From: Dactylosporangium siamense
GTDB taxonomy: Bacteria; Actinomycetota; Actinomycetes; Mycobacteriales; Micromonosporaceae
DNA: 64,000 nt
Assembly: GCF_016862795.1 (NCBI RefSeq)
Contig: NZ_BONQ01000017.1
Coordinates: forward strand, 62,001 to 126,000
Direction of reading: 5' to 3'
Below the pieces are notes generated by a model. It was not told the DNA's origin. It ran no database searches and saw nothing but the letters and a program-made list of their open reading frames with translations. Each line of letters begins with the position of its first letter. The stretch's first letter is position 1. Of this stretch, positions 1-64,000 are shown one piece after another. The translations under genes and the position numbers were made by a program.

Positions 1-53
1 GCTTGGGTGCCTGCGCTGTCGTGTGCCCGGCGCCTCGGTCGTGGTGGCCGCAT

Positions 54-87
54 CGCCGCACCGGCCCTGGGACGGGCCGGTGCGGCG
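54..87. terminator. GC-rich perfect hairpin, probable terminator
   Basis: The 14-bp arms at 54-67 and 74-87 are perfect inverted repeats around a 6-nt loop. The hairpin lies about 105 bp beyond the stop of the leftward SWIM gene, so it could end that operon. There is no clear T-run on either side, as is common in high-GC actinomycetes. Confidence 0.5.
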
Positions 88-100
88 GCCGCTGACCAGG

Positions 101-190
101 TCGCCTCGGCGGCGCGGGTCGCTTACCGGGTCGCCTCGGCGGCGCGGGTCGCTTACCGGGCCGCCTCGGCGGCGGTGCGGGTCGCGGCGG
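101..190. repeat. 30-bp tandem repeats derived from the 3' end of the SWIM gene
   Basis: Two near-identical 30-bp units lie at 101-130 and 131-160, with a diverged third copy from 161. Read on the minus strand, each unit resembles the last codons of the SWIM gene (about 200-245), which encode the ATRAVAEATW tail. This suggests the 3' end of the gene was tandemly copied downstream of its stop. Confidence 0.6.
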
Positions 191-193
191 CGG

Positions 194-2212
194 TCAGGGT
201 GCGGCGGCCGGTAACCAGGTCGCCTCCGCGACGGCGCGGGTCGCGGCGTCCGTGTAGACGGCCGTGGCCAGCCACGCCTGGGCGAACGCGCTGCCGTCGT
301 CCCCGGCGAGCCGCCCGAACGTGTCCCGGGGCCGGGTGCACGCCGCCTCCGTCAGCCGGTCGAGCAGGACCGCGCCGGTGTCGAGCCGGCCCCGCCGCAG
401 CCGGGTGGCATCCGACGGACCCCGCCCCGCCGCGAACGTGTGCACGGTCCGGCCGCCCGACACCGTCCGCTCGACCTGCGCCGCCAGCAGCCGGAGCACC
501 GGATCGCCGGTCGTGCCGATCACCGGCGGCCCGGCCTCCCCGGGGGTGGCCCCCACGGGGTGATCGCCGGGGTCGTCGTCGTCCGGCACCGCGGTGCCCT
601 CGGGCCGCGGCAGGTGGCTGCGATGGAGCCGGTCGAACGCCAGGTCCACGTGTCCGGCCTGGGCCGCCGGCAGGTTCCAGCCCGTGCCGTCCACCGGCGC
701 GACCGACAGCGGAAACACGGTGCCCGGCCGCGCCGGATCGGGGCGCGCGACCACCAGCAGCTCCAGGCCGGTCGCGCGGCCGAGAAACCGGAGATTGTCC
801 CGGTACGCCAGCGCCGGCGAATCGTCAGCGACCCGCAGTGTCAGCGGGGCACCGCTGGAGGCGGTCGCGGCGACGGCGTCGCCATTGGTCGTACCGTCGA
901 TCCGGACCGACAGGAACACCAGGTCGTCGCCGGCCCGCCGGTCCGTCACCGGCAGGGCGAGTGCCCCGAACGCCCGGTGCACCTGCTCGTCGAGCGGCAC
1001 CCTCCATAGCCCGGCCAGGGGCTCCTCGTGCCAGCCGCAGCCGCCCGCCGTGACCGCGCGCACCGACCTGCCCGCCCCCAGCTGCCGCGTCGCGGAGGCC
1101 GTCGCACCCGACACGACGAGGCCCGCCCGGGTCAGCGCCCGGTGGCTGAGCGCGGTCTCGCCGAGCGCGACGGTCGCGTTGCCGGCCTTCGCGGCCCGTC
1201 GGGCGTCGCCGGGCATCAGGTCCGCGATCATCCACAGCCCGCCGTCCCGGTCCGCGACGTAGGTGACCACGCCCGCGTAGCCGGAGTCGGCGAGCACCGC
1301 CGTCGTGCACAGGCCGTGCAGGCGGAGGCTGCCCTGCAACTCGTACGCCCGGCGGGCCGCACCCAGCAACCCCTCCGCCGGACCGGCGCCGGCCGACCGC
1401 AACCGTTGCAGGACCCCGATGAGCTCCTGCAACGCGGCCGTCAGGTCCCCGAGCCGGAAGTCCGGGTCGCCGGAACGGGCCGCCTGCAGCATCGCGGCGA
1501 CGACCCGGGCGGCGGTGGCCGGGCGGTACACCTTGCACGCCTGCCCCTCGTGCGCCGCCCGCAGCAGCGCGGTGCGCGCGACGGTCCCCGACCCGGTGAC
1601 TCCCGCGGCGAGCACGTCGACGGCGGCCCGCCACAGCTGCTCGACCGCCGCCCGCTGCTGCACCGTCAACGGCTCGGCGACGGCCTCGGCCGGGACGGCC
1701 GTGCCGCCCGTGCTGTCCGAGGCCGTGCCGGCCGTGCTGTCCGAGGCCGTGCCGCCCGTGCTGTCCGAGGCCGTGCTGGCCGTGCTGTCCGACGCGGTCG
1801 CGGCACTGGGATCCGAAGCTGTTCCGGCGGTGGTTTGCGGGGAACCGGGGAACTGCTCCGCGGCGTCGGGCAGTTCATCGGCCGGTGCGGTGTCCTGCGA
1901 CGGCCCGGTCGGGTCGCCTTCCGCGTACGCCGGGGCGAGTGCCAGCACCGCGGCCCGGTGCAGGCAGTTCGGCGCGAGCAGGCAGGTGCACGTCGCCGCG
2001 TCCGGCGAGCGGACCACCCCACCGTCGGCGACGAGTGTGACGGTGGTCGTGTCGTCGACGGCGACGGTGAACCGGCCGTCCGCCGCCGTCACCGGCAGTG
2101 CCGCGAACCGGGTCACCGCCTCGTCGACCTTCTTGCGCAGCCGGGCCGGCAACGCGTCGACGGCCGCCACCAGCACCGTGTCCGCCACCGGCGGCAGCGC
2201 GGCCCCGCTCAT
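194..2212 (-). CDS. SWIM zinc-finger protein (YehQ-like)
   Basis: A 672-aa protein and the last gene of the leftward MoxR-vWA operon. A SWIM-type zinc-binding motif CxCx5CxH is visible at C75, C77, C83 and H85, followed by a predominantly helical and beta-rich body. SWIM domains are predicted to bind nucleic acid or protein, and E. coli YehQ occupies the same position in the yeh cluster. A linker at about residues 135-185 is built of repeats of the type TASDST(A/G)GT, encoded by 21-nt DNA repeats at about 1705-1800. The ATG lies 31 bp after the stop of the vWA gene and overlaps the stop of a 12-codon mini-ORF. The enzymatic or binding role is not known. Confidence 0.8.
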   Translation of the reverse strand: MSGAALPPVADTVLVAAVDALPARLRKKVDEAVTRFAALPVTAADGRFTVAVDDTTTVTLVADGGVVRSPDAATCTCLLAPNCLHRAAVLALAPAYAEGDPTGPSQDTAPADELPDAAEQFPGSPQTTAGTASDPSAATASDSTASTASDSTGGTASDSTAGTASDSTGGTAVPAEAVAEPLTVQQRAAVEQLWRAAVDVLAAGVTGSGTVARTALLRAAHEGQACKVYRPATAARVVAAMLQAARSGDPDFRLGDLTAALQELIGVLQRLRSAGAGPAEGLLGAARRAYELQGSLRLHGLCTTAVLADSGYAGVVTYVADRDGGLWMIADLMPGDARRAAKAGNATVALGETALSHRALTRAGLVVSGATASATRQLGAGRSVRAVTAGGCGWHEEPLAGLWRVPLDEQVHRAFGALALPVTDRRAGDDLVFLSVRIDGTTNGDAVAATASSGAPLTLRVADDSPALAYRDNLRFLGRATGLELLVVARPDPARPGTVFPLSVAPVDGTGWNLPAAQAGHVDLAFDRLHRSHLPRPEGTAVPDDDDPGDHPVGATPGEAGPPVIGTTGDPVLRLLAAQVERTVSGGRTVHTFAAGRGPSDATRLRRGRLDTGAVLLDRLTEAACTRPRDTFGRLAGDDGSAFAQAWLATAVYTDAATRAVAEATWLPAAAP

Positions 2213-2247
2213 CGGGCCACCGCCCGGTCGCGCTTCGGACGGCTCAT
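2209..2247 (-). other. 12-codon relay ORF between the vWA and SWIM genes
   Basis: An ATG at 2247 overlaps the TGA of the DUF5682-vWA gene as ATGA. Twelve codons later its own TGA overlaps the ATG of the SWIM gene, again as ATGA. The peptide begins MSRPKRD and is strongly basic. It may simply let ribosomes re-initiate between the two genes, since the other junctions in this operon are also coupled overlaps. Chance is also possible. Confidence 0.35.
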
Positions 2248-5200
2248 GCGCGCACCTTCTCTCCGACCCAGCGGGCCAGCTCCAGCGGGCTCAACGCGGC
2301 GACCGGCATGCCGCACGCGACGAGCTGCGAGGCCACCGACACCGAGTACCGCGGGCGGCCCCCGTCGTCGAGGCTCGCGCAGCCCAGGACGGTCGCACCC
2401 GACTCGACCAGGGAACGAGTCTCCGCGAGCAGCCCGCCCAGGGGGTACCCCTCCTCGAAGTCGCTCACGACCACGACCAGCGTCCGCGACGGCACGGTCA
2501 CCAACGACCGCGCGTGCCGCAGCCCGGCCGCGATGTGGGTGCCGCCGCCGACCTTGACCTCCAGCAGCAGGCCCAACGGGTCGCTGACCCGGTCGGTGAG
2601 GTCGACGACCTCGGTCGAGAACGCCACGAAGTGTGTCGTCAGCGCCGGCACCCCGGCGAGGATCGCCCCGGTCAGCGCCGACCAGATGACCGACGCCTCC
2701 ATCGACCCGGACACGTCCACGACGAGGACGAGCCGCCAGTCGACGCCCCGGCGGGCCTTGGTCCGGAACACCGGCCGGTCCGGGATGACCTGGACCCGGC
2801 CGTCCTCGCCGCGGCGGGTCGTCGCCAGGTTGGCCCGCAGGGTCCGCGGCAGGTCGAGGGGGCCACCTGGCCGGCGGGTCGGCCTGGGCGTCGTGATCCC
2901 GGCGAGCGCCGGCCGCAGCCGCGCCGCCAGCTGCCGGGTGAGCTCCTCGACGATCCTCGCGACCAGCGGCCGCAGCCGCGCGACGGTCGACTCGGGCATC
3001 GCACCCGCGAGGGACAGCACCGTCTGCAGCAGCTCCACCGACGGGGTGACCGCGTCGGGGTCCAGCAGCAGCGCCGCCTCCCGCCGGCCGGACTCCGCGG
3101 CCCGGGCGAGGACCTCTTCGCGGATGCCCGGCCCGAACAGCGCGGACAGTTCCTCGGCCCACTCGCGCACACCGGGGAACGGCGCTTCCCGACCGGCCCG
3201 CCCGGCGGCGTCGGCTCTGGCGCCCTCGCCGGTGCCGGCGCCGTAGAGCTCGTCGAGGGCGGTGGCGTACCGCGCCGCTCCGGGCCCGAGCGCGTCGGAC
3301 CGCCGGCCCAGCAGTAGCCGCCACCGGTCCACTGTGGACAGTGTTCGGTCCGCACCGGGCGCTACGGGCCTGCTGGGCTCCTCCTCCGCCGTCTTCTCCT
3401 CCGCCGGCGGTATGGCGTCCGTGCCGGGTGGGGTCAGGCCGTACGCGGTGAGTGCCGCGGCGCCCGCCCGGTCGGCGAGCAGCCTGACGAGCAGCTCCTC
3501 CGGCGACACGTCGGTGATGTCGCGGGCCGACGCCGTGTCGCCGAGACGTTGCTCGACGACGGCGAGCAGCCGGTCCCGGCCGGCGGGGCTGACCGCCTGG
3601 AACCCGCCGCGCAGCGCCGGCAACCGGGACAGGAAGTCGTCGTCGGGCAGGGACTCCACCCGGTCGAGGAGCCCGTCGAGGATGTCGTCGCCGGCCTGCA
3701 GGAGCGGCTCCGCCGCGGTGAGCAGACCCCGGAGGTGGCCGAGCAGCCGGCGCCGGCCGTCGTCGGTGCGGGCGCCGTCGACCCAGGACGCCAGCCGGGT
3801 GCCGAGCGCCGCGGGCTCGCTGAGACCGAGGATCACCTGGACGGCCCCCGCCGCCGCCGACATGACGGGCGAGCCGTCCCGGGCGAGCCGGTCCACGGCA
3901 CCGGCGAGCCGGAGCCCGACCCCGGCCGCGTCGGCGCGCTGGGCGAGGGCCACGAGGGCCCGGACGTCGTCGACGGACTCGGATCCCGTCAGGCCGTCGA
4001 CCTGGCGGACGGCGGCGGACTCGAGCGACTCGAGCATCGGGGCCAGATCACCGAGCAGCCCGGCGGGCATGCCGGGGACGTGCCCGCGGTCCAGCCGGTC
4101 GACGAGGGCGAGCGCGGCCATCAGCTCGTCCAGGCTCGCGGCGGCCGGCACCCCCGCGGCGACCTCCGCGACCCGCTCGCGGGTCAGCGCGACGAGCCCG
4201 CAGCCGGCGGCGACGGCGAGACCGTCGATCAGCTGCGCCGACGTCGGGCCTTCGGCGTCCTCCTCGCCGCGCCGGCGGTGCCGCAACGTGCCCTCGGCCG
4301 CCTGGGCCAGGGTGACGCCACGGATGCCGGCGAGCTCCAGCATCGCCTCGGTGCCCGGCACCCACTGCACGGTCCACCGGGTGGTGAGCGCGTCGGCCCC
4401 GCCGGTGCCTTCGACGGCGACGCGTTCGCCGTACGGCACGCGACACACCTCGAGCTGCCGCAGCGCCACCTCCCGCCGCCGGTCCAGATCCGAGCGCAGC
4501 GAGTCGAGCCGCATGTCACGGGCCTTCTCTCCGGCGACCGGCAGGCGGAGCTCGGCGACGAGCGCCTCGACCGCGGGCCGCAGCCCGGACCGGGGCGTGC
4601 CCGGCGCGAGGACGCCGCGCTCCTCACCGACGAGCACCTGCTCCATCGCGGTCGCGACGACCCGCCCCCGGCCGAGGACCTCACCGTGGGCGACGACGCT
4701 CTGCAATGCCTCCACGATCTCGCCCCGGCCCGGCGACGGCAGGGCCCGCAGCCGGGCCAGGTCCGTCGCGAGCCGGAACGCCTCCCGCGCCTCCGCGGGC
4801 CCGGTCGGGTGGCCGGCGGCGCGAACCCGGGCGCACACGTCGACGATCGCGGTGAGCGCGGCCCGCTCGACGTCTGCGGGCCGTCCACCGGCGGCGACGA
4901 CCGCCTGCTGCCAGCGGGGGTCACGGATCCCGGCCGGGTAGCCGGACCTGGCGTCCAGCAACGGGAACGCGTACGGCACCAGCGACGTGACGACCTCGGC
5001 CGCCTTGCCGGCCCGCTGTGGCGCCGGCTCGGTGACGGGCTTGTCGACGTCGAGCAACGCCCACGCGTGGAACGAGCCGACGACCGCGGCGACCCGCCGC
5101 CCTTCGAGCGCGGCGAGGTGCCGGCGCATCCACGCCTCGCGGCGCAGGTCGAGCGGGGTGACGTCGTCGCCGGTGTCGTGCCGCATCGCCCAGCCGACGA

Positions 5201-6455
5201 GCAGCGCCGCCCGGCGGACCGCGTCCGGCACGGCGCCGGGGGCCCGGGCCTCGACGACCCGGTCCCACATGTCTTCGTCGGGACGCCCGGTCGCGGCCCG
5301 CCGCAGGGCGTCACCCAGCAGCCGCATCCCTTCCGGCGCGACCACCACAGCCCCGCCGTCGTCGCTGGACACCGGCCCGTTCGAGGTCGGCCCGTTCGAA
5401 GTCGGCCCGTTCGAGGTGGGCCCGTTCGAGGTGGGCGTGGTCGAAGCCGGCCCGTGCGAGGAGGGACCGGCAGAGGCCGGCCCGTTCGAAACGAGTCCGG
5501 CTGTGGCCGGGCTGGCAGGAGTGAGCCCGTCCGGGGAGGCGCTGGCCGGAGTCTGTGCGGATGGGGAGGGTCCGGCAGGGGCCAGTCGGTCCGAAGCGGG
5601 GCCGGTGGGAGTGAGCCCGTCCGGGGAGGCGCCGGCCGGAGTCTGTGCGGATGGGGAGGAGCCGGTAGAAGTCTGTGCGGACGGGGAAGATCCGGCAGGG
5701 GCCGGCCCGTCCGAAGCAGGGCCGGCAGGAGCCTGCACGGACGGGAAGGCGCCGGCAGGGACCGGTCCGTCCGGGGAGGGGCTTCCAGGAGCGGGCGCGG
5801 CCGAAGCTGGGCCGTCCAGAGCCGGCACCTCAGGGGCGGGCGGATCGGCCGTTTCTTCGTGCCAGGCGCGGTCGGCGAGCGGCAGGTCGCACGGGATCAC
5901 CTCGACGCCGTTGCGGGCCGCCCAGCGCACCGCGACCAGCTCCGGGGAGAAGTCCGCGAACGGGTAGAACGCCGCGGTGCCGCGTGGGCCGGCGACCCCG
6001 GCGAGGGCGACCGGCGCCGTGGTGGCCGGGTCGGCCAGCCACGGCAGCCAGTCCGCGAACTCCGCGGGGAGCTCCAGCAGGAGCACCTCCGGCCGGGCCG
6101 CGTCGAGGAGGTCGTCCATGACCGCGGACAGCGCCGGCGAGTGGTGCCGGACCCCGATGAGGTACGGCGTCGTCGACTCGGCCAGCGCCCGCAACGCCCC
6201 GTCAGGCCCCCCACCCCCGCCGGCGGGACCGACACCAGCCCCACCAGCGCGACCGACACCAGTCCCGCCCGGAGCCCCGCCAGCAGCCCCGCCAGCGGGA
6301 CCGCCAGCGGGACCGCCAGCGGGACCGCCAGCAGTCTCGCGAACAGCTCCGGTGGGACCGTTGGCCGCCCCGTCGGCAGCTCTGCCGGCGGGGCCGCCGC
6401 CGGCGCCACTGGTGGGATCGGTGGTGGGTGGGGTGGGGTCAGGACTTGAGGACAT
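2244..6455 (-). CDS. DUF5682-vWA fusion protein (YehM-YehP-like)
   Basis: A 1403-aa protein combining two genes that are separate in the E. coli yeh cluster. After a Gly/Pro/Ala-rich N-terminus, the DUF5682 region starts with YLIGVRHHSPAL at about residue 93 and runs to about 1030. The C-terminal third is a von Willebrand A domain with a MIDAS metal site DVSGS at about residues 1247-1251, preceded by VDWRLVLVV. A low-complexity insertion at about residues 213-370 (Ser/Pro/Ala/Gly repeats such as TSNGP, ASDGP and PSAQT) splits the DUF5682 domain. vWA proteins of this type work with MoxR ATPases as metal-dependent interaction partners. The start overlaps the MoxR stop by 17 nt. The biochemical function is not established. 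Confidence 0.8.
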   Translation of the reverse strand: MSSSPDPTPPTTDPTSGAGGGPAGRAADGAANGPTGAVRETAGGPAGGPAGGPAGGAAGGAPGGTGVGRAGGAGVGPAGGGGGPDGALRALAESTTPYLIGVRHHSPALSAVMDDLLDAARPEVLLLELPAEFADWLPWLADPATTAPVALAGVAGPRGTAAFYPFADFSPELVAVRWAARNGVEVIPCDLPLADRAWHEETADPPAPEVPALDGPASAAPAPGSPSPDGPVPAGAFPSVQAPAGPASDGPAPAGSSPSAQTSTGSSPSAQTPAGASPDGLTPTGPASDRLAPAGPSPSAQTPASASPDGLTPASPATAGLVSNGPASAGPSSHGPASTTPTSNGPTSNGPTSNGPTSNGPVSSDDGGAVVVAPEGMRLLGDALRRAATGRPDEDMWDRVVEARAPGAVPDAVRRAALLVGWAMRHDTGDDVTPLDLRREAWMRRHLAALEGRRVAAVVGSFHAWALLDVDKPVTEPAPQRAGKAAEVVTSLVPYAFPLLDARSGYPAGIRDPRWQQAVVAAGGRPADVERAALTAIVDVCARVRAAGHPTGPAEAREAFRLATDLARLRALPSPGRGEIVEALQSVVAHGEVLGRGRVVATAMEQVLVGEERGVLAPGTPRSGLRPAVEALVAELRLPVAGEKARDMRLDSLRSDLDRRREVALRQLEVCRVPYGERVAVEGTGGADALTTRWTVQWVPGTEAMLELAGIRGVTLAQAAEGTLRHRRRGEEDAEGPTSAQLIDGLAVAAGCGLVALTRERVAEVAAGVPAAASLDELMAALALVDRLDRGHVPGMPAGLLGDLAPMLESLESAAVRQVDGLTGSESVDDVRALVALAQRADAAGVGLRLAGAVDRLARDGSPVMSAAAGAVQVILGLSEPAALGTRLASWVDGARTDDGRRRLLGHLRGLLTAAEPLLQAGDDILDGLLDRVESLPDDDFLSRLPALRGGFQAVSPAGRDRLLAVVEQRLGDTASARDITDVSPEELLVRLLADRAGAAALTAYGLTPPGTDAIPPAEEKTAEEEPSRPVAPGADRTLSTVDRWRLLLGRRSDALGPGAARYATALDELYGAGTGEGARADAAGRAGREAPFPGVREWAEELSALFGPGIREEVLARAAESGRREAALLLDPDAVTPSVELLQTVLSLAGAMPESTVARLRPLVARIVEELTRQLAARLRPALAGITTPRPTRRPGGPLDLPRTLRANLATTRRGEDGRVQVIPDRPVFRTKARRGVDWRLVLVVDVSGSMEASVIWSALTGAILAGVPALTTHFVAFSTEVVDLTDRVSDPLGLLLEVKVGGGTHIAAGLRHARSLVTVPSRTLVVVVSDFEEGYPLGGLLAETRSLVESGATVLGCASLDDGGRPRYSVSVASQLVACGMPVAALSPLELARWVGEKVRA
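5346..5830 (-). repeat. Degenerate in-frame tandem repeats in the DUF5682 domain
   Basis: Short 15-18-nt units encoding xGPxS and PSAQTP-type peptides recur through this stretch. The cleanest block is at 5371-5435 (repeats of TSNGP). It lies between DUF5682 segments that would normally be close together, so it forms a disordered loop of roughly 155 residues. Confidence 0.7.
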
Positions 6456-7626
6456 CGCGGAGCTCCCACAGCTGGGTCCACAGCCGGGACCCCTCCTCGG
6501 CGCGGCGGCGGACGGCGCCGTCCCAGTAGCCGAGGAGCTTCGCGCCGTCGGCTGGGTCGTCCTTGCACACGACGCCCTGCAGGTGGGCGGGTAGCAGGGA
6601 CAGGACGTCGCGGTCGCCGGGGAAGTAGGCGGCGGCGAGGCCGAGGGAGGTGGCGACGGCGACCGCCTCGGCGGTGCTCATCACCGTGGAGGGGCGCTCC
6701 ACCTCCCAGCCCTCGACGGACCGTCCGGCGCGCAGGTCCCGGAAGGCGGTGACGAGGGCCTCCAGGACCGCCTCGTCGACGCCGAAGGGGGTGTGCACCC
6801 GGTCGAGGGCGGCCTTCGCCTGCCGGCCGACGAGCGCGGTCTCCGCGGCCAGGTCGGGGATCGGCCCGACGGTCTCGAAGTTGAACCGGCGCTTGAGGGC
6901 GGCGGACATCTCCGACACGCCACGGTCGCGGAGGTTGGCGGTGGCGATGAGGGTGAAGCCGGGAGCGGCGTGGATGGTGGCGCCGGGGGTGCCGGACAGC
7001 TCCGGCACCGCGATGCGGCGGTCGGACAGGATCGAGACCATCGCGTCCTGGACCTCGGGCAGGCAGCGGGTGATCTCCTCGACGCGGGCGACGGCGCCTG
7101 ACCGCATCGCGGTCAGGACCGGCGAGGGCACGAGGGCCTCCGGGCTGGGGCCGCCGGCGAGCAGGAGGGCGTAGTTCCACCCGTAGCGCAGCTGGTCCTC
7201 GGTGGTGCCGGCGGTGCCCTGCACGACCAGCTCGCTGGTCCCGCAGACCGCCGCCGACAGCAGCTCCGACAGCATCGACTTGGCGGTGCCGGGCTCGCCG
7301 ACGAGGAGCAGGCCGCGCTCGCCGGCGAGGGTGACGACGCAGCGCTCGACGAGGGCGCGGTCGCCGACGAACTTGCGGGTGATCGCCAGCTTCGCCGGCA
7401 GCGCGCCACTGCGGGCACCCTTGGGCAACGTCAGCTCGTCGCTGCCGACGATGAACGTCACCACGGCCCGCGGGGTGAGCCGCCAGCCGGGCGGCCGGGC
7501 GCCGTCGTCATAGGCGGCCAGGAATGCCAGCTCGCCCGCGTGTGCGTGCTCGGCCGGATCGACCTGCCGGGCCGGCTCGACGGCAGCGACCGCGGCCGGT
7601 CCGGTGGCAGACAACGTGGTGCTCAT
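6439..7626 (-). CDS. MoxR-family AAA+ ATPase (YehL-like)
   Basis: A 395-aa AAA+ ATPase. Walker A is GEPGTAKS (residues 110-117), the Walker B-like strand is RVEEITR (181-187) and the sensor-1 segment is ATANLRDRG (228-236). The fold and length fit the MoxR group, whose members act as chaperone-like ATPases together with vWA partners. The start was chosen at 7626 because its ATG overlaps the TGA of the 1598-aa gene (ATGA); a much longer upstream reading of this frame lies inside that gene and is a shadow. Its 3' end overlaps the start of the DUF5682-vWA gene, its presumed partner. Confidence 0.9.
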   Translation of the reverse strand: MSTTLSATGPAAVAAVEPARQVDPAEHAHAGELAFLAAYDDGARPPGWRLTPRAVVTFIVGSDELTLPKGARSGALPAKLAITRKFVGDRALVERCVVTLAGERGLLLVGEPGTAKSMLSELLSAAVCGTSELVVQGTAGTTEDQLRYGWNYALLLAGGPSPEALVPSPVLTAMRSGAVARVEEITRCLPEVQDAMVSILSDRRIAVPELSGTPGATIHAAPGFTLIATANLRDRGVSEMSAALKRRFNFETVGPIPDLAAETALVGRQAKAALDRVHTPFGVDEAVLEALVTAFRDLRAGRSVEGWEVERPSTVMSTAEAVAVATSLGLAAAYFPGDRDVLSLLPAHLQGVVCKDDPADGAKLLGYWDGAVRRRAEEGSRLWTQLWELRDVLKS

Positions 7627-10600
7627 CGACGCCCTCTCGTGGTGAGTTCTTCGAAGCGGGGGTGGTCGCCGCCGGTGGTCCTGGCCCAGGCCACCGTGAA
7701 CAGCGCCGGCGCGGGTGCGACGGGGATGACGGCGCCGAGGCCCGTCACGTTGTCGCCCTCGCGGATGAACAGTGGCAGCTTCCACAGCTCGAACGGCAGG
7801 TTGGGGCTGGACAGCGCGACCCAGCCGCCGGGCAGGAACAGGCTCCGCCCGGCCCGGGCCCGCTTGGCCTCCACGACCAGGTCGGTGGCCGCGAGCTCGG
7901 CGCGGGCCTTCTTCAGCCGGGCCGGCTTCCAGCCCGTCCAGGCCGCGACGTTGCGGTCGGTCGGGTCGGGCAGGGCGAGCAGCTGCAGGTAGAGCGTGGC
8001 CGCGTCGGCGCCGAGCCCGTGCTTCGCGGCGACCTCGGCGACCAGGTCCGGTGCGGAGCGGGACGGGTCGTGGTCCTCGTCGGCGCCCTCCGTGGAGGCC
8101 GCCGCCTCCACCCAGGCGTCGAGCTGGCCGTTGAGGATCGCGCGCATCGCGACGAGGAAGCGCGGCGAGCTGTCCAGCGCGGTGAGCAGGGCGGCCAGCC
8201 GCGGGTCGTCGGGCCCCGCCAGCAGGGCCGGGCGGACCATGACGCTGGGCCAGTGGCGGTCGTAGACGATCTTGTACACGCCGGCGTCCTGGGTCGTGCC
8301 GTCGACGGTGACCGGCAGGCCGATCTTGGCGATGAACTCGGTCAGGTTCTCCTCGTAGAGGGTGCCGATCTGGAGCTCGAGCTGCGGGTCGGCCAGCCGC
8401 TGCCGGACCAGGTCCAGCACCCGCGGCAGGCTGACGCGGGCCGGGTGTCCGGCGGGGAGGCGCCGCACCAGCCAGGGGATGCTGCGGGTGACGGCCCTGA
8501 GCAGGTCGGGGATGCCGATGCCCGGGACGGCGCCGTGCAGCCAGCGGCACGTCTCGGGGTTGGCCAGGCCGTGCAGGAACGCCGAGGCCTGCAGGCCCGA
8601 CGTGATCCCGGCCTTGCGCACCTCGACGACCAGGTCGTCGGCCAGCGGGGTCCGCACCCCGTAACGCTGCACGTGCCAGGCCGCGGCCCGCTCGACGTCC
8701 GGCCCGCCGGCCCACAGGCCCGCCGGGTCGTTGGGCAGCAGCGCCGCGCCGAGAGCGCTGCGCTCCGAGCGTTGCAGCGAGTCACGGTCGCTGAGCGCGC
8801 CCTCGAGCGCCGCCTCGGTGAGGACCTCGCCGAGGTGCCAGCCGTCCGGCCGGCGCTCCTCCCAGTCCTTGAGCGTGACCGGGTCGGCGAGCAGCACCGT
8901 CGCGTCGGCGAGGGTGATGCCGGCCGCCGCGGACAGCGCCGGGACCAGCTCCGGGCGCCACGGCAGCGGGCCCCCCTGCAGCGCCGCCACGACGAACGCG
9001 GCGAGCCGGTCGCTGTCCCAGCCGCCCGGGTCCAGCACGGTGTGCCGGGTGATGGCGTGGCCGGCGACCGCGCCGAACGCGCCGTCGGGGGCGTATTCGA
9101 TCGCCTTGACCTCACCGTCGGAGTGGTCGACGCGCAGCACGACGAGCCGCCGCTCCCCGGCGCTGATCACGTCGCCGGGTGCCGGCAGCGCGGTCAGGTC
9201 GTCGGCCTGCAGCCAGAGCCGCCGCAGCCGGCCGCCGGGCGCGAGCAGCCCCGAGCTGGCGATGATCTCGAGCAGGCCGAGCAGGTGCGCGTGGTGCTGG
9301 GCCGAGATCAGCGGCGACACGGTGCGGTAGATCACGGCGGGCAGCGCCCCGACCACGTCGAACCAGTCGGGGTCGGCGCGGCCGGCGAGCGGCGCGATCG
9401 GGCGCTCGGGCTCCCGGCCGAGCAGCGCCGCGCCGACGTGGATGAAGAGGTTGGCCCCGACGTGGCTGTAGTCGTAGCAGCCCGGGATGAGCCCGGACAG
9501 CGCCGCGTTGAGGATGCGGTCGGCGGGCAGGTGGGCGTCCGGGTCGACCTGCACGGGCTCGGCCGCCATGGCCGCGGTCGCGGTGGTCAGCTCGACCAGC
9601 CGGGCCGTGGAGCGGGCCGCCTGCTTGACGATCCCGGCGATCCCGGCGACGAGCGGCGCGGCGCTCACCTCGGGGAACGCCTCGGCGACGAGCTTGCGCG
9701 CGGTGTCGCCGTCGATCTTGGCGTCCGGGCCGACGAGGTCGACGACGGCGGCGAGCAGCCGCGCCGTCTGCTCGTCGGTGACGGCCCGCAGCGCCGCCGA
9801 ACCGGCCTCGTCGCGGACCCGCAGGTAGTGCCAGTAGCTCGCCGGGGGCAGCATGCGGGTGCCCTCGCGGAACGGGTCCTTCTTCAGGTTGGTGCGGAGC
9901 ACGGCGATCTGCGTGCCGTCCTCGGCGCACAGGACGATCTTGTTGTCCCGCCACGCGTCCTGGAACACCATGCCGTAGACGGCGTCGGCGCCGGGGAACC
10001 GGACCGCGCCGACCAGCTGCCCGTGTCCGCGGCCGCGCAGCTCGAACTTCTCCGGCATCGTGAACGTGCGGCCGTCCACGCCGGTGCCGGTCTCCGTGCC
10101 GCCCTCCGTCGTGCGGACCCGCCAGCCGACGAGGCCGTCGCGGTGCCCGAGCGGGCTGGTCGCGGCCTGCGGCGGGGCCGGCAGCAGCTGGGAGCTGCCC
10201 ACCACGAGGGTCTGCCCGTCGACGGCGTCGGCCTCGAAGAACGCCGGCAGCGACGGCCGGCCGAGCACGCCGGTGGCCACGTCGTATTCGTGCCAGCGCC
10301 ACGCCTCGTCGGCCCCGGTCTGCGCCAGGGTCCAGTAGTGCTGGCCGTCGCTGCTGACCCGGGCCCGCTCGTGGGAGGAGCGGTCGCCGGCGTGCAGCGG
10401 CCGGCCGCCGGTGGTGCGCCCGCCGCCCGGCAGGGCGACCGACGTGTGGGCGTTGACGCCGAACGCCTCGTCGGGGGTGGTGAACACGTCGTCCGCGGTG
10501 CCGCTCCAGTAACCGGCGCGCTCCTCGCCGACGTCCCAGCTGACCAGCAGCTGGCCGTCGACGTAGCGCAGCACCGTGCTCCAGTCGTAGTGCCGCTGGC

Positions 10601-12419
10601 CGGTGGGGATGCGCAGGGTGTGCTCCAGCTCCACCTCGTCGGCGCCGACGACCGCGACCAGGTCACCGGCGCGGACGACCAGCTGCGGCCACTGCCGCTG
10701 CAGGCGGACCTTCGCGTCGTAGGTGTCGTCGTCGGACTCGATGTCGGCGTCGCCGACGAGGGACTCGACCGCGGCCTCCAGGGCCGGCCAGCCGTATTCG
10801 TCGAAGACGCCGGCGCGCAGCGTGGCGGCGAGGGACGGGCCGAGGTCGTGCCCGGTGATGCGGCGCACCGCCTCCGGGTTGACCGCGAGGCCCTCCGGGC
10901 AGGCGATGAGCGCGAGCCGGCCGAGCTGGTCGTCGATGCCGGGCAGGCCCTGCTGGATCACGCTGTCGGCGAGCTGGTCGACCCACCAGTGCAGCGCCGT
11001 GCGCAGGCCCGGCACGGCGACGACCGCGGCCACGTCCTCCGGCGACACCTTGGTGCTGCGCCAGCCGGGACGCAGGTGGTCCTCGACGCTGTCCGCGATC
11101 CGCGGCAGCAGCCGCGGGTGCGCCACGACGTGGACGAGGTCGCGGCGGCCCGGCTTGTCGTCCTTGAGCCACTGCTCGACGCCGCAGCTGGCGTCGGTGG
11201 CGACCTCGCCCAGGGGGATCTCGAGCTCGAGGCACAGGTCGACGACGTCGAGGTCCAGGTAGCCCCGGGAGGGGCACAGGTCGACCGGCGCGCCGTCGTC
11301 CTTGAGCCGCTGCGCCATCCGGGTCACCAGCGCGGACTGCGCCGCCAGCCGCGTCCGGCGCCAGCCGGAGCGGTGCCGGTCGAGCCGGGTCAGCCAGCCG
11401 GCGGGCCCGTCGGGCGACTCGGCCTCGGCCGGCACGGCACCGGCCGGCCCGGTCAGCGCCGCGGTCGCGCCGGACTCGTCGAGGATCTCCAGCCAGGTCT
11501 CGTCGGGGCAGTTGCCCGGGAACATGGTCAGCAGCTGGCCGCGGACCGCGGGGTCCTGCCGGGCGACGGAGACCAGCACGGCGCGGTAGGCGGTCCAGAA
11601 CCCGCCGGGCGCCCGGACGATCGACGTGGCGGTGAGCAGGACCCGCAGCAGCGCCTCCTCCTCGTCCTGGCCGAGCTTCGCCGCCTTCGCCAGCCGGCGC
11701 AGGTCGGTGTGCATCGACGCATACGGGGGCATCCCGCCGAGGGTCCGCTCCACGCACAGCCGGCGGAACCGCTCATACGCCGTCGCCGCGTCGGCGCGGG
11801 CGGCGAGGTCGCGAGCATACGCCGACAGCGCCTTGGCGGTCAGCGCGCCGGCGAGCGCGAACTCCAGGAAGACCGTGTGCTGCCGGTCCTCGTCGATCTT
11901 CAACGCGAACGCCCGCTCGGCGTCGCGGGCCTTGCCGAACATCGACGCCGCATAGGTCGGGCTGTCCGCGGCGAGGAACGCCCGGGCGGCCTCCTCGTAG
12001 AACGTCGGCAGGAAGTGCGGCACGGAACGCGCCAGGCGCTCACCGAGCTCGACGAACCCGTCGCGGGCCGGGCCGATCCGCGACTTGGCGATCCGCACGA
12101 GCCGCTCGATGTCCTTGACGAGCGCGAGGGCGTGGTGGCCGTTGGCCGGGTCGTGCACGAGCGCCCATGCCGGGAACCCCAGCGCCTGCTGCCGCACGAC
12201 GCCGACCTCGGTGACGGCCTCGGGGGCCGCGAACCCGAGGAACTCCATGGTGAGGTCCTCGGCCGGGCCGAGGGTGCCGGGCACCAGCCGCACCACGGTG
12301 CGCTCGCCGAGGACGGGGTGCCGGTAGGCCCGGGTGGTCAGCGTGTCGATGGTGTCCTGGGCCACGCCCGCACCGCTCGGCAGCACCGCGCCGGCGTCCA
12401 GCAGAGCATCCGCGGTCAT
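7623..12419 (-). CDS. 1598-aa protein of unknown function in the MoxR-vWA operon
   Basis: A very large cytoplasmic-looking protein with no signal peptide, no transmembrane segment and no ATPase motif that I can see. The N-terminal third is rich in helix-forming stretches; the middle carries Trp/Gly-rich beta segments of the kind HYDWSTVLRYVDGQLLVSWD, suggestive of repeat or propeller-like structure. It sits between the DUF4132 gene (ATGA overlap at 12416-12419) and moxR (ATGA overlap at 7623-7626), so all are probably made in fixed proportion. By position it could correspond to the large N-terminal part of E. coli YehI/MolR, with the DUF4132 part encoded by the neighbour, but I see no WGR domain. 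This is a hypothesis. Confidence 0.7.
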   Translation of the reverse strand: MTADALLDAGAVLPSGAGVAQDTIDTLTTRAYRHPVLGERTVVRLVPGTLGPAEDLTMEFLGFAAPEAVTEVGVVRQQALGFPAWALVHDPANGHHALALVKDIERLVRIAKSRIGPARDGFVELGERLARSVPHFLPTFYEEAARAFLAADSPTYAASMFGKARDAERAFALKIDEDRQHTVFLEFALAGALTAKALSAYARDLAARADAATAYERFRRLCVERTLGGMPPYASMHTDLRRLAKAAKLGQDEEEALLRVLLTATSIVRAPGGFWTAYRAVLVSVARQDPAVRGQLLTMFPGNCPDETWLEILDESGATAALTGPAGAVPAEAESPDGPAGWLTRLDRHRSGWRRTRLAAQSALVTRMAQRLKDDGAPVDLCPSRGYLDLDVVDLCLELEIPLGEVATDASCGVEQWLKDDKPGRRDLVHVVAHPRLLPRIADSVEDHLRPGWRSTKVSPEDVAAVVAVPGLRTALHWWVDQLADSVIQQGLPGIDDQLGRLALIACPEGLAVNPEAVRRITGHDLGPSLAATLRAGVFDEYGWPALEAAVESLVGDADIESDDDTYDAKVRLQRQWPQLVVRAGDLVAVVGADEVELEHTLRIPTGQRHYDWSTVLRYVDGQLLVSWDVGEERAGYWSGTADDVFTTPDEAFGVNAHTSVALPGGGRTTGGRPLHAGDRSSHERARVSSDGQHYWTLAQTGADEAWRWHEYDVATGVLGRPSLPAFFEADAVDGQTLVVGSSQLLPAPPQAATSPLGHRDGLVGWRVRTTEGGTETGTGVDGRTFTMPEKFELRGRGHGQLVGAVRFPGADAVYGMVFQDAWRDNKIVLCAEDGTQIAVLRTNLKKDPFREGTRMLPPASYWHYLRVRDEAGSAALRAVTDEQTARLLAAVVDLVGPDAKIDGDTARKLVAEAFPEVSAAPLVAGIAGIVKQAARSTARLVELTTATAAMAAEPVQVDPDAHLPADRILNAALSGLIPGCYDYSHVGANLFIHVGAALLGREPERPIAPLAGRADPDWFDVVGALPAVIYRTVSPLISAQHHAHLLGLLEIIASSGLLAPGGRLRRLWLQADDLTALPAPGDVISAGERRLVVLRVDHSDGEVKAIEYAPDGAFGAVAGHAITRHTVLDPGGWDSDRLAAFVVAALQGGPLPWRPELVPALSAAAGITLADATVLLADPVTLKDWEERRPDGWHLGEVLTEAALEGALSDRDSLQRSERSALGAALLPNDPAGLWAGGPDVERAAAWHVQRYGVRTPLADDLVVEVRKAGITSGLQASAFLHGLANPETCRWLHGAVPGIGIPDLLRAVTRSIPWLVRRLPAGHPARVSLPRVLDLVRQRLADPQLELQIGTLYEENLTEFIAKIGLPVTVDGTTQDAGVYKIVYDRHWPSVMVRPALLAGPDDPRLAALLTALDSSPRFLVAMRAILNGQLDAWVEAAASTEGADEDHDPSRSAPDLVAEVAAKHGLGADAATLYLQLLALPDPTDRNVAAWTGWKPARLKKARAELAATDLVVEAKRARAGRSLFLPGGWVALSSPNLPFELWKLPLFIREGDNVTGLGAVIPVAPAPALFTVAWARTTGGDHPRFEELTTRGRR

Positions 12420-13300
12420 TCCTGCTCCTCCTTGCTCTCCTCGACGACCCGGCCCGCGTAGAGCGCGGCGGCCATGCGCATGCCTTCGGACCAGGCGACC
12501 GGCCCGACCTCGCCGAGCGGCACCGACGTGCCGTCCTCGCGGACGAACACCAGGTCGCCGGTCTCGGTCTCGTAGTAGGGGTCGTCGGAACCGACCCAGC
12601 TGCGGGCCTCCACGGTGCGGCCGCCCTCGAAGACGCGGCAGATCGCGGAGCCGCCCTTCACCGGATAGCCCAGCGACGAGGACCGCGCGGTCAGGTGCCG
12701 CAGCTCGGCGAACTTGCCGCCGGCATAGTCGGCGACGCGGGTCGCGGTCGGCTCGATGTCGGCGCCGCGGGTCCAGGTCTGGCGGAACAGCTGGTCGACG
12801 GACTGCTTCACGCCCAGGTCGGCGGCGAACTCCCGCAGGTCGTCGAGGTCGGCCAGCTGCACCGGGTGCGGGATCGCGACGCGCGTCGCGGGCAGGCGGA
12901 CCGTCTCACCGTCGAGGTTGACGATGCCGATCGTGCCGCCGCCGTCACCGGAGGCGTCCCGCAGGAACCCGACCTCCTCGGGGTCCCACCGGCCGTCGTC
13001 GTCGAGGACGGCGACGACCAGGTCGGTCAGCGCGGCCCGCCACACCTCGTCGGCCCAGACCCGGGCGAGGACCTCGGCGGGCACAGGCAGTGACCGGACC
13101 ATCCACCGGTCGACCTGCTCGCGCACCTGCGCCTCGTGCCGGCCCAGCCACTCCTGCAGCTGCTTGAGCCCGAACACCACCGCGTCGTCCTTCAACGCCG
13201 GCGGCACGGACTTGAGCAGCTTGCCCTTGGCATTGCGGCACGCTATGCGCCCCTCGGAAAGAGTGACCTCATAGCCACCGCCGGCGGTCAGCCACGTCAT
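12416..13300 (-). CDS. DUF4132 domain protein, first gene of the MoxR-vWA operon
   Basis: A 294-aa protein. The segment AIPHPVQLADLDDL (about residue 142) and the following KQSVDQLFRQTW resemble the characteristic HP..L...QPF.QLFR pattern of DUF4132, the C-terminal domain of E. coli MolR/YehI. Its function is unknown. The ATG at 13300 has a good upstream GGGA Shine-Dalgarno element and is the most upstream gene in the leftward operon. It is divergent from the gene at 13412, with about 110 bp between them. Its stop overlaps the next start as ATGA. Confidence 0.7.
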   Translation of the reverse strand: MTWLTAGGGYEVTLSEGRIACRNAKGKLLKSVPPALKDDAVVFGLKQLQEWLGRHEAQVREQVDRWMVRSLPVPAEVLARVWADEVWRAALTDLVVAVLDDDGRWDPEEVGFLRDASGDGGGTIGIVNLDGETVRLPATRVAIPHPVQLADLDDLREFAADLGVKQSVDQLFRQTWTRGADIEPTATRVADYAGGKFAELRHLTARSSSLGYPVKGGSAICRVFEGGRTVEARSWVGSDDPYYETETGDLVFVREDGTSVPLGEVGPVAWSEGMRMAAALYAGRVVEESKEEQE

Positions 13301-13316
13301 GCGATCCCTGCCTCAT

Positions 13317-13342
13317 CGGGGGTCGGACTTCCTTGACCCCCG
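13317..13342. promoter_or_regulatory. Inverted repeat in the divergent promoter region
   Basis: Arms CGGGGGTC (13317-13324) and GACCCCCG (13335-13342) form an 8-bp perfect inverted repeat around a 10-nt loop, 17 bp upstream of the DUF4132 start codon. This could be an operator or a 5' UTR hairpin controlling the five-gene operon. Confidence 0.4.
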
Positions 13343-13411
13343 GCACGTTAGTCACCGGGTGCGACATTTTTTGCATGCGCCAGGTCCGCGATGACCGGGA
13401 CGTCCGGATAG

Positions 13412-14518
13412 ATGGGGGAAACATCCATCAGCCGTTACCGTGTCGGCATGGCCACCGTCGAGCTGCTCGCCACCGAGGAGGGCGACCGTCGCAGGACCCT
13501 GCTGCTGCAGTTCTGGGACTCGACGTCGGACCTCTTCGGGTTTCGCTTCGCCGAGGTGTACGACGAACGCGGCGGCGGCCGGCACACCTTCGAGGTCGAC
13601 ACCGGCCGCCGCGCCATCGCCCTGCTGGCGAAGTCCACCGTGGACAGCGAGCGGAAGGTCGTCGAGGTGTTCCGGCAGCGGATCGCGGCCGGCGAGCTGG
13701 GCCCGCACCTGCCGCCCGGCGGCAACCGCGACCTCGTCGAGCGCTGGATCCTCGACGCCGGCCTGCCCCGCAAGGTCGGCGGCCGCGAGCGCGTCCACGA
13801 GGTCCTGCGCGCCGGTGACCGGCACCTCACCCTGCGGTTCTGGGTCGGCCCGCGCCCGCAGACCTTCTGTTTCGAGGAGGAGCGCCGCACCGGTGGACAC
13901 CGCGACCCGGCCAACGTGGACGCCGTGTCCGCACCGATGGGCGACCTGGAGCGATTGGTGGCACATCTGGAGGGCCGCTACGGGAAGGCCGGCCGGCCAA
14001 GGATGGACGATCGCCTCGCCGCCTGCTTCGCGGCCGCCGTCGAGGCCGGCGACCTGCCCCCCGAAGGAGCCCGCGACGTCGCGGCCGCCTGGTTCGCGGC
14101 CGCCGGCACGGCGGCCAGGCAGACCGGGCTGGCCCACACCGAACGCCTGCTGCGGGTGCACCGCGCCGACACCGACTGCGTCTTCACCCTGACGCTCACC
14201 ACCGACCCGCAGGAGGGCACGATCACCTTCCGCGAGCAGTACGAGTACCTGCCCCGCCCCGGCGACCCCGGGAGGGAGTACGCGTATGGCGTGCGCACCC
14301 CGTACACCTCGATCCGCCGCCTCAACGAGGTGCTCGGCGCGGCCCCGGGCGGCGGTGAGGAGGCCCGCCTGGCACAGTGTTTCCGGGACCTGATCGCCGC
14401 CGGCAGGATCGGCGACGGGCGGCCGCTGCGGCAGGCCCGGGACCGGGTCCGGGAGCTGTTCGCCGAGGCGGGGGTGCCCGCCGAGGAGACGAACTGGAAC
14501 TGGATGAACAGCGACTAG
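13412..14518 (+). CDS. Unknown protein made of three tandem copies of one domain
   Basis: A 368-aa protein of no family I recognise, but an internal triplication is clear. Each copy of about 110-125 residues has a beta hairpin (RRRTLLLQFW..FGFRFAEVYDE; RHLTLRFW..TFCFEEERR; CVFTLTLTT..TITFREQYEY), then a helix with a Leu-rich core, then a helix ending in IAAGELG, VEAGDLP or IAAGRIG, then a final helix. Copies span about residues 15-122, 123-235 and 236-365. No signal peptide or membrane segment is present. The start is uncertain: ATG 13412 or ATG 13448 (MATVELL); neither has a strong ribosome site. It is transcribed away from the MoxR-vWA operon and could share its promoter region. Confidence 0.75.
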   Translation: MGETSISRYRVGMATVELLATEEGDRRRTLLLQFWDSTSDLFGFRFAEVYDERGGGRHTFEVDTGRRAIALLAKSTVDSERKVVEVFRQRIAAGELGPHLPPGGNRDLVERWILDAGLPRKVGGRERVHEVLRAGDRHLTLRFWVGPRPQTFCFEEERRTGGHRDPANVDAVSAPMGDLERLVAHLEGRYGKAGRPRMDDRLAACFAAAVEAGDLPPEGARDVAAAWFAAAGTAARQTGLAHTERLLRVHRADTDCVFTLTLTTDPQEGTITFREQYEYLPRPGDPGREYAYGVRTPYTSIRRLNEVLGAAPGGGEEARLAQCFRDLIAAGRIGDGRPLRQARDRVRELFAEAGVPAEETNWNWMNSD

Positions 14519-14543
14519 GATTGTCCCGGGACAGCTGAACGCG

Positions 14544-14619
14544 GTTCTGTCAACTCCTGACAGATGCCCTCGCCGCATACCGGTTTGGGGCGATAGTTTC
14601 GGTAAGTCCTTGACAGAAC
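14544..14619. promoter_or_regulatory. Putative ROK-repressor operators upstream of the ROK gene
   Basis: CTGTCA-N5-TGACAG forms a palindrome at 14547-14563. A 10-bp half, GTTCTGTCAA (14544-14553), is repeated inverted as TTGACAGAAC (14610-14619), 26 bp before the ROK start. Three TGACAG half-sites in about 75 bp suggest autoregulation. Confidence 0.5.
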
Positions 14620-14644
14620 ACGCCCGTCCCGTGAGGATCGCGCC

Positions 14645-15853
14645 GTGGCGGCCCAGCGCATCGATCCTCACACCCTCTGGCACCCCGAGACCGGTGGTGC
14701 GGGCCGGCGGGTGGCCGAGACGCTGCGCCTGTACGGCCCGCGCACCCGCGCCGAGCTCGTGCACCTCAGCGGTCTGTCCCGCCCGACCGTGTCCTCGGCC
14801 CTCGCCGACCTCGGCGGCGCCGACCTCGTGAGCGAGCAGGTGGGCGCCGCCGCCAAGCCGGTCGGCGGCCGCCCGGCGTCCGTGGTGCGGCTGACCCGGC
14901 GGGCCGGGATCGCGGTCGGCGTCGACGTCGGCCGCCGGCACGTGCGGGTCGCGCTCGCCGACCTCGGCCACGCCGTGCTGACCGAGCGGCAGTCCCGCAC
15001 CGACTTCGACATCGACGACCGGCCACGTGAGGCCCTGGACCTCGGCACCACCCTCGTCGACGCCGCGCTGCACGGCATCGGCGCCACCCGCGCCGACGTC
15101 GTCGGCGTCGGGCTCGGGGTGCCGGCGCCGATCACCCGGGACTGGCGCATAGGGTCACCGGGGATGCTGCCCGGCTGGGCGGACGTGCTGCCGGCCGACG
15201 AGCTCACCGCCCGGCTGTCGCTGCCCGTCCGGGTCGACAACGACGCCAACCTGGCCGCCCTCGGCGAATACGTGTGGGGCGCCGGCCGGGGCTGCGCCGA
15301 CCTGGTCTACGTCAAGCTCGCCACCGGCATCGGCGCCGGGATCGTCCTGGACGGCCGGCTCTACCGGGGTGCCGCCGGCACCGCGGGCGAGCTCGGCCAC
15401 GTGACCCTCGACGCCCGCGGCCCGGTCTGCCGGTGCGGCAACCGCGGCTGCGTCGAGCTGTCCGTGGGCGGGCGGGCCCTGCTCAGCCACGCGCGGCTGT
15501 CCCATCCCGACCTCACCGACCTGGCCGGGCTGATCACGCTCGCGCAGGCCGGCGACCCCGGCTGCCGGCGGCTCCTTGCGGACGCCGGCACCCAGCTCGG
15601 CTACGCGCTCGGCAACCTCGTCAACCTGATCAACCCGCAGCGGGTCCTGCTCGGCGACGAGCTCGGCGCGGCGACGGACATCCTGCGCGAGCCGTTGCAG
15701 CGGGGCCTCGCCGAGACGGCGTTCACCGCCGCGGCGGCGTCGGTCGAGGTCGTGCAGAGCGCCCTGTCGCTGCGGGCCGCCGCCCTCGGCGGGGTTGCCC
15801 TCGCCCTGGGCGTCGACACCGTCCCGTTCGCGGCAGCATCACCAACACTGTGA
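14645..15853 (+). CDS. ROK-family transcriptional repressor
   Basis: A 402-aa protein. An N-terminal winged helix (about residues 18-75, RAELVHLSGLSRPTVSSAL) is followed by a ROK sugar-kinase-like domain beginning at AVGVDVGRRHVRVALADL. The zinc-binding CxCGxxGC motif of ROK proteins is present as CRCGNRGC (about residues 262-269), and RVDNDANLAALGE carries the expected catalytic-type Asp. ROK repressors bind a sugar or sugar phosphate and release operator DNA. The start is GTG 14645, with a GAGG element just upstream. The next gene downstream is a sugar exporter, the likely target. Confidence 0.9.
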   Translation: MAAQRIDPHTLWHPETGGAGRRVAETLRLYGPRTRAELVHLSGLSRPTVSSALADLGGADLVSEQVGAAAKPVGGRPASVVRLTRRAGIAVGVDVGRRHVRVALADLGHAVLTERQSRTDFDIDDRPREALDLGTTLVDAALHGIGATRADVVGVGLGVPAPITRDWRIGSPGMLPGWADVLPADELTARLSLPVRVDNDANLAALGEYVWGAGRGCADLVYVKLATGIGAGIVLDGRLYRGAAGTAGELGHVTLDARGPVCRCGNRGCVELSVGGRALLSHARLSHPDLTDLAGLITLAQAGDPGCRRLLADAGTQLGYALGNLVNLINPQRVLLGDELGAATDILREPLQRGLAETAFTAAAASVEVVQSALSLRAAALGGVALALGVDTVPFAAASPTL

Positions 15854-15933
15854 ACGAAGCCGGCCGGCACTGTCACGGTGAACGAAGCCAGCCGGCGCTG
15901 TCACGGTGAACGAGGCGAGCCGGCACTGTGACG
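15850..15933. repeat. Three 28-bp tandem repeats between the ROK and exporter genes
   Basis: Units at 15850-15877, 15878-15905 and 15906-15933 each start GTGAACGA and end CACTGTCACG or a close variant, with a GCCGGC-type palindromic centre. The first unit includes the ROK stop codon. They lie 50-135 bp before the exporter start, so they could be operator repeats or a transcription-attenuating structure. Confidence 0.75.
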
Positions 15934-15982
15934 AACGACAAATAATCCCGCCGCGGCATCGTCTTTAGCGGTAATGTGACGG

Positions 15983-15998
15983 CTCGTGGTAACGAGCG
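15983..15998. promoter_or_regulatory. Palindrome across the exporter start codon
   Basis: GCTCGT-GGTA-ACGAGC is a perfect 6-bp inverted repeat covering the GTG start at 15986. It could hold the start codon in a small hairpin or be an operator. Confidence 0.35.
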
Positions 15999-17185
15999 CC
16001 CCGGTCAGCACCCCTGTCAGCATCACCGCTCCAAAAGGCCGGCTCCTCGTGCCGCTCGGCGCGATGTTCCTGTTCGTCGGCCTGTCGACCGCCGTCGTCG
16101 GCCCGTTCGTGTCGCTGTTCCTCAGCACCGCCGTCAAGGCCGACCCGGTGCACGTCGCCGCGTTCCTGATCGCCGGGCCGGTGTCGATGGTCGTGTCGTC
16201 GACCTTCATCGGCCGGCTGTCGGACCGGCGCCCGGTCCGCCGGCAGATCCTCGCCGCCGCGGCCGCCGCCGGTGGTGTCGGCGCGACCGCCACCGCGTTC
16301 GTGCGCGACTACTGGGTGCTGCTCGCCCTGACGGTGACGGTCACCGCGATCAGCGGGTCGCTGTTCCCGCAGGCCTTCGCCTACGCCCGGGAGATCCTGG
16401 AACGGCGCGGCTCGACCCGCGCCGCGATGACGATCAGCACGCTGCGGATGCTGTTCTCGATCGCGTGGGTGGCCGGACCGCCGCTCGCGGCGATCCTCCT
16501 GCAGGCCGGCGGGTTCCGGGTGCTGTACCTGACCGCCGCCGCGATGTACGCCATCGCCGTGATCGTCGCCGTGTTCGTCCTCGAGGACGTCGAAAGGGCC
16601 CCGAAGCCGGCGCAGGTCGAGCGAGGGCACGCGCCGGCAACGGTGCTGCAGGTCGTCGCCGCGCTCACCCTGCTGCAGGCGGCCGGAACGCTCGGCGTGC
16701 AGGCGATGGCGCTGTTCCTCAGCCACGACCTGCGCGGCTCGGTGCGCGACGCCGGCCTGGTGCTCGGCCTGTGCGCCGCCCTGGAGATCCCGCTGATGCT
16801 CGGCTTCGGCGCGCTGTCCACCCGCTGGCCGCTGCACCGCCTGGTCGTCATCGGCGCGGGCCTCGGCGTGCTCTACTACGTGCTCGTCGCCGCCTCCGCG
16901 CACACCTGGCAGGTGGCCGCCGCGCAGCTGGTCAACGCCAGCTTCATCGCCGCCGTGCAGGGTCTCGGCATCTCCTACGTGCAGGAGATGCTGCCCGGTG
17001 AGCCCGGTCGCGCCGCCACCCTCGCCGGCAACGCCTATCCGGTCGCCGCGATCCTCGCCGGCCCGCTGTTCGGCCTCGCCCAGCACTTCGGCTACCGCTA
17101 CGCCTACGCCGCCGCCGCGCTGCTGTGCGCCGCGGGCGTGACACTCCTGCTCACCTCGAGACGACGACGAACACCGCGACGATAG
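15986..17185 (+). CDS. MFS sugar efflux transporter (SET family)
   Basis: A 399-aa membrane protein with about twelve predicted hydrophobic helices. The loop RLSDRRPVRRQIL after the second or third helix is the MFS signature. It resembles SetA/SetB-type sugar efflux transporters, for example in the segment AMFLFVGLSTAVVGPFVSLF and in the helix carrying SLFPQAFAYAREILE. Such proteins export sugars, sugar analogues or glycosides. It follows the ROK repressor on the same strand, so induction by a sugar ligand is plausible. The start is GTG 15986; an upstream ATG at 15974 is followed at once by a stop. Confidence 0.85.
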   Translation: MVTSAPVSTPVSITAPKGRLLVPLGAMFLFVGLSTAVVGPFVSLFLSTAVKADPVHVAAFLIAGPVSMVVSSTFIGRLSDRRPVRRQILAAAAAAGGVGATATAFVRDYWVLLALTVTVTAISGSLFPQAFAYAREILERRGSTRAAMTISTLRMLFSIAWVAGPPLAAILLQAGGFRVLYLTAAAMYAIAVIVAVFVLEDVERAPKPAQVERGHAPATVLQVVAALTLLQAAGTLGVQAMALFLSHDLRGSVRDAGLVLGLCAALEIPLMLGFGALSTRWPLHRLVVIGAGLGVLYYVLVAASAHTWQVAAAQLVNASFIAAVQGLGISYVQEMLPGEPGRAATLAGNAYPVAAILAGPLFGLAQHFGYRYAYAAAALLCAAGVTLLLTSRRRRTPRR

Positions 17186-17260
17186 ACGCGACGGACAAAC
17201 GCGACGATGAACACGACGGACAACGCGACGATGTACACCTCGAAACGACGATGAACACGG
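17160..17260. repeat. Degenerate ACGACGAACAC-type short repeats
   Basis: Motifs such as CGACGATGAACACG recur about five times with variation from the end of the exporter gene to the start codon of the next gene. Low-complexity expansion; no function is evident. Confidence 0.5.
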
Positions 17261-17886
17261 CACGCTTCGACGGCTGGATCGCCGGGATCGGGACCGGCGG
17301 CGGGACCAGGATCGTCCTGGGACACTGGCCGCGGTCACCGTTCGGCCCGGTCAGCGACGTCATGCTCGAACGTCCGGACGGCCACCGCGTCCTGCTCGCC
17401 GGCAGCGCGGAGCTCGCCGATTTCGTCGCCTCGACCTATCGCTTCGACGAGGTCCAGGTTGCCGTCGTCGACGTTTTCCGCGTCGGTACGACCTGGGCCG
17501 CCGAAGCCGGTCCGCTCCGCCTGCGGTTCACCACGGGAGGGCGCGGCGCGCTGGGTGGGCTGCTGCGGTGCGTGCCGCCCTTCGTGGCCCGGCACCCCCG
17601 CTGGATCGCCGCGATCGGCGGCCCGGCCCGCCTGCTGCTGCCCGGCGTGCGCACCCACGGCAGCGCCGGCAACGACCGGCACGAGTGGTACGGCGTGCAG
17701 GACCTCCACCGGATCACCGCCGCGACCGCGACCTGGGACGGCGCCGACCTCGGACCTCTGGCCGACGTCGACCCGCCGGTGCGTTTCGGCTTCGGCTCGA
17801 CGCCGCGCACACCGTCCCTGGCGCGGGTCACGACGACCGTTGCCGCAGTTTCGCCAGGTCGTAGCCGTCGGGGTAGGACTTCGTGA
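17251..17886 (+). CDS. Conserved actinobacterial protein of unknown function
   Basis: A 211-aa protein beginning MNTARFDGWIAGIG at ATG 17251; a longer in-frame start at 17125 reads through the repeat tract and is unlikely. The opening segment with GHWPRSPFGPVSDVMLERPDG and ELADFVASTYRFDEV looks like a conserved actinomycete family that I know only as hypothetical. It is mostly beta with no signal peptide. The last 59 nt overlap the convergent MpaB-like gene. Confidence 0.7.
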   Translation: MNTARFDGWIAGIGTGGGTRIVLGHWPRSPFGPVSDVMLERPDGHRVLLAGSAELADFVASTYRFDEVQVAVVDVFRVGTTWAAEAGPLRLRFTTGGRGALGGLLRCVPPFVARHPRWIAAIGGPARLLLPGVRTHGSAGNDRHEWYGVQDLHRITAATATWDGADLGPLADVDPPVRFGFGSTPRTPSLARVTTTVAAVSPGRSRRGRTS

Positions 17887-18685
17887 CGATCCCGTCCGCG
17901 AACAGCGGCGTGGTGCGCGGCCGGGCCAGCCGCAGCAGCAGCGCCCGCGCCCGCAGCGCCACGTGGAGCCCGGTGCGGGCCCAGGCCGGCGGGTCCGGCA
18001 CCGCGTAGGCGCGGCGCAGCGGCGGGTCGTACAGGGCGGCGATGAGCGCGTCGGCCACGCCGCGCAACGGTTTCGGGACGCGGCCGCGCAGCAGCTCGCG
18101 GGTGACCCGCTCGATCCGCTCCGCCTCCGGGCTGTGCCGCAGGTGCGCCGCCTCGTACGCGTCGAACCACGCCTCGAAGGCCCCGTATCCGGAGGGGATG
18201 TCGCGGATCCCCATCCGCAGGCCGACCTCGCGGTAGTAGCGGGCGGCCGCTTCACGTTCGTGCTCGTCGGGTGTGCGCCAGCCGTACCGCTGCAACCACC
18301 GCATCGGCACGACCACCAGGGCCGCCAGGACGTAGACGCTGTCCGCCGGATCCGCGGCGACGTTGTGGTGCGCCTCGTTCAGCAGGCGCAGCGCCAGCCG
18401 CCCACGGGGGTGTTCGAAGCCGTGCAGGAGGATCTCGTACATGATGATGCCGGTGTCGTCGGCGCGCCGGCGCGGCTCGGTCAGCACCCGGCCGGTCCTG
18501 ACCAGGCCTTCGGCGACGCGGGGCAGCGCGAACGACCGGTTGAACGCTAGGTTGAACGCCATCCGCATGTCCCAGGGGAACTCCTCGCGCAGCGTCAGCT
18601 GGTGGATCAGCAGGTAGTCGGTGCCGGGGTCACTGCCCTGGATGCGTCGCAGATTGTCATATCGACCCCTTCTGATCCCCCGCAT
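17828..18685 (-). CDS. MpaB/latex-clearing-protein-like oxygenase (DUF2236)
   Basis: A 285-aa protein. The conserved core of the ER-bound oxygenase MpaB / rubber oxygenase Lcp family is recognisable: the helix containing YEILLHGFEHPRG (about residue 83), then RLLNEAHHNV with the His pair expected to contribute to haem ligation, and VPMRWLQRYGWR. Family members are b-type haem oxygenases or uncharacterised oxygenases. There is no signal peptide, unlike secreted Lcp, so a cytoplasmic or membrane-associated role is likelier. It is convergent with, and overlaps, the gene before it, and is divergent from the emfourin-like gene with only 29 bp between starts. Confidence 0.75.
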   Translation of the reverse strand: MRGIRRGRYDNLRRIQGSDPGTDYLLIHQLTLREEFPWDMRMAFNLAFNRSFALPRVAEGLVRTGRVLTEPRRRADDTGIIMYEILLHGFEHPRGRLALRLLNEAHHNVAADPADSVYVLAALVVVPMRWLQRYGWRTPDEHEREAAARYYREVGLRMGIRDIPSGYGAFEAWFDAYEAAHLRHSPEAERIERVTRELLRGRVPKPLRGVADALIAALYDPPLRRAYAVPDPPAWARTGLHVALRARALLLRLARPRTTPLFADGIVTKSYPDGYDLAKLRQRSS

Positions 18686-18714
18686 GGCTGTGCAGTCTAC
18701 GGATCCGGTGGCTC

Positions 18715-19128
18715 ATGGTGAAATCAGTGCGACGTCGCGGGGCTCTGCTGGTCGCCGGGGTCGTCCTCGCCGGTGCGGTCCTGTGGTCCGGCATCGATCG
18801 GGTGCTGATCCGGGTGTACAGCGGCGGCGGGTTCGCCGGAACCTACGACCTCGTCGTGATCTGGGCGTCCGGGCGGGCGCTGATCGGCGACCGGGAGGTG
18901 ATCTGGTCCCGGCTGACCCCTGGGCAGCTCCGGCGGCTGCGGGCCGCCCTCGGCGCCGCCGACTTCCCCCACTCGCCGCACCACCGGGGCGGCGTCAATT
19001 TCGGCCATCGCATCGACTACGGGCGCTGGTCGGTGATTGTCAACTCCAGCGACGTCGAAGGCGCCCCCTGGCTGGCCGACGTGCTGGAGGTGCCGCTGGA
19101 GGTCAACGCGGCGCACCGCGTCCGCTGA
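18715..19128 (+). CDS. Membrane-anchored emfourin-like protein
   Basis: A 137-aa protein with a basic N-terminus and one hydrophobic helix (about residues 9-25), so it is probably anchored with its domain outside. The exposed part begins IRVYSGGGFAGTYDLVV and continues with LTPGQLRRLRAALGAADF and DYGRWSVIVNSSDVEGA. The GGFAG start followed by an Ls..q...L..ll helix is the pattern of emfourin, the protealysin/M4-type metalloprotease inhibitor family. No protease gene is adjacent. The 3' end overlaps the convergent gene by 26 nt. The family assignment is from pattern only. Confidence 0.5.
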   Translation: MVKSVRRRGALLVAGVVLAGAVLWSGIDRVLIRVYSGGGFAGTYDLVVIWASGRALIGDREVIWSRLTPGQLRRLRAALGAADFPHSPHHRGGVNFGHRIDYGRWSVIVNSSDVEGAPWLADVLEVPLEVNAAHRVR

Positions 19129-20680
19129 GCCGGTCCAGCATCTCGGCGAGGACCGCGGGACCGGTGGCGAAGTTGAGCCGGACGAACCCGCTGGTGTCCA
19201 CCGTGGTCCCGGCGGAGAACTCGGCGCCGGGGCTGAGCTTCACCCTCGCGGTCCGCTCCAGGTCCCCGGCCGGATCCGTGCCGCCCCAAGGGATCCAGCT
19301 CAGGTAGGTCGCCTCCGGTGGCCGGTGCGGCAGCCGTGCGGCGACCGCGTCCCGGTTGGCCCGCAGCAGCGCCCGGGTCTGCTCCAGCCAGCCGGTCGAC
19401 TCCCGCCACGCGGCGGTGGTCGCGACCCGGCCCATGATGCTCGGGGTGCCGTGCAGGTCGATGGGCTGCGCGTCCAGGGACGCCCGCACCGCGGCGGGGC
19501 CGACGTGCGCGACGGCGAGACGCAGCGCGGCCAGGTTGAACGCCTTCGTCGCGGAGGTCGCGGTGACGGTCCGCGCCGCCGTCGCCGGGTCGAGGGAGGC
19601 GAACGGGGTGTGCGGGCGCGCGCCGTGCGTGAGGTCGGCGTGCACCTCGTCGGCGAGCACGACCAGGTCCAGGCGCTCGGCGACCTCGGCGAGGGCCGCC
19701 AGCTCGGCCCGGTCGAACATCCGGCCGGTCGGGTTCTGCGGGTTGACGACGACCAGCAGCCGGCACCCGGCGAGCCGCTCCGCGAGCCGGTCGGTGTCGA
19801 ACGTCCAGCGGGTGCCGTCATCCAGCATCGGCAGCGGCACGATCCGCCGGCCGGCGCGGGCGATGCTGGCCAGGAACGGCGGATACGCCGGGACGTGGAT
19901 CGCGACCCCGTCGCCGGGCGCGGTGGTGTGCTCGACCATCACCTGCAGGATCTGCAGCAGGTCGGTGAAGATCCTGGTGTGCCCCGCCGACGGGGTCCAG
20001 CCGTGCCGCACCCGCATCCAGTCCTCGAACGCGGTGACGACCGGGTCCTCGCCGCGCCAGAACGGGTAGCCGAAGTCCTCGCGGTGCACCACCTCGAGGA
20101 GGCGGTCGCGGATCGCGGGGGAGACGCCGAGGTCCATGTCGGCGACCCAGGCGCCGATCGTGCCCGGCACCGTCACGCCCCACTTGACCCCGTGCCCGGC
20201 GCGCAGCCGTGCGGTGTCGTCGCCGCGTCGCGGCGCGATGCAGTCGCGCAGGATCTCCATCTGCCCGTGGTGCTGGGCGAGCTCCTCGAAGACGTGTTGC
20301 AGCGCACCACCCTGGGTGTCGACCCGGTCGGGGCCCTGGAACCCGCGCGGGGGCGTGCCGCGCGGCGGGTCCTGCGGCGCGGCGCCGCGCACGTCGGCGG
20401 CGAACCGGGCGCGGACCTCGGCGACCCGCGCCACGAGGTCCGCGACCCGGCCCTCGGCGGTGAACTCGGCGTCCCGGTCGCGCTCGGTCGGCCGCCCCGC
20501 GACCAGGCTGCCGGCCCAGAACTCGACCACGCCGAGGCAGTGCGTCAGCAGCGCGAACGGTGAGTTCGCGCCGGGCAGCGGCCGCCGGCCGGCCCGCTCG
20601 TCGCCGAGCTCGGTGACGATGCGCACCATGCCGTCCAGCGCGCGGTCGGTGTAGTAGAGGTACTCCTCGGCGCTGATCAT
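19103..20680 (-). CDS. DinB-like domain fused to PatB/MalY-type aminotransferase
   Basis: A 525-aa two-domain protein. Residues 1-160 form a four-helix DinB/DUF664 (mycothiol-dependent maleylpyruvate isomerase-like) domain, with metal-ligand-type histidines in LLTHCLGVVEF and FEELAQHHGQM. Residues 165-525 form a fold-type I PLP enzyme close to MalY/PatB C-S lyases: MDLGVSPAIRDRL, VVNPQNPTGR, ADEVHADL, and the Schiff-base lysine in SATKAFNLA at about K379. A C-S lyase joined to a thiol-cofactor-type domain suggests processing of thiol adducts; that is inference. ATG 20680 is favoured over 20686 because GAGGGG lies six bases before it. Confidence 0.8.
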   Translation of the reverse strand: MISAEEYLYYTDRALDGMVRIVTELGDERAGRRPLPGANSPFALLTHCLGVVEFWAGSLVAGRPTERDRDAEFTAEGRVADLVARVAEVRARFAADVRGAAPQDPPRGTPPRGFQGPDRVDTQGGALQHVFEELAQHHGQMEILRDCIAPRRGDDTARLRAGHGVKWGVTVPGTIGAWVADMDLGVSPAIRDRLLEVVHREDFGYPFWRGEDPVVTAFEDWMRVRHGWTPSAGHTRIFTDLLQILQVMVEHTTAPGDGVAIHVPAYPPFLASIARAGRRIVPLPMLDDGTRWTFDTDRLAERLAGCRLLVVVNPQNPTGRMFDRAELAALAEVAERLDLVVLADEVHADLTHGARPHTPFASLDPATAARTVTATSATKAFNLAALRLAVAHVGPAAVRASLDAQPIDLHGTPSIMGRVATTAAWRESTGWLEQTRALLRANRDAVAARLPHRPPEATYLSWIPWGGTDPAGDLERTARVKLSPGAEFSAGTTVDTSGFVRLNFATGPAVLAEMLDRLSGRGAPR

Positions 20681-20692
20681 GCCCATCCCCTC

Positions 20693-20760
20693 GCGTCACC
20701 TGTCTGACCGGTGACGCCAACCTTGCGCCGGGGCGGCGTCACCTGTCAAGGTGGTGACGT
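20693..20760. promoter_or_regulatory. Two copies of a palindromic operator between divergent genes
   Basis: Copy one is GCGTCACC (20693-20700), 9-bp spacer, GGTGACGC (20710-20717). Copy two is GCGTCACC (20736-20743), 9-bp spacer, GGTGACGT (20753-20760). Both spacers begin TGTC. They flank the presumed divergent promoters, and the second overlaps the GTG start of the CGNR gene, as expected for autoregulation. Confidence 0.75.
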
Positions 20761-21523
20761 GACGTTCGTGTTCGTCAGCGGTGACCTCGCCCTCGACTTC
20801 GCCGGCACGCTCAAGTGGCGCCGCAGCGCCCCGGAGGAGCTCCTCGGCACCCCGGCGGACGCGGGCCGCTGGGCCGTGGAGGCGGGCGTGCTGACGGCGC
20901 CCCCCGCGGTGTCGACGCCGGACCTGACGGCGCTGCTGGTGTTGCGCGAGCAGGTGTACGGCCTGACCACCGCCGCCCTGGCCGGCCGCGCCTTGCCGGC
21001 GCGGGACCTCCGGGCGCTGAACACGGCGGCCGCGGCGGTGCCACCGCGGGTGACGTTGACGGCCGGCGGGATCCGCCGGGTGGGCGATGCGACCGCGATC
21101 GGGGCCGCGGTGGCGGTTGCTGCGGCCGAGCTGCTGGGCGGGCCCGAGATCGCCGCGGTCCGGGAATGCGCCCTGGAGGAGTGCACGCGCCTGTTCGTGG
21201 ACCGCTCGCGGGCCGGCAACCGCGCGTGGTGCGGCATGGAGGAGTGCGGCAACCGCGTCAAGGCGGCCGCCTACCGGGCCCGCCGCGGCGCGGTTCGGGC
21301 CGGTGCGGCTGGGAACGATGCGGCTGGGGACGATGCGGCGGGGGACGATGCGGCGGGGGACGGCGCGGGTGGGGGCGGTGCGGCTGCGAACGGCGCGGCT
21401 GCGAACGGCGCGGCTGCGAACGGCGCGGCTGCGAACGGCGCGGCTGCGAACGGCGCGGGTGGAGGCGGCGCGGCTCGGGGCGGCGAAGGTGGGGACAGTT
21501 CGGTTCGGGGCGATGTGGGTTAG
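20759..21523 (+). CDS. ABATE/CGNR zinc-finger transcriptional regulator
   Basis: A 254-aa protein. The N-terminal ABATE-type domain starts VSGDLALDFAGTL and includes DLTALLVLREQVYGLTTAAL. The CGNR zinc finger follows, with cysteines at about 137, 142, 158 and 163; the last two are in WCGMEECGNRVKAAAYR, a DNA-binding motif. Residues about 178-254 are an Ala/Gly/Asn/Asp tail from 15-nt repeats, absent from typical members of about 180 residues. GTG 20759 was chosen because it places the conserved VSGD segment at the N-terminus and a GGTGG lies just upstream. It probably controls itself and the divergent DinB-aminotransferase gene through two palindromes. Confidence 0.85.
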   Translation: MTFVFVSGDLALDFAGTLKWRRSAPEELLGTPADAGRWAVEAGVLTAPPAVSTPDLTALLVLREQVYGLTTAALAGRALPARDLRALNTAAAAVPPRVTLTAGGIRRVGDATAIGAAVAVAAAELLGGPEIAAVRECALEECTRLFVDRSRAGNRAWCGMEECGNRVKAAAYRARRGAVRAGAAGNDAAGDDAAGDDAAGDGAGGGGAAANGAAANGAAANGAAANGAAANGAGGGGAARGGEGGDSSVRGDVG

Positions 21524-21577
21524 GGCAGCGCGGGTCAGGGCAGCGCGGGTAAGAGCAGCGCGGGTTAGGGCAGTGGG
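21302..21577. repeat. 15-nt tandem repeat expansion at the end of the CGNR gene
   Basis: Five exact 15-nt units (GGCTGCGAACGGCGC) at 21382-21456 encode NGAAA repeats. A diverged 15-nt array encoding AAGDD lies at about 21302-21370. After the stop at 21523, related GGGCAGCGCGGGT-type units continue to 21577. Confidence 0.8.
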
Positions 21578-22693
21578 TCAGGCCGGCGGGATCGCGGTGT
21601 CGGCGTCGCGCCAGGCGATGCGGTCGTAGCCGAAGGCCAGGCAGGCGTCGCGGATCCGGCCGGGCACCGTCTGGGCCTCGGCGCGCAGGACGATCTCGCC
21701 GTCGACGTTGTACAGCGACAACAGCACCGTCGGACCCGGCGGCGGAGGCTGCACCGGCACCTCGATGCGGGCCTGACCGTGGGTGCCGATGAGCAGCGTC
21801 CCGGCCCAGTGCGGCCCTGGGTCGACCGCGGGCACCCCGAACACGATGAGCCGCTGCAGGTGCCGGCCGTGCAGCAGGTCCAGGCGCAGCCGCTGGTGCC
21901 CGGCGTGCCGGTCCAGCACGAGGGGCCCGAACGTCTCACCCTGACGCAGGACCGACGACCAGCCGGAGTCCATCTGGTACGCGCACCCGAGCACGAACCC
22001 CTCGTCCGGCGACCAGGCGGCCTCGAAGGTCAGCGCGCCGATGCCGGACTGGAGCCGGGTCAGCTGCACCGACGGCTGGCGCGGCGACAGCACCGTCGGC
22101 GCGGAGCCCTGCGTCCGCGGCGGGGTGAACGCGGGCGGCGGCGCTGCCGGACCGGGCGGCCCGGGCGCGGCCGGTGCGGGGGACGGGGCGGGGCCTGGCG
22201 ACAGGTCGAGGGAGGTGCCGGGCACGGTCGGCGAGGCGCCGGGCACGTCCGGGGAGGCGGACAGGTCCAGGGACGTGCCGCCGCGCGACGGTGGCGGCGG
22301 CGGGCCGCCGGGGGACAGGTCCAGGGACGTGCCGCCGTGCGCCGGGGCGCCGGTGGGCAGGTCGAGCGAGGTGCCGCTGCCGCCCAGATCCAGGGACGTC
22401 GCGCCGCCGGACAGGTCCAGCGAGGTGTTCGTGGCGGGCGGGGCGGTGGGCGTACCGCTGACGCCGCCGGAAATCGCGGGTGCCGGACCGGTGGGCAGGT
22501 CGAGGGAGGTGTCGTTGCCGCCGCCGAGGTCCAGGGAGGTGGCCGGCGGTGCCGGTGCGGTCCGGGTCGCCGGGGTGGTCGTGTCGGCGGGCCGGCGGCG
22601 GTGCCGGATCCAGGACAGGTCGTCAGCGGCGGCGGGGGCCGAGCGGACGAGAGCGCGGTGCCGCAGCCAGGACAGGTCGTCCGTGCTGCTCAC
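21578..22693 (-). CDS. TerD-related protein with eight TSLDL motifs
   Basis: A 371-aa protein of the Ter cluster. The N-terminus carries a duplicated DDLSW(L/I)RHR motif (about residues 5 and 24). A Pro/Gly/Ala linker (about 45-200) holds eight copies of TSLDL, often followed by GG, PTG or SPG. Residues about 205-371 form a beta-sandwich domain related to TerD/TerF (GALTFEAAWSPDEGFVLGCAYQM, VLLSLYNVDGEIVLRAEA, FGYDRIAWRDADTAI). The start is GTG 22693, with AAGGTG upstream. It is the last leftward Ter gene, separated from TerD by a 129-bp repeat-filled gap. The repeated motif looks like a multivalent peptide ligand, perhaps for TerD- or vWA-type domains; that is inference. Confidence 0.75.
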   Translation of the reverse strand: MSSTDDLSWLRHRALVRSAPAAADDLSWIRHRRRPADTTTPATRTAPAPPATSLDLGGGNDTSLDLPTGPAPAISGGVSGTPTAPPATNTSLDLSGGATSLDLGGSGTSLDLPTGAPAHGGTSLDLSPGGPPPPPSRGGTSLDLSASPDVPGASPTVPGTSLDLSPGPAPSPAPAAPGPPGPAAPPPAFTPPRTQGSAPTVLSPRQPSVQLTRLQSGIGALTFEAAWSPDEGFVLGCAYQMDSGWSSVLRQGETFGPLVLDRHAGHQRLRLDLLHGRHLQRLIVFGVPAVDPGPHWAGTLLIGTHGQARIEVPVQPPPPGPTVLLSLYNVDGEIVLRAEAQTVPGRIRDACLAFGYDRIAWRDADTAIPPA

Positions 22694-22711
22694 GCCGGCA
22701 CCTTCGGCGCG

Positions 22712-22750
22712 GCTGGTTCGCGGCCCGAGCCGCTGCGCTGGCCGCTCACA
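22712..22750. repeat. REP-like palindromic element, family A copy 1
   Basis: A 39-bp element identical to 22789-22827. Its core GAGCCGCTGCGCTGG is nearly shared with the elements at 30550 and 30637. Its ends, CGGCC and GGCCGCTCAC, are partly complementary. Confidence 0.75.
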
Positions 22751-22788
22751 CCGCCGCCTTCGGCGTCGGCGCGAGCCGACCCTGTGTT

Positions 22789-22827
22789 GCTGGTTCGCGG
22801 CCCGAGCCGCTGCGCTGGCCGCTCACA
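22789..22827. repeat. REP-like palindromic element, family A copy 2
   Basis: Identical to 22712-22750 over 39 bp. The TGA stop of the leftward TerD gene (22823-22825) lies within its GGCCGCTCAC end, the same arrangement as at 30637-30678. Confidence 0.75.
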
Positions 22828-23395
22828 ACCGGATCCCGTAGTCGGCCGCGAGGGCGGTGACGCCGTTGGCGTAACCGTCGCCGATGACCTTGAACTTCCA
22901 TCCGCCGCTGTGCCGGTAGAGCTCGCCGAGCGCCAGGCCGGTCTCCAGGTTCAGGGCCGGCGCCAGGTTCTCCGAGCGGATCAGCTCCGCGTTGCCGTCG
23001 AGGTTGAGGACCCTGATGACGCAGGTCTTGAGCCGGCCGAGGGTGCGGCGGACCGCGGTGCCCTCGTTGACATACATGACGACGACGATCCGCGTGACCT
23101 CGGCCGGCGCGGCGGACAGGTCGACCTCGATCTGGTCGTGGTCCTCGCCGACGACCTCGCGCAGCTGCTGCACCGACAGGTCGGGCGAGGCGAGCTGGTT
23201 GAAGTACACGAAGTGGCGGTCGGAGAGGGCTTCGCCGTCACCGCGGCAGAGGATCGCGGCGACGACGATGTTGTCGGTGAGCACCCGCTCCAGGCCGGCG
23301 TCGAACTGCACGCCGAGCACGACCCCCCGCAGGTCGGGGATCTCCCGGGTGAGGGTGACGTTGGCCCCGCGCTTCATCTCCTTGGGAACACTCAT
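22823..23395 (-). CDS. Divergent TerD-family protein lacking the usual calcium motif
   Basis: A 190-aa protein with the TerD fold: KRGANVTLTREIPDLRGVVLGV at the start, SDRHFVYFNQL, then QIEVDLSAAP, RVLNLDGNAELIR and ALGELYRHSGGWKFKVIGDGYANG. The GWD...DLDAS segment that binds calcium in canonical TerD is replaced by QFDAG...LTDNIVVAAI, so metal binding may be lost or altered. Ter proteins act in tellurite, phage and stress tolerance by an unknown mechanism. The start overlaps the stop of the preceding gene as ATGA, and the stop falls in a REP-like element. Confidence 0.85.
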   Translation of the reverse strand: MSVPKEMKRGANVTLTREIPDLRGVVLGVQFDAGLERVLTDNIVVAAILCRGDGEALSDRHFVYFNQLASPDLSVQQLREVVGEDHDQIEVDLSAAPAEVTRIVVVMYVNEGTAVRRTLGRLKTCVIRVLNLDGNAELIRSENLAPALNLETGLALGELYRHSGGWKFKVIGDGYANGVTALAADYGIRL

Positions 23396-23874
23396 GGCAG
23401 GTCCAGGTCGGAGCGGGTGAACTTGGTGCGCAGGAAGTTGCCCTGGGTGGCGAGGGCGTCACGGTCCTGGCCGCGCACGGCGACCAGGATGTTGGACGCG
23501 GCCTCCTGCAGCAGATCGAGCTGGGACAGCAGCTCGGGGACCGGGGCAGGCCGGTCGCGCATCGACGCCTCCAGAGTCAGGTAGCTGCGAAGGGTGGTCG
23601 GCAGGAAGTCGTCGACGGTGTTGCGGACCAGGAGCACGGCGTGGATGTCGAGCGGCCGGTTCGCCGACGTGTCCAGGATCTCCCGGAGCGTGTCGGTGAG
23701 CCAGCGGGCCTTGACCACGGCGGCTGCCGGCAACCGGGACGCGTGCTGGTTGACGAAGTGCTCCGCCTCGACGATCCGCTTGCGGATCTGCTCGGGATCG
23801 GTGAGCTGGTCGGCCTGCGGATCGGCGGGGGGCGGCGTCTCGTCGTCGTCCCCCCACCATCGTAGCCAGCGCAC
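23392..23874 (-). CDS. Helical protein of unknown function in the Ter cluster
   Basis: A 160-aa protein with a Trp-rich N-terminus (RWLRWWGDDDE) and long amphipathic helices, for example ILDTSANRPLDIHAVLLVR and LLSQLDLLQEAASNILVAVRGQD. The GTG start at 23874 lies 7 bp after the TelA stop. Its stop overlaps the TerD start. It resembles XpaC-like proteins that often accompany TelA in position and helical character, but I cannot confirm homology. Confidence 0.65.
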   Translation of the reverse strand: MRWLRWWGDDDETPPPADPQADQLTDPEQIRKRIVEAEHFVNQHASRLPAAAVVKARWLTDTLREILDTSANRPLDIHAVLLVRNTVDDFLPTTLRSYLTLEASMRDRPAPVPELLSQLDLLQEAASNILVAVRGQDRDALATQGNFLRTKFTRSDLDLP

Positions 23875-23881
23875 GGGTGGC

Positions 23882-25078
23882 TCAGCCGGTCTGCTCGCCG
23901 CGCCGCGTGCGCTCCAGATACGGCCTGGCGCGCTCGATCTGGCCCTCCAGGGCGTGCACCGTCTGGGCCATCGAGTCGACCGCCTGCGCCCGGAAGGTGT
24001 CGACCGCGTCCATGGTGGCGAAGACGTTGTCGAACGCCGCCTGGAGCTTGTTGATGTCGATGGTCGACGAGGCGGCCTGCTGGTTGATCGCCGCGCCCTG
24101 CGTCTTGAGCTGCTGCGACGTCGCCTCGATGAGGTTCGAGGTGACGGTGTTGAGCTGGGTGATCTGGTCGAGGACCAGCTTCTGCCGGGCGAGGGCCTGC
24201 GACACGATGACCGCGATCCGCAGCGCGGCGATGGTCGTCGTCTGCGCCCGGTCGACGCCGCGGATGAGCTCCAGGTTGTTGCGGCGGACCAGGTCGAGGG
24301 CCATGTAGCCCTGCACGTTGACCGCCATCTGGGTCATGATGTCCTGCCGGCGCTGCCGGACCGGGAACAGCGCGTCGGAGCGCAGCGTCGAGGCCGCCTC
24401 GGTCTGGCCGGAGTGCTCCAGCGCGGTGACCTTCGCCTCGATCGCGGCGTCGAGGGCCGCGGCGAGCTCGTTGTACTCGGCGAGGCGGCCCATCGTGGTC
24501 CACATGTTGACCTTTTCGGTCTCAATGGCCGCGTTGTCCTTGCGCAGGTCGTTCTGTCCGGACTCCAGCGCGCCGATGATCGCGTTGAGGTGCGACTGCG
24601 CCGACTTGTACTTGGCGAAGTACCGGTCGATCTTGTCACCGCCCGGCAGCCACTTCAGGACCTTCTGCACGCCGGTCAGGTCGGCCCGGTTGGGGTCCAG
24701 CTCGGTGATCGTCGAGCGCAGGTCGACGAGGGTGTTGGCGACCCTCACCTGCGGGTCGGCGGCGGCGTTGCGCCCCCGGCCCAGGGCGGCGGCGGGACGC
24801 TCCAACATGCGGTTGGACATCCCGGCCGCCGCGCGCATGTCCTGCTCGCCCATCGACGTGATCGACGCGACCTTCTGGGTGAAGGCCGGCGAGTTGGTGT
24901 CGATGGCGGCGAGCTCCTCGACGAAGGCCGCGGCCTTGCGCTGCAGCTCGAGCTGCTTCTCCGACTGCACGGGCACGGCGCCGGCAGCCTGTGCCGGCTC
25001 CACGACCACGACCGGTGCGGGAGGGGTCAGCACGAGTGCGCCCTGCTGCGGAGCGCCGCCGAGATCGAGTTCGGACAT
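23882..25078 (-). CDS. telA: TelA-family toxic anion resistance protein
   Basis: A 398-aa protein, mostly helical and coiled-coil. Typical TelA segments are AFVEELAAIDTNSPAFTQKV (about residues 51-70), the GRLAEYNELAAALDA region and the C-terminal IDINKLQAAFDNVFATMDAVD. TelA proteins are linked to tellurite and toxic anion resistance; the mechanism is unknown. The N-terminus MSELDLGGAP echoes the TSLDLGG motifs of the linked repeat protein. Probably co-transcribed with the TerD gene upstream (28-bp gap) and the helical gene downstream. Confidence 0.9.
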   Translation of the reverse strand: MSELDLGGAPQQGALVLTPPAPVVVVEPAQAAGAVPVQSEKQLELQRKAAAFVEELAAIDTNSPAFTQKVASITSMGEQDMRAAAGMSNRMLERPAAALGRGRNAAADPQVRVANTLVDLRSTITELDPNRADLTGVQKVLKWLPGGDKIDRYFAKYKSAQSHLNAIIGALESGQNDLRKDNAAIETEKVNMWTTMGRLAEYNELAAALDAAIEAKVTALEHSGQTEAASTLRSDALFPVRQRRQDIMTQMAVNVQGYMALDLVRRNNLELIRGVDRAQTTTIAALRIAVIVSQALARQKLVLDQITQLNTVTSNLIEATSQQLKTQGAAINQQAASSTIDINKLQAAFDNVFATMDAVDTFRAQAVDSMAQTVHALEGQIERARPYLERTRRGEQTG

Positions 25079-25105
25079 CCCAGGGCCTTTCAGAGTTGGT
25101 GCGGG

Positions 25106-25684
25106 TCAGCCGACGTTGACGCCGAAGTCCCGGGCGATCCCGGCCAGCCCGGAGGCATACCCCTGGCCGACGGCGCGGAACTTCCATTCTCCGCCGTGCC
25201 GGTAGAGCTCGCCGAAGATCATCGCCGTCTCCGACGAGGCGTCCTCGGTGAGGTCGTAGCGGGTCAGCTCGGCGCCACCGTCCTGGTTGACCACCCGGAT
25301 GAAGGCGTTGCGGACCTGGCCGAAGTTCTGGCCGCGCTGGGGGGCCTCGTAGATCGAGACGGGGAACACGATCTTGTGGCACTGGGCCGGCACCTGCGCG
25401 AGCTGCACCAGGATCTTCTCGTCGTCACCGTCGCCGCCACCGGTGAGGTTGTCGCCGGTGTGCTCCACCGAACCCTCGGGGCTCTTCAGGTTGTTGAAGA
25501 AGACGAAGTGCTGGTCGGACAGGATCTTGCCGTTCTCGCCGAGCATGAGCGCGCTCGCGTCGAGGTCGAACTCGGCGCCGCTCGTGGACCGCTCGTCCCA
25601 GCCGAGGCCGATCATCACCGCGCGAAGGTTCGGCGCCTGCTTGGTGAGCGAGACATTGCCGCCCTTGGTGAGGGTGACGGACAT
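25106..25684 (-). CDS. terD: TerD-family calcium-binding stress protein
   Basis: A 192-aa canonical TerD/TerE-type protein: [35 protein letters not shown] with the metal-binding acidic cluster, [29 protein letters not shown], and [19 protein letters not shown] 25684 was chosen because AGGAGAG lies directly upstream; the in-frame start at 25723 adds an unrelated leader. It is the first gene of the leftward half of the divergent Ter cluster. Confidence 0.93.
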
Positions 25685-25996
25685 GGGAACTCTCCTCGCG
25701 CTCTCGTTGTGGTCGTCAACCATGTCCGATCGGCCTGTCGGATATATTCATCCGGCTGATCGACGACACCGGAGCCGCCTTCAAAGCTAACGCGCTTCCG
25801 GTTAGTGTCGAACATTGATCGAACAAGCCGGAGCCTACCCCAACGCTTCAAGCGGAGCCGCCCGCACGAACGAGGGAACGTCGGCTGTCCCTGGCGGCCG
25901 GACGATACTCTCGGGCGGGCACCATCATGATCAGCCGTCGGCGCCGCCTGACGCCGGGGGAACAGTAGGCAAAACATCGAAAGACTGGAGATCGGT
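25685..25996. promoter_or_regulatory. Divergent Ter promoter region (312 bp)
   Basis: The longest gene-free stretch in the window. It contains an AT-rich island at about 25740-25752 (GGATATATTC) that could be a -10 region for the leftward terD, and a GGAG site just before the rightward start. I found no long palindrome and no convincing small ORF. Confidence 0.5.
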
Positions 25997-26581
25997 ATGG
26001 GCATCAGCCTGACCAAAGGTGGCAACGTCTCACTGACCAAGCAGGCGGGTCCCGCCGGTCTGACGGCAGTGACCGTCGGCCTCGGCTGGGATGTCCGCAC
26101 GACCACCGGCACCGAGTTCGACCTGGACGCCTCGGCCATCGCGACCAACGCCGAGGGCAAGGTCTTCTCCGACAAGCACTTCATCTTCTACGGCAACCTG
26201 GCGACGCCGGACAACTCGATCCAGCACACCGGCGACAGCCTCACCGGTGAGGGCAGCGGCGACGACGAGCAGATCAAGGTCAACCTGGCCGCCCTGCCGG
26301 CCGAGATCGACAAGATCGTCTTCCCGGTGTCCATCTACGACGCCGAGACCCGCTCGCAGTCCTTCGGCCAGGTTCGTAACGCCTTCATCCGCGTCTTCAA
26401 CAGCGCCGACGGCGTCGAGCTCGCGCGGTACGATCTGAGCGAGGACGCTTCCACCGAAACCGCGATGGTGTTCGGCGAATTGTACCGAAATGGCGCCGAA
26501 TGGAAGTTCCGCGCGGTCGGTCAGGGATACGCATCCGGGCTTCGCGGCATCGCTGGGGACTTCGGCGTCAACGTCGGATAG
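25997..26581 (+). CDS. terD: TerD-family calcium-binding stress protein
   Basis: A 194-aa protein. GLGWDVRTTTGTEFDLDAS and QHTGDSLTGEGSGDDEQI hold the acidic residues expected for calcium; [19 protein letters not shown] is the conserved C-terminal strand. It is very similar to the divergent terD at 25106-25684, so the pair probably arose by duplication. A CTGGAG site lies upstream. It is the first gene of a rightward run with DUF475, a TerA-like protein and another TerD. Confidence 0.93.
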   Translation: MGISLTKGGNVSLTKQAGPAGLTAVTVGLGWDVRTTTGTEFDLDASAIATNAEGKVFSDKHFIFYGNLATPDNSIQHTGDSLTGEGSGDDEQIKVNLAALPAEIDKIVFPVSIYDAETRSQSFGQVRNAFIRVFNSADGVELARYDLSEDASTETAMVFGELYRNGAEWKFRAVGQGYASGLRGIAGDFGVNVG

Positions 26582-26631
26582 TAAGGTCGGCGCACCGCAA
26601 CATCCCCGATGAGCCCGAAACGGTGTGACAG

Positions 26632-27795
26632 ATGTTCCTGAAGACATTCGGCTGGTCGCTGGGGGTAACCGCAGTGACACTCGCCGCGGCCTTCTTCCTC
26701 GGTGGGCCACAAGCTTTCCTGATCGTCGCCATCCTGTGCATCCTGGAGATCTCGGTCTCGTTCGACAACGCCGTGGTCAACGCGACCGTGCTCGGGCGGA
26801 TGAACCCCTGGTGGCAGCGGCTGTTCCTCACCGTGGGCGTCCTCATCGCCGTGTTCGGCATGCGCCTGATCTTCCCGCTGCTCCTGGTCGGCATCACCGC
26901 CTCGCTCAACCCGATCGATGTCGTCCGGCTCGCCCTCGAGGGCGGGTCGGTCGACACGCCGGGCACCTACGCGGCGCTGCTGCACGAGGCGCACCCGAGC
27001 ATCGCCGCCTTCGGTGGCATGTTCCTGCTCGTGCTCTTCCTCGACTTCATCTTCGAGACCCGCGAGCACACCTGGCTGACCTGGCTGGAGAAGCCGCTCG
27101 CCAAGATCGGCAAGCTGGACCAGCTGTCGGTCGTGATCTCCCTGGCCATCCTCGTCGTCGCGGCCGAGACCCTGGCCAAGGACGTCGGCACGGTCATGGT
27201 CTCCGGCGTGCTCGGCATCGCCGTCTACATCCTGGTCAACAGCCTCGGTGAGCTCTTCGAGAACGCCGGTGGTCTCGGCGACGACGAGGAAGAGGACGAG
27301 GACGAGAAGCCGAAGGGCGCCGGCATCCACGGCGACGCCGGCGACATCGACAAGGGCAAGTCCGGCCCCAACGCCGTCGTCCAGGTGGCCGGCAAGGCCG
27401 CGTTCTTCCTGTTCCTCTACCTCGAGGTGCTCGACGCGTCGTTCTCCTTCGACGGTGTCATCGGCGCGTTCGCCATCAGCCAGGACATCTTCGTCATCGC
27501 CGCTGGCCTCGGCGTCGGTGCGATGTACATCCGGTCGCTGACGGTGTACCTGGTCCGCAAGGGCACCCTGAGCGAGTACGTGTTCCTCGAGCACGGCGCG
27601 CACTGGGCCATCGGCGCCCTGGCCGCGATCCTGCTCGTCGGGATCAAGTACGAGGTGCCCGAGGTCGTCACCGGCCTGATCGGTGTCGGCTTCATCCTCG
27701 CCGCGTTCCTGTCGTCGGTGGTGCTCAACCGCCGCAACGGTGGCGGCGAGCCGGCCGCCGAGGAGCCCGCCGAGAGCCTCGCCGGCCGTTCCTAG
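26632..27795 (+). CDS. TerC-like DUF475 integral membrane protein
   Basis: A 387-aa membrane protein with about nine hydrophobic helices. Two conserved acidic helices, LEISVSFDNAVVNA (about residue 38) and LEVLDASFSFDGVIGAF (about residue 264), are the duplicated signature of the TerC/Alx/DUF475 superfamily, thought to carry metal ions such as Mn2+. An acidic loop DDEEEDEDEKPKG lies at about residues 220-235. Its position between TerD-type genes matches other Ter clusters, where TerC is thought to nest TerD-type proteins at the membrane. Confidence 0.9.
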   Translation: MFLKTFGWSLGVTAVTLAAAFFLGGPQAFLIVAILCILEISVSFDNAVVNATVLGRMNPWWQRLFLTVGVLIAVFGMRLIFPLLLVGITASLNPIDVVRLALEGGSVDTPGTYAALLHEAHPSIAAFGGMFLLVLFLDFIFETREHTWLTWLEKPLAKIGKLDQLSVVISLAILVVAAETLAKDVGTVMVSGVLGIAVYILVNSLGELFENAGGLGDDEEEDEDEKPKGAGIHGDAGDIDKGKSGPNAVVQVAGKAAFFLFLYLEVLDASFSFDGVIGAFAISQDIFVIAAGLGVGAMYIRSLTVYLVRKGTLSEYVFLEHGAHWAIGALAAILLVGIKYEVPEVVTGLIGVGFILAAFLSSVVLNRRNGGGEPAAEEPAESLAGRS

Positions 27796-27839
27796 TTCCA
27801 CAACCCCCGCGTCCCCGTCCCGGGAAGGTAGGCAACGCC

Positions 27840-28475
27840 ATGACGAACCCGAACAACCCGGTCTCGCTGTCCAAGGTCACGCTGACCAAGGCGGCGCCGG
27901 CGGTCTCGCTCGCCAAACAGGGCGGGGCCGCGGGCATCCTCCGGGTCAACCTCAACTGGGCGCAGCCCGCCGCCAAGGGCGGGCTGTTCAGCCGCAAGCC
28001 CAAGGGCATCGACCTGGACCTCGGCTGTCTCTACGAGTACACCGACGGCTCCAAGGGGGTCGTGCAGGCGCTCGGCGACTCGCTGCGCGACGTGCACACC
28101 CTGGGCCGTGACCCGATCTGCCGCCTCGACGGCGACGACCGCAGCGGCACGAACACCGGCGGCGAGAACCTCTTCGTCGACCTTCGGTACGCCGCGAACA
28201 TCCGCCGGATCCTGGTGTTCGCGTTCATCTACGAGGGCACCCCGAACTGGGCCGCGGCCCAGGCCGTGGTGACCCTCTTCCCGGTCGCCGGGCCCCAGCT
28301 GGAGATCCACCTCGACGAGCCGGACCCGTCGGCCATGATGTGCGCGATCGCGATGATCGAGGGCAACGGCACCGACGTGTCCGTGCGCCGCGAGGTCCGC
28401 TACGTGCGCGGCGGCCAGCGCCTGCTCGACGAGACCTACGGCTGGGGCATGCGCTGGGCGGCCGGCCGCAAATGA
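27840..28475 (+). CDS. TerA-like member of the TerD superfamily
   Basis: A 211-aa protein. SLSKVTLTKAAPAVSLAKQGG at the start and IDLDLGCLYEYTDGSKGVVQALG are TerA-like; GENLFVDLRYAANIRRILVFAFIYEG follows. The acidic DLDLG in place of DLDAS is typical of the TerA/TerF branch. A GGAAGG site lies 11 bp upstream. It is followed after 31 bp by another TerD gene. Confidence 0.8.
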   Translation: MTNPNNPVSLSKVTLTKAAPAVSLAKQGGAAGILRVNLNWAQPAAKGGLFSRKPKGIDLDLGCLYEYTDGSKGVVQALGDSLRDVHTLGRDPICRLDGDDRSGTNTGGENLFVDLRYAANIRRILVFAFIYEGTPNWAAAQAVVTLFPVAGPQLEIHLDEPDPSAMMCAIAMIEGNGTDVSVRREVRYVRGGQRLLDETYGWGMRWAAGRK

Positions 28476-28506
28476 CAGCGTTGTCGACTTTCCGGAAGGC
28501 GTACGT

Positions 28507-29085
28507 ATGGGTGTGAGTCTGAGCAAGGGCCAGTCCGTCTCGCTCGTCAAGGGCGGCGGTGGCACGCTCACCAAGGTCCGCATGGGCCTCGGCTGGGACG
28601 CGATGAAGAAGAAGGGCCTGTTCGGCGGCCTGAAGACCCAGTCGATCGACCTGGACGCGTCCTGCCTGCTGTTCGACAGCGCCAACGCGCTCGTCGACCA
28701 GGTGTGGTTCCGCCAGCTGCGCAGCACCGACGGCGCGGTCCAGCACACCGGCGACAACACGACCGGCGCGGGCGAGGGCGACGACGAGAGCATCATCGTC
28801 GACCTGGTCGGCCTGTCGCTCAACGTCCGCACGCTGGTGTTCGTGGTCAACTCGTTCACCGGGCAGAGCTTCGCCCAGATCGAGAACGCCTACTGCCGCC
28901 TGGTCGACGAGACCAACGGCGCCGAGCTGGCCCGGTTCGACCTCAGCGGCTCGGGCCCGCACACGGCCCAGGTCATGGCCAAGCTGACCCGTGACCAGCA
29001 GGGTTGGACGATGACCGCGATCGGCACCCAGGCCTCGGGACGCACGTTCCGCGACCTGCTGCCGGCCGTCGCGACGCACCTCTGA
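28507..29085 (+). CDS. TerD/TerZ-family protein
   Basis: A 192-aa protein: MGVSLSKGQSVSLVKGGGG, GLGWDAMKKKG, IDLDASCLLFDSAN, QHTGDNTTGAGEGDDESI. The inserted KKKGLFGGLKTQ after GLGWD is typical of the TerZ-like branch. It probably binds calcium, as the acidic residues are intact. It is the last gene of the rightward Ter run and is followed by a strong terminator hairpin. Confidence 0.9.
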   Translation: MGVSLSKGQSVSLVKGGGGTLTKVRMGLGWDAMKKKGLFGGLKTQSIDLDASCLLFDSANALVDQVWFRQLRSTDGAVQHTGDNTTGAGEGDDESIIVDLVGLSLNVRTLVFVVNSFTGQSFAQIENAYCRLVDETNGAELARFDLSGSGPHTAQVMAKLTRDQQGWTMTAIGTQASGRTFRDLLPAVATHL

Positions 29086-29096
29086 CGGTTCGTTAC

Positions 29097-29138
29097 AACC
29101 GCGCCCGTCCCCGGTCCGGGGGCGGGCGCGGTTTTCGT
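29097..29138 (+). terminator. Rho-independent terminator of the rightward Ter operon
   Basis: The arms around 29099-29113 and 29118-29131 form a GC-rich stem (ACCGCGCCCG against CGGGCGCGGT and an inner CCCC/GGGG) followed by TTTTCG. It lies 12 bp after the stop of the last rightward Ter gene. Confidence 0.85.
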
Positions 29139-29189
29139 GATCCGGTAGACCTTGTGTACCCCTGAGTGCACAGGGTCTACCGGATCACG
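29136..29189. repeat. Long intergenic palindrome, copy 1
   Basis: Perfect 16-bp arms, CGTGATCCGGTAGACC (29136-29151) and its complement (29174-29189), flank a 22-nt centre that is itself partly paired. It is homologous over its whole length, in inverted orientation, to the palindrome at 55098-55163. It lies between the convergent Ter and cupin genes, suggesting a two-way terminator. Confidence 0.85.
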
Positions 29190-29199
29190 GGGAGTGTGG

Positions 29200-29535
29200 T
29201 CAGAGGGATCCGAGGTGCATCCAGGTGAAGACGAGCGGGACGGCGCCGTCGCTGACCAGGTGGTGGTCCTCGCCGGGCGGGATGATGAGCAGGTCGCCGG
29301 CCTGGAACCGGGAGACCTGGGTGCCGTCGCTCTCCACGTATCCGCTGCCCTGCACGATCGTGAAGATCTCGGGCACGTCGTGGGTGTGCGGGTTCGACTC
29401 GTCGTGGGTGCGGTGGCCGGGGGCGTCGTAGCGGCTGATGCCGCCGCGGATGACGGGTCCCCAGCCGGTGCCGAGCGCGGCGAGGGTGGCGGGGGTGCCG
29501 CCGTCGGGCAGGTCGGCGACGGTCAGCTTGCGCAT
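29200..29535 (-). CDS. Small cupin protein
   Basis: A 111-aa single-domain cupin. Motif one is HDVPEIFTIVQGSGYVESDG (about residues 53-72) with a further His in NPHTHDVPE; motif two is PPGEDHHLVSDG. The histidines and Glu could hold a metal. It is the last gene of the leftward sugar-acid operon; its start overlaps the end of the oxidoreductase gene by 13 nt. Possible roles are sugar-acid binding or epimerase-type reactions; the substrate is unknown. Confidence 0.8.
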   Translation of the reverse strand: MRKLTVADLPDGGTPATLAALGTGWGPVIRGGISRYDAPGHRTHDESNPHTHDVPEIFTIVQGSGYVESDGTQVSRFQAGDLLIIPPGEDHHLVSDGAVPLVFTWMHLGSL

Positions 29536-30536
29536 GGCAGGTCTCCCACTTCACTGAGCAGCGCGTGCCGGGCGGCCGCGGTGCGGACGAGGTCGGCGAT
29601 GCCGGGGATGGCGACGCCGTCGTCGTGCGCGACGCCGGTCAACGGCACGGGGTCGGGGGCGGCCATGATCTGGGCGGCCAGGGCCGTGAACGGCGCGGTC
29701 CGGGACAGCGGCACGAGCAGCGGGTCGCCGGACAGCAGGTTCTCCAGCAGCCCGACGCGGCCCGGCAGTTCGACGCCGTCGAGGCGGTCGGTCGGGTACA
29801 CCACGTGCGCCGCACCATCGGCGCCGGTGACCGTGATGTCGCCGGCGATGAACTCCGTCGACGCCAGGGTGACCGCGACCGTGATGACGGGGCCGTCCAC
29901 CGGGGTGAGGCGCAGCGCGGCGGTGTCCTCGACCTCGATGTCCCTGGTGCGGAACCGCTCCAGCTCGAGTGTCCACGGTGGACGGACGTCGCCGATCGCG
30001 AGCGCCTGCATGAGGGCGTGCGCGAACGGGTTGACGAGGGCACCGTCGACGGCGCGGCGGCCCGACCACGGCGAGCGGGTCCAGTACGTCGCGGGCCGCC
30101 ACCACGCGCCGGCGACCGCGATGTGCGTCAGCCGGCCCAGGCCGAGGGCGGCGAGCGCCGGCAGCGTCGGCGAGCCGAGCGCCTGGAAGCCGACCTGGCA
30201 GCGCCGCCCGGTCGCGGTGAGCGCCGCGGACAGCCGCTCGTGCGCGTCGAGGTCGAGCACCGGCGGCTTCTCCAGGAGCAGGTCCGCGCCGGCGTGCACG
30301 GCGTCGAGCGCGATCGGCAGGTGCGTGTGCGGCGGGGTGCAGATGACGACGTAGTCCGGCTTGTGCTCGGCGAGCAGCCGCCGGTGGTCGGTGTAGACCG
30401 GCAGTTCCTCGCCGGGCAGGCCCTGCACGTCGCCGAGGGCGACGAGGCGGACCCGGTCGCCGAGGTCCTCGATGTGCTGCCGGTGCCGGCGCCCGTGCCC
30501 GGACGCCCCGATGAGCGCGATCGTGGGGACGCTCAT
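29523..30536 (-). CDS. Gfo/Idh/MocA-family oxidoreductase
   Basis: A 337-aa NAD(P)-dependent dehydrogenase. The Rossmann motif IALIGASGHGRRH is at the N-terminus, and LLLEKPPVLDLDAHERL (about residue 93) is the EKP motif of the family. ATG 30536 gives a normal family length; the frame stays open upstream only through the REP-like elements. It is probably co-transcribed with the UxuB-like gene, from which it is separated by a repeat doublet. The substrate is likely a sugar or inositol-like compound. Confidence 0.85.
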   Translation of the reverse strand: MSVPTIALIGASGHGRRHRQHIEDLGDRVRLVALGDVQGLPGEELPVYTDHRRLLAEHKPDYVVICTPPHTHLPIALDAVHAGADLLLEKPPVLDLDAHERLSAALTATGRRCQVGFQALGSPTLPALAALGLGRLTHIAVAGAWWRPATYWTRSPWSGRRAVDGALVNPFAHALMQALAIGDVRPPWTLELERFRTRDIEVEDTAALRLTPVDGPVITVAVTLASTEFIAGDITVTGADGAAHVVYPTDRLDGVELPGRVGLLENLLSGDPLLVPLSRTAPFTALAAQIMAAPDPVPLTGVAHDDGVAIPGIADLVRTAAARHALLSEVGDLPCAS

Positions 30537-30549
30537 GCCGTGCCACCCT

Positions 30550-30591
30550 GTGCCGATGGTGAGCGGCCCGAGCCGCTTCGCTGGCCGCTCA
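30550..30591. repeat. REP-like palindromic element, family B copy 1
   Basis: A 42-bp element with inverted ends GTGAGCGGCC and GGCCGCTCAT around a 14-nt centre. It is identical to 30637-30678 and shares its core with the pair at 22712 and 22789. Confidence 0.8.
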
Positions 30592-30636
30592 TGCCGTCGC
30601 CTCCGCTGCGCTCCGGCGCCGGCCTGAGCCCAACCT

Positions 30637-30678
30637 GTGCCGATGGTGAGCGGCCCGAGCCGCTTCGCTGGCCGCTCA
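30637..30678. repeat. REP-like palindromic element, family B copy 2
   Basis: Identical to 30550-30591. The TGA stop of the leftward UxuB-like gene (30676-30678) is the last three bases of the element. Confidence 0.8.
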
Positions 30679-31983
30679 CAGCGCCGCCAGCACGCCCGCG
30701 GCGCCGTGCCGCTCCAGGTCCCGTAGCCACCGGTCGATCTCGGCGCGCAGCGGTGCGTCGTCGGCGAGCCCGGGCGACAGCAGCTCGAGGGCCCGCGACG
30801 GCGACGCGCCGCGCAACGAGCCCGCGAGGGGATCGTCGAGGGGGAGTGCCGTGCCGTCGTCGGCGCGGCCGCCCACGAACCGGATCCAGGCGGCGAGGAC
30901 GAGCGCGGCGTAGCTGGGCACCGCGCCCGCGGCGCGCCGGTCGGCGACGGTGCCGAGCAGCCGCTGCGGGAGCTTCTGGCTGCCGTCCCCGGCGACCTGC
31001 AGCGTGCGGTAGCGCAGGGCACTGTTGGCGAACCGTCGCAGCACCTGCTCGCCGTACGGGATGACGGGCAGCTCGGTCAGGGTCGGCGCGATGTCGGACG
31101 CGATGAACCGCTCCATGGCGGCGTGGCAGCCGGGCAGGGCCAGGGCGGCGTCGACGGTGGGCGCGCCGGCGAGCGCGCCGAGGTAGGCCAGGGCCGAGTG
31201 CACGCCGTTGAGCACCCGCAGCTTGCGCAGCTCGTAGGGGGCGGTGTCGGCGGTGAGCACGGCACCGGCGAGGTCCCAGGCGGGCCGGCCGCCGGCGAAG
31301 TCGTCCTGCATGACCCACTGGCTGAACGGCTCGGCGGCGACGGCGGCCTCGTCACGGGCGCCGACCAGCGACTCGACCCGGTCGAGGGTGGCCGGGGTCG
31401 TGGCGGGCACGATCCGGTCGACCATGGTGCCGGGGAAGCTCAGCAGCGCCATGATGTCCGGGTCGTCCAGCGCGTCGCCGACGAGGCCCCGCAGCCGCGA
31501 ACCGTTGCCGTGCAGGTTGTCGCAGCTGACCAGGGCGAGGGGGGTCTCGCGCAGGCGCAGGCCCCGCACGATCAGGTCGAGCACCGCCGAGCCCGGCGCG
31601 TAGGCCTTCTCGGTGACCGTGAGCGTGACGACCCGGATCGCGGGGTCGGCGAGCCGCCGCAGCACCGCGCCCGGCTCGGACCCGGCGTGCAGGACACTGT
31701 CGAACACGCCGACGACCCGGGCGTCGGCGTCCGGTCCGTCGACGGTGAGCACGCTGAACAGCATCTCCTGCGCCCGCAGCGCGTCCAGCACGGCGTGGGA
31801 GCTGGGTGCGACGCCGACGATCGCCCAGTCGCCGCCGCCCCTGACGATCGCGTCCTCGGTGAACACCGCCTGGTGCGCCCGGTGGAACGCGCTCAGCCCG
31901 AAGTGCAGGACCCCGGCGCCCGCGTCGCCCGGCCGGATCAGCGGCTCGACCTTCACGGGCGCCGAGCGGTTCAGCCGCGCCAT
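30676..31983 (-). CDS. UxuB-like mannonate/fructuronate oxidoreductase (mannitol dehydrogenase family)
   Basis: A 435-aa long-chain polyol dehydrogenase. The N-terminal nucleotide domain begins VLHFGLSAFHRAHQAVF. The catalytic set of the family, K-x4-N-x2-H, is present as K254, N259 and H262 in RKLRVLNGVHSALAYLG. In hexuronate breakdown UxuB interconverts D-fructuronate and D-mannonate, the step after uronate isomerase, and uxaC is in the same operon. The start at 31983 overlaps the dehydratase stop by 13 nt. Mannitol or arabinitol dehydrogenase cannot be excluded. Confidence 0.85.
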   Translation of the reverse strand: MARLNRSAPVKVEPLIRPGDAGAGVLHFGLSAFHRAHQAVFTEDAIVRGGGDWAIVGVAPSSHAVLDALRAQEMLFSVLTVDGPDADARVVGVFDSVLHAGSEPGAVLRRLADPAIRVVTLTVTEKAYAPGSAVLDLIVRGLRLRETPLALVSCDNLHGNGSRLRGLVGDALDDPDIMALLSFPGTMVDRIVPATTPATLDRVESLVGARDEAAVAAEPFSQWVMQDDFAGGRPAWDLAGAVLTADTAPYELRKLRVLNGVHSALAYLGALAGAPTVDAALALPGCHAAMERFIASDIAPTLTELPVIPYGEQVLRRFANSALRYRTLQVAGDGSQKLPQRLLGTVADRRAAGAVPSYAALVLAAWIRFVGGRADDGTALPLDDPLAGSLRGASPSRALELLSPGLADDAPLRAEIDRWLRDLERHGAAGVLAAL

Positions 31984-33263
31984 GCCGGGCCGTCCGGGAA
32001 GGAGAACTCCGCGATCGAGGCGGGGTGCAGTTCGACGCTGTACCCAGGCAGCGCCGGCAGCTGGTAGCGGCCGTCCACGACGGTGACCGGGTCGGTGAAG
32101 TGCTCGTGCAGGTGGTCGACGTACTCCACCATCCGCCCCTCCATGCTGCCGGTGATCCGCAGGTAGTCGAAGAACGCGAGGTGCTGCACGTATTCGCAGA
32201 GGCCGACACCGCCGGCGTGCGGGCAGACCGGCACCCCGAACTTCGCGGCGAGCAGCAGCTCGGCGAGGACCTCGCCGACGCCCGCGACCCGGCACGCGTC
32301 GATCTGCATGACACGGATCGCGTCGGCCTGCAGCAGCTGCTTGAAGATGACCCGGTTGGCGGCGACCTCACCGGTCGCGACCCGGCACCGGCCCCCGGTG
32401 ATCGTGTCGAGGGCGCGCTGGATGCGGGCGTGGCCGAGGACGTCGTCGGCGTGGGTCGGCTCCTCCATCCAGTACGGGTCGACCTCGGCGAGGCGGCCCA
32501 GGTTGGCGATCGCCTCGTCGACGTCCCACACCTGGTTGGCGTCGAGCATGAGCAGCGCGTCGGGGCCGATCTCCTCGCGGATGATCCGGGCCCGCCGCAC
32601 GTCGTCGTCGATGGCGCCGCCGACCTTCATCTTCACCGCGGTCCAGCCGTCGGCGACGGCCTGCCGGGTCAACGCCCGGACCTTGTCGTCCGGGTAGCCG
32701 AGCCAGCCGACCGACGTCGTGTACGAGGGCAGGCCGGCGGTGCGTGCGTGGGCCAGGCGCTCCTCGTACACCGGCAGCCCTTTGTCCAGGATCGCGGCGG
32801 CCTCGTCGCGGGTGAGCGCGTCGGTGATGTGCTGGAAGTCGACGGCGGCGAGCAGGTCGGCGGTCGGCAGCTCGGCGAGCAGCTGCCACATCGGCTTCCC
32901 GGCCCGGCGGGCCCGCAGGTCCCATACGGCGTTGAGGATCGCGCCGGCGGCCAGGGCGATGACACCCTTCTCCGGGCCGAGCCAGCGCAGCTGCACGTCG
33001 GCCGTCAGGGTCCGGGACCCCTCCACCGTGCACAGCTCCTCGACGGTGTGCCCGACGACGTGATGGGCCAGGGCCTCGACGGCGGCGCAGGTGATCTCGT
33101 TGCCGCGGCCGTTGGTGAACGTGAGGCCGGTGCCGGTGACGCCGTCGTCGCCGGTCAGCTCGACGTAGGTGGCGGAGTAGTCGCCGCGGTTGATCGCGTC
33201 GGACCCGTCACCCGCCGCGGCGGTGGGGAACCTGACGTCGTGGACGGTCAACCCGGTGATCAT
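31971..33263 (-). CDS. fucD: L-fuconate dehydratase (enolase superfamily)
   Basis: A 430-aa enolase-superfamily enzyme. The lysine pair AVKMKVGG, the metal ligands in LMLDANQVWD and WMEEPTHADD, ATGEVAANR, and the catalytic histidine in CPHAGGVGLCEYVQH match the L-fuconate dehydratase branch (rTS-gamma type); GSMEGRMVEYVDHLHEHF is also characteristic. It dehydrates L-fuconate to 2-keto-3-deoxy-L-fuconate, with some members acting on other acid sugars. Its ATG overlaps the UxaC stop as ATGA. It replaces the UxuA mannonate dehydratase expected between UxaC and UxuB. Confidence 0.88.
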   Translation of the reverse strand: MITGLTVHDVRFPTAAAGDGSDAINRGDYSATYVELTGDDGVTGTGLTFTNGRGNEITCAAVEALAHHVVGHTVEELCTVEGSRTLTADVQLRWLGPEKGVIALAAGAILNAVWDLRARRAGKPMWQLLAELPTADLLAAVDFQHITDALTRDEAAAILDKGLPVYEERLAHARTAGLPSYTTSVGWLGYPDDKVRALTRQAVADGWTAVKMKVGGAIDDDVRRARIIREEIGPDALLMLDANQVWDVDEAIANLGRLAEVDPYWMEEPTHADDVLGHARIQRALDTITGGRCRVATGEVAANRVIFKQLLQADAIRVMQIDACRVAGVGEVLAELLLAAKFGVPVCPHAGGVGLCEYVQHLAFFDYLRITGSMEGRMVEYVDHLHEHFTDPVTVVDGRYQLPALPGYSVELHPASIAEFSFPDGPAWRG

Positions 33264-34672
33264 CGTGCTCCTTGAGCGAGGACGGTGCGTGCGTAGACGC
33301 GTTTGGGCAGGTGGTACGCGAGGTCCGCGATCGTCTCGGCGGCCTCGTCGAGCGGTAGGCGGTGCTCGGCGACGAGCCGGGCCAGGAACCCGGCGTCGAC
33401 GCGGCGGGCGACGTCGTGCCGGACCGGGATGGAGCAGAACGCGCGGGTGTCGTCGACGAAGCCGGCGGTGTTGGCGAAGCCGGCGGTCTCGGTGACCGTC
33501 TCCCGGAACCGGCGCAGCCCCTCGGGGCTGTCCAGGAACCACCAGGGCGCGCCGAGGAACACCGCCGGGTAGCCGCCGGCGAGCGGCGCCAGCTCCCGGG
33601 TGAACGCGGTCTCGTCCAGGGTGTACAGCACGATCCGGAACCTCGGGTCGGTGCCGAACGCGTCCAGCAGCGGCTTGAGCGAGCGCACGTATTCCGTCGG
33701 CGAGGGGATGTCGCCGCCGACGTCGCGGCCGTGCCGGGCGAACAGGGCGGTGTTGTGGTTGCGGACCGCGCCCGGGTGCAGCTGCATGACCAGGCCGTCG
33801 TCGACGGACATCCGGGCGAACTCGACGAGCATGTGCGCCCGGAACCGCTCCGCGTCGCGGCTGTCGGCCTTGCCGGTGAGGGCTCGGTTGAACAACGCGG
33901 TGGCGTGCGCGGGGGACAGGGCCAGGGCCGCGGCGGTCGGGTGGCCGTGGTCGCTGGACGTGGCGCCGGCGGCGATGAACGCCTGCCGCCGCTCCCGCAG
34001 GCGCTCCAGGAACTGCGGGAACGAGGTCACGCCGAGCTGCTCGATCCGGCCGGCCCAGCCGGGCCACTCGAAGTCGACGACGTCGTCGGGCCGGAACGTG
34101 GTGATGACCCGCCCGCCCGGCCCGCCCCAGCCGTCGGCCTCGAGCTTGGCGTGCGCGGTCAGGTCCGACAGCGGCGACTCGGTGGTGGCGAGGACCTCGA
34201 GGTTGAACCGCTCGAACAGCGCCCGCGGGCGGAACGCGGGGTCGGCGAGGCGCTCGGACAGCAGGTCGTAGACGAGGTCGGCGGTGTCGACGCGCAACGG
34301 CACGGTGACGTCGAAGACGTCGGCGAGGACCCGTTCGGTCCACAGCCGCGACGGGGTGCCCCGGAACAGGTGCCAGTTGGCGGCCAGGAGCCGCCAGATG
34401 GTGCGCCCGTCGGTCTGGGTCGGGCTGCCGTCGACGGTGGGCACCCCGAGCTCGTGCGGGGCGATGCCCTGGCTGGCGAGCATCCGGGTGACGTAGTGGT
34501 CGGGCACGACGATGAGCCTGGCCGGGTCGGGAAACGGCCGGTCGTCGGCGATGATCGCCGGGTCGACGTGGCCGTGCGGGCTGATCAGCGGGAGGTCCCT
34601 GGCGTGCCGGTACAGCTCCCGTGCGATGCTCCTGATCCCGGGTTCGGCGGGGAGCAACTGGTCTTCATGCAT
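33260..34672 (-). CDS. uxaC: Uronate (glucuronate/galacturonate) isomerase
   Basis: A 470-aa protein matching UxaC in length. SPHGHVDP (about residue 31) supplies the amidohydrolase-type metal histidines; VMQLHPGAVRNHN and LGAPWWFLDSPEGLRRFRE are conserved UxaC segments. It converts D-glucuronate to D-fructuronate or D-galacturonate to D-tagaturonate. It lies second in the leftward operon, overlapping the upstream oxidoreductase stop by 8 nt and the fucD start by 4 nt. Confidence 0.92.
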   Translation of the reverse strand: MHEDQLLPAEPGIRSIARELYRHARDLPLISPHGHVDPAIIADDRPFPDPARLIVVPDHYVTRMLASQGIAPHELGVPTVDGSPTQTDGRTIWRLLAANWHLFRGTPSRLWTERVLADVFDVTVPLRVDTADLVYDLLSERLADPAFRPRALFERFNLEVLATTESPLSDLTAHAKLEADGWGGPGGRVITTFRPDDVVDFEWPGWAGRIEQLGVTSFPQFLERLRERRQAFIAAGATSSDHGHPTAAALALSPAHATALFNRALTGKADSRDAERFRAHMLVEFARMSVDDGLVMQLHPGAVRNHNTALFARHGRDVGGDIPSPTEYVRSLKPLLDAFGTDPRFRIVLYTLDETAFTRELAPLAGGYPAVFLGAPWWFLDSPEGLRRFRETVTETAGFANTAGFVDDTRAFCSIPVRHDVARRVDAGFLARLVAEHRLPLDEAAETIADLAYHLPKRVYARTVLAQGAR

Positions 34673-35873
34673 CGTGTCGGATCCTGACGGGCAGCCCTGA
34701 GGCGATGGATTCGTTGGCGGCCAGGCCGATGCGCAGCGCGCGGGCGCCGTCCGCGGCCTCCGCGGCGGCGACGCCGCTGGGCGGGCCGGCACCGAGCAGG
34801 TCGGCCAGCATGCGGGCGTCGCCGCCGCCGTGGCCCTCCCGCTCGTAGGGGATGGGGATCTCGCGCGGCTCGCTCCAATGTGGATGGACGCGCAGCGTGG
34901 CCCGGCCCGGCTCGTCGCCCTTGATGAGCCCGGTGGCGCCGGGTGCGACGTGGTCGGTCTCGACCACCTCCAGCTCGAGGCGGCCCTTGCTGCCGTTGAC
35001 CATCACCCGGTAGCCCTCCCAGGGGGCGTAGGCGGTCAGGTGATAGGTCATCGTGGCGCCGCGGGCGTAGCGGACCAGGACGGCGAGGTCGTCCTCGATG
35101 GTGATCCCGGGCGCGAAGACGTCCTGGTCGCGCCGGTATCCGTCGCCGGTGCCGGTGTACAGCACGTCGCGGTGCGGGTCTTCGCCCAGCGCGAACCGTT
35201 CCTTCGGCGCGGTCGCGCCGGTGCCTTCCGAACCGTAGAAGAACAGCCGGCCCTGCGCGTACACCGAGACCGGGTCGTCGTCGAGCCACCAGTTGACCAG
35301 GTCGAAGTGGTGCCCGGACTTGTGCACCAGCAGGCCGCCGGAGTTGGCCTTGGCGCGGTGCCAGCGGCGGAAGTAGTCGGCCCCGTGGCGCACGTCGAGG
35401 AGCCACTCGAAGTGCACGGAGCCGACCTCGCCGATCTCACCCTCGGCGATCAGTCGCTTGAAAGTTTCATGGAAGGGGTTGTACCGGTAGTTGAAGGTGA
35501 CCCGCACCCGGCGGCCGGTACGCCGCACCGCGTCGAGGATTCGGGCGCAGCGCTGCGCGTCGACGGTCATGGGCTTCTCGGTGAGCACGTCGCACCCTGC
35601 CTCGAGGGCTGCCACGATGTACTCGTCGTGGACCCGGTCCACGGTGGTGACGATCGCGACGTCGACCTTCTCCTCGTGCAGCATGCGGCGGAACTCGGTG
35701 GCTGGATAGGTGGGGACCGGCGCCGGCAGCCGCGCGTTGTGCACGGCGAGGCGGTGCGGCTCCGGATCGGCGAGCGCGACGAGCGCGCAGGTGTCGCGAT
35801 GCGGCCCGGTGAGTGCGCGCGTGAACATCTCAGCGCGCGACCCGGTGCCGACGATCGCGTAGCGGGTGTGCAT
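34665..35873 (-). CDS. Gfo/Idh/MocA-family oxidoreductase, first gene of the sugar-acid operon
   Basis: A 402-aa dehydrogenase. RYAIVGTGSRAEMFTRAL is the Rossmann motif, VLTEKPMTVDAQRC the EKP motif, and GGLLVHKSGHHFDLVNWWL the usual substrate-site HxxD helix. ATG 35873 has a GGGAG element upstream; the frame remains open into the LacI promoter region but that is non-coding. As first gene of the operon it may oxidise the sugar before isomerisation. Confidence 0.88.
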   Translation of the reverse strand: MHTRYAIVGTGSRAEMFTRALTGPHRDTCALVALADPEPHRLAVHNARLPAPVPTYPATEFRRMLHEEKVDVAIVTTVDRVHDEYIVAALEAGCDVLTEKPMTVDAQRCARILDAVRRTGRRVRVTFNYRYNPFHETFKRLIAEGEIGEVGSVHFEWLLDVRHGADYFRRWHRAKANSGGLLVHKSGHHFDLVNWWLDDDPVSVYAQGRLFFYGSEGTGATAPKERFALGEDPHRDVLYTGTGDGYRRDQDVFAPGITIEDDLAVLVRYARGATMTYHLTAYAPWEGYRVMVNGSKGRLELEVVETDHVAPGATGLIKGDEPGRATLRVHPHWSEPREIPIPYEREGHGGGDARMLADLLGAGPPSGVAAAEAADGARALRIGLAANESIASGLPVRIRHDA

Positions 35874-35940
35874 CGGTGGTCGCTCCCTGGAACTGCTGCC
35901 GTGACTGCCGCTGTGACTGGTGCTGTGACTGGTGCGGCGA

Positions 35941-35956
35941 CTGCAAAGGGTTGCAG
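35941..35956. promoter_or_regulatory. LacI-type operator
   Basis: CTGCAA-AGGG-TTGCAG is a perfect inverted repeat between the divergent oxidoreductase and LacI genes, 68 bp upstream of the leftward start. Confidence 0.65.
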
Positions 35957-36030
35957 CGACACCATGCTCCATGACCGTCCGCCGGGTCAATACCCCTGGA
36001 TTTTCTGCATCCATGGGCGTTGACATGACA

Positions 36031-36042
36031 GCAACCGTTTGC
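36031..36042. promoter_or_regulatory. LacI-type operator near the lacI start
   Basis: GCAACCGTTTGC has the GCAA..CG..TTGC pattern of LacI/GalR operators and lies 13 bp before the chosen GTG start of the regulator, so autoregulation is likely. Confidence 0.6.
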
Positions 36043-36054
36043 ATTAATGACTCC

Positions 36055-37035
36055 GTGCCCGCCACTATTCGAGATGTAGCCCGCGCTTCCGGCGTCCATG
36101 TCTCCACCGTGTCGCGCACGTTCTCAGCACCGCATCTGGTCAACCCGGACACCCGGAGCCGGGTGCTGTCCACCGCGGAGAGCCTCGGCTACCGGCCCAA
36201 CCGTGCGGCCCGCGCGCTCATCACCGGGCGGACCCACAACATCGGCCTGATCGTCGCCGACATCGCCAACCCGTTCTTCCCACCACTGATCAAGGCGGCC
36301 GAGTCGCAGGCCCGGCAGCGGGACTACCACCTCTTCGTCGCCGACACCAACGAAGACCCGATCATGGAGGAGCAGCTCGTCCAGGCACTCGCGAAGCAGG
36401 TCGACGGCGTGCTGCTGTGCAGCCCGCGCATGAGCAACGACCTGATCGAGAAGCTGCGCCGCGAGGTGCCGCTGGTCGTGGTCAACCGGGCCGTCGACGG
36501 GCTCCCCGCGGTGGTCATGGACGTCGCGAACGGCGCCAAGGCCGCGATCGAGCACCTCGTCGGTCTCGGCCACCACGACCTCGCCCTGCTCGGCGGGCCG
36601 CGCGGCTCGTGGACCAACCGGGAGATCCGGCGGTCGGCGATGGCCGCGGCGAAGCTCGCCGGTGCCAACCTGACCGTGCTCGGACCGCACCAACCGACCG
36701 AGGCCGCCGGAGCCGCCGCGTGCGACGCCGTGCGGGCCACCGGAGCGACCGCCGTGCTGGCCTACAACGACCTCATGGCGATCGGACTGCTCGAAGCACT
36801 GCACGACCGGGGCGTGGACGTCCCGGGCGAGCTCAGCGTCGTCGGGATCGACGACATCATGCTCAGCCGCTTGATCCGCCCCAAGCTGACCACGGTCTCC
36901 ACCCCGACCGCGGCCGCCGGGCGGGCGGCCGTCGACATGCTCCTGCAGCACGACGACGAACGCCGCACGAACGCACTGGTGACGCTCCAGACGGAGCTCA
37001 TCGTGCGTGACTCCACCGGACCCAACCCTCATTGA
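36055..37035 (+). CDS. LacI-family regulator of the sugar-acid locus
   Basis: A 326-aa protein. ATIRDVARASGVHVSTVSRTF is a textbook LacI helix-turn-helix at the N-terminus, followed by the hinge (RPNRAARAL) and a periplasmic-binding-protein-like domain (NIGLIVADIANPFFPPLI, AVLAYNDLMAIGLLEAL). GTG 36055 places the HTH at residue 2 as in the family; upstream in-frame ATGs fall inside the operator region. It is divergent from the uronate/fuconate operon and co-directional with the ABC transporter, so it probably controls both. Confidence 0.92.
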   Translation: MPATIRDVARASGVHVSTVSRTFSAPHLVNPDTRSRVLSTAESLGYRPNRAARALITGRTHNIGLIVADIANPFFPPLIKAAESQARQRDYHLFVADTNEDPIMEEQLVQALAKQVDGVLLCSPRMSNDLIEKLRREVPLVVVNRAVDGLPAVVMDVANGAKAAIEHLVGLGHHDLALLGGPRGSWTNREIRRSAMAAAKLAGANLTVLGPHQPTEAAGAAACDAVRATGATAVLAYNDLMAIGLLEALHDRGVDVPGELSVVGIDDIMLSRLIRPKLTTVSTPTAAAGRAAVDMLLQHDDERRTNALVTLQTELIVRDSTGPNPH

Positions 37036-37059
37036 TCCCCTGCCAGGGAGTGACACGCC

Positions 37060-38355
37060 ATGTCCGGAACACCCCGCCGTAGACTTCTGGCAACCGCCCT
37101 CGCCGCAGTGCTGCTAGCTCCGCTTGCCGCCTGCGGCGACGACGGCGGCGAGGCACCAGCGGTCGACTCAACGAAGCCCGTCGAGCTGAGCATCTTCTGG
37201 TGGGGCGGCGACGCCCGTGCCAAGCTCACCGAAGAGGCGCTCGCCCTCTACACGAAGAAGCACCCCAACGTCACGTTCAAGAAGACGTGGCAGGCCAACC
37301 AGGGGTATTTCGACAAGCTCGCCACGCTGACGGCCGGCAACGACGCGCCGGACATCTTCCAGATCGACGACAACTTCCTGACGGAGTACGCGTCGCGCAA
37401 CGTCACGCTCGACCTGACGTCGTACCAGAAGTCGAACAAGCTCGACACCTCGAAGTTCCCCGAGAGCCTGTGGAAGTACGGCGTCGTGGACGGCAAGCTG
37501 GCCGGCGTCGCCTTCGGGGAGAACACGCAGGGCCTGGTGTTCAACAAGACCAAGCTCGCCGCGGCCAACCAGCCGCTGCCGACCACCGGCATGACGTGGG
37601 AGGCGTTCATCGACTGGGCCGCGACCGCGACCACGGCCACGAAGGTCCCCGGCACGCAGGACCCGAGCGCGGACTACAAGGCGTTCTGGATCTGGCTGCG
37701 CCAGCAGAGCAAGGACCTGTACAAGGACAAGGAGCTCGGCTTCACGGCGCAGGACGTGACCGCCTGGTTCGACCTGTGGAAGGGCGCCCGGGACCGCAAG
37801 GCCACCCCGACCGCCGACGTGATCCGCGAAGGCAACGCCACCGACATCACCAAGCAGCTTGTCGTGACCGGGAAAGCGCTTACCTCGTGGGTCTGGGTGA
37901 ACCAGCTGCCCGAGCTGCAGAAGAACACCAAGGACGAGCTCGGCGTCGTGGCGTACCCGGGCGACCCGAAGGCACAGTGGGCCCGCGCGGCGCTGTACTT
38001 CTCCGTCTACCGGGGCAGCGACAAGAAGGACGTGGCGGTCGACGTCATCAACTTCCTCGCCAACGACCCCGAGGTCGGCAAGGTCCTCGGCACCGACCGC
38101 GGCCTGCCGCCCAACATGGACATCCGCGCCTCCGTGCAGAGCAGCGTCACCGACGCCGCCATGAAGACCTCCATCGAGGTCGAGAACACGCTGGGCAAGA
38201 CGTTCGGGCCGTCCCCGCAGGTCCCGCTGAAGGGGCACAGCACGCTGCGCTCCGAACTCATCAAGGCTGCCGAATCGGTGCAGGCCGGCAAGGCCACCCC
38301 CGCACAGGCCGCCGAGGCCTTCGTCACGGCCGCGAAGTCCGCAATCTCGAAGTGA
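37060..38355 (+). CDS. Sugar ABC transporter substrate-binding lipoprotein
   Basis: A 431-aa protein with a lipoprotein signal ending LAAC (Cys25). The mature part is a family-1 solute-binding protein: LSIFWWGGDARAKLTEEAL, APDIFQIDDNFLTEYA, and WVNQLPELQKN. It would capture a sugar or oligosaccharide outside the cell, perhaps a uronate or fuconate source given the divergent operon. It begins 25 bp after the lacI stop. A palindrome GGAAAGCGCTTACC at about 37871 inside the gene resembles a catabolite operator. Confidence 0.9.
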   Translation: MSGTPRRRLLATALAAVLLAPLAACGDDGGEAPAVDSTKPVELSIFWWGGDARAKLTEEALALYTKKHPNVTFKKTWQANQGYFDKLATLTAGNDAPDIFQIDDNFLTEYASRNVTLDLTSYQKSNKLDTSKFPESLWKYGVVDGKLAGVAFGENTQGLVFNKTKLAAANQPLPTTGMTWEAFIDWAATATTATKVPGTQDPSADYKAFWIWLRQQSKDLYKDKELGFTAQDVTAWFDLWKGARDRKATPTADVIREGNATDITKQLVVTGKALTSWVWVNQLPELQKNTKDELGVVAYPGDPKAQWARAALYFSVYRGSDKKDVAVDVINFLANDPEVGKVLGTDRGLPPNMDIRASVQSSVTDAAMKTSIEVENTLGKTFGPSPQVPLKGHSTLRSELIKAAESVQAGKATPAQAAEAFVTAAKSAISK

Positions 38356-38365
38356 GGCTCTTCCA

Positions 38366-39325
38366 GTGGCGCTGACCACCGCGCCGGCACCTTTGCACCG
38401 AGCGGCGAAGGGGCCCCGCGTCGAACCGCGGGGCCCCCGTCGCGAAGGGCTCGCCGGCTACCTCTTCCTGACACCGTGGCTCATCGGGCTGGCCACCATC
38501 ACGGCCATCCCGATGCTCATGTCGCTGGTGCTGAGCTTCACCGACTACGACATCCTGTCGGACTGGTCCGAGCTGAACTGGGTCGGGTTCGACAACTACC
38601 AGCGGATGTTCACCGAGGACCCGACATTCTGGCACGCCGTGCAGGTCACGGTGCTGTTCGCGGTCATCGCGACGCCGCTGAAGCTCGCCGCCGCGCTCGG
38701 CGTGGCGCTGCTGCTCAACAAGGCGGTCCGTGGCGTCGGCCTGTACCGCAGCCTGTTCTACCTGCCGTCGCTGCTCGGCGGCAGCGTGGCCCTGGCCATC
38801 GTCTGGGTGTCGATGTTCAGCCGGGACGGCTCGTTCAACGCATTCCTGGCGCTGTTCGGCATCTCCGGCCCCGGCTGGGTCAACGACCCCGACTACGCCC
38901 TGAGCACCCTGATCCTGCTCGCGATCTGGCAGTTCGGCGCGCCGATGGTCATCTTCCTGGCCGGGCTCAAGCAGGTCCCGGTCGAACTGTACGAGGCCGC
39001 CTCCGTCGACGGCGCGGGCGCCTTCCGCAAGTTCCGGTCGATCACGCTGCCGATCCTGTCGCCGGTCATCTTCTTCAACCTGGTGCTGGAGACGATCCAC
39101 GGCTTCCAGGGCTTCACGTCGGCGTTCGTCATCAGCGGCGGCACCGGCGGTCCCGTCGACTCGACCCTGATGTACACGCTCTACCTGTACATCAAGGGTT
39201 TCACCGACTACGAGATGGGCTATGCCTCCGCGCTCGCGTGGGTGTTCCTGCTCGCCGTCGGCCTGCTCACCGTCGTGCTGTTCAGCACGGGCCGGTTCTG
39301 GGTGCACTACGGGGATGAGCGATGA
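38366..39325 (+). CDS. Sugar ABC transporter permease (MalF type)
   Basis: A 319-aa protein with six membrane helices. The cytoplasmic EAA loop is YEAASVDGAGAFRKFRSITLPIL (about residues 211-233), the contact for the ATPase. The start is GTG 38366, 11 bp after the binding-protein stop. An 11-bp hairpin lies in codons 15-24 and may reduce expression relative to the binding protein. No ATPase gene is nearby; a shared MsiK-type ATPase is usual in actinomycetes. Confidence 0.92.
   Translation: MALTTAPAPLHRAAKGPRVEPRGPRREGLAGYLFLTPWLIGLATITAIPMLMSLVLSFTDYDILSDWSELNWVGFDNYQRMFTEDPTFWHAVQVTVLFAVIATPLKLAAALGVALLLNKAVRGVGLYRSLFYLPSLLGGSVALAIVWVSMFSRDGSFNAFLALFGISGPGWVNDPDYALSTLILLAIWQFGAPMVIFLAGLKQVPVELYEAASVDGAGAFRKFRSITLPILSPVIFFNLVLETIHGFQGFTSAFVISGGTGGPVDSTLMYTLYLYIKGFTDYEMGYASALAWVFLLAVGLLTVVLFSTGRFWVHYGDER
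38410..38437 (+). promoter_or_regulatory. Stem-loop at the 5' end of the permease gene
   Basis: Arms GGGGCCCCGCG (38410-38420) and CGCGGGGCCCC (38427-38437) form a perfect 11-bp stem with a 6-nt loop. Stable hairpins between binding-protein and permease genes often set their expression ratio. Confidence 0.5.
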
Positions 39326-40152
39326 GGTCTCTTCTGCGCACGGTCGTGATCCTCGCGCTGCTCGGGGTCATCCTCTACCCGCTGTTCTGGGTGCTCGGCA
39401 GCTCGCTCAAGAGCCAGCCGGAGATGCTCAGCAACCACGGCGTCGTGCCGGAGGTCTTCACCCCCGGCAACTATCCCAAAGGCTGGTCGCACCTCGACAC
39501 GACCTTCGGCCGGTTCTTCGTCAACAGCACGATCGTCTCGCTGCTCGTCGTCGTCGGCAACGCGCTGTCCTGCCTGCTCGCCGCCTACGCCTTCGCCCGG
39601 CTGCGGTTCCGCGGGCGGGCCGCCTGGTTCGCCATCATGGTCGGCACCCTGCTGCTGCCCGGGCACGTGCTCATCATCCCGCAGTTCATCGTGTTCCGGC
39701 AGCTCGACCTGGTCGGCGGCGAGTTCCCGTACCTGCCGCTGATCCTGCCGCACTTCCTGGCCACCGAGGCGTTCTTCGTGTTCCTCATGGTCCAGTTCAT
39801 GCGCGGCATCCCCCGCGAGCTCGACGAGGCCGCGAAGATCGACGGCTGCACCACGTTCGGCGTCTTCCGCACCATCATCCTGCCGCTGAGCCGGCCGGCC
39901 CTCGTGACCACCGCGATCTTCTCGTTCATCTGGACCTGGAACGACTTCTTCCGCCAGCTCGTGTACGTGTCGGACCTGCCCAAGTACACGGTGCCGGTCG
40001 CGCTGCGGCTGTTCATCGACTCGCAGGGCCAGTCCGAGATCGGCCCGATGTTCGCGATGTCGGTCCTGTCGCTGCTGCCCGTGTTCCTGTTCTTCCTCGC
40101 CTTCCAGAAGATGCTGGTCGAGGGCATCAACACCTCCGGCCTGAAGGGGTAG
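39322..40152 (+). CDS. Sugar ABC transporter permease (MalG type)
   Basis: A 276-aa protein with six membrane helices and the EAA loop LDEAAKIDGCTTFGVFRTIILPL (about residues 172-194). Its ATG overlaps the stop of the other permease as ATGA. The C-terminus LVEGINTSGLKG is typical of MalG-like proteins. Confidence 0.92.
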   Translation: MRSLLRTVVILALLGVILYPLFWVLGSSLKSQPEMLSNHGVVPEVFTPGNYPKGWSHLDTTFGRFFVNSTIVSLLVVVGNALSCLLAAYAFARLRFRGRAAWFAIMVGTLLLPGHVLIIPQFIVFRQLDLVGGEFPYLPLILPHFLATEAFFVFLMVQFMRGIPRELDEAAKIDGCTTFGVFRTIILPLSRPALVTTAIFSFIWTWNDFFRQLVYVSDLPKYTVPVALRLFIDSQGQSEIGPMFAMSVLSLLPVFLFFLAFQKMLVEGINTSGLKG

Positions 40153-40158
40153 GTTCCG

Positions 40159-40743
40159 ATGCGTCGCGACTTCCGGGAAACGGTCACGGTGGCGGCCGAC
40201 CTCGCCCTCGTCGGCATCGCCGTCACCGTGTGCAGCCTGCCGGTCCTCACCGCCGGCGCGGCCGTGCACGCCGGCTCGGTCGCCGTGCGCGACATCATCG
40301 ACGGCTCCGCGGTGCGACCGTCGGCGCTGTGGCGGGTGTTCCGGCGCTCGCTGCTGCCCGGCGCGCTCGCCACGGCCGCCGTGCTCGCCCTCGGGTGGCT
40401 CCTGATGTTCAATCTCGGCGCCGTCGCCTCGGGCCGGGTCCCGGGCGGGTTGCCCGTGCTCCTCGGCACCGGTGCCGTCGCCGCCGCACTGCTCGCCGCC
40501 TGCGCGTTCGGCGTCGTGCACCTGGCCCGGCACCACTCGTGGCCAGGTGCACTGCGCTGGGCGGCGGGCACCGTGTGGCGGCAACCGCTCACGGCGGCGA
40601 TGGTGGCCGGGGTGTCATCCATCGCCGCCGTGATCGGCGCGCTGATCCCGGTGACGCTGCCGCTGCTGGTCGGGTACCTACTGTTCGCCGTCCACGTCGT
40701 GGTGGCCCGCCGCCTTGCTCATGACCCCGTGTGGTCGTGGTAG
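40159..40743 (+). CDS. YesL/DUF624-like membrane protein
   Basis: A 194-aa protein with about four or five hydrophobic helices. The N-terminal pattern CSLPVLTAGAAVHAGSVAVRDIIDG followed by FRRSLLPGALA matches the YesL (DUF624) type, small membrane proteins commonly encoded with sugar ABC importers. Its role is unknown. It begins 6 bp after the permease stop, as the last gene of this operon. Confidence 0.75.
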   Translation: MRRDFRETVTVAADLALVGIAVTVCSLPVLTAGAAVHAGSVAVRDIIDGSAVRPSALWRVFRRSLLPGALATAAVLALGWLLMFNLGAVASGRVPGGLPVLLGTGAVAAALLAACAFGVVHLARHHSWPGALRWAAGTVWRQPLTAAMVAGVSSIAAVIGALIPVTLPLLVGYLLFAVHVVVARRLAHDPVWSW

Positions 40744-40767
40744 CCGGAGCTGCCGAAACCACACGGG
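40726..40767. terminator. Bidirectional terminator hairpin
   Basis: CCCGTGTGGT (40726-40735) and ACCACACGGG (40758-40767) form a perfect 10-bp stem between the convergent YesL-like and FAD-oxidoreductase genes. Confidence 0.7.
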
Positions 40768-40768
40768 A

Positions 40769-42094
40769 TCACCTGCGTTGGCGGCCGAACCACAGGGTGC
40801 GGGCGACGACGCCCGGGGTGAACAGCGCCGGCGGTGCCTGCGTCATGTTCGCCACCCGCAGAAACGCTCCGGCGACCGCGGCGTCGAAGCCCGACGCGGT
40901 CTGGATCTTCGCGACGTACGCGTTGAGGAGGCGCGTCTTGCCGGTCCGCACGCCCTCGACCTCGGGATGCGCGAGGTCGGCGCCGACGGCGATGTCCCAC
41001 GGCACGTCGACGACCTTCGCCGCGCGGGTGTAGAAGCGTCGCGGCAGCCCGGCGCGGCCGCCGGACCGCAGTGCGTCGCGGAGCTGGAGCGCCTCCACCG
41101 CGGCGACCGTCATGCCCTGACCGTATGAGGGGTTGAAGGCGCAGATGGCGTCGCCGATCGCGACAAGCCCGTCCGGGAGCCGCCGGATCCGTTCGTACCG
41201 CCGGCGCACACTCGGAGGGAGCCGCACCCTCGCCGGCGGCCCGAGCGGTTCCGCGGTGCTGATCAGCTGGTGGAACCTCGGGTCGGGCAGCTTCGCGGCG
41301 AACTCGAGCATCGCGCCGGCCGTCGGCTCCTGCCCCGTGCCGATCCCGATCAGCGTCGTCATCCACCGGTCGCCGTCGACCCCGATCGCGACCGCGCCGA
41401 ACGGCCGGCCGGCGTTGGCGGCGTTGAGGATGGCGGTGAAGTCCTGCGCGCCCGGGACCCGGCGGTAGTCGCGGGACACGTACACGGTGCGCGGGTCGAC
41501 GCGTTCCTCGGCGGGCCGCTCGAACCCGAGCTCGGCGAGCCAGGTCGGCCCGCGGTTGCCGCGTCCGGTCGCGTCGACGACGAGGTCCGCGGCGACGTCG
41601 CGACCGGTGGCACCGCCGACCGGCAGCACCTTCGCGCCGGTGACCCGGGTCCCGTCGAACAGCAGCCCGGTCGCCTCGTGCCCGTCGAGCACGGTGACGC
41701 CCGGCAGCGCCATGACCCGGCGGCGGACCCCGGCCTCGATCAGCGGCCGGCTCACGCACAGCCCGGCGAGCCCCGACGCGACCCGGGGCATCGCCCGGTC
41801 GCCGGTGACCCAGACGCAGTCGCGCATGATGTCGATGGGGATCGCGCCCTCGGCGGTGAGCTCGGCGACGATGCCTGGGAAGAGCCCCTCCAGGACCTGC
41901 CGCCCGCGGGCGAGGAACCCGTGGGCGTATTCGTCCTGCGGCACCCCTTTGCGGTTGGCCGCACCGGCGGGCAGGGTGTCCCGGTCGAACACGGTGACGG
42001 TCGCGAACGATTCGCTCAGGACACGCGCGGCGAGCAGCCCGGCCACACTGGCGCCGAGCACGACGGCATGACCGGATCGGTCCTTGGGCGGCAA
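40769..42094 (-). CDS. FAD-dependent oxidoreductase, paralogue 1
   Basis: A 441-aa flavoprotein. GHAVVLGASVAGLLAARVL is the dinucleotide-binding motif; VVDATGRGNRGPTWL and DGLVAIGDAICAFNPSYGQG (GD motif, about residue 317) place it among the UbiH/PhzS-like aromatic hydroxylases and geranylgeranyl-reductase relatives. The start is TTG 42094, with GGAGG about 6-8 bases upstream, an arrangement shared with paralogue 2. The substrate is unknown; members often modify natural products or lipids. Confidence 0.85.
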   Translation of the reverse strand: MPPKDRSGHAVVLGASVAGLLAARVLSESFATVTVFDRDTLPAGAANRKGVPQDEYAHGFLARGRQVLEGLFPGIVAELTAEGAIPIDIMRDCVWVTGDRAMPRVASGLAGLCVSRPLIEAGVRRRVMALPGVTVLDGHEATGLLFDGTRVTGAKVLPVGGATGRDVAADLVVDATGRGNRGPTWLAELGFERPAEERVDPRTVYVSRDYRRVPGAQDFTAILNAANAGRPFGAVAIGVDGDRWMTTLIGIGTGQEPTAGAMLEFAAKLPDPRFHQLISTAEPLGPPARVRLPPSVRRRYERIRRLPDGLVAIGDAICAFNPSYGQGMTVAAVEALQLRDALRSGGRAGLPRRFYTRAAKVVDVPWDIAVGADLAHPEVEGVRTGKTRLLNAYVAKIQTASGFDAAVAGAFLRVANMTQAPPALFTPGVVARTLWFGRQRR

Positions 42095-42128
42095 ACGGAT
42101 CCTCCGGGGCGTGGTTGGGCGTGTGCGA

Positions 42129-42134
42129 ACCGTA
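42129..42134 (-). promoter_or_regulatory. Probable -10 box of FAD paralogue 1
   Basis: TACGGT (minus strand) sits within GTTACGGTTCGCACAC, closely matched upstream of paralogue 2 (TACGGT at 44320-44325 in GCTACGGTTTGCGCAC), about 35 bp before each TTG start. Conservation of this block suggests a shared promoter. Confidence 0.45.
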
Positions 42135-42190
42135 ACCGAGCCCGCCGCCGGCCGCCATCGGCAACGGGACGGACCTGCGCGGCCGCCTGG

Positions 42191-42856
42191 TCAGTCCCGC
42201 GTGACCTGACGCAGGTAGGACGCGAGGACCCCGTCGGCCGGCAGGCCACCGACGGGCGTCACCGGGCTGTGGAACCGATGCTGTTCCCACACCACGCAGC
42301 CGTGCCTGTGCACGTCGCCGACGCCGAGCACGTCCCCGCCCGCGGCGCGCAGCTGCAGCTTCAGGTCGGGGCCGCAGCGGCACACGTCACCGCCGAAGAC
42401 GCCGGTGCTGGACTCGCGGCGCAGGGCGGCGAGTGCCGCCGGGTCGGTGACGACGCCGAGGAGGGTCACGACCGGCGGGGGCACAGGCCTCGGAGCATTG
42501 CCCGGCCGGAACCGGACGCCGCGCTCCTCCACGACGTGGACGGCGGCGGTTGCCGCCCACGCGGCATCCAGCCAGGCGGTGATCGCCGCGAGCCGCTCCG
42601 GGGTGAGGACGGTCCCGCACAGATATGCGCCGTCGGGCATCCCCGGCTCGGCTGCCCGGAACACGCGGGTCCGGGCACCGGCGGCGGTCGCCGCGACCCG
42701 CAGCACCTCACGTCCCGGCACAGGGCGGCTGCGCCGGGTCCGGTCCTGGTCCAGCCATGCCCTGGCGTCGGCGACGCCCACCGCGCCCAGATGCACCTCG
42801 GCACCGAGCGCGGCGAGCGCCTCGGCTGGGTCGCCGTCGAACCAGGTCTCCTCCAC
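42191..42856 (-). CDS. Unknown protein between two FAD-oxidoreductase paralogues
   Basis: A 221-aa protein that I do not recognise. It starts GTG 42856 with GAGG upstream. Two similar halves may be present: LRVAATAAGARTRVFRAAEPG..GAYLCGTVLTPERLAAITAWL in the first, and LLGVVTDPAALAALRRES, then CRCGPDLKLQLRAAGGDVLG in the second. Three cysteines and several histidines near the C-terminus (VCRCGP, DVHRHGCVVWEQHRFH) could bind metal. No signal peptide. It is transcribed with the flanking flavoprotein genes. Confidence 0.65.
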   Translation of the reverse strand: MEETWFDGDPAEALAALGAEVHLGAVGVADARAWLDQDRTRRSRPVPGREVLRVAATAAGARTRVFRAAEPGMPDGAYLCGTVLTPERLAAITAWLDAAWAATAAVHVVEERGVRFRPGNAPRPVPPPVVTLLGVVTDPAALAALRRESSTGVFGGDVCRCGPDLKLQLRAAGGDVLGVGDVHRHGCVVWEQHRFHSPVTPVGGLPADGVLASYLRQVTRD

Positions 42857-42915
42857 GCGGTGATCCTCGCAGATCGCCACGGGAGCCGTGAGGTGCGCGG
42901 ATCCGGATCGCGGAG

Positions 42916-44283
42916 TTAGACCGGCACGCGGTCCGGAGTGCGCACCGCGGGTGCCGGGGAGGACGGGGTCCGGGAGTGCCACAGCACCCTGGCGACCACG
43001 GACGGGGCGAACAGGCTCGGCGGCGCCTTCATCAGGTTCGCCACCTCCAGGAAGCGACGCCCGACCGCCGCGCTGCGTGACGACGCGACCTGGATCTTCG
43101 CCACGTACGCGTTGAGGAAGCGGGTCTTGCCGGTCCGCTCGCCCTGGATCTCCGGGTTGGCCAGGTCCGCGCCGACCGCGATGTCCCACGGCACGTCGAC
43201 GACCTTCGCCGCCTTCGCGTAGAACCGGCGGGGGAGCCCGGCGCGGCCGGCCCGCAGCGCGTCACGCAGCTCCATCGCCTCCGCCGCCGCGACCGTCATG
43301 CCCTGGCCGTAGGCGGGGTTGAAGCTGCAGATCGCGTCGCCGATCGAGACCAGACCGTCCGGCAGCCGGGTCATCCGCTCGTACCGGCGCCGCACGCTCG
43401 CCGGCAGCCGCATCCGCATCGGCGGGCCCAGCGGCTCGGCGGTGCTCAGCAGCTCGTGCAGCCGCGGGTCGGGCAGGTTCGCGGTGAAGCCGGCGTAGGC
43501 GTCCGGGTCGCTCGGCGGGGCCTGGCCCGACCCGACGCCGAGGAGGGTCACCATCCAGCGGTCGCCCTCGGCGGCGATGGCGACCGCACCGAACGGGCGG
43601 GCAGGGTTCGGCGAGGTGATGATCGCGGCGAAGTCCTCCCGGCCCGGCACCCGCCGGTAGTCGCGGGACACGTAGACGGTCAGCGGGTCGACGCGTTCCT
43701 CGGCGGGCCGTTCGAACCCGATCGCGGCGAGCCACGTCGGGCCCCGGTTGCCGCGCCCGGTCGCGTCGACGACGAGGTCCGCCGCGACGTCGTGCACCGT
43801 GCCGCCGGCCGGCAGCACCTGCGCGCCGGTGACCCGGACGCCGTCGAACAACAGGCCGGTCGCCTCGTGCCCGTCGAGCACGACGACGTTGGGCAGGGCG
43901 AGGACCCGCCGGCGGACCCCGGCCTCGATGGCCGGCCGGCTCACGCACAGGCCGGCCAGCCCGGACGCGACCCGCGGCATCGGTGCGTCGCCCTGGATCC
44001 AGACGCAGTCGCGCATGATGTCGACGGGGATCCCGCCCTGCGCGGTCAGCTCCGCGACCAGGCCGGGGAAGAGCTCCTCGAGCACCTGCCGCCCCCGGGC
44101 GAGCAGCCCGTGGGAGTGCTCGCCCTGCGGCACGCCCTTGCGGTTGGCGGCGCCGGCGGGCAGGGTGTCGCGGTCGAAGATGGTGACGTTCGCAAATGAC
44201 TCGCTCAGGACACGCGCGGCGAGCAGCCCGGCCATACTGGCACCGAGCACGACGGCATGGCCGGATTTTTCCTCGGGTGACAA
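42916..44283 (-). CDS. FAD-dependent oxidoreductase, paralogue 2
   Basis: A 455-aa flavoprotein, roughly 75% identical by eye to the protein at 40769-42094 (same GHAVVLGAS, RKGVPQ(D/G)E, CVSRP, GRGNRGPTWLA and GDAIC segments). The start is TTG 44283 behind GGAGG, giving the same N-terminus as its paralogue; a longer frame reaching 44484 lies upstream of the promoter block. The duplication with an intervening gene suggests a recent segmental copy. Confidence 0.85.
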   Translation of the reverse strand: MSPEEKSGHAVVLGASMAGLLAARVLSESFANVTIFDRDTLPAGAANRKGVPQGEHSHGLLARGRQVLEELFPGLVAELTAQGGIPVDIMRDCVWIQGDAPMPRVASGLAGLCVSRPAIEAGVRRRVLALPNVVVLDGHEATGLLFDGVRVTGAQVLPAGGTVHDVAADLVVDATGRGNRGPTWLAAIGFERPAEERVDPLTVYVSRDYRRVPGREDFAAIITSPNPARPFGAVAIAAEGDRWMVTLLGVGSGQAPPSDPDAYAGFTANLPDPRLHELLSTAEPLGPPMRMRLPASVRRRYERMTRLPDGLVSIGDAICSFNPAYGQGMTVAAAEAMELRDALRAGRAGLPRRFYAKAAKVVDVPWDIAVGADLANPEIQGERTGKTRFLNAYVAKIQVASSRSAAVGRRFLEVANLMKAPPSLFAPSVVARVLWHSRTPSSPAPAVRTPDRVPV

Positions 44284-44319
44284 GGGAATCCTCCGTTTAG
44301 GGTGGCTTGCTGTGCGCAA

Positions 44320-44325
44320 ACCGTA
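44320..44325 (-). promoter_or_regulatory. Probable -10 box of FAD paralogue 2
   Basis: TACGGT on the minus strand within GCTACGGTTTGCGCAC, conserved with the block upstream of paralogue 1. Confidence 0.45.
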
Positions 44326-44453
44326 GCCACCGGGCGATTTCCGTGCCGTCTCCAACGAGACTGTCAGCTCGCCGACCGAGCTGTATCTGGATCGCCGGAA
44401 ACCGTCCGAACAGGGGAGATCCGGACCCCGGGCGGGGTCATTACCGTGTTCCG

Positions 44454-45011
44454 ATGTCCTCGACAGTCGCCGACCCGACCACAACCCGGTCCTGGCGCGT
44501 GCGGAACAGCGCCTGGCTGCTCATCCCGCTGCTGACGCTCGGCACCTTCAGCGGTGCCGGACTCATCGTCATCGGGATCCGCGCCCGCCGCTGGACCTGG
44601 TGGCTGCCCGGCACCGGCTACGTCGTCGCCCTCTGCGTGATCGGCGCCATCGGCAGCCAGTCCGGCGATGGCGCCGGCGCGGTGTTCCGCCTCTACTTCG
44701 CGGTGTGGGCGGTCGGGATCGCACACTGCGTGGCGATCAACTCCGACTGGCTGCGGTGGCGCGCCGAGCAGGAGCGGTATCAGAACAGTGCGCCGGCCGA
44801 GGCGGTCATCGGCCGGTCGATGGCGCTCTACGTCAACACCGCCGGCCCGCGGGACCTGGCGACACTGCCCGGGTTCGACGCGGCGCGGGTGCGGCGGGTG
44901 CTCGCCGAACGTGATGCCCGGCAGCGCTTCGGCAGCGTCAAGGAGTTCGCCGAGGCCGCCGGGCTGAGCCAGGACGAGCTCCGGCGGTTGCAGTACTGGC
45001 TGACCGTCTGA
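44454..45011 (+). CDS. Membrane protein with C-terminal helix-hairpin-helix domain
   Basis: A 185-aa protein. Three hydrophobic helices lie at about residues 21-44, 48-66 and 77-95. The C-terminal 60 residues read VNTAGPRDLATLPGFDAARV, then ERDARQRFGSVKEFAEAAGLS, the ComEA-type helix-hairpin-helix pattern that binds DNA or protein. ATG 44454 precedes a normal start. A membrane-anchored HhH could act in DNA binding at the membrane, but there are no competence genes nearby. It is divergent from the flavoprotein gene. Confidence 0.75.
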   Translation: MSSTVADPTTTRSWRVRNSAWLLIPLLTLGTFSGAGLIVIGIRARRWTWWLPGTGYVVALCVIGAIGSQSGDGAGAVFRLYFAVWAVGIAHCVAINSDWLRWRAEQERYQNSAPAEAVIGRSMALYVNTAGPRDLATLPGFDAARVRRVLAERDARQRFGSVKEFAEAAGLSQDELRRLQYWLTV

Positions 45012-45041
45012 CGGGTGCCGCGGCGAGACACGGCACCCGTC
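45010..45041. terminator. Bidirectional terminator hairpin
   Basis: GACGGGTGCCG (45010-45020) and CGGCACCCGTC (45031-45041) are a perfect 11-bp stem with a 10-nt loop. It begins in the stop codon of the HhH gene and lies between convergent genes. Confidence 0.75.
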
Positions 45042-45050
45042 GGGCCGGGG

Positions 45051-46634
45051 TCAGACCCGCAGCCACACGGACGTGTCAGGGGGCAACCGGCCGTCGTCCA
45101 GGGGGCCGCTCGCGAGGAGCACCTCACCCACCGGCAGCGGCGCCGGGACCGGGGACAGGTTGACGACGCACGCGAAGCCGCCGTCGCGGGTGAAGGCGAG
45201 GACGTCCGCGGGCGCGTCGAGCCACGCCATCGGGCCGTCGCCGAGGCCGGGTTCGGCGTGGCGCAGGGCGAGGGCCCGGCGATACAGGTTGAGCATCGAG
45301 GACGGGTCGGCGGACTCCGCCTCGACCGTCCACTGTGCCCAGTCGGCCGGCTGGGGGAGCCAGCCGTCGCCGCCGAAGCCGTAGGGCGGTGCCGTCCCGG
45401 ACCAGGGCAGCGGCACCCGGCAGCCGTCGCGGCCCGGGTCGGCGCCGCCGGTGCGGGCGAAGAACGGGTCCTGCCGCGCCGCCGGTGGCAGGTCCTCGAC
45501 CTCGGGCAGGCCGAGCTCCTCGCCCTGATACACGTAGACCGAGCCGGGCAGCGCCATGGTGAGCAGCGCGGCGGCGCGGGCCCGGCGGGTGCCGAGGGCC
45601 AGGTCGGTCGGGGTGAGGTGCCGGGTCTGGCGCAGGTCGTGTTCGAAGCCGGTCTCGGCCCGGCCGTAGCGGGTGACGTGCCGGGTCACGTCGTGGTTGG
45701 ACAGCACCCAGGTGGCGGGCGCGCCGACCGCGGCGTGCGCGTCGAGGGTCTCGTCGACGCAACGGCGCAGCGCCTTGGCGTCCCAGGGGCAGCCGAGGAA
45801 GTCGAAGTTGAACGCGGCGTGCAGCTCGTCGGGGCGCAGGTACAGGGCGAAGCGTTGCTGGTCGGCGAGCCAGACCTCGCCGATGAGGGCGCGTTCGCCG
45901 GGGTAGCTGTCGGCGACCCGGCGCCAGCCCCGGTAGACGTCGTGGATCTCGTCGCGGTCGTTCCACGGGTGCGGGTCCGGCGGCGACGCCGGGTCGAAGT
46001 CGGGCAGCGCCGGGTCCTTGACGACCATCGCGGCGGAGTCGATGCGGATGCCGTCGACGCCCCGGTCGAACCAGAACCGCAGGACGTCCTCGAACTCCTC
46101 CCGGACGACCGGGTTGTCCCAGTTGAAGTCGGGCTGGCCGGCGTCGAACATGTGCAGGTACCACTGCCCGTCGGCGACCCGCGTCCAGGCCGGGCCGCCG
46201 AAGATGGACCCCCAGTCGTTCGGGGGAAGGTCCCCCCTGCCGTCCCGGAACCAGAACCGGTCCCGGTACGAATGATCGACGAGGGCCCGCTGGAACCAGG
46301 CGTGCGCGACCGACGTGTGGTTCGGCACGATGTCGATGATGATCCGGATGTCGAGGGCGTGCGCCTCGGCGATCAGCGCCGTGGCCTCGTCGAGGGTGCC
46401 GAACGACGGGTCGATGTCGCGGTAGTCGGCGACGTCGTAGCCGGCGTCCGCCATCGGCGACGGGAACCACGGGCTGAACCAGATCGCGTCGACCCCCAGG
46501 TCCCGCAGATACCCGAGGCGGGCCCGGACCCCGGCCAGGTCACCCACGCCGTCGCCGTTGTGGTCGGCGAAGGACCGGGGGTAGATCTGGTAGATGGCCG
46601 CGTCGCGCCACCATCGGGTATCTGCTGTGGACAC
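45051..46634 (-). CDS. GH13 alpha-glucosidase (oligo-1,6-glucosidase type)
   Basis: A 527-aa cytoplasmic enzyme with no signal peptide. The GH13 set is complete: DIVPNHTS (about 101-108), nucleophile D199 in GIRIDSA, acid/base E253 in IGEVW, and D315 in LSNHD. The GH13 subfamily resembling oligo-1,6-glucosidase/alpha-glucosidase fits best. It would hydrolyse short alpha-glucans brought in by the linked ABC transporter. The start is GTG 46634. It is the last gene of the leftward glucan locus, 30 bp after the GH87-type gene. Confidence 0.9.
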   Translation of the reverse strand: MSTADTRWWRDAAIYQIYPRSFADHNGDGVGDLAGVRARLGYLRDLGVDAIWFSPWFPSPMADAGYDVADYRDIDPSFGTLDEATALIAEAHALDIRIIIDIVPNHTSVAHAWFQRALVDHSYRDRFWFRDGRGDLPPNDWGSIFGGPAWTRVADGQWYLHMFDAGQPDFNWDNPVVREEFEDVLRFWFDRGVDGIRIDSAAMVVKDPALPDFDPASPPDPHPWNDRDEIHDVYRGWRRVADSYPGERALIGEVWLADQQRFALYLRPDELHAAFNFDFLGCPWDAKALRRCVDETLDAHAAVGAPATWVLSNHDVTRHVTRYGRAETGFEHDLRQTRHLTPTDLALGTRRARAAALLTMALPGSVYVYQGEELGLPEVEDLPPAARQDPFFARTGGADPGRDGCRVPLPWSGTAPPYGFGGDGWLPQPADWAQWTVEAESADPSSMLNLYRRALALRHAEPGLGDGPMAWLDAPADVLAFTRDGGFACVVNLSPVPAPLPVGEVLLASGPLDDGRLPPDTSVWLRV

Positions 46635-46664
46635 TGGAGGTCCCCGCTTTCTGCTAGGAGATTC

Positions 46665-49571
46665 TTAGAAGCCGCTGTTGCCCGGGCCACGCACGAGCGT
46701 GTATCCGGTGTTGTTGAGCAGGCCGCCGGACGCGGCGCCGGAGACGGTGACGGAGTTGAAGGTGGACGAGCCCGCCGCCGAGATCTCGATGCCGTAGGTG
46801 CCGGCACCCGCGATCCGCACGTGGTCGAACGTGACGCCGGAGATCGTGCGCTGCCACGTCATCAGCAAGCCCTGGTACGAGCTGTCGAGGACGTCGACGT
46901 CCCGCACGATGAAGGTGCCGGTGATGTCGCGGGCCTCGGCGTAGAACCACAGGCCGCCGATGGACGAGCCCCAGTTGCGTTCGTAGCCGCCGGTGCGGGT
47001 CAGCGTGTTGCGCTGCACGCTCGTGGTGCCGGCGAACGGCTGCGCGCCGTGCCAGGTGCTGATCGCGATGCCGGCGGACGCGTACACCGTGTCGGAGAAC
47101 AGGTTGTCCTCGATCCGGTTACCGTTGCCGCCGTAGATGGCCGCCGTGTTGGCGAGCATCGGCAGCTGCGCGGTGTTGAACGTGAACGCGGTGTTCGTCA
47201 CCGGCGCCGAGTTCGACCACATGGCGAGGGCGTCGTCGCCGGTGTTGCGCAGGACGCTCTGGTCGACGCGGGTGTTGCGCAGGTCGCCGTTGAGGTTGAC
47301 GCCGTCGGCGAACGTGTCCCGGATGCGGACCCCGGCGACGTACAGGCCGTCGGTGCCGCTGGACGCCCACAGCCCGACCTTGGTGTGCTCGACCCACAGG
47401 TTGTGCAGCAGCGACCCGGTGCCGAAGTTGCCTTCGAGGGCCGCGTCGAAGTTGGCGTCGTCGCGGTACCGCACGTCGCCGGCGATCGTGAAGTCGGCCA
47501 GCTGCACGCGCGGGCCGGTGGCGAAGAAGCCGCCCTTGCCGTTCGCGCCGCGGACCGTCGTGTGCCACATGCCGGCGCCGCGGACGGTGACGTTGTCGAC
47601 GTTGATCCGGGACGTGATGTCCCAGGTGCCGGCCGGCAGCCACAGCGTGCGCCCCTGCGACTTCGCCGCGGCGACCGCCGAGTTGAACGCGCCGGTGTCG
47701 TCGCCGGAGCCGGAGACCGCACCGTAGTCCACGATGGACAGCGAGTTCGCGGGTGCGGTCAGCGCCGCCGCGACGACCTCGGTGTCGACGAGGTCGACGG
47801 TGATCGGGGTGCCTCCGTCGTTCTGCAGCTTCAGCACCGTGCCGGCCGGGTAGCTGGGCAGCGTGGTGCGGAACTCGTCGAAGAACCGGTGCGGCTCCCC
47901 ACCGGCGGGGTTGTTGTTGTACGGGTAGGCGCCGTACACCCAGCTGTAGGTGGAGCTGACCGGCAGGTCCTTCACCTTCGCGCCGCCGGCGTAGACGGCG
48001 AGGTTGGCGCTGGTGCCGGTGCCGGCCGCGTTGTCGGGCACGGACGCCCGCACGACCAGGGAGTTGGTGGGCTTCGACAGGGTGAACTGGACGTACTTGC
48101 CGGCGTTGTCGAGACGCACCGCGCGGCGGCCGGACGCCTCGGCGGCGACGCTCAGGTAGGCCCGGTCGGGGCCGATGGTGACGCCGTTGGTGCTGCCGCT
48201 CTCCGCCTCGTACTCGGTGTAGGGCACCGTCGCGCCGCGCGCGGCGAGCGCCGTGGCGCCGGCGACCGCGACGTTGTCGAGGGCGACGTTGCCACTGTCG
48301 CCGCTGTCGTACTGGTAGCCGATCAGGTTGAGCCCGGCCCGCAGCGGCAGCGTCTGCGCCACGGTGAGCCAGCCGCCGCCGGCGGGCAGTGCCAGCTGTC
48401 CGACCTTGACCCCGTTGGCGTAGGTCGACAGGGTCTTCGAGCTGCCGGTGCTGTTGGTGTACCGCAGTGTGGTGGCCGCGTTGCCGGCGGCGCCGACGTT
48501 GACGGTGCGGATCGCGCGGGCCCCGACGGCCGTGAAGCCGGTCGCGTAGCCGGTGCCGGTGTAGCCGCCGATCGAGGTGGCCGTGACGGTGCCGCCGGAC
48601 AGGAACGCGGTCTCCAGCTCCGCCCCGCCTGAAGGCGGCGGGGTGGACGTCGACGGGGTCGGCGACGTCGCCACCGACGCCGCGACGAGGTTGTCGAGGT
48701 TGACGTTGCCGGAGTCGGCGGTGTCGAAGCGGTACGCGACGCTGTTCGTCCCGTTGTTCAGCGACACGGTGTCGACCCGGGTGCCCCACGAGTCCCAGTT
48801 CGCGGTCGCCGGCAGCGACACCTGGGTGACCCGGGAACCGTTGACGTACAAGGACAACGTCATCGCCGACCCCGTGCCGTTGGCGTAGCGCAGGGTCAGC
48901 GACGACGAGCCCGCACCGGAGCGGCTGACGCTGAACGTCGTCGCCGCGTTACCCCGATTGCCGTCGGTGTAGCCACCCACGAAACCGGACCCGGTGAATC
49001 CACTGTGGTCGGTCGCGACGACCGTGCCGCCGCTGAGTGCCGCGGACTCGGCCTCGTAGGTGCCGGCTGGCGGCGCCGGGACGTCCGCGACGACGAGACT
49101 GTCGAGGTTGACGTTGCCGGAGTCGGCGGTGTCGAAGCGGTACGCGACGCTGTTCGTCCCGTTGTTCAGCGACACCGTGTCGACCCGGGTGCCCCACGAG
49201 TCCCAGTTGGCGGTCGCGTTCAGGGTGACCTGGGTGACGCGGGAACCGTTGACGTACAACGACAGGGTCTTGGCGGAACCCGTGCCGTTGGCGTAGCGCA
49301 GCGTCAGCGTGCGGGACGCCGTGCCGGAGACACCGACGCTGAACGTGGTGGCGGCGTTGCCCTTGTTGCCGTCGACGTAGCCGCCGACGAAGCCGGAGCC
49401 GGTGTATCCACTGTGGTCGGTGGCCGTGGCGGCGCCACCGCTCAGTGCGGCCGACTCGGCCTGGTAGGTGGTGGTGGCGGCCTCGGCGCGCAGCGTCGCT
49501 GCCAAGGTGATGGAGGTTGCCGCGACCAGGGTGGCGGCCCCGATCGCGAGCAGGCGGGATCGTCGGAGCAT
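46665..49571 (-). CDS. Secreted GH87-type alpha-1,3-glucanase/mycodextranase with CBM35-like repeats
   Basis: A 968-aa secreted protein. A signal peptide ends near AEA-A (about residue 31). Three CBM35-like modules follow (about 33-165, 170-300, 315-440), each starting YxAESAxLSGG or a variant and ending DSGNVNLD-like; the first two are almost identical. A fourth carbohydrate-binding-like segment (about 448-600) precedes a right-handed beta-helix starting SIVDYGAVSGSGDDTGAFNSA. The strand NTGDDALAMWS (Asp pair at about 778-779) is typical of GH87, enzymes that cut alpha-1,3-glucan or nigeran. The product would feed the neighbouring ABC importer and GH13 enzyme. Confidence 0.8.
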   Translation of the reverse strand: MLRRSRLLAIGAATLVAATSITLAATLRAEAATTTYQAESAALSGGAATATDHSGYTGSGFVGGYVDGNKGNAATTFSVGVSGTASRTLTLRYANGTGSAKTLSLYVNGSRVTQVTLNATANWDSWGTRVDTVSLNNGTNSVAYRFDTADSGNVNLDSLVVADVPAPPAGTYEAESAALSGGTVVATDHSGFTGSGFVGGYTDGNRGNAATTFSVSRSGAGSSSLTLRYANGTGSAMTLSLYVNGSRVTQVSLPATANWDSWGTRVDTVSLNNGTNSVAYRFDTADSGNVNLDNLVAASVATSPTPSTSTPPPSGGAELETAFLSGGTVTATSIGGYTGTGYATGFTAVGARAIRTVNVGAAGNAATTLRYTNSTGSSKTLSTYANGVKVGQLALPAGGGWLTVAQTLPLRAGLNLIGYQYDSGDSGNVALDNVAVAGATALAARGATVPYTEYEAESGSTNGVTIGPDRAYLSVAAEASGRRAVRLDNAGKYVQFTLSKPTNSLVVRASVPDNAAGTGTSANLAVYAGGAKVKDLPVSSTYSWVYGAYPYNNNPAGGEPHRFFDEFRTTLPSYPAGTVLKLQNDGGTPITVDLVDTEVVAAALTAPANSLSIVDYGAVSGSGDDTGAFNSAVAAAKSQGRTLWLPAGTWDITSRINVDNVTVRGAGMWHTTVRGANGKGGFFATGPRVQLADFTIAGDVRYRDDANFDAALEGNFGTGSLLHNLWVEHTKVGLWASSGTDGLYVAGVRIRDTFADGVNLNGDLRNTRVDQSVLRNTGDDALAMWSNSAPVTNTAFTFNTAQLPMLANTAAIYGGNGNRIEDNLFSDTVYASAGIAISTWHGAQPFAGTTSVQRNTLTRTGGYERNWGSSIGGLWFYAEARDITGTFIVRDVDVLDSSYQGLLMTWQRTISGVTFDHVRIAGAGTYGIEISAAGSSTFNSVTVSGAASGGLLNNTGYTLVRGPGNSGF
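48692..49208. repeat. Near-identical DNA repeat of CBM modules 1 and 2
   Basis: 48692-48800 and 49100-49208 match over 109 nt with one mismatch, spaced by 408 bp (136 codons). They encode the ends of the first two CBM35-like modules. Such identity at third codon positions points to recent duplication or gene conversion. Confidence 0.85.
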
Positions 49572-49608
49572 CGAACCGATCTCCTTCTGGGGTGAAGATG
49601 GGTGTTGT

Positions 49609-50484
49609 TCAGCCTTTGAGCGCGCCCGCGGACAGGCCGCTCAAGATGCTGCGTTGGAAGACGGCGAACACGACCACCATCGGGATGCTGGCGATGGCGA
49701 GCCCGGCGAACATCTCGTTGGGGGTCACGTAGCCGTTGAACGCCAGCCGGCTCAGCGCGACGCTGACCGTCTGGGTGGAGGGGTCCTGCAGCACGAGCAG
49801 CGGCCACAGGAAGTCCTTCCAGGCGCCGATGATCGCGAAGATCGACACCACGGCGAGGACGGGACGGGACAGCGGCAGCACCACGTGCCACAGCATCCGC
49901 AGCCGGCCGGCGCCGTCGATGCCGGCCGAGTCGAGCAGCTCGTCCGGGATCTGGTCGAAGAACCGTTTCAGGACGTAGATGTTGAAGGCGTTCGCGGCGC
50001 CCGGCAGCCACAGCGCCCACGGGGTGTTGAGCAGGTTCAGGTGCAGCAGCGGCACGTCGGCCACGGTCAGGTAGCTCGGCACCAGCAGCGCCGCGGCGGG
50101 CAGCATGAGGCTGGCGAGCATCCCGCCGAGGACCAGGTTGCCGAACCGCGGCCGCAGCTTCGACAGGGCATACGCGGCGGCCACGTCGACGGTGAGCTGG
50201 AACAGCCAGCCGCCGATCGCGTAGAAGGTGGTGTTGAACAGGTACCGGCCGATCTCGAGCTTGCGCCACGCGTCGGCGTACGTCTCGGGGTGCCAGCTGT
50301 GCGGGACCAGCGTCGGCACCGGCTGCGCCAGCTCCAGCGGGGTCTTCACCGCGCCGGTGACCATCCAGTACAGCGGGAACACGAACAATGCGACGAACAG
50401 CAGGGCGAGGGACCACAGCACGACCCGGTACAGCACCGGGCGGCGCTGCAGCTCGCTGTCGGAGATGAGCGAGCGTTGGCTCAT
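49609..50484 (-). CDS. Sugar ABC transporter permease (MalG type), glucan locus
   Basis: A 291-aa protein with six membrane helices and the EAA loop LLDSAGIDGAGRLRMLWHVVLPL (about residues 187-209). Its ATG overlaps the partner permease stop as ATGA. It ends 38 bp before the GH87-type gene, so the glucanase is probably co-transcribed with the importer. Confidence 0.92.
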   Translation of the reverse strand: MSQRSLISDSELQRRPVLYRVVLWSLALLFVALFVFPLYWMVTGAVKTPLELAQPVPTLVPHSWHPETYADAWRKLEIGRYLFNTTFYAIGGWLFQLTVDVAAAYALSKLRPRFGNLVLGGMLASLMLPAAALLVPSYLTVADVPLLHLNLLNTPWALWLPGAANAFNIYVLKRFFDQIPDELLDSAGIDGAGRLRMLWHVVLPLSRPVLAVVSIFAIIGAWKDFLWPLLVLQDPSTQTVSVALSRLAFNGYVTPNEMFAGLAIASIPMVVVFAVFQRSILSGLSAGALKG

Positions 50485-51410
50485 GAGGCCCTCCGGGTCA
50501 GTCGCAGGTACACGGCGGAGAACGCGCCCAGCACGACGAACAGCAGCACGCTCATCGCGGCGGCCATCCCGAAGTCGTTGTTGACGGTGAACGCGTAGCG
50601 GTAGATGAGCACCATCACCGTGATCGAGTCAGGGTTCGTGGTGCCGGTCAGCTGGTAGGGCTCGATGAACACCTGCATCGTCGCCACGATCTGCAGCAGG
50701 AGCAGCACGAGCAGGATGAACCGCATCTGCGGCAGCGTCACGTGCCGGATCCGGCGCCACACGCTCGCCCCGTCCAGCTCGGCGGCCTCGTACAGCTCAC
50801 CGGGGATGCTGGCCAGCCCGGCCAGGTACATGATGGTCGCGCCGCCCATGTTGGCCCACGTGCTCACCAGCACCAGCGAGATCATCACCATCTTCGGCGA
50901 CTGCGTCCACCCGGACTCCGGCAGGTGCAGCGCCGACAGGAGCGCGTTGAACAGCCCGTTGCCGGGGTCGTAGAAGTACTGCCAGAGGATGACGGTGACG
51001 ATCGGCGGCAGCATCACCGGCAGGTACACGGCGAACCGGAAGAACCCCTTCAGGTGCCGCAGCTCGTGGATGACGATCGCGACGCCGAACGGCACCAGGT
51101 AGCCGAAGACCAGGGCCAGGCCGGTGAACTCGAGGGTGTTCTTCCAGGCGGTCCAGAACAGCGGGTCGTCGAGGACCGCCTGGAAGTTGGTGAACCCGAC
51201 CCACTCCGGCTCCGTGACGAAGTTGTCCTGCTGGAACGCCAGCATGATGCCTTTGACGAGGGGCCACCAGCTGAACAGGCCGAAGCAGAGCAGCCCCGCG
51301 GCCAGGAACAGGTAGGCGTGCACGTTGTCGGCGATCCGGCGTTTGGTCCTGCCCCGCGCGGCGGCCGTGGTGACGGGCCGCGCGGGACGGATCGGAGTGA
51401 GGGTCGCCAT
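50481..51410 (-). CDS. Sugar ABC transporter permease (MalF type), glucan locus
   Basis: A 309-aa protein with six membrane helices; the EAA loop is YEAAELDGASVWRRIRHVTLPQM (about residues 212-234). ATG 51410 lies 2 bp beyond the binding-protein stop and gives the normal family length; the frame upstream is inside the binding-protein gene. Confidence 0.92.
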   Translation of the reverse strand: MATLTPIRPARPVTTAAARGRTKRRIADNVHAYLFLAAGLLCFGLFSWWPLVKGIMLAFQQDNFVTEPEWVGFTNFQAVLDDPLFWTAWKNTLEFTGLALVFGYLVPFGVAIVIHELRHLKGFFRFAVYLPVMLPPIVTVILWQYFYDPGNGLFNALLSALHLPESGWTQSPKMVMISLVLVSTWANMGGATIMYLAGLASIPGELYEAAELDGASVWRRIRHVTLPQMRFILLVLLLLQIVATMQVFIEPYQLTGTTNPDSITVMVLIYRYAFTVNNDFGMAAAMSVLLFVVLGAFSAVYLRLTRRAS

Positions 51411-51412
51411 CG

Positions 51413-52762
51413 TTACTTGACTGTCGCCAGGATCTGGTTGGCCTGGGTCTCGGCATCCTTGAGCAGCTGGTCGATGTTGGCGTTCGGGTCGGTGAGGACC
51501 TTCAGCATCGCGGTGTCGAGCACGGCGTACAGCTGCTGCGCGTTCGGCGGTTCGACCTTCAGCGGGACACCGGAGCTGGCCGCGTTGAACGGCTTGTAGT
51601 TCGCGGCGGGCACGTTGGCGTACTTGGTGTTGGCGGCGATGAGCTTCTGCTCCGACGCGCCGGTCCAGATGTTGGGCTCCGGGATGCCGACCGGCTGGTT
51701 CTTCTCCTTGTCGAGCGCCTTGTCGGCGTCGACCCGGTCGGGGTTGAGCTTGCGGAACGCGAGCCACTGCAGCCCGGCCTTGATCTTCGCGGGGGACAGC
51801 CCGGCCTTGAACATGTAGCCGTCGCCGCCGCCGAGGGTGGCCTTGCCGTCGGGGATGACCCCGAGGCCGTAGTCCTCGTACTTGCCCTTGTACTGGTTGA
51901 CGATGTTGGGCAGCTCGCCGGTGCCGCCGACCATCATGCCGAGCTTGCCGGAGGCCATCTGGGTCAGCAGGTCGGCGTATTCGAGGGCCTGCTTCTCAGC
52001 CATTGACTTGTCGGTGAAGCGCATGTCCTTGAGCTGCTGGAGGACCTGCTTGCCCTGCGCGGTGTTGAAGCCGGCCTTCCAGGTCTCGCCGTCCTTGACC
52101 GCGACCTCGCCGCCGATCGAGTACAGCTCGGCGGTGAAGTGCCAGCCGCCGGTGTTGTTCTTGCTGAAGTCGCCGTAGCCGGTGACGCCGTTGCCGAGCG
52201 CGGTGATCTTCTTCGCGGCCTCGCGGACGTCGGCCCACGTCGTCGGCGGCTTGTCGGGGTCGAGGCCGGCCTGCTGGAACAGGGTGCGGTTGTAGATCAG
52301 GCCGAGGGAGTAGTTGGCCGACGGCAGGCCGTACACCTTGCCCTTGCTGTCGCTGAACACCTGCATCAGCACCGGGCGGACGTCCTTGATCGCCGGGACC
52401 TCGCCGAGGTACGGCGTGATGTCGGAGACCTGCTTCTTCGCGATGAGGTTCGACGGGTCGGTGAAGTACACGTAGAAGACGTCCTCGAGCTGGCCGCCGG
52501 CCAGTTTCGCGCTGAACGTCTTCGGGTCCATCTGACCCTCTTTGGCGTCGATCTTGATGTTGGGGTGCTTCGCCTCGAAGTCCTTGATGTCCTTCTCGAA
52601 GTTGGCCCGGTTGTACTCGTCGGTGGCGGCCGGCATGCCGTTGACGGTGATCGTGACCGGCCCGTCGGCCGCATCCGATTTTTCGGAATTATCTCCACAT
52701 GCGGCCAGCAGCAGGCTGGCCGCCAGCGTGACGCCCAGGGCGCCGCGCAGGGTGCGCTTCAT
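51413..52762 (-). CDS. Sugar ABC transporter substrate-binding lipoprotein, glucan locus
   Basis: A 449-aa protein with a lipoprotein signal, LLLAACGD (Cys22). Solute-binding-protein family 1: FEKDIKDFEAKHPNIKI, DVFYVYFTDPSNLIAKK, GLIYNRTLFQQAGLDPDKPPTTW. It probably binds gluco-oligosaccharides released by the GH87-type enzyme. ATG 52762 was chosen over the longer frame because it starts the signal peptide at MKRTLR and has GAGAG upstream. Confidence 0.9.
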   Translation of the reverse strand: MKRTLRGALGVTLAASLLLAACGDNSEKSDAADGPVTITVNGMPAATDEYNRANFEKDIKDFEAKHPNIKIDAKEGQMDPKTFSAKLAGGQLEDVFYVYFTDPSNLIAKKQVSDITPYLGEVPAIKDVRPVLMQVFSDSKGKVYGLPSANYSLGLIYNRTLFQQAGLDPDKPPTTWADVREAAKKITALGNGVTGYGDFSKNNTGGWHFTAELYSIGGEVAVKDGETWKAGFNTAQGKQVLQQLKDMRFTDKSMAEKQALEYADLLTQMASGKLGMMVGGTGELPNIVNQYKGKYEDYGLGVIPDGKATLGGGDGYMFKAGLSPAKIKAGLQWLAFRKLNPDRVDADKALDKEKNQPVGIPEPNIWTGASEQKLIAANTKYANVPAANYKPFNAASSGVPLKVEPPNAQQLYAVLDTAMLKVLTDPNANIDQLLKDAETQANQILATVK

Positions 52763-52903
52763 GGTGCCTCTCTCTCCACGAGCCAAAAGTTCGGGTGGCG
52801 TGCCCGAGGGGTGTGGCTTCTTGCTCACGACGTGTGAGGGCCGCACCGCTGTCAGCGGCGCGTGGAGACGAGAGTAGGACCATCGACATCAGAAAGTCCA
52901 TAG

Positions 52904-52927
52904 CTTCTTGCAATCCAATGCAAGAAG
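52904..52927. promoter_or_regulatory. LacI-type operator upstream of the glucan ABC operon
   Basis: CTTCTTGCA (52904-52912) and TGCAAGAAG (52919-52927) form a perfect 9-bp inverted repeat with a 6-bp centre. A weaker relative, CTTGCGTAGCCTTGCAA, lies at about 52939-52955. Both sit between lacI and the binding-protein gene, in the expected promoter. Confidence 0.8.
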
Positions 52928-52974
52928 TCGCTACTTCGCTTGCGTAGCCTTGCAAATGTAGTTGTTTCAGCAGC

Positions 52975-53970
52975 TCAGGGGCGGTGTTTCACCGGTCCCG
53001 TGGAGTCCCGGACGATGAGCTCCGGGTCGTAGAGCTGCTCATCGAGGGCGACCTTGCGCCCGTCGATCTGGGCGACGAGCGACGCGACCGCGGCCGCGCC
53101 GATGGTCTCGATCGGCTGCCGCAGCGTGGTCAGCGGCGGGTCGGTGTAGGCCATGTAGGTCGAGTCGTCGAAGCCGATCACCGACAGGTCGCCGGGCACG
53201 TCCAGGCCCTGCTTGCGGGCCGCCCGGATGGCGCCGAGGGCCAGGGCGTCGCTGGCGCACACGACCGCCGTCGCACCCTGCGCGAGCAGCCGGTTCGTCG
53301 CCGCCTGGCCGCCCTCCATCGAGAACAGCGTGCGCGCGACGAGCTTGCGCGCCGGGCCCTTCACGCGGGCCAGGAACTCGGCCACCTTGCGGTCGGACGG
53401 CACGTGCCCGGCGGGCCCGACGACCACGCCGATGTGCTGGTGGCCGAGGCTCTGCAGGTGGCTGAGCGCCAGGTCGACGGCCATCGCGTCGTCGACGCCG
53501 ACCCGTGGCACGTCCCGGTTCTCGTCCGCCGGGTTGATCAGGATGACCGGCAGCTTGCGCCGCTGCAGCGCGGCGGCCTGCTCGGGGCCGGCGTCGGCGT
53601 AGCTGGCCGCGACGAACACGATCCCGGCGACCTGCCTGGCCAGGAGCATCTCGATGTAGTGCGCCTCGGAGACGCCGTCGGAGGTTCGGGTGCACAGCAC
53701 CGGCACCAGACCCTGCCGAAACAGCGCGCCCGCCATCGCCTCCGCGTAGGCGGGGAAGATCGGGTTGTGCAAGTCGGGCAGCACCATCCCGACCAGCCGG
53801 GCCATCTCGCTGCGGTGCCGGAACGGCCGCTGGTAGCCCATCACGTCCAGCGCGGTGAGCACGGAATCCCTGGTCGCGGCGGCGATGCCGGGCCGGTCGT
53901 GCAGCACCCGGCTGACCGTCGCCTCGCTCACACCGGCGTACTTGGCGACCTTCGACAGTCTCGTGACCAC
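52975..53970 (-). CDS. LacI-family regulator of the glucan locus
   Basis: A 331-aa protein. RLSKVAKYAGVSEATVSRVL is the N-terminal HTH, and the ligand domain includes LVGMVLPDLHNPIFPAYAEA and AVVCASDALALGAIRAA. The start is GTG 53970. It lies just upstream of the ABC operon on the same strand, with a palindromic operator in the 212-bp gap and another in its own promoter. It probably represses both until a gluco-oligosaccharide binds. Confidence 0.92.
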   Translation of the reverse strand: MVTRLSKVAKYAGVSEATVSRVLHDRPGIAAATRDSVLTALDVMGYQRPFRHRSEMARLVGMVLPDLHNPIFPAYAEAMAGALFRQGLVPVLCTRTSDGVSEAHYIEMLLARQVAGIVFVAASYADAGPEQAAALQRRKLPVILINPADENRDVPRVGVDDAMAVDLALSHLQSLGHQHIGVVVGPAGHVPSDRKVAEFLARVKGPARKLVARTLFSMEGGQAATNRLLAQGATAVVCASDALALGAIRAARKQGLDVPGDLSVIGFDDSTYMAYTDPPLTTLRQPIETIGAAAVASLVAQIDGRKVALDEQLYDPELIVRDSTGPVKHRP

Positions 53971-54010
53971 GCCGGCAGTCTAACCAAGGTTCGTGCAAAA
54001 ACGCCATCCG

Positions 54011-54032
54011 GTTGTGCAACGACTTGCACAAC
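54011..54032. promoter_or_regulatory. LacI-type operator between lacI and the nitronate monooxygenase gene
   Basis: GTTGTGCA (54011-54018) and TGCACAAC (54025-54032) are perfect inverted arms with a 6-bp centre. They share the TGCA-N6-TGCA core with the operator at 52904. For the rightward gene, TTGCAC at 54025 could be a -35 box and TACATT at 54055 a -10. Confidence 0.7.
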
Positions 54033-54065
54033 TCAGGGTAGTCGCGAAAGTTGTTACATTGGGTT

Positions 54066-55094
54066 GTGACCTTTCCCGGCCCGGTCCTCGCCGCACCCAT
54101 GGCCGGCGGCGCCGGCACCCCCGCGCTCCTCGCCGCGTGCGGCGGCGGCTTCCTCGCCGGCGGCTACCTGGCGCCGGACGCCCTCGCCGCACGGATCGCC
54201 GAGGCCCGCGCGGGGGGCACGTGGTTCGGGGTCAACGTCTTCGCCCCGTCGCCCACCCCGGTCGCGGCCGGTGCGCTGCGGCGCTACCTGGAGGAGCTTC
54301 GCGCGGAGTTCGCCGTGTACGACCTGACCCCGGCGCTCCCGTCGGCGCCCGACGACGACCACTGGGCGGCGAAGCTCGACCTGCTGCTCGCCGACCCGGT
54401 CCCGGCGGTCAGCTTCACCTTCGGCCTCCCACCCGCCGCGACGGTCGCCGCGCTGCGCCGGGCCGGCACCCTCGTCCTGCAGACGGTCACCACCGCGGAG
54501 GAGGCCGTCGCCGCGGCCGCGGCCGGGGTCGACGCGCTCGTCGTGCAGGCGTCCGTCGCCGGCGGCCACTCCGCGACCCTGACCCCTGAGGACCTTCCGG
54601 CGCCGGTGCCGCTGCCGCTGCCCGGCCTGGTCGCGGCGGTCCGGGCCGCGGTGCCGCTGCCGGTCGTCGCCGCCGGCGGCCTCGCCACGTCCGCGGACGT
54701 GGCCGCCGCCCTGCACGCGGGGGCCGCCGCCACGATGGTGGGCACGGCATTGTTGCGCACCGACGAGGCCGGCACCTCCGCCACCCACCGCGCCGCCCTC
54801 ACCGCCGCCGCGGTCTCTGCCGCCGCTGTCTCTGCCGCCGGGCATGACACGGTGGTGACGCGGGTGTTCACGGGGCGGCCGGCGCGGGCGTTGCGCAACG
54901 GGTTCATCGACCGGCACGACGCGACCGCGCCGCTCGGTTACCCGCAGGTCCATCACCTGACCGCGCCGTTGCGCCGGGCCGCCGCCACGGCGGGGGACGC
55001 CGACCGCGTCCACCTGTGGGCGGGCACCGGTCACCGCCACGCCGCGACCGGCCGGGCCGCCGCCGTCATGACGACCCTCACCGCGGCGCTCTGA
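54066..55094 (+). CDS. Nitronate monooxygenase / 2-nitropropane dioxygenase family
   Basis: A 342-aa FMN-binding TIM-barrel protein. PVLAAPMAGGAGTPALLAA at the start, VQASVAGGHSATLT with the conserved catalytic-type His (about residue 175), VVAAGGLATSADVAAALHAGA for FMN phosphate binding, and MVGTALLRTDEA fit the class. It would oxidise toxic alkyl nitronates. The start GTG 54066 has no clear ribosome site; a TACATT box 9 bp upstream suggests a short or absent leader. It is divergent from lacI and shares its operator region. Confidence 0.85.
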   Translation: MTFPGPVLAAPMAGGAGTPALLAACGGGFLAGGYLAPDALAARIAEARAGGTWFGVNVFAPSPTPVAAGALRRYLEELRAEFAVYDLTPALPSAPDDDHWAAKLDLLLADPVPAVSFTFGLPPAATVAALRRAGTLVLQTVTTAEEAVAAAAAGVDALVVQASVAGGHSATLTPEDLPAPVPLPLPGLVAAVRAAVPLPVVAAGGLATSADVAAALHAGAAATMVGTALLRTDEAGTSATHRAALTAAAVSAAAVSAAGHDTVVTRVFTGRPARALRNGFIDRHDATAPLGYPQVHHLTAPLRRAAATAGDADRVHLWAGTGHRHAATGRAAAVMTTLTAAL

Positions 55095-55097
55095 CGA

Positions 55098-55163
55098 CTT
55101 CCCCGTGATCCGGTGGACCTTGTGCACCCAGGGGTACGCAAGGTCCACCGGATCACGGGGAAG
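55098..55163. repeat. Long intergenic palindrome, copy 2
   Basis: Perfect 24-bp arms (55098-55121 and 55140-55163; core CCGTGATCCGGTGGACCTT) with an 18-nt loop. The whole element matches, in reverse complement, the palindrome at 29136-29189. It lies between convergent genes and covers the last codon region of neither, consistent with a two-way terminator. Confidence 0.88.
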
Positions 55164-57803
55164 CTATGCGGGGTGGACGAGGCGTGCGGGCAGCTCAGCG
55201 GCGGTGATCGCGGCGCGCAGGGCGGACGGGTCGCCGCCGTCGAGGCCGAGCGCCGAGGCCCGCGGGTACGGCCGGACCCGCGCACCCGCGTCCTCCAGCG
55301 CGAGGATCAGGCCCAGGACGCGGCCCTCCACGTCGCCGGTGAGCAGGACCCGGTGCTCGTGCGACTGGGAGCCGCCGGCACCGGCGAGGGCCTCCTGCAG
55401 CACCGCCACGGTTGACCGGGTCATCGAGCGGGTCGTGTTGACGCCCGGCGGGGTGGGGGAGTAGACGGGCCAGTAGGCGTGCCGTTCGCCGCGGCGGGGG
55501 CGGCGGGGATGCCCGGCGCAGTGCCGCAGGAACCCGGCCAGGTCGGTGACGTGGTGCGCGCGGGCCTCGGCGGCGAGCACCGCCCAGCTGAACCCGCCGA
55601 CGAGGCCCCACGCGGCGCCGTCGAGCTGCCGGGCCCGGGACCACGCGCGGACCTCGCCGAGCAGTGCCCGGAACGCGGGGTCGGCGGCGGGCAGCGCGTC
55701 GGCGTCGCGGACGGCGAGCACCGCCCGCAGGTCGGCGTCGTCGAGGGCGCCGAGGTCCAGGGCCGGGTCCGCGGGGTCGGCGCGGACCCGCTGCACGTCG
55801 ACGCCGACCCCGCCGACGGTGGCGCGCACGACCGGCACGACGGTCCCGGCGAGCCGGGCCCCGTCGAGGAACCCGGCGAGCCCTTCGAGGGCCTCGGGCG
55901 AGGTCGTCGCCCACACCAGGTCCAGGTCGGTGGCCGGCCCCGCGACGCCGAGCCGCACGGATCCGGCCACGTGCAGCCGGGAGGCCGGGTCGACGGCGGC
56001 GCAGGCGTCCGCGACGGCGTGCAGCGCGGCGTCGTGCGCCAGCGAGGGCAGCCGGCTCCAGGCGGGCAGCGGCGCCACCACCGGGTGCGGCGGGACGTCG
56101 CCGAGGTGCACGCTGTCCCGCACGGCGAAGGGCTCGCCGTCCCGGCGGCTGATGAGGTCCACGGTGGACACGGTGAACTCGATGGGCACCCAGTCGGCCT
56201 GCCATTGCCGGACCGCCGCGGCGGCGGCGTGACCGGGGAGCTTGGCGACCGTCAGGTGCGGGGTGAACCCGCCGCGGCTGTCCTGCTCCGCGCAGCCGGG
56301 GAACCGTGGGGCCAGGGCCGCCTGCAGTGCGCGCAGCGGCTCGCCGGGGGTGGGCTCCAGCCAGACGGTGGTGCTGCCGCGGTGCTCGAACGTGCGGAAC
56401 GTCTCGAGCCGGATCCGCAGCGGCCCGAGCCCGGAGACGGCCTCACGGACCGCCGCCGCGGCGGCCGGGAAGTCGGCTTCGGGGACGAAGCCGTACACCA
56501 GGTTCACGTGCGGCATCCAGCGCCGGAACGACGGGTCGTGCGCCGCGCGGATCGCCTGCAGCGGCGCCCACACCGCCGGCGGCGGCCGCAGCACCAGGGC
56601 CGACGTGTGCACGGAAGCCGCGGCGACCACAGTGGACGGTGCGGAGTCCTGCAGCAGCGCGGTGACGCCGCAGTGGTCGGACACGAACCGGTCGCCGTCG
56701 AACGGTTCCACGGCGAAGCGTTCCACGGCGAGCGGAACGAGCCCGCCGGGGGTGCGGGACCGGATCAGGATCCGGTCCAGCCGGCGGGGGCGCCCGGTCA
56801 CCGACGCGAGGGCGGCGAGGGGGTTGACCGCCGGGTCGAACGTGAACCCGGCGTCGTGCGGGTGCAGCAGCCGCCACGGGTCGGTGTAGCCGTCGACGTC
56901 GGGGCGGGTGTCGTCACCGAAGTTGAGGTCGGCCAGGACGACAGCGGCGTCGAGGTCGCCGCGGCCGAGCCGCTCGTCGATGACCCGCAGCTGGTGCTCG
57001 CGGCGTTGTTCGGCGCCGGCGGTGTGGTCGCTGGTGAGGTGCGCGGCGGCGAACCCGACCCGGCGCCCGTTGAGCTCGACGATCCCCAGGACGGTCCGCT
57101 TGTAGGTGCTGAGCCGGTGCACCTCCAGGGTCATCGGCCAGCGGGTGAGCAGGACGGTGCCGTAGCCCGCCGCCGGGTCCGGGCCCGCGGACACGTGATA
57201 CCCGTCGCGGACCCAGGCGGCGTCCAGCAGCGCGTCCCACAGTGCGGGCGTCGCCTCGTGCAGCGCGACGACGTCGGCGCCGAGTCCGGCGAGGACCTCG
57301 ACGCAGGCGGGGACCCGCAGGTCCGGATAGGTCTGGTCGCGGTCGTACGCGTCGGACAGCACGTTGAACGTCGCCACCTGCACCGCGTCGGCCCGCACGG
57401 CGGTGGGCGGGCCGGCGGGCACCCACGCGCCGGCCGCCCGGTCGAACCGCAGGCAGGCCGACGGGTCGAACGCGGCCGGCCGCTGCGCGGCGGGCCGCGG
57501 AGCAGGTGATGGCACCGGGACAAGGGGCGGTGGCACCGTGGACAGGTCGACGGCGGCGGTGTCGCCGGTGCCGAAGACCAGATCCACCCTCGCCTGCCGG
57601 TCCCAGACGGTGAGATCGCCGGCCTTCACGTAGCGGACCCGGTGCCACGGCACGTCCCCGCCGGCGACGAACAGCGGCAGCGGCGACTCGCGGATCCCGG
57701 CGCCCCGCTCCTCGTAGCCGACGACGAACCGGGCGGCGTCGAGCGTCGCGTCGAACCGGATCCGGGACACGACGTCCTGCACGGGCCGCAGTCCCTTGAC
57801 CAT
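55164..57803 (-). CDS. Five-domain RNA-repair-type protein (MJ1316-EEP-2H-NTase-PAP)
   Basis: An 879-aa fusion. Residues 1-80 match MJ1316/DUF504, an RNA cyclic-end recognition domain (RPVQDVVSRIRFD, PWHRVRYVKAGD). Residues 140-385 are an endonuclease/exonuclease/phosphatase domain (N147 in FNVLSD, E183, D292 and N294 in DLNFGD, H377 in SDHCGV). Residues 395-575 are a 2H phosphoesterase with HVNLVYG (H432) and HLTVAKL (H516). Residues 590-880 are a nucleotidyltransferase and poly(A)-polymerase-like domain (GSVRLG 614-619, D626, D628). The set suggests trimming and rebuilding of RNA ends bearing 2',3'-cyclic phosphates. ATG 57803 starts directly at the first domain. Confidence 0.85.
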   Translation of the reverse strand: MVKGLRPVQDVVSRIRFDATLDAARFVVGYEERGAGIRESPLPLFVAGGDVPWHRVRYVKAGDLTVWDRQARVDLVFGTGDTAAVDLSTVPPPLVPVPSPAPRPAAQRPAAFDPSACLRFDRAAGAWVPAGPPTAVRADAVQVATFNVLSDAYDRDQTYPDLRVPACVEVLAGLGADVVALHEATPALWDALLDAAWVRDGYHVSAGPDPAAGYGTVLLTRWPMTLEVHRLSTYKRTVLGIVELNGRRVGFAAAHLTSDHTAGAEQRREHQLRVIDERLGRGDLDAAVVLADLNFGDDTRPDVDGYTDPWRLLHPHDAGFTFDPAVNPLAALASVTGRPRRLDRILIRSRTPGGLVPLAVERFAVEPFDGDRFVSDHCGVTALLQDSAPSTVVAAASVHTSALVLRPPPAVWAPLQAIRAAHDPSFRRWMPHVNLVYGFVPEADFPAAAAAVREAVSGLGPLRIRLETFRTFEHRGSTTVWLEPTPGEPLRALQAALAPRFPGCAEQDSRGGFTPHLTVAKLPGHAAAAAVRQWQADWVPIEFTVSTVDLISRRDGEPFAVRDSVHLGDVPPHPVVAPLPAWSRLPSLAHDAALHAVADACAAVDPASRLHVAGSVRLGVAGPATDLDLVWATTSPEALEGLAGFLDGARLAGTVVPVVRATVGGVGVDVQRVRADPADPALDLGALDDADLRAVLAVRDADALPAADPAFRALLGEVRAWSRARQLDGAAWGLVGGFSWAVLAAEARAHHVTDLAGFLRHCAGHPRRPRRGERHAYWPVYSPTPPGVNTTRSMTRSTVAVLQEALAGAGGSQSHEHRVLLTGDVEGRVLGLILALEDAGARVRPYPRASALGLDGGDPSALRAAITAAELPARLVHPA

Positions 57804-57844
57804 GCCCCGGATGGTAGGCCGTCGAGGTCCGGGCGTTCCAGCCG

Positions 57845-58372
57845 TTATCCGATCCGGACCTCGACGGCGACCGTCTCGCCCTCCACGGTGGTCCGCGCGT
57901 CCGGGAACAGCCGGTGCAGCAGCCCCAGCATCGTCGTGTTGGAGGTGAGCACGGCCGCCTCGACGACGTCGTAGCCGAGGGCCTCCGCGACCGTCGTCAG
58001 GTGCCGCAGCAGGGTCTTGCCGACGCCGCGGCCCTGCGCCGCGTCGATCACCTCGACCGCGAGCTCGGCCCGCCCGGTCCCGGTCGCGACGAGGTGGCCG
58101 AGCCCCTCGGCGACCCAGCCGGTCGGGCCGATCCGTTCGGCGACGAGCGCGACCCGGCGCCGGCCGTCCACAGCGGACAGTGCGGCCCGGTTCGCCGGGG
58201 TCAGCCGGGGCATGGCGGTGTGATAGCGCTGGTAGCGAGACCACACCGACATGCCGTCGAACACGTCCTGCAGGATGTCGTCCTCGCCGCGGGCGAGGGG
58301 CCGCACCCGTAACCGTTTCCCCGTGACCTGCCCATACGTCGGTGCGCACACGTCGTTCATGCCGTCGAGCAT
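57845..58372 (-). CDS. GNAT-family N-acetyltransferase
   Basis: A 175-aa protein. The acetyl-CoA binding motif is seen in ELAVEVIDAAQGRGVGKTLLRHL (Q/RxxGxG/A as QGRGVG, about residue 113), followed by AEALGYDVVEAAVLTSNTTM. The substrate is unknown. ATG 58372 or 58360 may be used. It lies 41 bp upstream of the RNA-repair-type gene on the same strand and may be co-transcribed with it; an acetylated RNA or ribosomal target is possible but unsupported. Confidence 0.85.
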   Translation of the reverse strand: MLDGMNDVCAPTYGQVTGKRLRVRPLARGEDDILQDVFDGMSVWSRYQRYHTAMPRLTPANRAALSAVDGRRRVALVAERIGPTGWVAEGLGHLVATGTGRAELAVEVIDAAQGRGVGKTLLRHLTTVAEALGYDVVEAAVLTSNTTMLGLLHRLFPDARTTVEGETVAVEVRIG

Positions 58373-58388
58373 CGCCGCCGCGGCCCGG

Positions 58389-58432
58389 CACCTGGATCCG
58401 TAGAACTACCGGCGGGCGCCGGTAACCAGGTG
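58389..58432. promoter_or_regulatory. Nested inverted repeats between GNAT and LuxR genes
   Basis: Inner repeat TACCGGC (58407-58413) and GCCGGTA (58418-58424); outer repeat CACCTGG (58389-58395) and CCAGGTG (58426-58432). The outer right arm includes the GTG start of the LuxR gene. It could be an operator or a cruciform controlling both divergent genes. Confidence 0.5.
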
Positions 58433-61400
58433 TCGGAAAGCCGCCTGGCCGAGTTACCATCCGCCGTGGACTCGGTGCTGGCGCGGGCCGTCGCAACCCT
58501 GCACGACGACGGTGACCTGCGCACCGCCCGGGCCCTGTTCGAGCGGGCCTGGCAGGAGTCGCCCGGCGACCCGCTGGCCGCGCTCGGCCTGGCCGGGCTG
58601 TGGGTGCACGAGCACCGCGACGCGGCCGCGGGCGCCCTGCTGGAGCGCCGGCTGACCCAGGCCCTCGCCGCGGCCCCGCCCGGGCCGCTGCGCACCCGGC
58701 TGCGGGCCCGGCTCGCGGCGGAGGCCGGATACCGGGACGGCAGCCCCGACGCCGTCCTCGCCGTCGTGGAGGAGGCCCGGGCCGGCGGTGACCCGGTCGC
58801 GCTCGCCGAGGCGCTCAGCCTCGCCCACCACTGCCTCCTCGGCCCCGCCCAGGCCGGCCTGCGGCACCGGCTGGGCCGGGAGCTGCTCGGCGTCGCCGCC
58901 GGCACCGGCCGCCGCGGTGACCTGCTGATGGGCATGCTGTGGCACACCGCGGACCTGTTCCTCGCCGGTGACCTGCTCGCCGAACGGCGCCTCGCCGCGC
59001 TCACCGACGCCCTCGCCGACCGTGACCACCTCGCCGTCGGTTACGTCGCCGCCGCGATGCGGGTCATGCTCAGCATCCGCGCCGGCCGGCTCGACCACGC
59101 GGAGTGGCTCGCCGCCGGGTGCGCCGACCGTGGCCGGCAGGCCGGCGACGAGGACACCGACGGCTGGCACGGCGGGCAGCTCATGGCGATCCGCTGGTTC
59201 CAGGGCCGGATCACCGAGCTGCTGCCGATGTTCGACGACCTCGCGCACGCCGCGACGCTCAGCGTCGTGGACCGTTCGCCCCTGGCCGGGCTCGCCGTCG
59301 CCGCGGCCGCCGCCGGTGACCGGGCCCGCGCCGCCGCCGTCCTGGCCCGCATCCGCGGCGCCGGCCTCGCCCACCTGCCCACCGGCAGCAGCTGGCTGGT
59401 CACCCTCTACGGCGTGGTGGAGGCCGCGCACCTGCTCGGCGACGCCGGCCTCGCCGCGGAGGCGGCCGCGCTGCTCGCCCCGCACGCGCGGCTGCCGATG
59501 ACGGCGAGCCTCGGCATCGCCTGCTTCGGCGCCGTCGAACACGCCCTCGGCGTCGCCGCGCTCACCACCGGCGACCTCGACGCCGCCGTCGCGCATTTCC
59601 GCGCCGCGGTCCGCGACAACCAGACGCTCGGGCACCGGCCCGCCGCCCTGCACTCACGGCGCCGGCTCGCCGAGGCGCTGCGGCGCCGGGACCGGCCCGG
59701 CGACGCCGACGCGGCCCGCCGGGAGCTGGACACCGCGGCGGTGGAGGCCGCCGACCTCGACGTCGCCGCCGGGGTGGAGGAGCTCGTCGGCCGCGACGCC
59801 GAACGCGCCCGGCTGCTGCACCTCGCCGCGGACGCCCGCGAGGGGCACAGCCGCGGCGTCGTCGTCAGCGGCCCGCCCGGCATCGGCAAGACCACCCTCC
59901 TGGACGACCTTGCCACCGCCGCGCACGGGTTCCGGGTGGTCCGCGCCGCCGGCGTCGAGTTCGAGGCCGACCTGCCGTTCGCCGCCCTCGCCGCGCTCAC
60001 CCGGCCGCTGCTGCCGCTGCTGGAGCAGCTGCCCGCCGCGCAGGCGGCCGCGCTGCGCGGCGCGTTCGGCCTCAGCGACGACCTCGCGGCGGCGCCCGTG
60101 GAACGGTTCGCGGTCGGCGCGGCCACGCTGTCGCTGCTCGCCGCGGCCGCCGACGACCGCCCGCTGCTGTGCCTCGTCGACGACGCGCACTGGCTGGACC
60201 GGGCGTCGGCGGAGGCGCTGCTGTTCGCCACCCGCCGGCTGCTCGCGGAGCCCGTCCTCGTCGTGTTCGCGACCCGCTCCGGCGCCGGGTTCGCCGCCCC
60301 CGGCACGGCCACCGTCGACGTCGGCGGCCTGGACGGCGCCGCCGGCGCCAAGCTGCTGCGCCGGTGCGGGATCGACTCCACCACCGTCGCCGAACGGCTC
60401 CTCGCCGCGACCGAGGGCAACCCCCTCGCGCTGCGGGAGCTCGCCGGCGCGCTCATCGACGAGCAGCGGGCCGGGCGCAGCCAGACAGGGGCTGTATCGC
60501 AGTGGTTGGCCGGGCTGCGGCGGACTCAGACGCCGCCTGGACCCACGCCGGTCACGCCTGGATACAACCCCGGTGTCCAGGCGCGCCCGGCGCGGCCCGA
60601 CCACTCGCCCAGGCCGGCCCGGCGCGCTGCGCCGGACCGGCCCAGCCCAGGCGCTGAGCCTCGCCTCGCTCCGACCCCCACTTCGATACAGCCCCTGGCC
60701 GAGCCGCTGCCGACGACGGACCGCATCGAGCGCGCGTTCACCGACCGGGTCGCCGCCCTCGCCGGCGACGAGCAGGCGGCGCTGCTGGTGTGCGCGGCGG
60801 CCGGGACGGGCACCCCGGCGCTGCTCGCCCGGGCCCTCACCGCGCTGTGGCTGTCGCCGTCGGCGCTGGACCCGGCGATCCGCGCCGGCCTGCTGCTGGA
60901 GGACGGCGGGACGGTCCGGTTCCGGCATCCGCTGGTCCGCTCCGCCGTCTACCACCGGGCGCTGCCCGCCCAGCGCCGCGCCGCCCACGCCGCGCTCGCC
61001 GGCGCGTGCGTGACCGCCGACGACGCCGACCGGCGCGCCTGGCACCTGTCGCTGTCGCTGGTCGGCCCCGACGACGCGGTCGCCGACGCCCTCGACCAGA
61101 CCGCCGGCCGGGCCCGCCGCCGCGGCGGGCTCGTCGCCGAGGCCACCGCCCTCGAACGGGCCGCCGCGTTCACCGTCGCGCCCGAGCCGCGCGGCGAGCG
61201 GCTGGCCCGGGCCGCGCACACCTGGACCAGCGCCGGCGCGGTCGAGCACGCCGACGCGCTGCTCGACGACGCGCTGCGCCTGGTCACCGGCGCCCGCGGC
61301 CGGCTGCGGGCCCTCGCGCAGCGCGGCTACATCGCCATGCTGCGCGACGACCCCGACGAGGCGCTCGCCGCGATCGTCGCCGAGGTCGACCGCTGCGGCG

Positions 61401-62875
61401 AGGAGGAGCCGCTCCAGGCGGCCCGCAGCCTCAGCCTCGCCGTGAACGGCCCGATGCGCCGGCTCGACGTCGAAGGGATGCTGCGCATCTGCACCCGCGC
61501 GGTCGAACTCGCCGGCGACGTCGTACCCCATCCGGACCTGCCGAAGATCGCGATCCGCCTCGCGCACGCCGCGGTCCTCGCGGCCCGGCCCGAGGGTGCG
61601 CTGCTGGCCCGGCGCAGCGTCGCCGTCTGCCTCGGCGACGTGGCCACCGGGCGCGACGCCGACGGGGCCGCCGCCGAACTCGGCGACGTCATGCACTGGA
61701 TCGAGGAGCACGACACCGCGGGGCGGCTCTTCGACCACGACGTCGACGGGGCCCGCCGGCTCGACGACGTGTCGCTGCTCGCGTACACGCTGCCGCTGCG
61801 GGCCCGGCTGCGGCTGCGGACCGGGCGGGTCGCCGCCGCCTACGCCGACGCCCTCGAAGGCCTCGAACTGGCCGAGACGATGGGACTGGCGGTGAACACC
61901 GCCGAGGCGTACACCGCCCTCGCCCAGGTCGAGGCGGTCCTCGGCCGGCACGACAGCTGCGCCGAGCACGCCGCCGCCGCGCTCGGCCTCGCGCCCGGGC
62001 ACCTCGGTGTGGAGGTCTACGCCCGGTCCGCGCTCGGCGTCGCCGCCCTCACCGCCGGCCGTCACGACGACGCGGTCGCCGAGCTCGGCCGCGCCGACGA
62101 CCTGCTGCGCGCCGGCGGGGTCGTCGAACCCGCGTTCGTGCCGGTCGCCGCGGACCTCGCGGAGGCCCTGGTGAAGAGCGGGCAGACCCGGGCCGCGCAC
62201 GCGGTCGCGGACCGGCTCGCCGCCGCCGTCGCCGCGACCGGCCTGGCCGGGCTCGCCGCCACCTCGGCCCGGGTGCGGGCGCTGCTCGCGGACACCGCCG
62301 CCGCGTACGAGTCGGCCGTGGCCGCGTTCACACCCGAGTCGGCCGTGGCCGCGTTCACACCCGAGTCGGCCGTGGCGGCGAGTACACGCGAGTCGGCCGT
62401 GGCGGCGAGTACACGCGAGTCGGCCGTGGCGGCGAGTACACGCGAGTCGGCCGTGGCCGCGAGTACCGCCGCCGTGCCCCTGCCGGTCGAGCTCGGCCGC
62501 ACCCACCTCGCCTACGGCCAGTGGCTGCGCCGGAACCGCCGCCGCGGCCCGGCCCGCGAACACCTGACCGAGGCCCTCGACCTGTTCACCGCCGCCGGCG
62601 CCGACGCGTTCGCCGAACTGGCCCGGGCCGAGCTCACCCCGTCGAGCACCCGCACCGGGCCGGCCGGCTCGGCCGTTGAACACCTCACCCCGCACGAGTG
62701 GCGCATCGCGTACGCCGCCGCGGAGGGCCGCACCAGCCGGGAGATCGCCGACCGGATCGTGCTGTCGGTGCGCACCGTCGACTACCACCTCGGCAACGTG
62801 TACCGCAAGCTCGGCATCCGGTCCCGCCGCGAGCTGATCGCGCTGCTGCACGGCGTCACCCCGCCACCGGCGTAA
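58430..62875 (+). CDS. Giant LuxR-family ATP-binding regulator (LAL type)
   Basis: A 1481-aa regulator. Residues 1-455 are TPR-like helical repeats, an unusual N-terminal extension. A STAND-type ATPase follows: ELVGRDAERARLL, Walker A GPPGIGKTT (about residue 481) and LLCLVDDAHWLD (Walker B, about 580). Residues about 686-754 are a foreign in-frame insertion with terminal inverted repeats. More TPR-like helices run to 1290, then six 9-residue repeats (ESAVAAFTP/ESAVAASTR, 1294-1347), and a C-terminal LuxR HTH (EIADRIVLSVRTVDYHLGN, about 1444). LAL regulators activate genes in response to a ligand. The start is GTG 58430. Confidence 0.85.
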   Translation: MSESRLAELPSAVDSVLARAVATLHDDGDLRTARALFERAWQESPGDPLAALGLAGLWVHEHRDAAAGALLERRLTQALAAAPPGPLRTRLRARLAAEAGYRDGSPDAVLAVVEEARAGGDPVALAEALSLAHHCLLGPAQAGLRHRLGRELLGVAAGTGRRGDLLMGMLWHTADLFLAGDLLAERRLAALTDALADRDHLAVGYVAAAMRVMLSIRAGRLDHAEWLAAGCADRGRQAGDEDTDGWHGGQLMAIRWFQGRITELLPMFDDLAHAATLSVVDRSPLAGLAVAAAAAGDRARAAAVLARIRGAGLAHLPTGSSWLVTLYGVVEAAHLLGDAGLAAEAAALLAPHARLPMTASLGIACFGAVEHALGVAALTTGDLDAAVAHFRAAVRDNQTLGHRPAALHSRRRLAEALRRRDRPGDADAARRELDTAAVEAADLDVAAGVEELVGRDAERARLLHLAADAREGHSRGVVVSGPPGIGKTTLLDDLATAAHGFRVVRAAGVEFEADLPFAALAALTRPLLPLLEQLPAAQAAALRGAFGLSDDLAAAPVERFAVGAATLSLLAAAADDRPLLCLVDDAHWLDRASAEALLFATRRLLAEPVLVVFATRSGAGFAAPGTATVDVGGLDGAAGAKLLRRCGIDSTTVAERLLAATEGNPLALRELAGALIDEQRAGRSQTGAVSQWLAGLRRTQTPPGPTPVTPGYNPGVQARPARPDHSPRPARRAAPDRPSPGAEPRLAPTPTSIQPLAEPLPTTDRIERAFTDRVAALAGDEQAALLVCAAAGTGTPALLARALTALWLSPSALDPAIRAGLLLEDGGTVRFRHPLVRSAVYHRALPAQRRAAHAALAGACVTADDADRRAWHLSLSLVGPDDAVADALDQTAGRARRRGGLVAEATALERAAAFTVAPEPRGERLARAAHTWTSAGAVEHADALLDDALRLVTGARGRLRALAQRGYIAMLRDDPDEALAAIVAEVDRCGEEEPLQAARSLSLAVNGPMRRLDVEGMLRICTRAVELAGDVVPHPDLPKIAIRLAHAAVLAARPEGALLARRSVAVCLGDVATGRDADGAAAELGDVMHWIEEHDTAGRLFDHDVDGARRLDDVSLLAYTLPLRARLRLRTGRVAAAYADALEGLELAETMGLAVNTAEAYTALAQVEAVLGRHDSCAEHAAAALGLAPGHLGVEVYARSALGVAALTAGRHDDAVAELGRADDLLRAGGVVEPAFVPVAADLAEALVKSGQTRAAHAVADRLAAAVAATGLAGLAATSARVRALLADTAAAYESAVAAFTPESAVAAFTPESAVAASTRESAVAASTRESAVAASTRESAVAASTAAVPLPVELGRTHLAYGQWLRRNRRRGPAREHLTEALDLFTAAGADAFAELARAELTPSSTRTGPAGSAVEHLTPHEWRIAYAAAEGRTSREIADRIVLSVRTVDYHLGNVYRKLGIRSRRELIALLHGVTPPPA
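60485..60697. mobile_element. MITE-like element inserted in frame in the LuxR gene
   Basis: CAGGGGCTGTATCG (60486-60499) and CGATACAGCCCCTG (60684-60697) are perfect 14-bp terminal inverted repeats. If a CAG target duplication is assumed (60482-60484 and 60689-60691), the insertion is 207 bp, i.e. 69 codons without stop. It separates EQRAGRSQ from PLAEPLPTTDR, which are adjacent in related LAL regulators. It has no coding capacity of its own. Confidence 0.7.
62309..62470 (+). repeat. Six 27-nt tandem repeats in the LuxR gene
   Basis: Units start at 62309, 62336, 62363, 62390, 62417 and 62444. Each begins GAGTCGGCCGTGGC and encodes ESAVAAxTx. They form a linker before the final helices and the HTH. 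Confidence 0.85.
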
Positions 62876-62899
62876 GGCCCCCGCTGTTACGGTTTCGGG

Positions 62900-64000
62900 G
62901 TGGTGAGGATGTGGCTGCGGGACCTGCGGGCGTTCCTCGTCGGCCCCGACCCGCAGGTGCGTCCCCGGACCCGGATCGGCCGGGCGCTGCCGACGATCGG
63001 CGTCATCGCCGCGATCGCGGCCGGGCTCATCACCCTCGCGTACCTCATCGACAACGGGCCGAAGGTCTCCACCGGGTTCCTCGTCATCGACGCGGTCCTC
63101 ATCGCCGCGCCCCTCGGGCTCGTCGCGACCCGGCCGCTGCTCGCCTGGCGGATCGCGTTCATCGTCGCCGGGTTCGCCGGCTCGACCGTCCCCATCCAAC
63201 AGAACACGCCGTGGCCGTGGACCCCGACGCAGATGCTGATGTTTCCGGTGCTGCTCGCCGTCGTCGCGGTCCGGCACCGCCGCGGCGTCCTGGTCTGGAC
63301 CGGGCTGTCCGCGGCACTGCTGATCGTCATGTTCGTCCTCCCCGGCAACGTCGCCGGCCTCCTGCTCGCCGTCGCCGCCATCCTCGTCATCGGCGACCAG
63401 GTCCGCCGCCGCCGCGAGGTCCAGGCCGCGCTCGCCGAGGAGGAGGAGCGCACCGAGCTCGCCCAGGCCCGCCGCGCCGTCGCCGAGGAACGCAACCGGA
63501 TCGCCCGCGAGATGCACGACGTCGTCGCCCACCACATGTCGCTCATCGCCGTGCGCGCCGAGACCGCCGTCTACCGCATCGACGGTGTGCCGCCCGCCGT
63601 CGCCGAGGAGCTCGCCGCGATCGCCGGCACGTCCCGGGAGGCGCTCGTCGAGATGCGCCGCCTCCTCGGGGTGCTGCGCAGCACCGAGACCGCCCTCGTC
63701 GAGCCGCAACCGGTCCTCGACGACCTCGCCGGGCTCGTCCGCGACGCCCGCGCGGCCGGTGTCGACGTCACGTTCGACCCGCTGCCCGGCACGAGGGTGC
63801 CGCCGGCCGTCGGGCTGGCCGCGTTCCGCATCGTGCAGGAGGCGCTGAGCAACGCCCGGCGCCACGCCGCCGGGGCCCCCGTGCGCATCACCCTCAGCCT
63901 CGGACCATCCACATTGGAGCTGCACGTGCACAACACGCTGACCGCCGGCGTCACCGCCATCACGGGTGACCGGCACGGCCTGCTCGGCATGCGGGAACGG
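62900..64000 (+). CDS. NarL-type sensor histidine kinase, 3' end outside the window
   Basis: At least 367 residues; the frame is open to the window end. About five hydrophobic helices (residues 28-165) form a membrane sensor, followed by a coiled coil (VRRRREVQAALAEEEERTEL). The dimerisation box is NRIAREMHDVVAHHMSLIAV, with the phosphorylated His at about 206 (HisKA_3 type). The start of the ATPase domain is FRIVQEALSNARRHA (N box). Such kinases pair with NarL/LuxR response regulators, probably encoded just outside. The start is GTG 62900 or 62903, or ATG 62909. It begins about 25 bp after the LuxR stop. Confidence 0.9.
   Translation, partial: MVRMWLRDLRAFLVGPDPQVRPRTRIGRALPTIGVIAAIAAGLITLAYLIDNGPKVSTGFLVIDAVLIAAPLGLVATRPLLAWRIAFIVAGFAGSTVPIQQNTPWPWTPTQMLMFPVLLAVVAVRHRRGVLVWTGLSAALLIVMFVLPGNVAGLLLAVAAILVIGDQVRRRREVQAALAEEEERTELAQARRAVAEERNRIAREMHDVVAHHMSLIAVRAETAVYRIDGVPPAVAEELAAIAGTSREALVEMRRLLGVLRSTETALVEPQPVLDDLAGLVRDARAAGVDVTFDPLPGTRVPPAVGLAAFRIVQEALSNARRHAAGAPVRITLSLGPSTLELHVHNTLTAGVTAITGDRHGLLGMRER

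Follow-up and report, generated by a model that had tools for sequence, protein, structure and literature searches.

A five-gene MoxR–vWA operon with a DUF5682–vWA fusion in Dactylosporangium siamense as a probable relative of the E. coli yeh operon

The window analysed here, a stretch of 64,000 nucleotides from the 12.7 Mb genome of Dactylosporangium siamense, carries five closely packed genes (Table 1) that look like a distinct branch, from large soil actinobacteria, of the poorly understood gene set known from Escherichia coli. From our point of view, the operon can best be read as a MoxR–vWA machine that controls a TraB-like hydrolase together with a scaffold partner, a reading that we put forward tentatively. 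It starts from what was observed, namely gene content and conservation, the overlapping genes and their motifs, the folds predicted for the giant protein and the MoxR phylogeny.

Results

Gene content and junctions

The original prediction had postulated the order DUF4132, giant protein, MoxR, DUF5682–vWA and SWIM, with DUF5682 and vWA in a single protein and the DUF4132 part separate from the giant one, and each of these statements held: all five genes lie on the minus strand in this order, DUF5682 and VWA_CoxE are found by Pfam in one ORF, and the DUF4132 protein has an ORF of its own. All five show position-specific GC of the coding type, the MoxR gene being a segment of a longer open frame. 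A 1645-aa ORF opposite the giant gene was discarded as a shadow because its GC-rich positions mirror the minus-strand frame. As the same five genes occur in the same order in 23 of the 24 loci examined whose giant gene is full-length or split, the set is not a product of chance; the remaining locus (L122) is an orphan with a near-full-length giant gene and without the other four.

Table 1. Features of the operon; positions refer to the window, residues to the respective protein.
Feature	Position	Strand	Remarks
DUF4132 gene, first of five	12416..13300	-	294 aa; Pfam DUF4132, E 2.8e-27
Giant gene, second	7623..12419	-	1598 aa; no match with E<=1 in Pfam, NCBIfam or PADLOC
Predicted alpha-solenoid of giant protein	10740..12149	-	about aa 91-560; AlphaFold2 model, mean pLDDT 87.8
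Predicted beta-propeller of giant protein	9885..10712	-	about aa 570-845; AlphaFold2 model
C-terminal region of giant protein	7626..9707	-	aa 905-1598; model pLDDT 88.6, pTM 0.82
Winged-helix-like segment of giant protein	7836..8009	-	aa 1471-1528; model with three helices, two strands
MoxR gene, third	6439..7626	-	395 aa; Pfam AAA_5, E 1.2e-35
DUF5682–vWA fusion gene, fourth	2244..6455	-	1403 aa; Pfam DUF5682, E 2.1e-181, and VWA_CoxE, E 1.9e-60
TraB-like N-terminal part of DUF5682	5046..6170	-	motifs G101xRHH, E128, R439ExxM, G460xxH463; low-complexity insert
vWA (CoxE-like) with MIDAS DVSGSM	2265..2930	-	aa 1176-1397 of 1403; Pfam
Relay mini-ORF, 12 codons	2209..2247	-	starts on vWA stop; own stop overlaps SWIM start
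SWIM gene, last	194..2212	-	672 aa; Pfam SWIM, E 0.0036, below the SWIM cut-off

The four junctions are also as described: the DUF4132 and giant genes as well as the giant and MoxR genes share an ATGA (4-nt overlap), the MoxR and fusion genes overlap by 17 nt, and a mini-ORF relay leads to the SWIM gene. Across the loci compared, the 4-nt overlap is present at the first junction in 20/22 and at the second in 17/22 cases, and stop-start continuity between the vWA and SWIM genes was seen in 75/75 readable loci. In 13 loci these two genes do not touch and are bridged by mini-ORFs of 8–79 codons, 12 of which form a relay of the window type, with the start on the vWA stop and the stop on the SWIM start (at a chance of 1/3 each, at least 12 in-frame cases among 13 have a probability of 1.7e-5; with the loci reduced to five lineages, four of them in frame, P = 0.045). 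The relay mini-ORFs form a case of their own, in which selection for translational coupling can be tested. The case for one co-transcribed operon rests on the same-strand gene overlaps, from which the proposed fixed stoichiometry of one complex does not follow. A promoter/terminator scan revealed no promoter-like site, and one terminator-like site, no more than expected by chance.

Relation to the E. coli yeh operon

The postulated parallel to E. coli K-12 could be confirmed, as yehI-(yehK)-yehL-yehM-yehP-yehQ encode DUF4132, MoxR, DUF5682, vWA and SWIM proteins in the same order. The window operon differs in that DUF5682 and vWA are fused, that DUF4132 forms a short separate protein without a full-length YehI-like form, that the giant protein is additional, and that the SWIM protein is only weakly YehQ-like (profile probability 15%, E 0.0018); its ligands C75, C77, C83 and H85 (CxC...CxH) are invariant in 12/12 rows. 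The 294-aa protein aligns with columns 836-1106 of the 1115 of YehI (profile comparison, probability 94%, E 1.2e-7) and, judged by sequence, has its counterpart in YehI only in the DUF4132 region at the C-terminus.

A profile comparison of the giant protein with YehI/MolR had been suggested as a check. No relation of the giant protein to YehI could be detected, although the parallel in gene order stood, and the idea that this protein represents the detached YehI N-terminus was rejected (probability 0.3%). No ORF piece in the E. coli yehF-osmF stretch matched it better than E 0.6, and the two matches among PDB sequences were not significant (best E 0.12). As to whether it is related to any MoxR–vWA partner, kinship with YehI gives no support, but its position between DUF4132 and MoxR in 23/24 loci does, as does one natural fusion (L124) that joins the giant protein to the DUF4132 protein's N-terminal portion. 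L157 is a DUF4132–giant pair. On the other side, L122 and several shorter relatives of the giant protein occur without the other operon genes.

For the predicted propeller, Foldseek ranked known propellers highest, BtuG2 among them, with a best E of 1.3e-3 and no match at <=1e-3. The model of the C-terminal region matched no PDB structure (best E 1.0), and its best viral match had an E of 0.36. Within this region, aa 1471-1528 may adopt a winged-helix-like fold according to the model, and the segment belongs to the stretch of this protein that is conserved most strongly, with many columns invariant in 25/25 rows.

The MoxR ATPase

YehL is listed as one of seven named MoxR subfamilies in PMC3893208. 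The YehL-type core postulated for the window MoxR was corroborated by shared motifs and by sister clades: GEPGTAKS, TANxRD and ALKRRF are common to window MoxR and YehL, the first and last being present in 22/22 fused-type MoxR proteins, and the fused-type clade (22 rows, 99/99) and the YehL clade (8 rows, 100/99) are sister groups in a midpoint-rooted tree in which E. coli YehL forms a long branch and the two other MoxR rows very long ones. In place of the usual DE, the Walker B motif has VEE in the window MoxR and EE in each of 12 rows compared. A match to the NCBIfam MadB ATPase (E 2.1e-8) was not adopted because its 33.7 bits lie far under the cut-off of 475, and the bpMoxR profile, with 21.7 bits, did not reach its cut-off of 27.

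The fusion protein

DUF5682 and vWA form one ORF in 23/23 operons, and the MIDAS sequence DVSGSM is present in 22/22 fused proteins. The vWA ends near the chain end (aa 1397 of 1403) and is followed by neither a C-terminal effector domain nor a propeller.

TraB/Tiki/EreA proteins share a motif set of two GxxH motifs with a conserved E and R. DUF5682 carries this set in the spaced order GxxH, E, R, GxxH, invariant in 31/31 rows, whereas the weak score, a long insert, a large further C-terminal region and the vWA fusion set DUF5682 apart from this family. The comparison set consisted of 7 TraB rows and of those EreA rows (18/20) that a motif filter retained. Against the TraB family profile, the N-terminal part gave a weak but colinear match (E 8.7e-4, probability 23%), whose score of 33.2 exceeds all controls (40 block shuffles, <=26.6; 7 further profiles representing 5 protein families, <=21.6; reversed sequences, 15-17); in two DUF5682 subsets the probability was 12% and 10%. 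The 9-row YehM-type subset matched EreA (E 5.2e-4) and the 22-row window-type subset did not (E 0.16); EreA and TraB themselves, an accepted kin pair, reached a probability of only 0.2 in the same comparison. A full-length DUF5682 profile did not match EreA/YbaP in a set containing a wrong-frame row (L128) and doubtful EreA rows, and a Pfam scan of the fusion protein returned no TraB family. Taken by its sequence, the N-terminal part of DUF5682 probably represents a metal-dependent hydrolase of a divergent TraB/Tiki type.

Discussion

If this assignment is correct, the locus, chromosomal and sometimes on a megaplasmid, could encode a machine that remodels proteins and is built around a MoxR AAA+ ATPase of the YehL branch. 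This ATPase would assemble into a ring that uses ATP to act on the vWA domain, and ATP turnover might switch or load the DUF5682 hydrolase directly, since both domains share one chain. The giant solenoid-propeller protein and DUF4132 may act as a unit that binds a client or signal and presents it, and the SWIM protein could serve as a zinc-dependent adaptor; a trigger, if there is any, we infer likewise. The gene order in 23/24 loci, the overlaps, the invariant motifs, the TraB score above its controls, the giant-protein models, the L124 fusion and the L157 pair argue for this machine, whereas the weak TraB match, the VEE/EE Walker B, the weak YehQ link and the orphan L122 argue against it.

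A different and rather unlikely possibility is that MoxR and vWA serve as a maturation chaperone that inserts metal into, or remodels, one cellular enzyme, with the giant protein or DUF4132 as client or platform and a non-catalytic DUF5682. The CoxD/CoxE, NorQ/NorD and CbbQ/CbbO pairs of MoxR and vWA proteins are models for this, and the CoxE-like vWA as well as the matches of the window MoxR to midasin and NorQ among solved proteins are consistent with it, as is the description of MoxR proteins as chaperone-like maturation factors in PMC3893208. However, an unsystematic inspection of gene lists revealed no enzyme gene in the flanks that returns from genus to genus (near relatives share some), and the conservation of the putative active-site residues of DUF5682 in 31/31 rows would be unexpected.

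One could also imagine an anti-phage or programmed-death system by analogy with the MoxR–vWA ternary systems of Kaur et al. (2020), comprising a giant sensor, MoxR and an effector-carrying vWA protein. As far as described in PMC7159879, the VMAP ternary conflict systems have the gene order third component, MoxR, vWA, occur in actinobacteria and with two or more related systems in a genome, all as here, and beta-propeller MoxR–vWA systems combine a GxxxTAKS P-loop with a helical-repeat/propeller partner, which the giant protein recalls. By the same source, the propeller of the latter systems is C-terminal to the vWA, unlike in the window, and VMAP-type MoxR proteins keep an Arg where the rows compared here carry the N-terminal signature PP[GA]WxL (31/32 rows) and Arg is not conserved. 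Pfam includes VMAP models. The giant protein, the would-be third component, matched none of them at E<=1, nor did Pfam find a VMAP, iSTAND or FtsH domain in any of the five proteins, and PADLOC gave no system match, only weak ones of the fusion protein to Cas8a (E 0.034) and of MoxR to a model for type II restriction enzymes (E 0.0044).

The distribution bears on the same question. Giant-protein matches were found in 17 of 61 genomes, the window's own included, and the fused-type vWA in 67 of 250 genomes of the family. Among 61 relatives, the system is present in 16/27 genomes of >=7 Mb and 0/34 smaller ones (Fisher 6e-8; 3e-6 leaving out six of the seven genomes of the window genus, the only correction for kinship), and one of the 23 operons resides on a Streptomyces megaplasmid beside an IS110 transposase, while one genome holds four DUF5682 loci. 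Such patterns would suit a conflict system, but genome size and relatedness confound the distribution, and the 250-genome search yielded six positives below 7 Mb (G269, G318, G384, G455, G469 and the incomplete G291). With the domain searches and a vWA lacking a C-terminal effector, the role in biological conflict raised by the original prediction was not confirmed for this version, and we regard it as unlikely.

Returning to the hydrolase machine, one could speculate, although we consider it doubtful, that DUF5682 is a TraB/Tiki-type metallohydrolase held and fired by MoxR–vWA, which would make ATP-gated hydrolase machines of yeh-type operons in general, from E. coli to Actinobacteria; the version in the window would then be rich in sensors, its giant solenoid-propeller-winged-helix protein reading nucleic acid or an invader signal and its last gene being kept in translational coupling by mini-ORF relays. 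In the openly licensed literature, we found no reported activity for DUF5682, DUF4132 or yeh-operon proteins, and no paper on the function of the YehL operon by titles and abstract openings. A conserved variant in which the vWA cofactor is fused to a hydrolase candidate provides testable handles on this function, namely putative active-site residues that can be named, a direct MoxR–vWA–DUF5682 chain and, as giant partner, a protein whose confident model matches no PDB structure. Window-type and E. coli yeh-type operons occur together in at least five genomes (G000, G001, G003, G016 and G050).

Results

The original prediction had described five coupled genes; re-reading the open reading frames and domains in the window placed them on the minus strand and bore out both its coordinates and its junctions (Table). 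In the source genome (G000; 12.7 Mb, 296 contigs), where the window spans 62001-126000 of contig C17, the operon is flanked at both ends by genes on the opposite strand, as called by a simple GC-based gene caller. No Pfam family matches the gene adjoining the start of the operon at E ≤ 0.001. About 9.5 kb upstream lies a tellurite/stress (Ter) cluster that encodes TelA, a TerC/DUF475 protein and four or more TerD proteins.

Table. Features of the window, in window coordinates
Feature	Length	Position	Strand	Remark
Operon		13300 down to 194	minus	five consecutive genes
DUF4132 protein	294 aa		minus	first gene of operon
Giant protein	1598 aa		minus	second gene of operon
MoxR	395 aa		minus	third gene of operon
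DUF5682-vWA	1403 aa		minus	fourth gene of operon
SWIM protein	672 aa		minus	fifth, last gene of operon
Gene next to operon	356 aa	13448-14518		divergent
Two-domain protein		19103-20686
Ter cluster		22823-29085
Multidomain protein	879 aa	55164-57803

Of the 24 loci examined in which the giant gene is full-length or split, the window's among them, 23 have the five-gene operon. Matches to the giant protein occur in 17 of 61 genomes (relatives search, own genome included). The nearest named relative found is Dactylosporangium aurantiacum, whose giant protein is 83% identical. In all 15 of the other genomes where the giant gene is either full-length or split, the five genes keep the same order; at locus L043 the contig ends within the SWIM gene, which is still visible as an open frame. 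The seventeenth genome, G012, has partial relatives only, and a second locus in G000 likewise carries only a partial one. A search of 148 genomes from the class gave matches in 11, two of them already in the 61-relative set; six genomes of one further genus hold the whole operon (L116-L121), and one further match is marginal. Relatives outside any operon are L122 (1555 aa, near full length, internal stop flagged), the sole exception among the 24 loci, and L123 (717 aa). In five plasmid records the match extends over 80% or more of the giant protein, and the one inspected, a linear megaplasmid of Streptomyces atratus, carries all five genes near an IS110 transposase, annotated as DUF4132, "DNA-binding protein", AAA ATPase, DUF5682 and hypothetical protein. 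The fused-type vWA protein occurs in 67 of 250 family genomes, one per genome (E ≤ 1e-60), and in 66 of these the frame is open over 1112 aa or more.

Stop-start overlaps of 4 nt join DUF4132 to the giant gene in 20 of 22 operons, the giant gene to MoxR in 17, and vWA to SWIM in 17 (1 nt in one more); at the MoxR-fusion junction such an overlap is present in four, and a possible start giving a 17-nt overlap in ten others. A wider survey of the vWA-SWIM junction (76 loci, each from a separate genome or record; one is masked by N) gave 61 direct 4-nt overlaps (13 with a TTG start), one of 1 nt and 13 gapped junctions. Twelve of the latter contain a mini-ORF of 10-79 codons that begins on the vWA stop and whose own stop shares 4 nt with the SWIM start (at L206, with the second of the possible starts rather than the first), and the thirteenth has an 8-codon ORF with an 8-nt overlap. 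The relay peptides vary in sequence while the frame is retained; since one genus supplies seven of the 13 junctions and the window's own genus three, the relay events are not independent.

AlphaFold2 models of the giant protein (aa 1-911, pLDDT 87.8; aa 905-1598, pLDDT 88.6) show a predicted alpha-solenoid, a beta-propeller and then a C-terminal region. Foldseek returned propellers and helical repeats for aa 1-911, marginally (best E 1.3e-3), and nothing convincing for aa 905-1598 (best E 1.0; viral best 0.36). Conservation peaks near aa 1450-1545, a stretch modelled as three helices and two strands, in which we infer a winged helix. One genome splits the gene around aa 904-912, near where the domains are predicted to meet; this split may be a sequencing frameshift.

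That the DUF4132 and giant proteins would form one functional unit is argued for by two arrangements. In L124 (1416 aa) part of the DUF4132 protein (positions 3-106 of its 289-position profile; Pfam's own DUF4132 model gives no match) is fused to a giant protein lacking the propeller, and a Streptomyces nigrescens plasmid carries the pair (giant 1227 aa) with the other three genes absent within about 7 kb either side.

In DUF5682, G101, R103, H104, H105, P107, E128, R439, E440, M443, G460 and H463 are invariant throughout an alignment of 31 proteins, which represent three operon types (22 fused, 8 yehM, 1 C71; the C83 protein was left out), a pattern that we take to suggest the Tiki/TraB/EreA superfamily. 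The N-terminal profile matched seven TraB-family proteins colinearly (probability 23%, E 8.7e-4, score 33.2); controls scored at most 26.6 (40 block shuffles), at most 21.6 (seven other profiles from five protein families) and 15-17 (reversed profiles). By subset, the probability was 12% for the YehM type and 10% for the window type, and only the YehM type matched EreA (E 5.2e-4; window type 0.16). An accepted EreA-TraB pair fails in the same comparison. On these profiles a TraB-like N-terminal part is suggested, not proven.

Discussion

The window's MoxR and YehL, the MoxR of the E. coli operon (yehI, yehK, yehL, yehM, yehP, yehQ), have in common GEPGTAKS, TANxRD, ALKRRF and an N-terminal PPGWxL signature, and their clades are sisters in the MoxR tree. 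In the same tree, rows of another family (f33) split between two places among those of the window's family, a placement suggestive of transfer or an old duplication. In profile comparison the match of the window's DUF4132 protein to YehI is confined to YehI's C-terminal part (probability 94%); the giant protein, for which a profile search against YehI had been proposed, gave no match (0.3%). Operons of the yehI-L-M-P-Q type proper occur in relatives and elsewhere in G000 (contig C149), so both types coexist in one genome, which also holds two further MoxR-DUF5682 loci (C71, C83).

As to these other loci, L009 (C71) reads DUF5691-MoxR-DUF5682-vWA, L010 (C149) carries two YehI-like genes in a classical yeh operon, and L011 (C83) has a different order, vWA-MoxR-DUF5682. 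DUF4132 is expanded (13 matches in G000 and 20 in G012, some genes matching twice), and several matches, L083, L093 and L094 among them, fall in long YehI-like proteins whose genes have no MoxR gene close by. A gut scaffold of 45% GC (L158, MT835988.1), unverified and carrying the label bacteriophage, encodes a MoxR-DUF5682-vWA trio and is perhaps bacterial contamination.

The openly licensed papers searched gave no mention of DUF5682; DUF4132 brought up three, among them PMC8533742. Hits for the yeh gene names included PMC3893208, and many others seem to reflect the surname Yehl. The window operon follows the gene order of the MoxR-vWA ternary conflict systems in PMC7159879, with a third component first, then MoxR, then vWA, and its solenoid-propeller partner also resembles those systems. 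Neither the VMAP nor the vWA-propeller features that define them were found, however, in the window operon. We therefore favour a putative remodelling machine controlling a TraB-like hydrolase.

Elsewhere in the window, one protein combines DinB/mycothiol-transferase-like and class I/II aminotransferase domains. The 879-aa protein, with matches to 2'-5' RNA ligase, MJ1316 and endonuclease/phosphatase and a sub-threshold match to poly(A) polymerase, is perhaps an RNA-end processing fusion.
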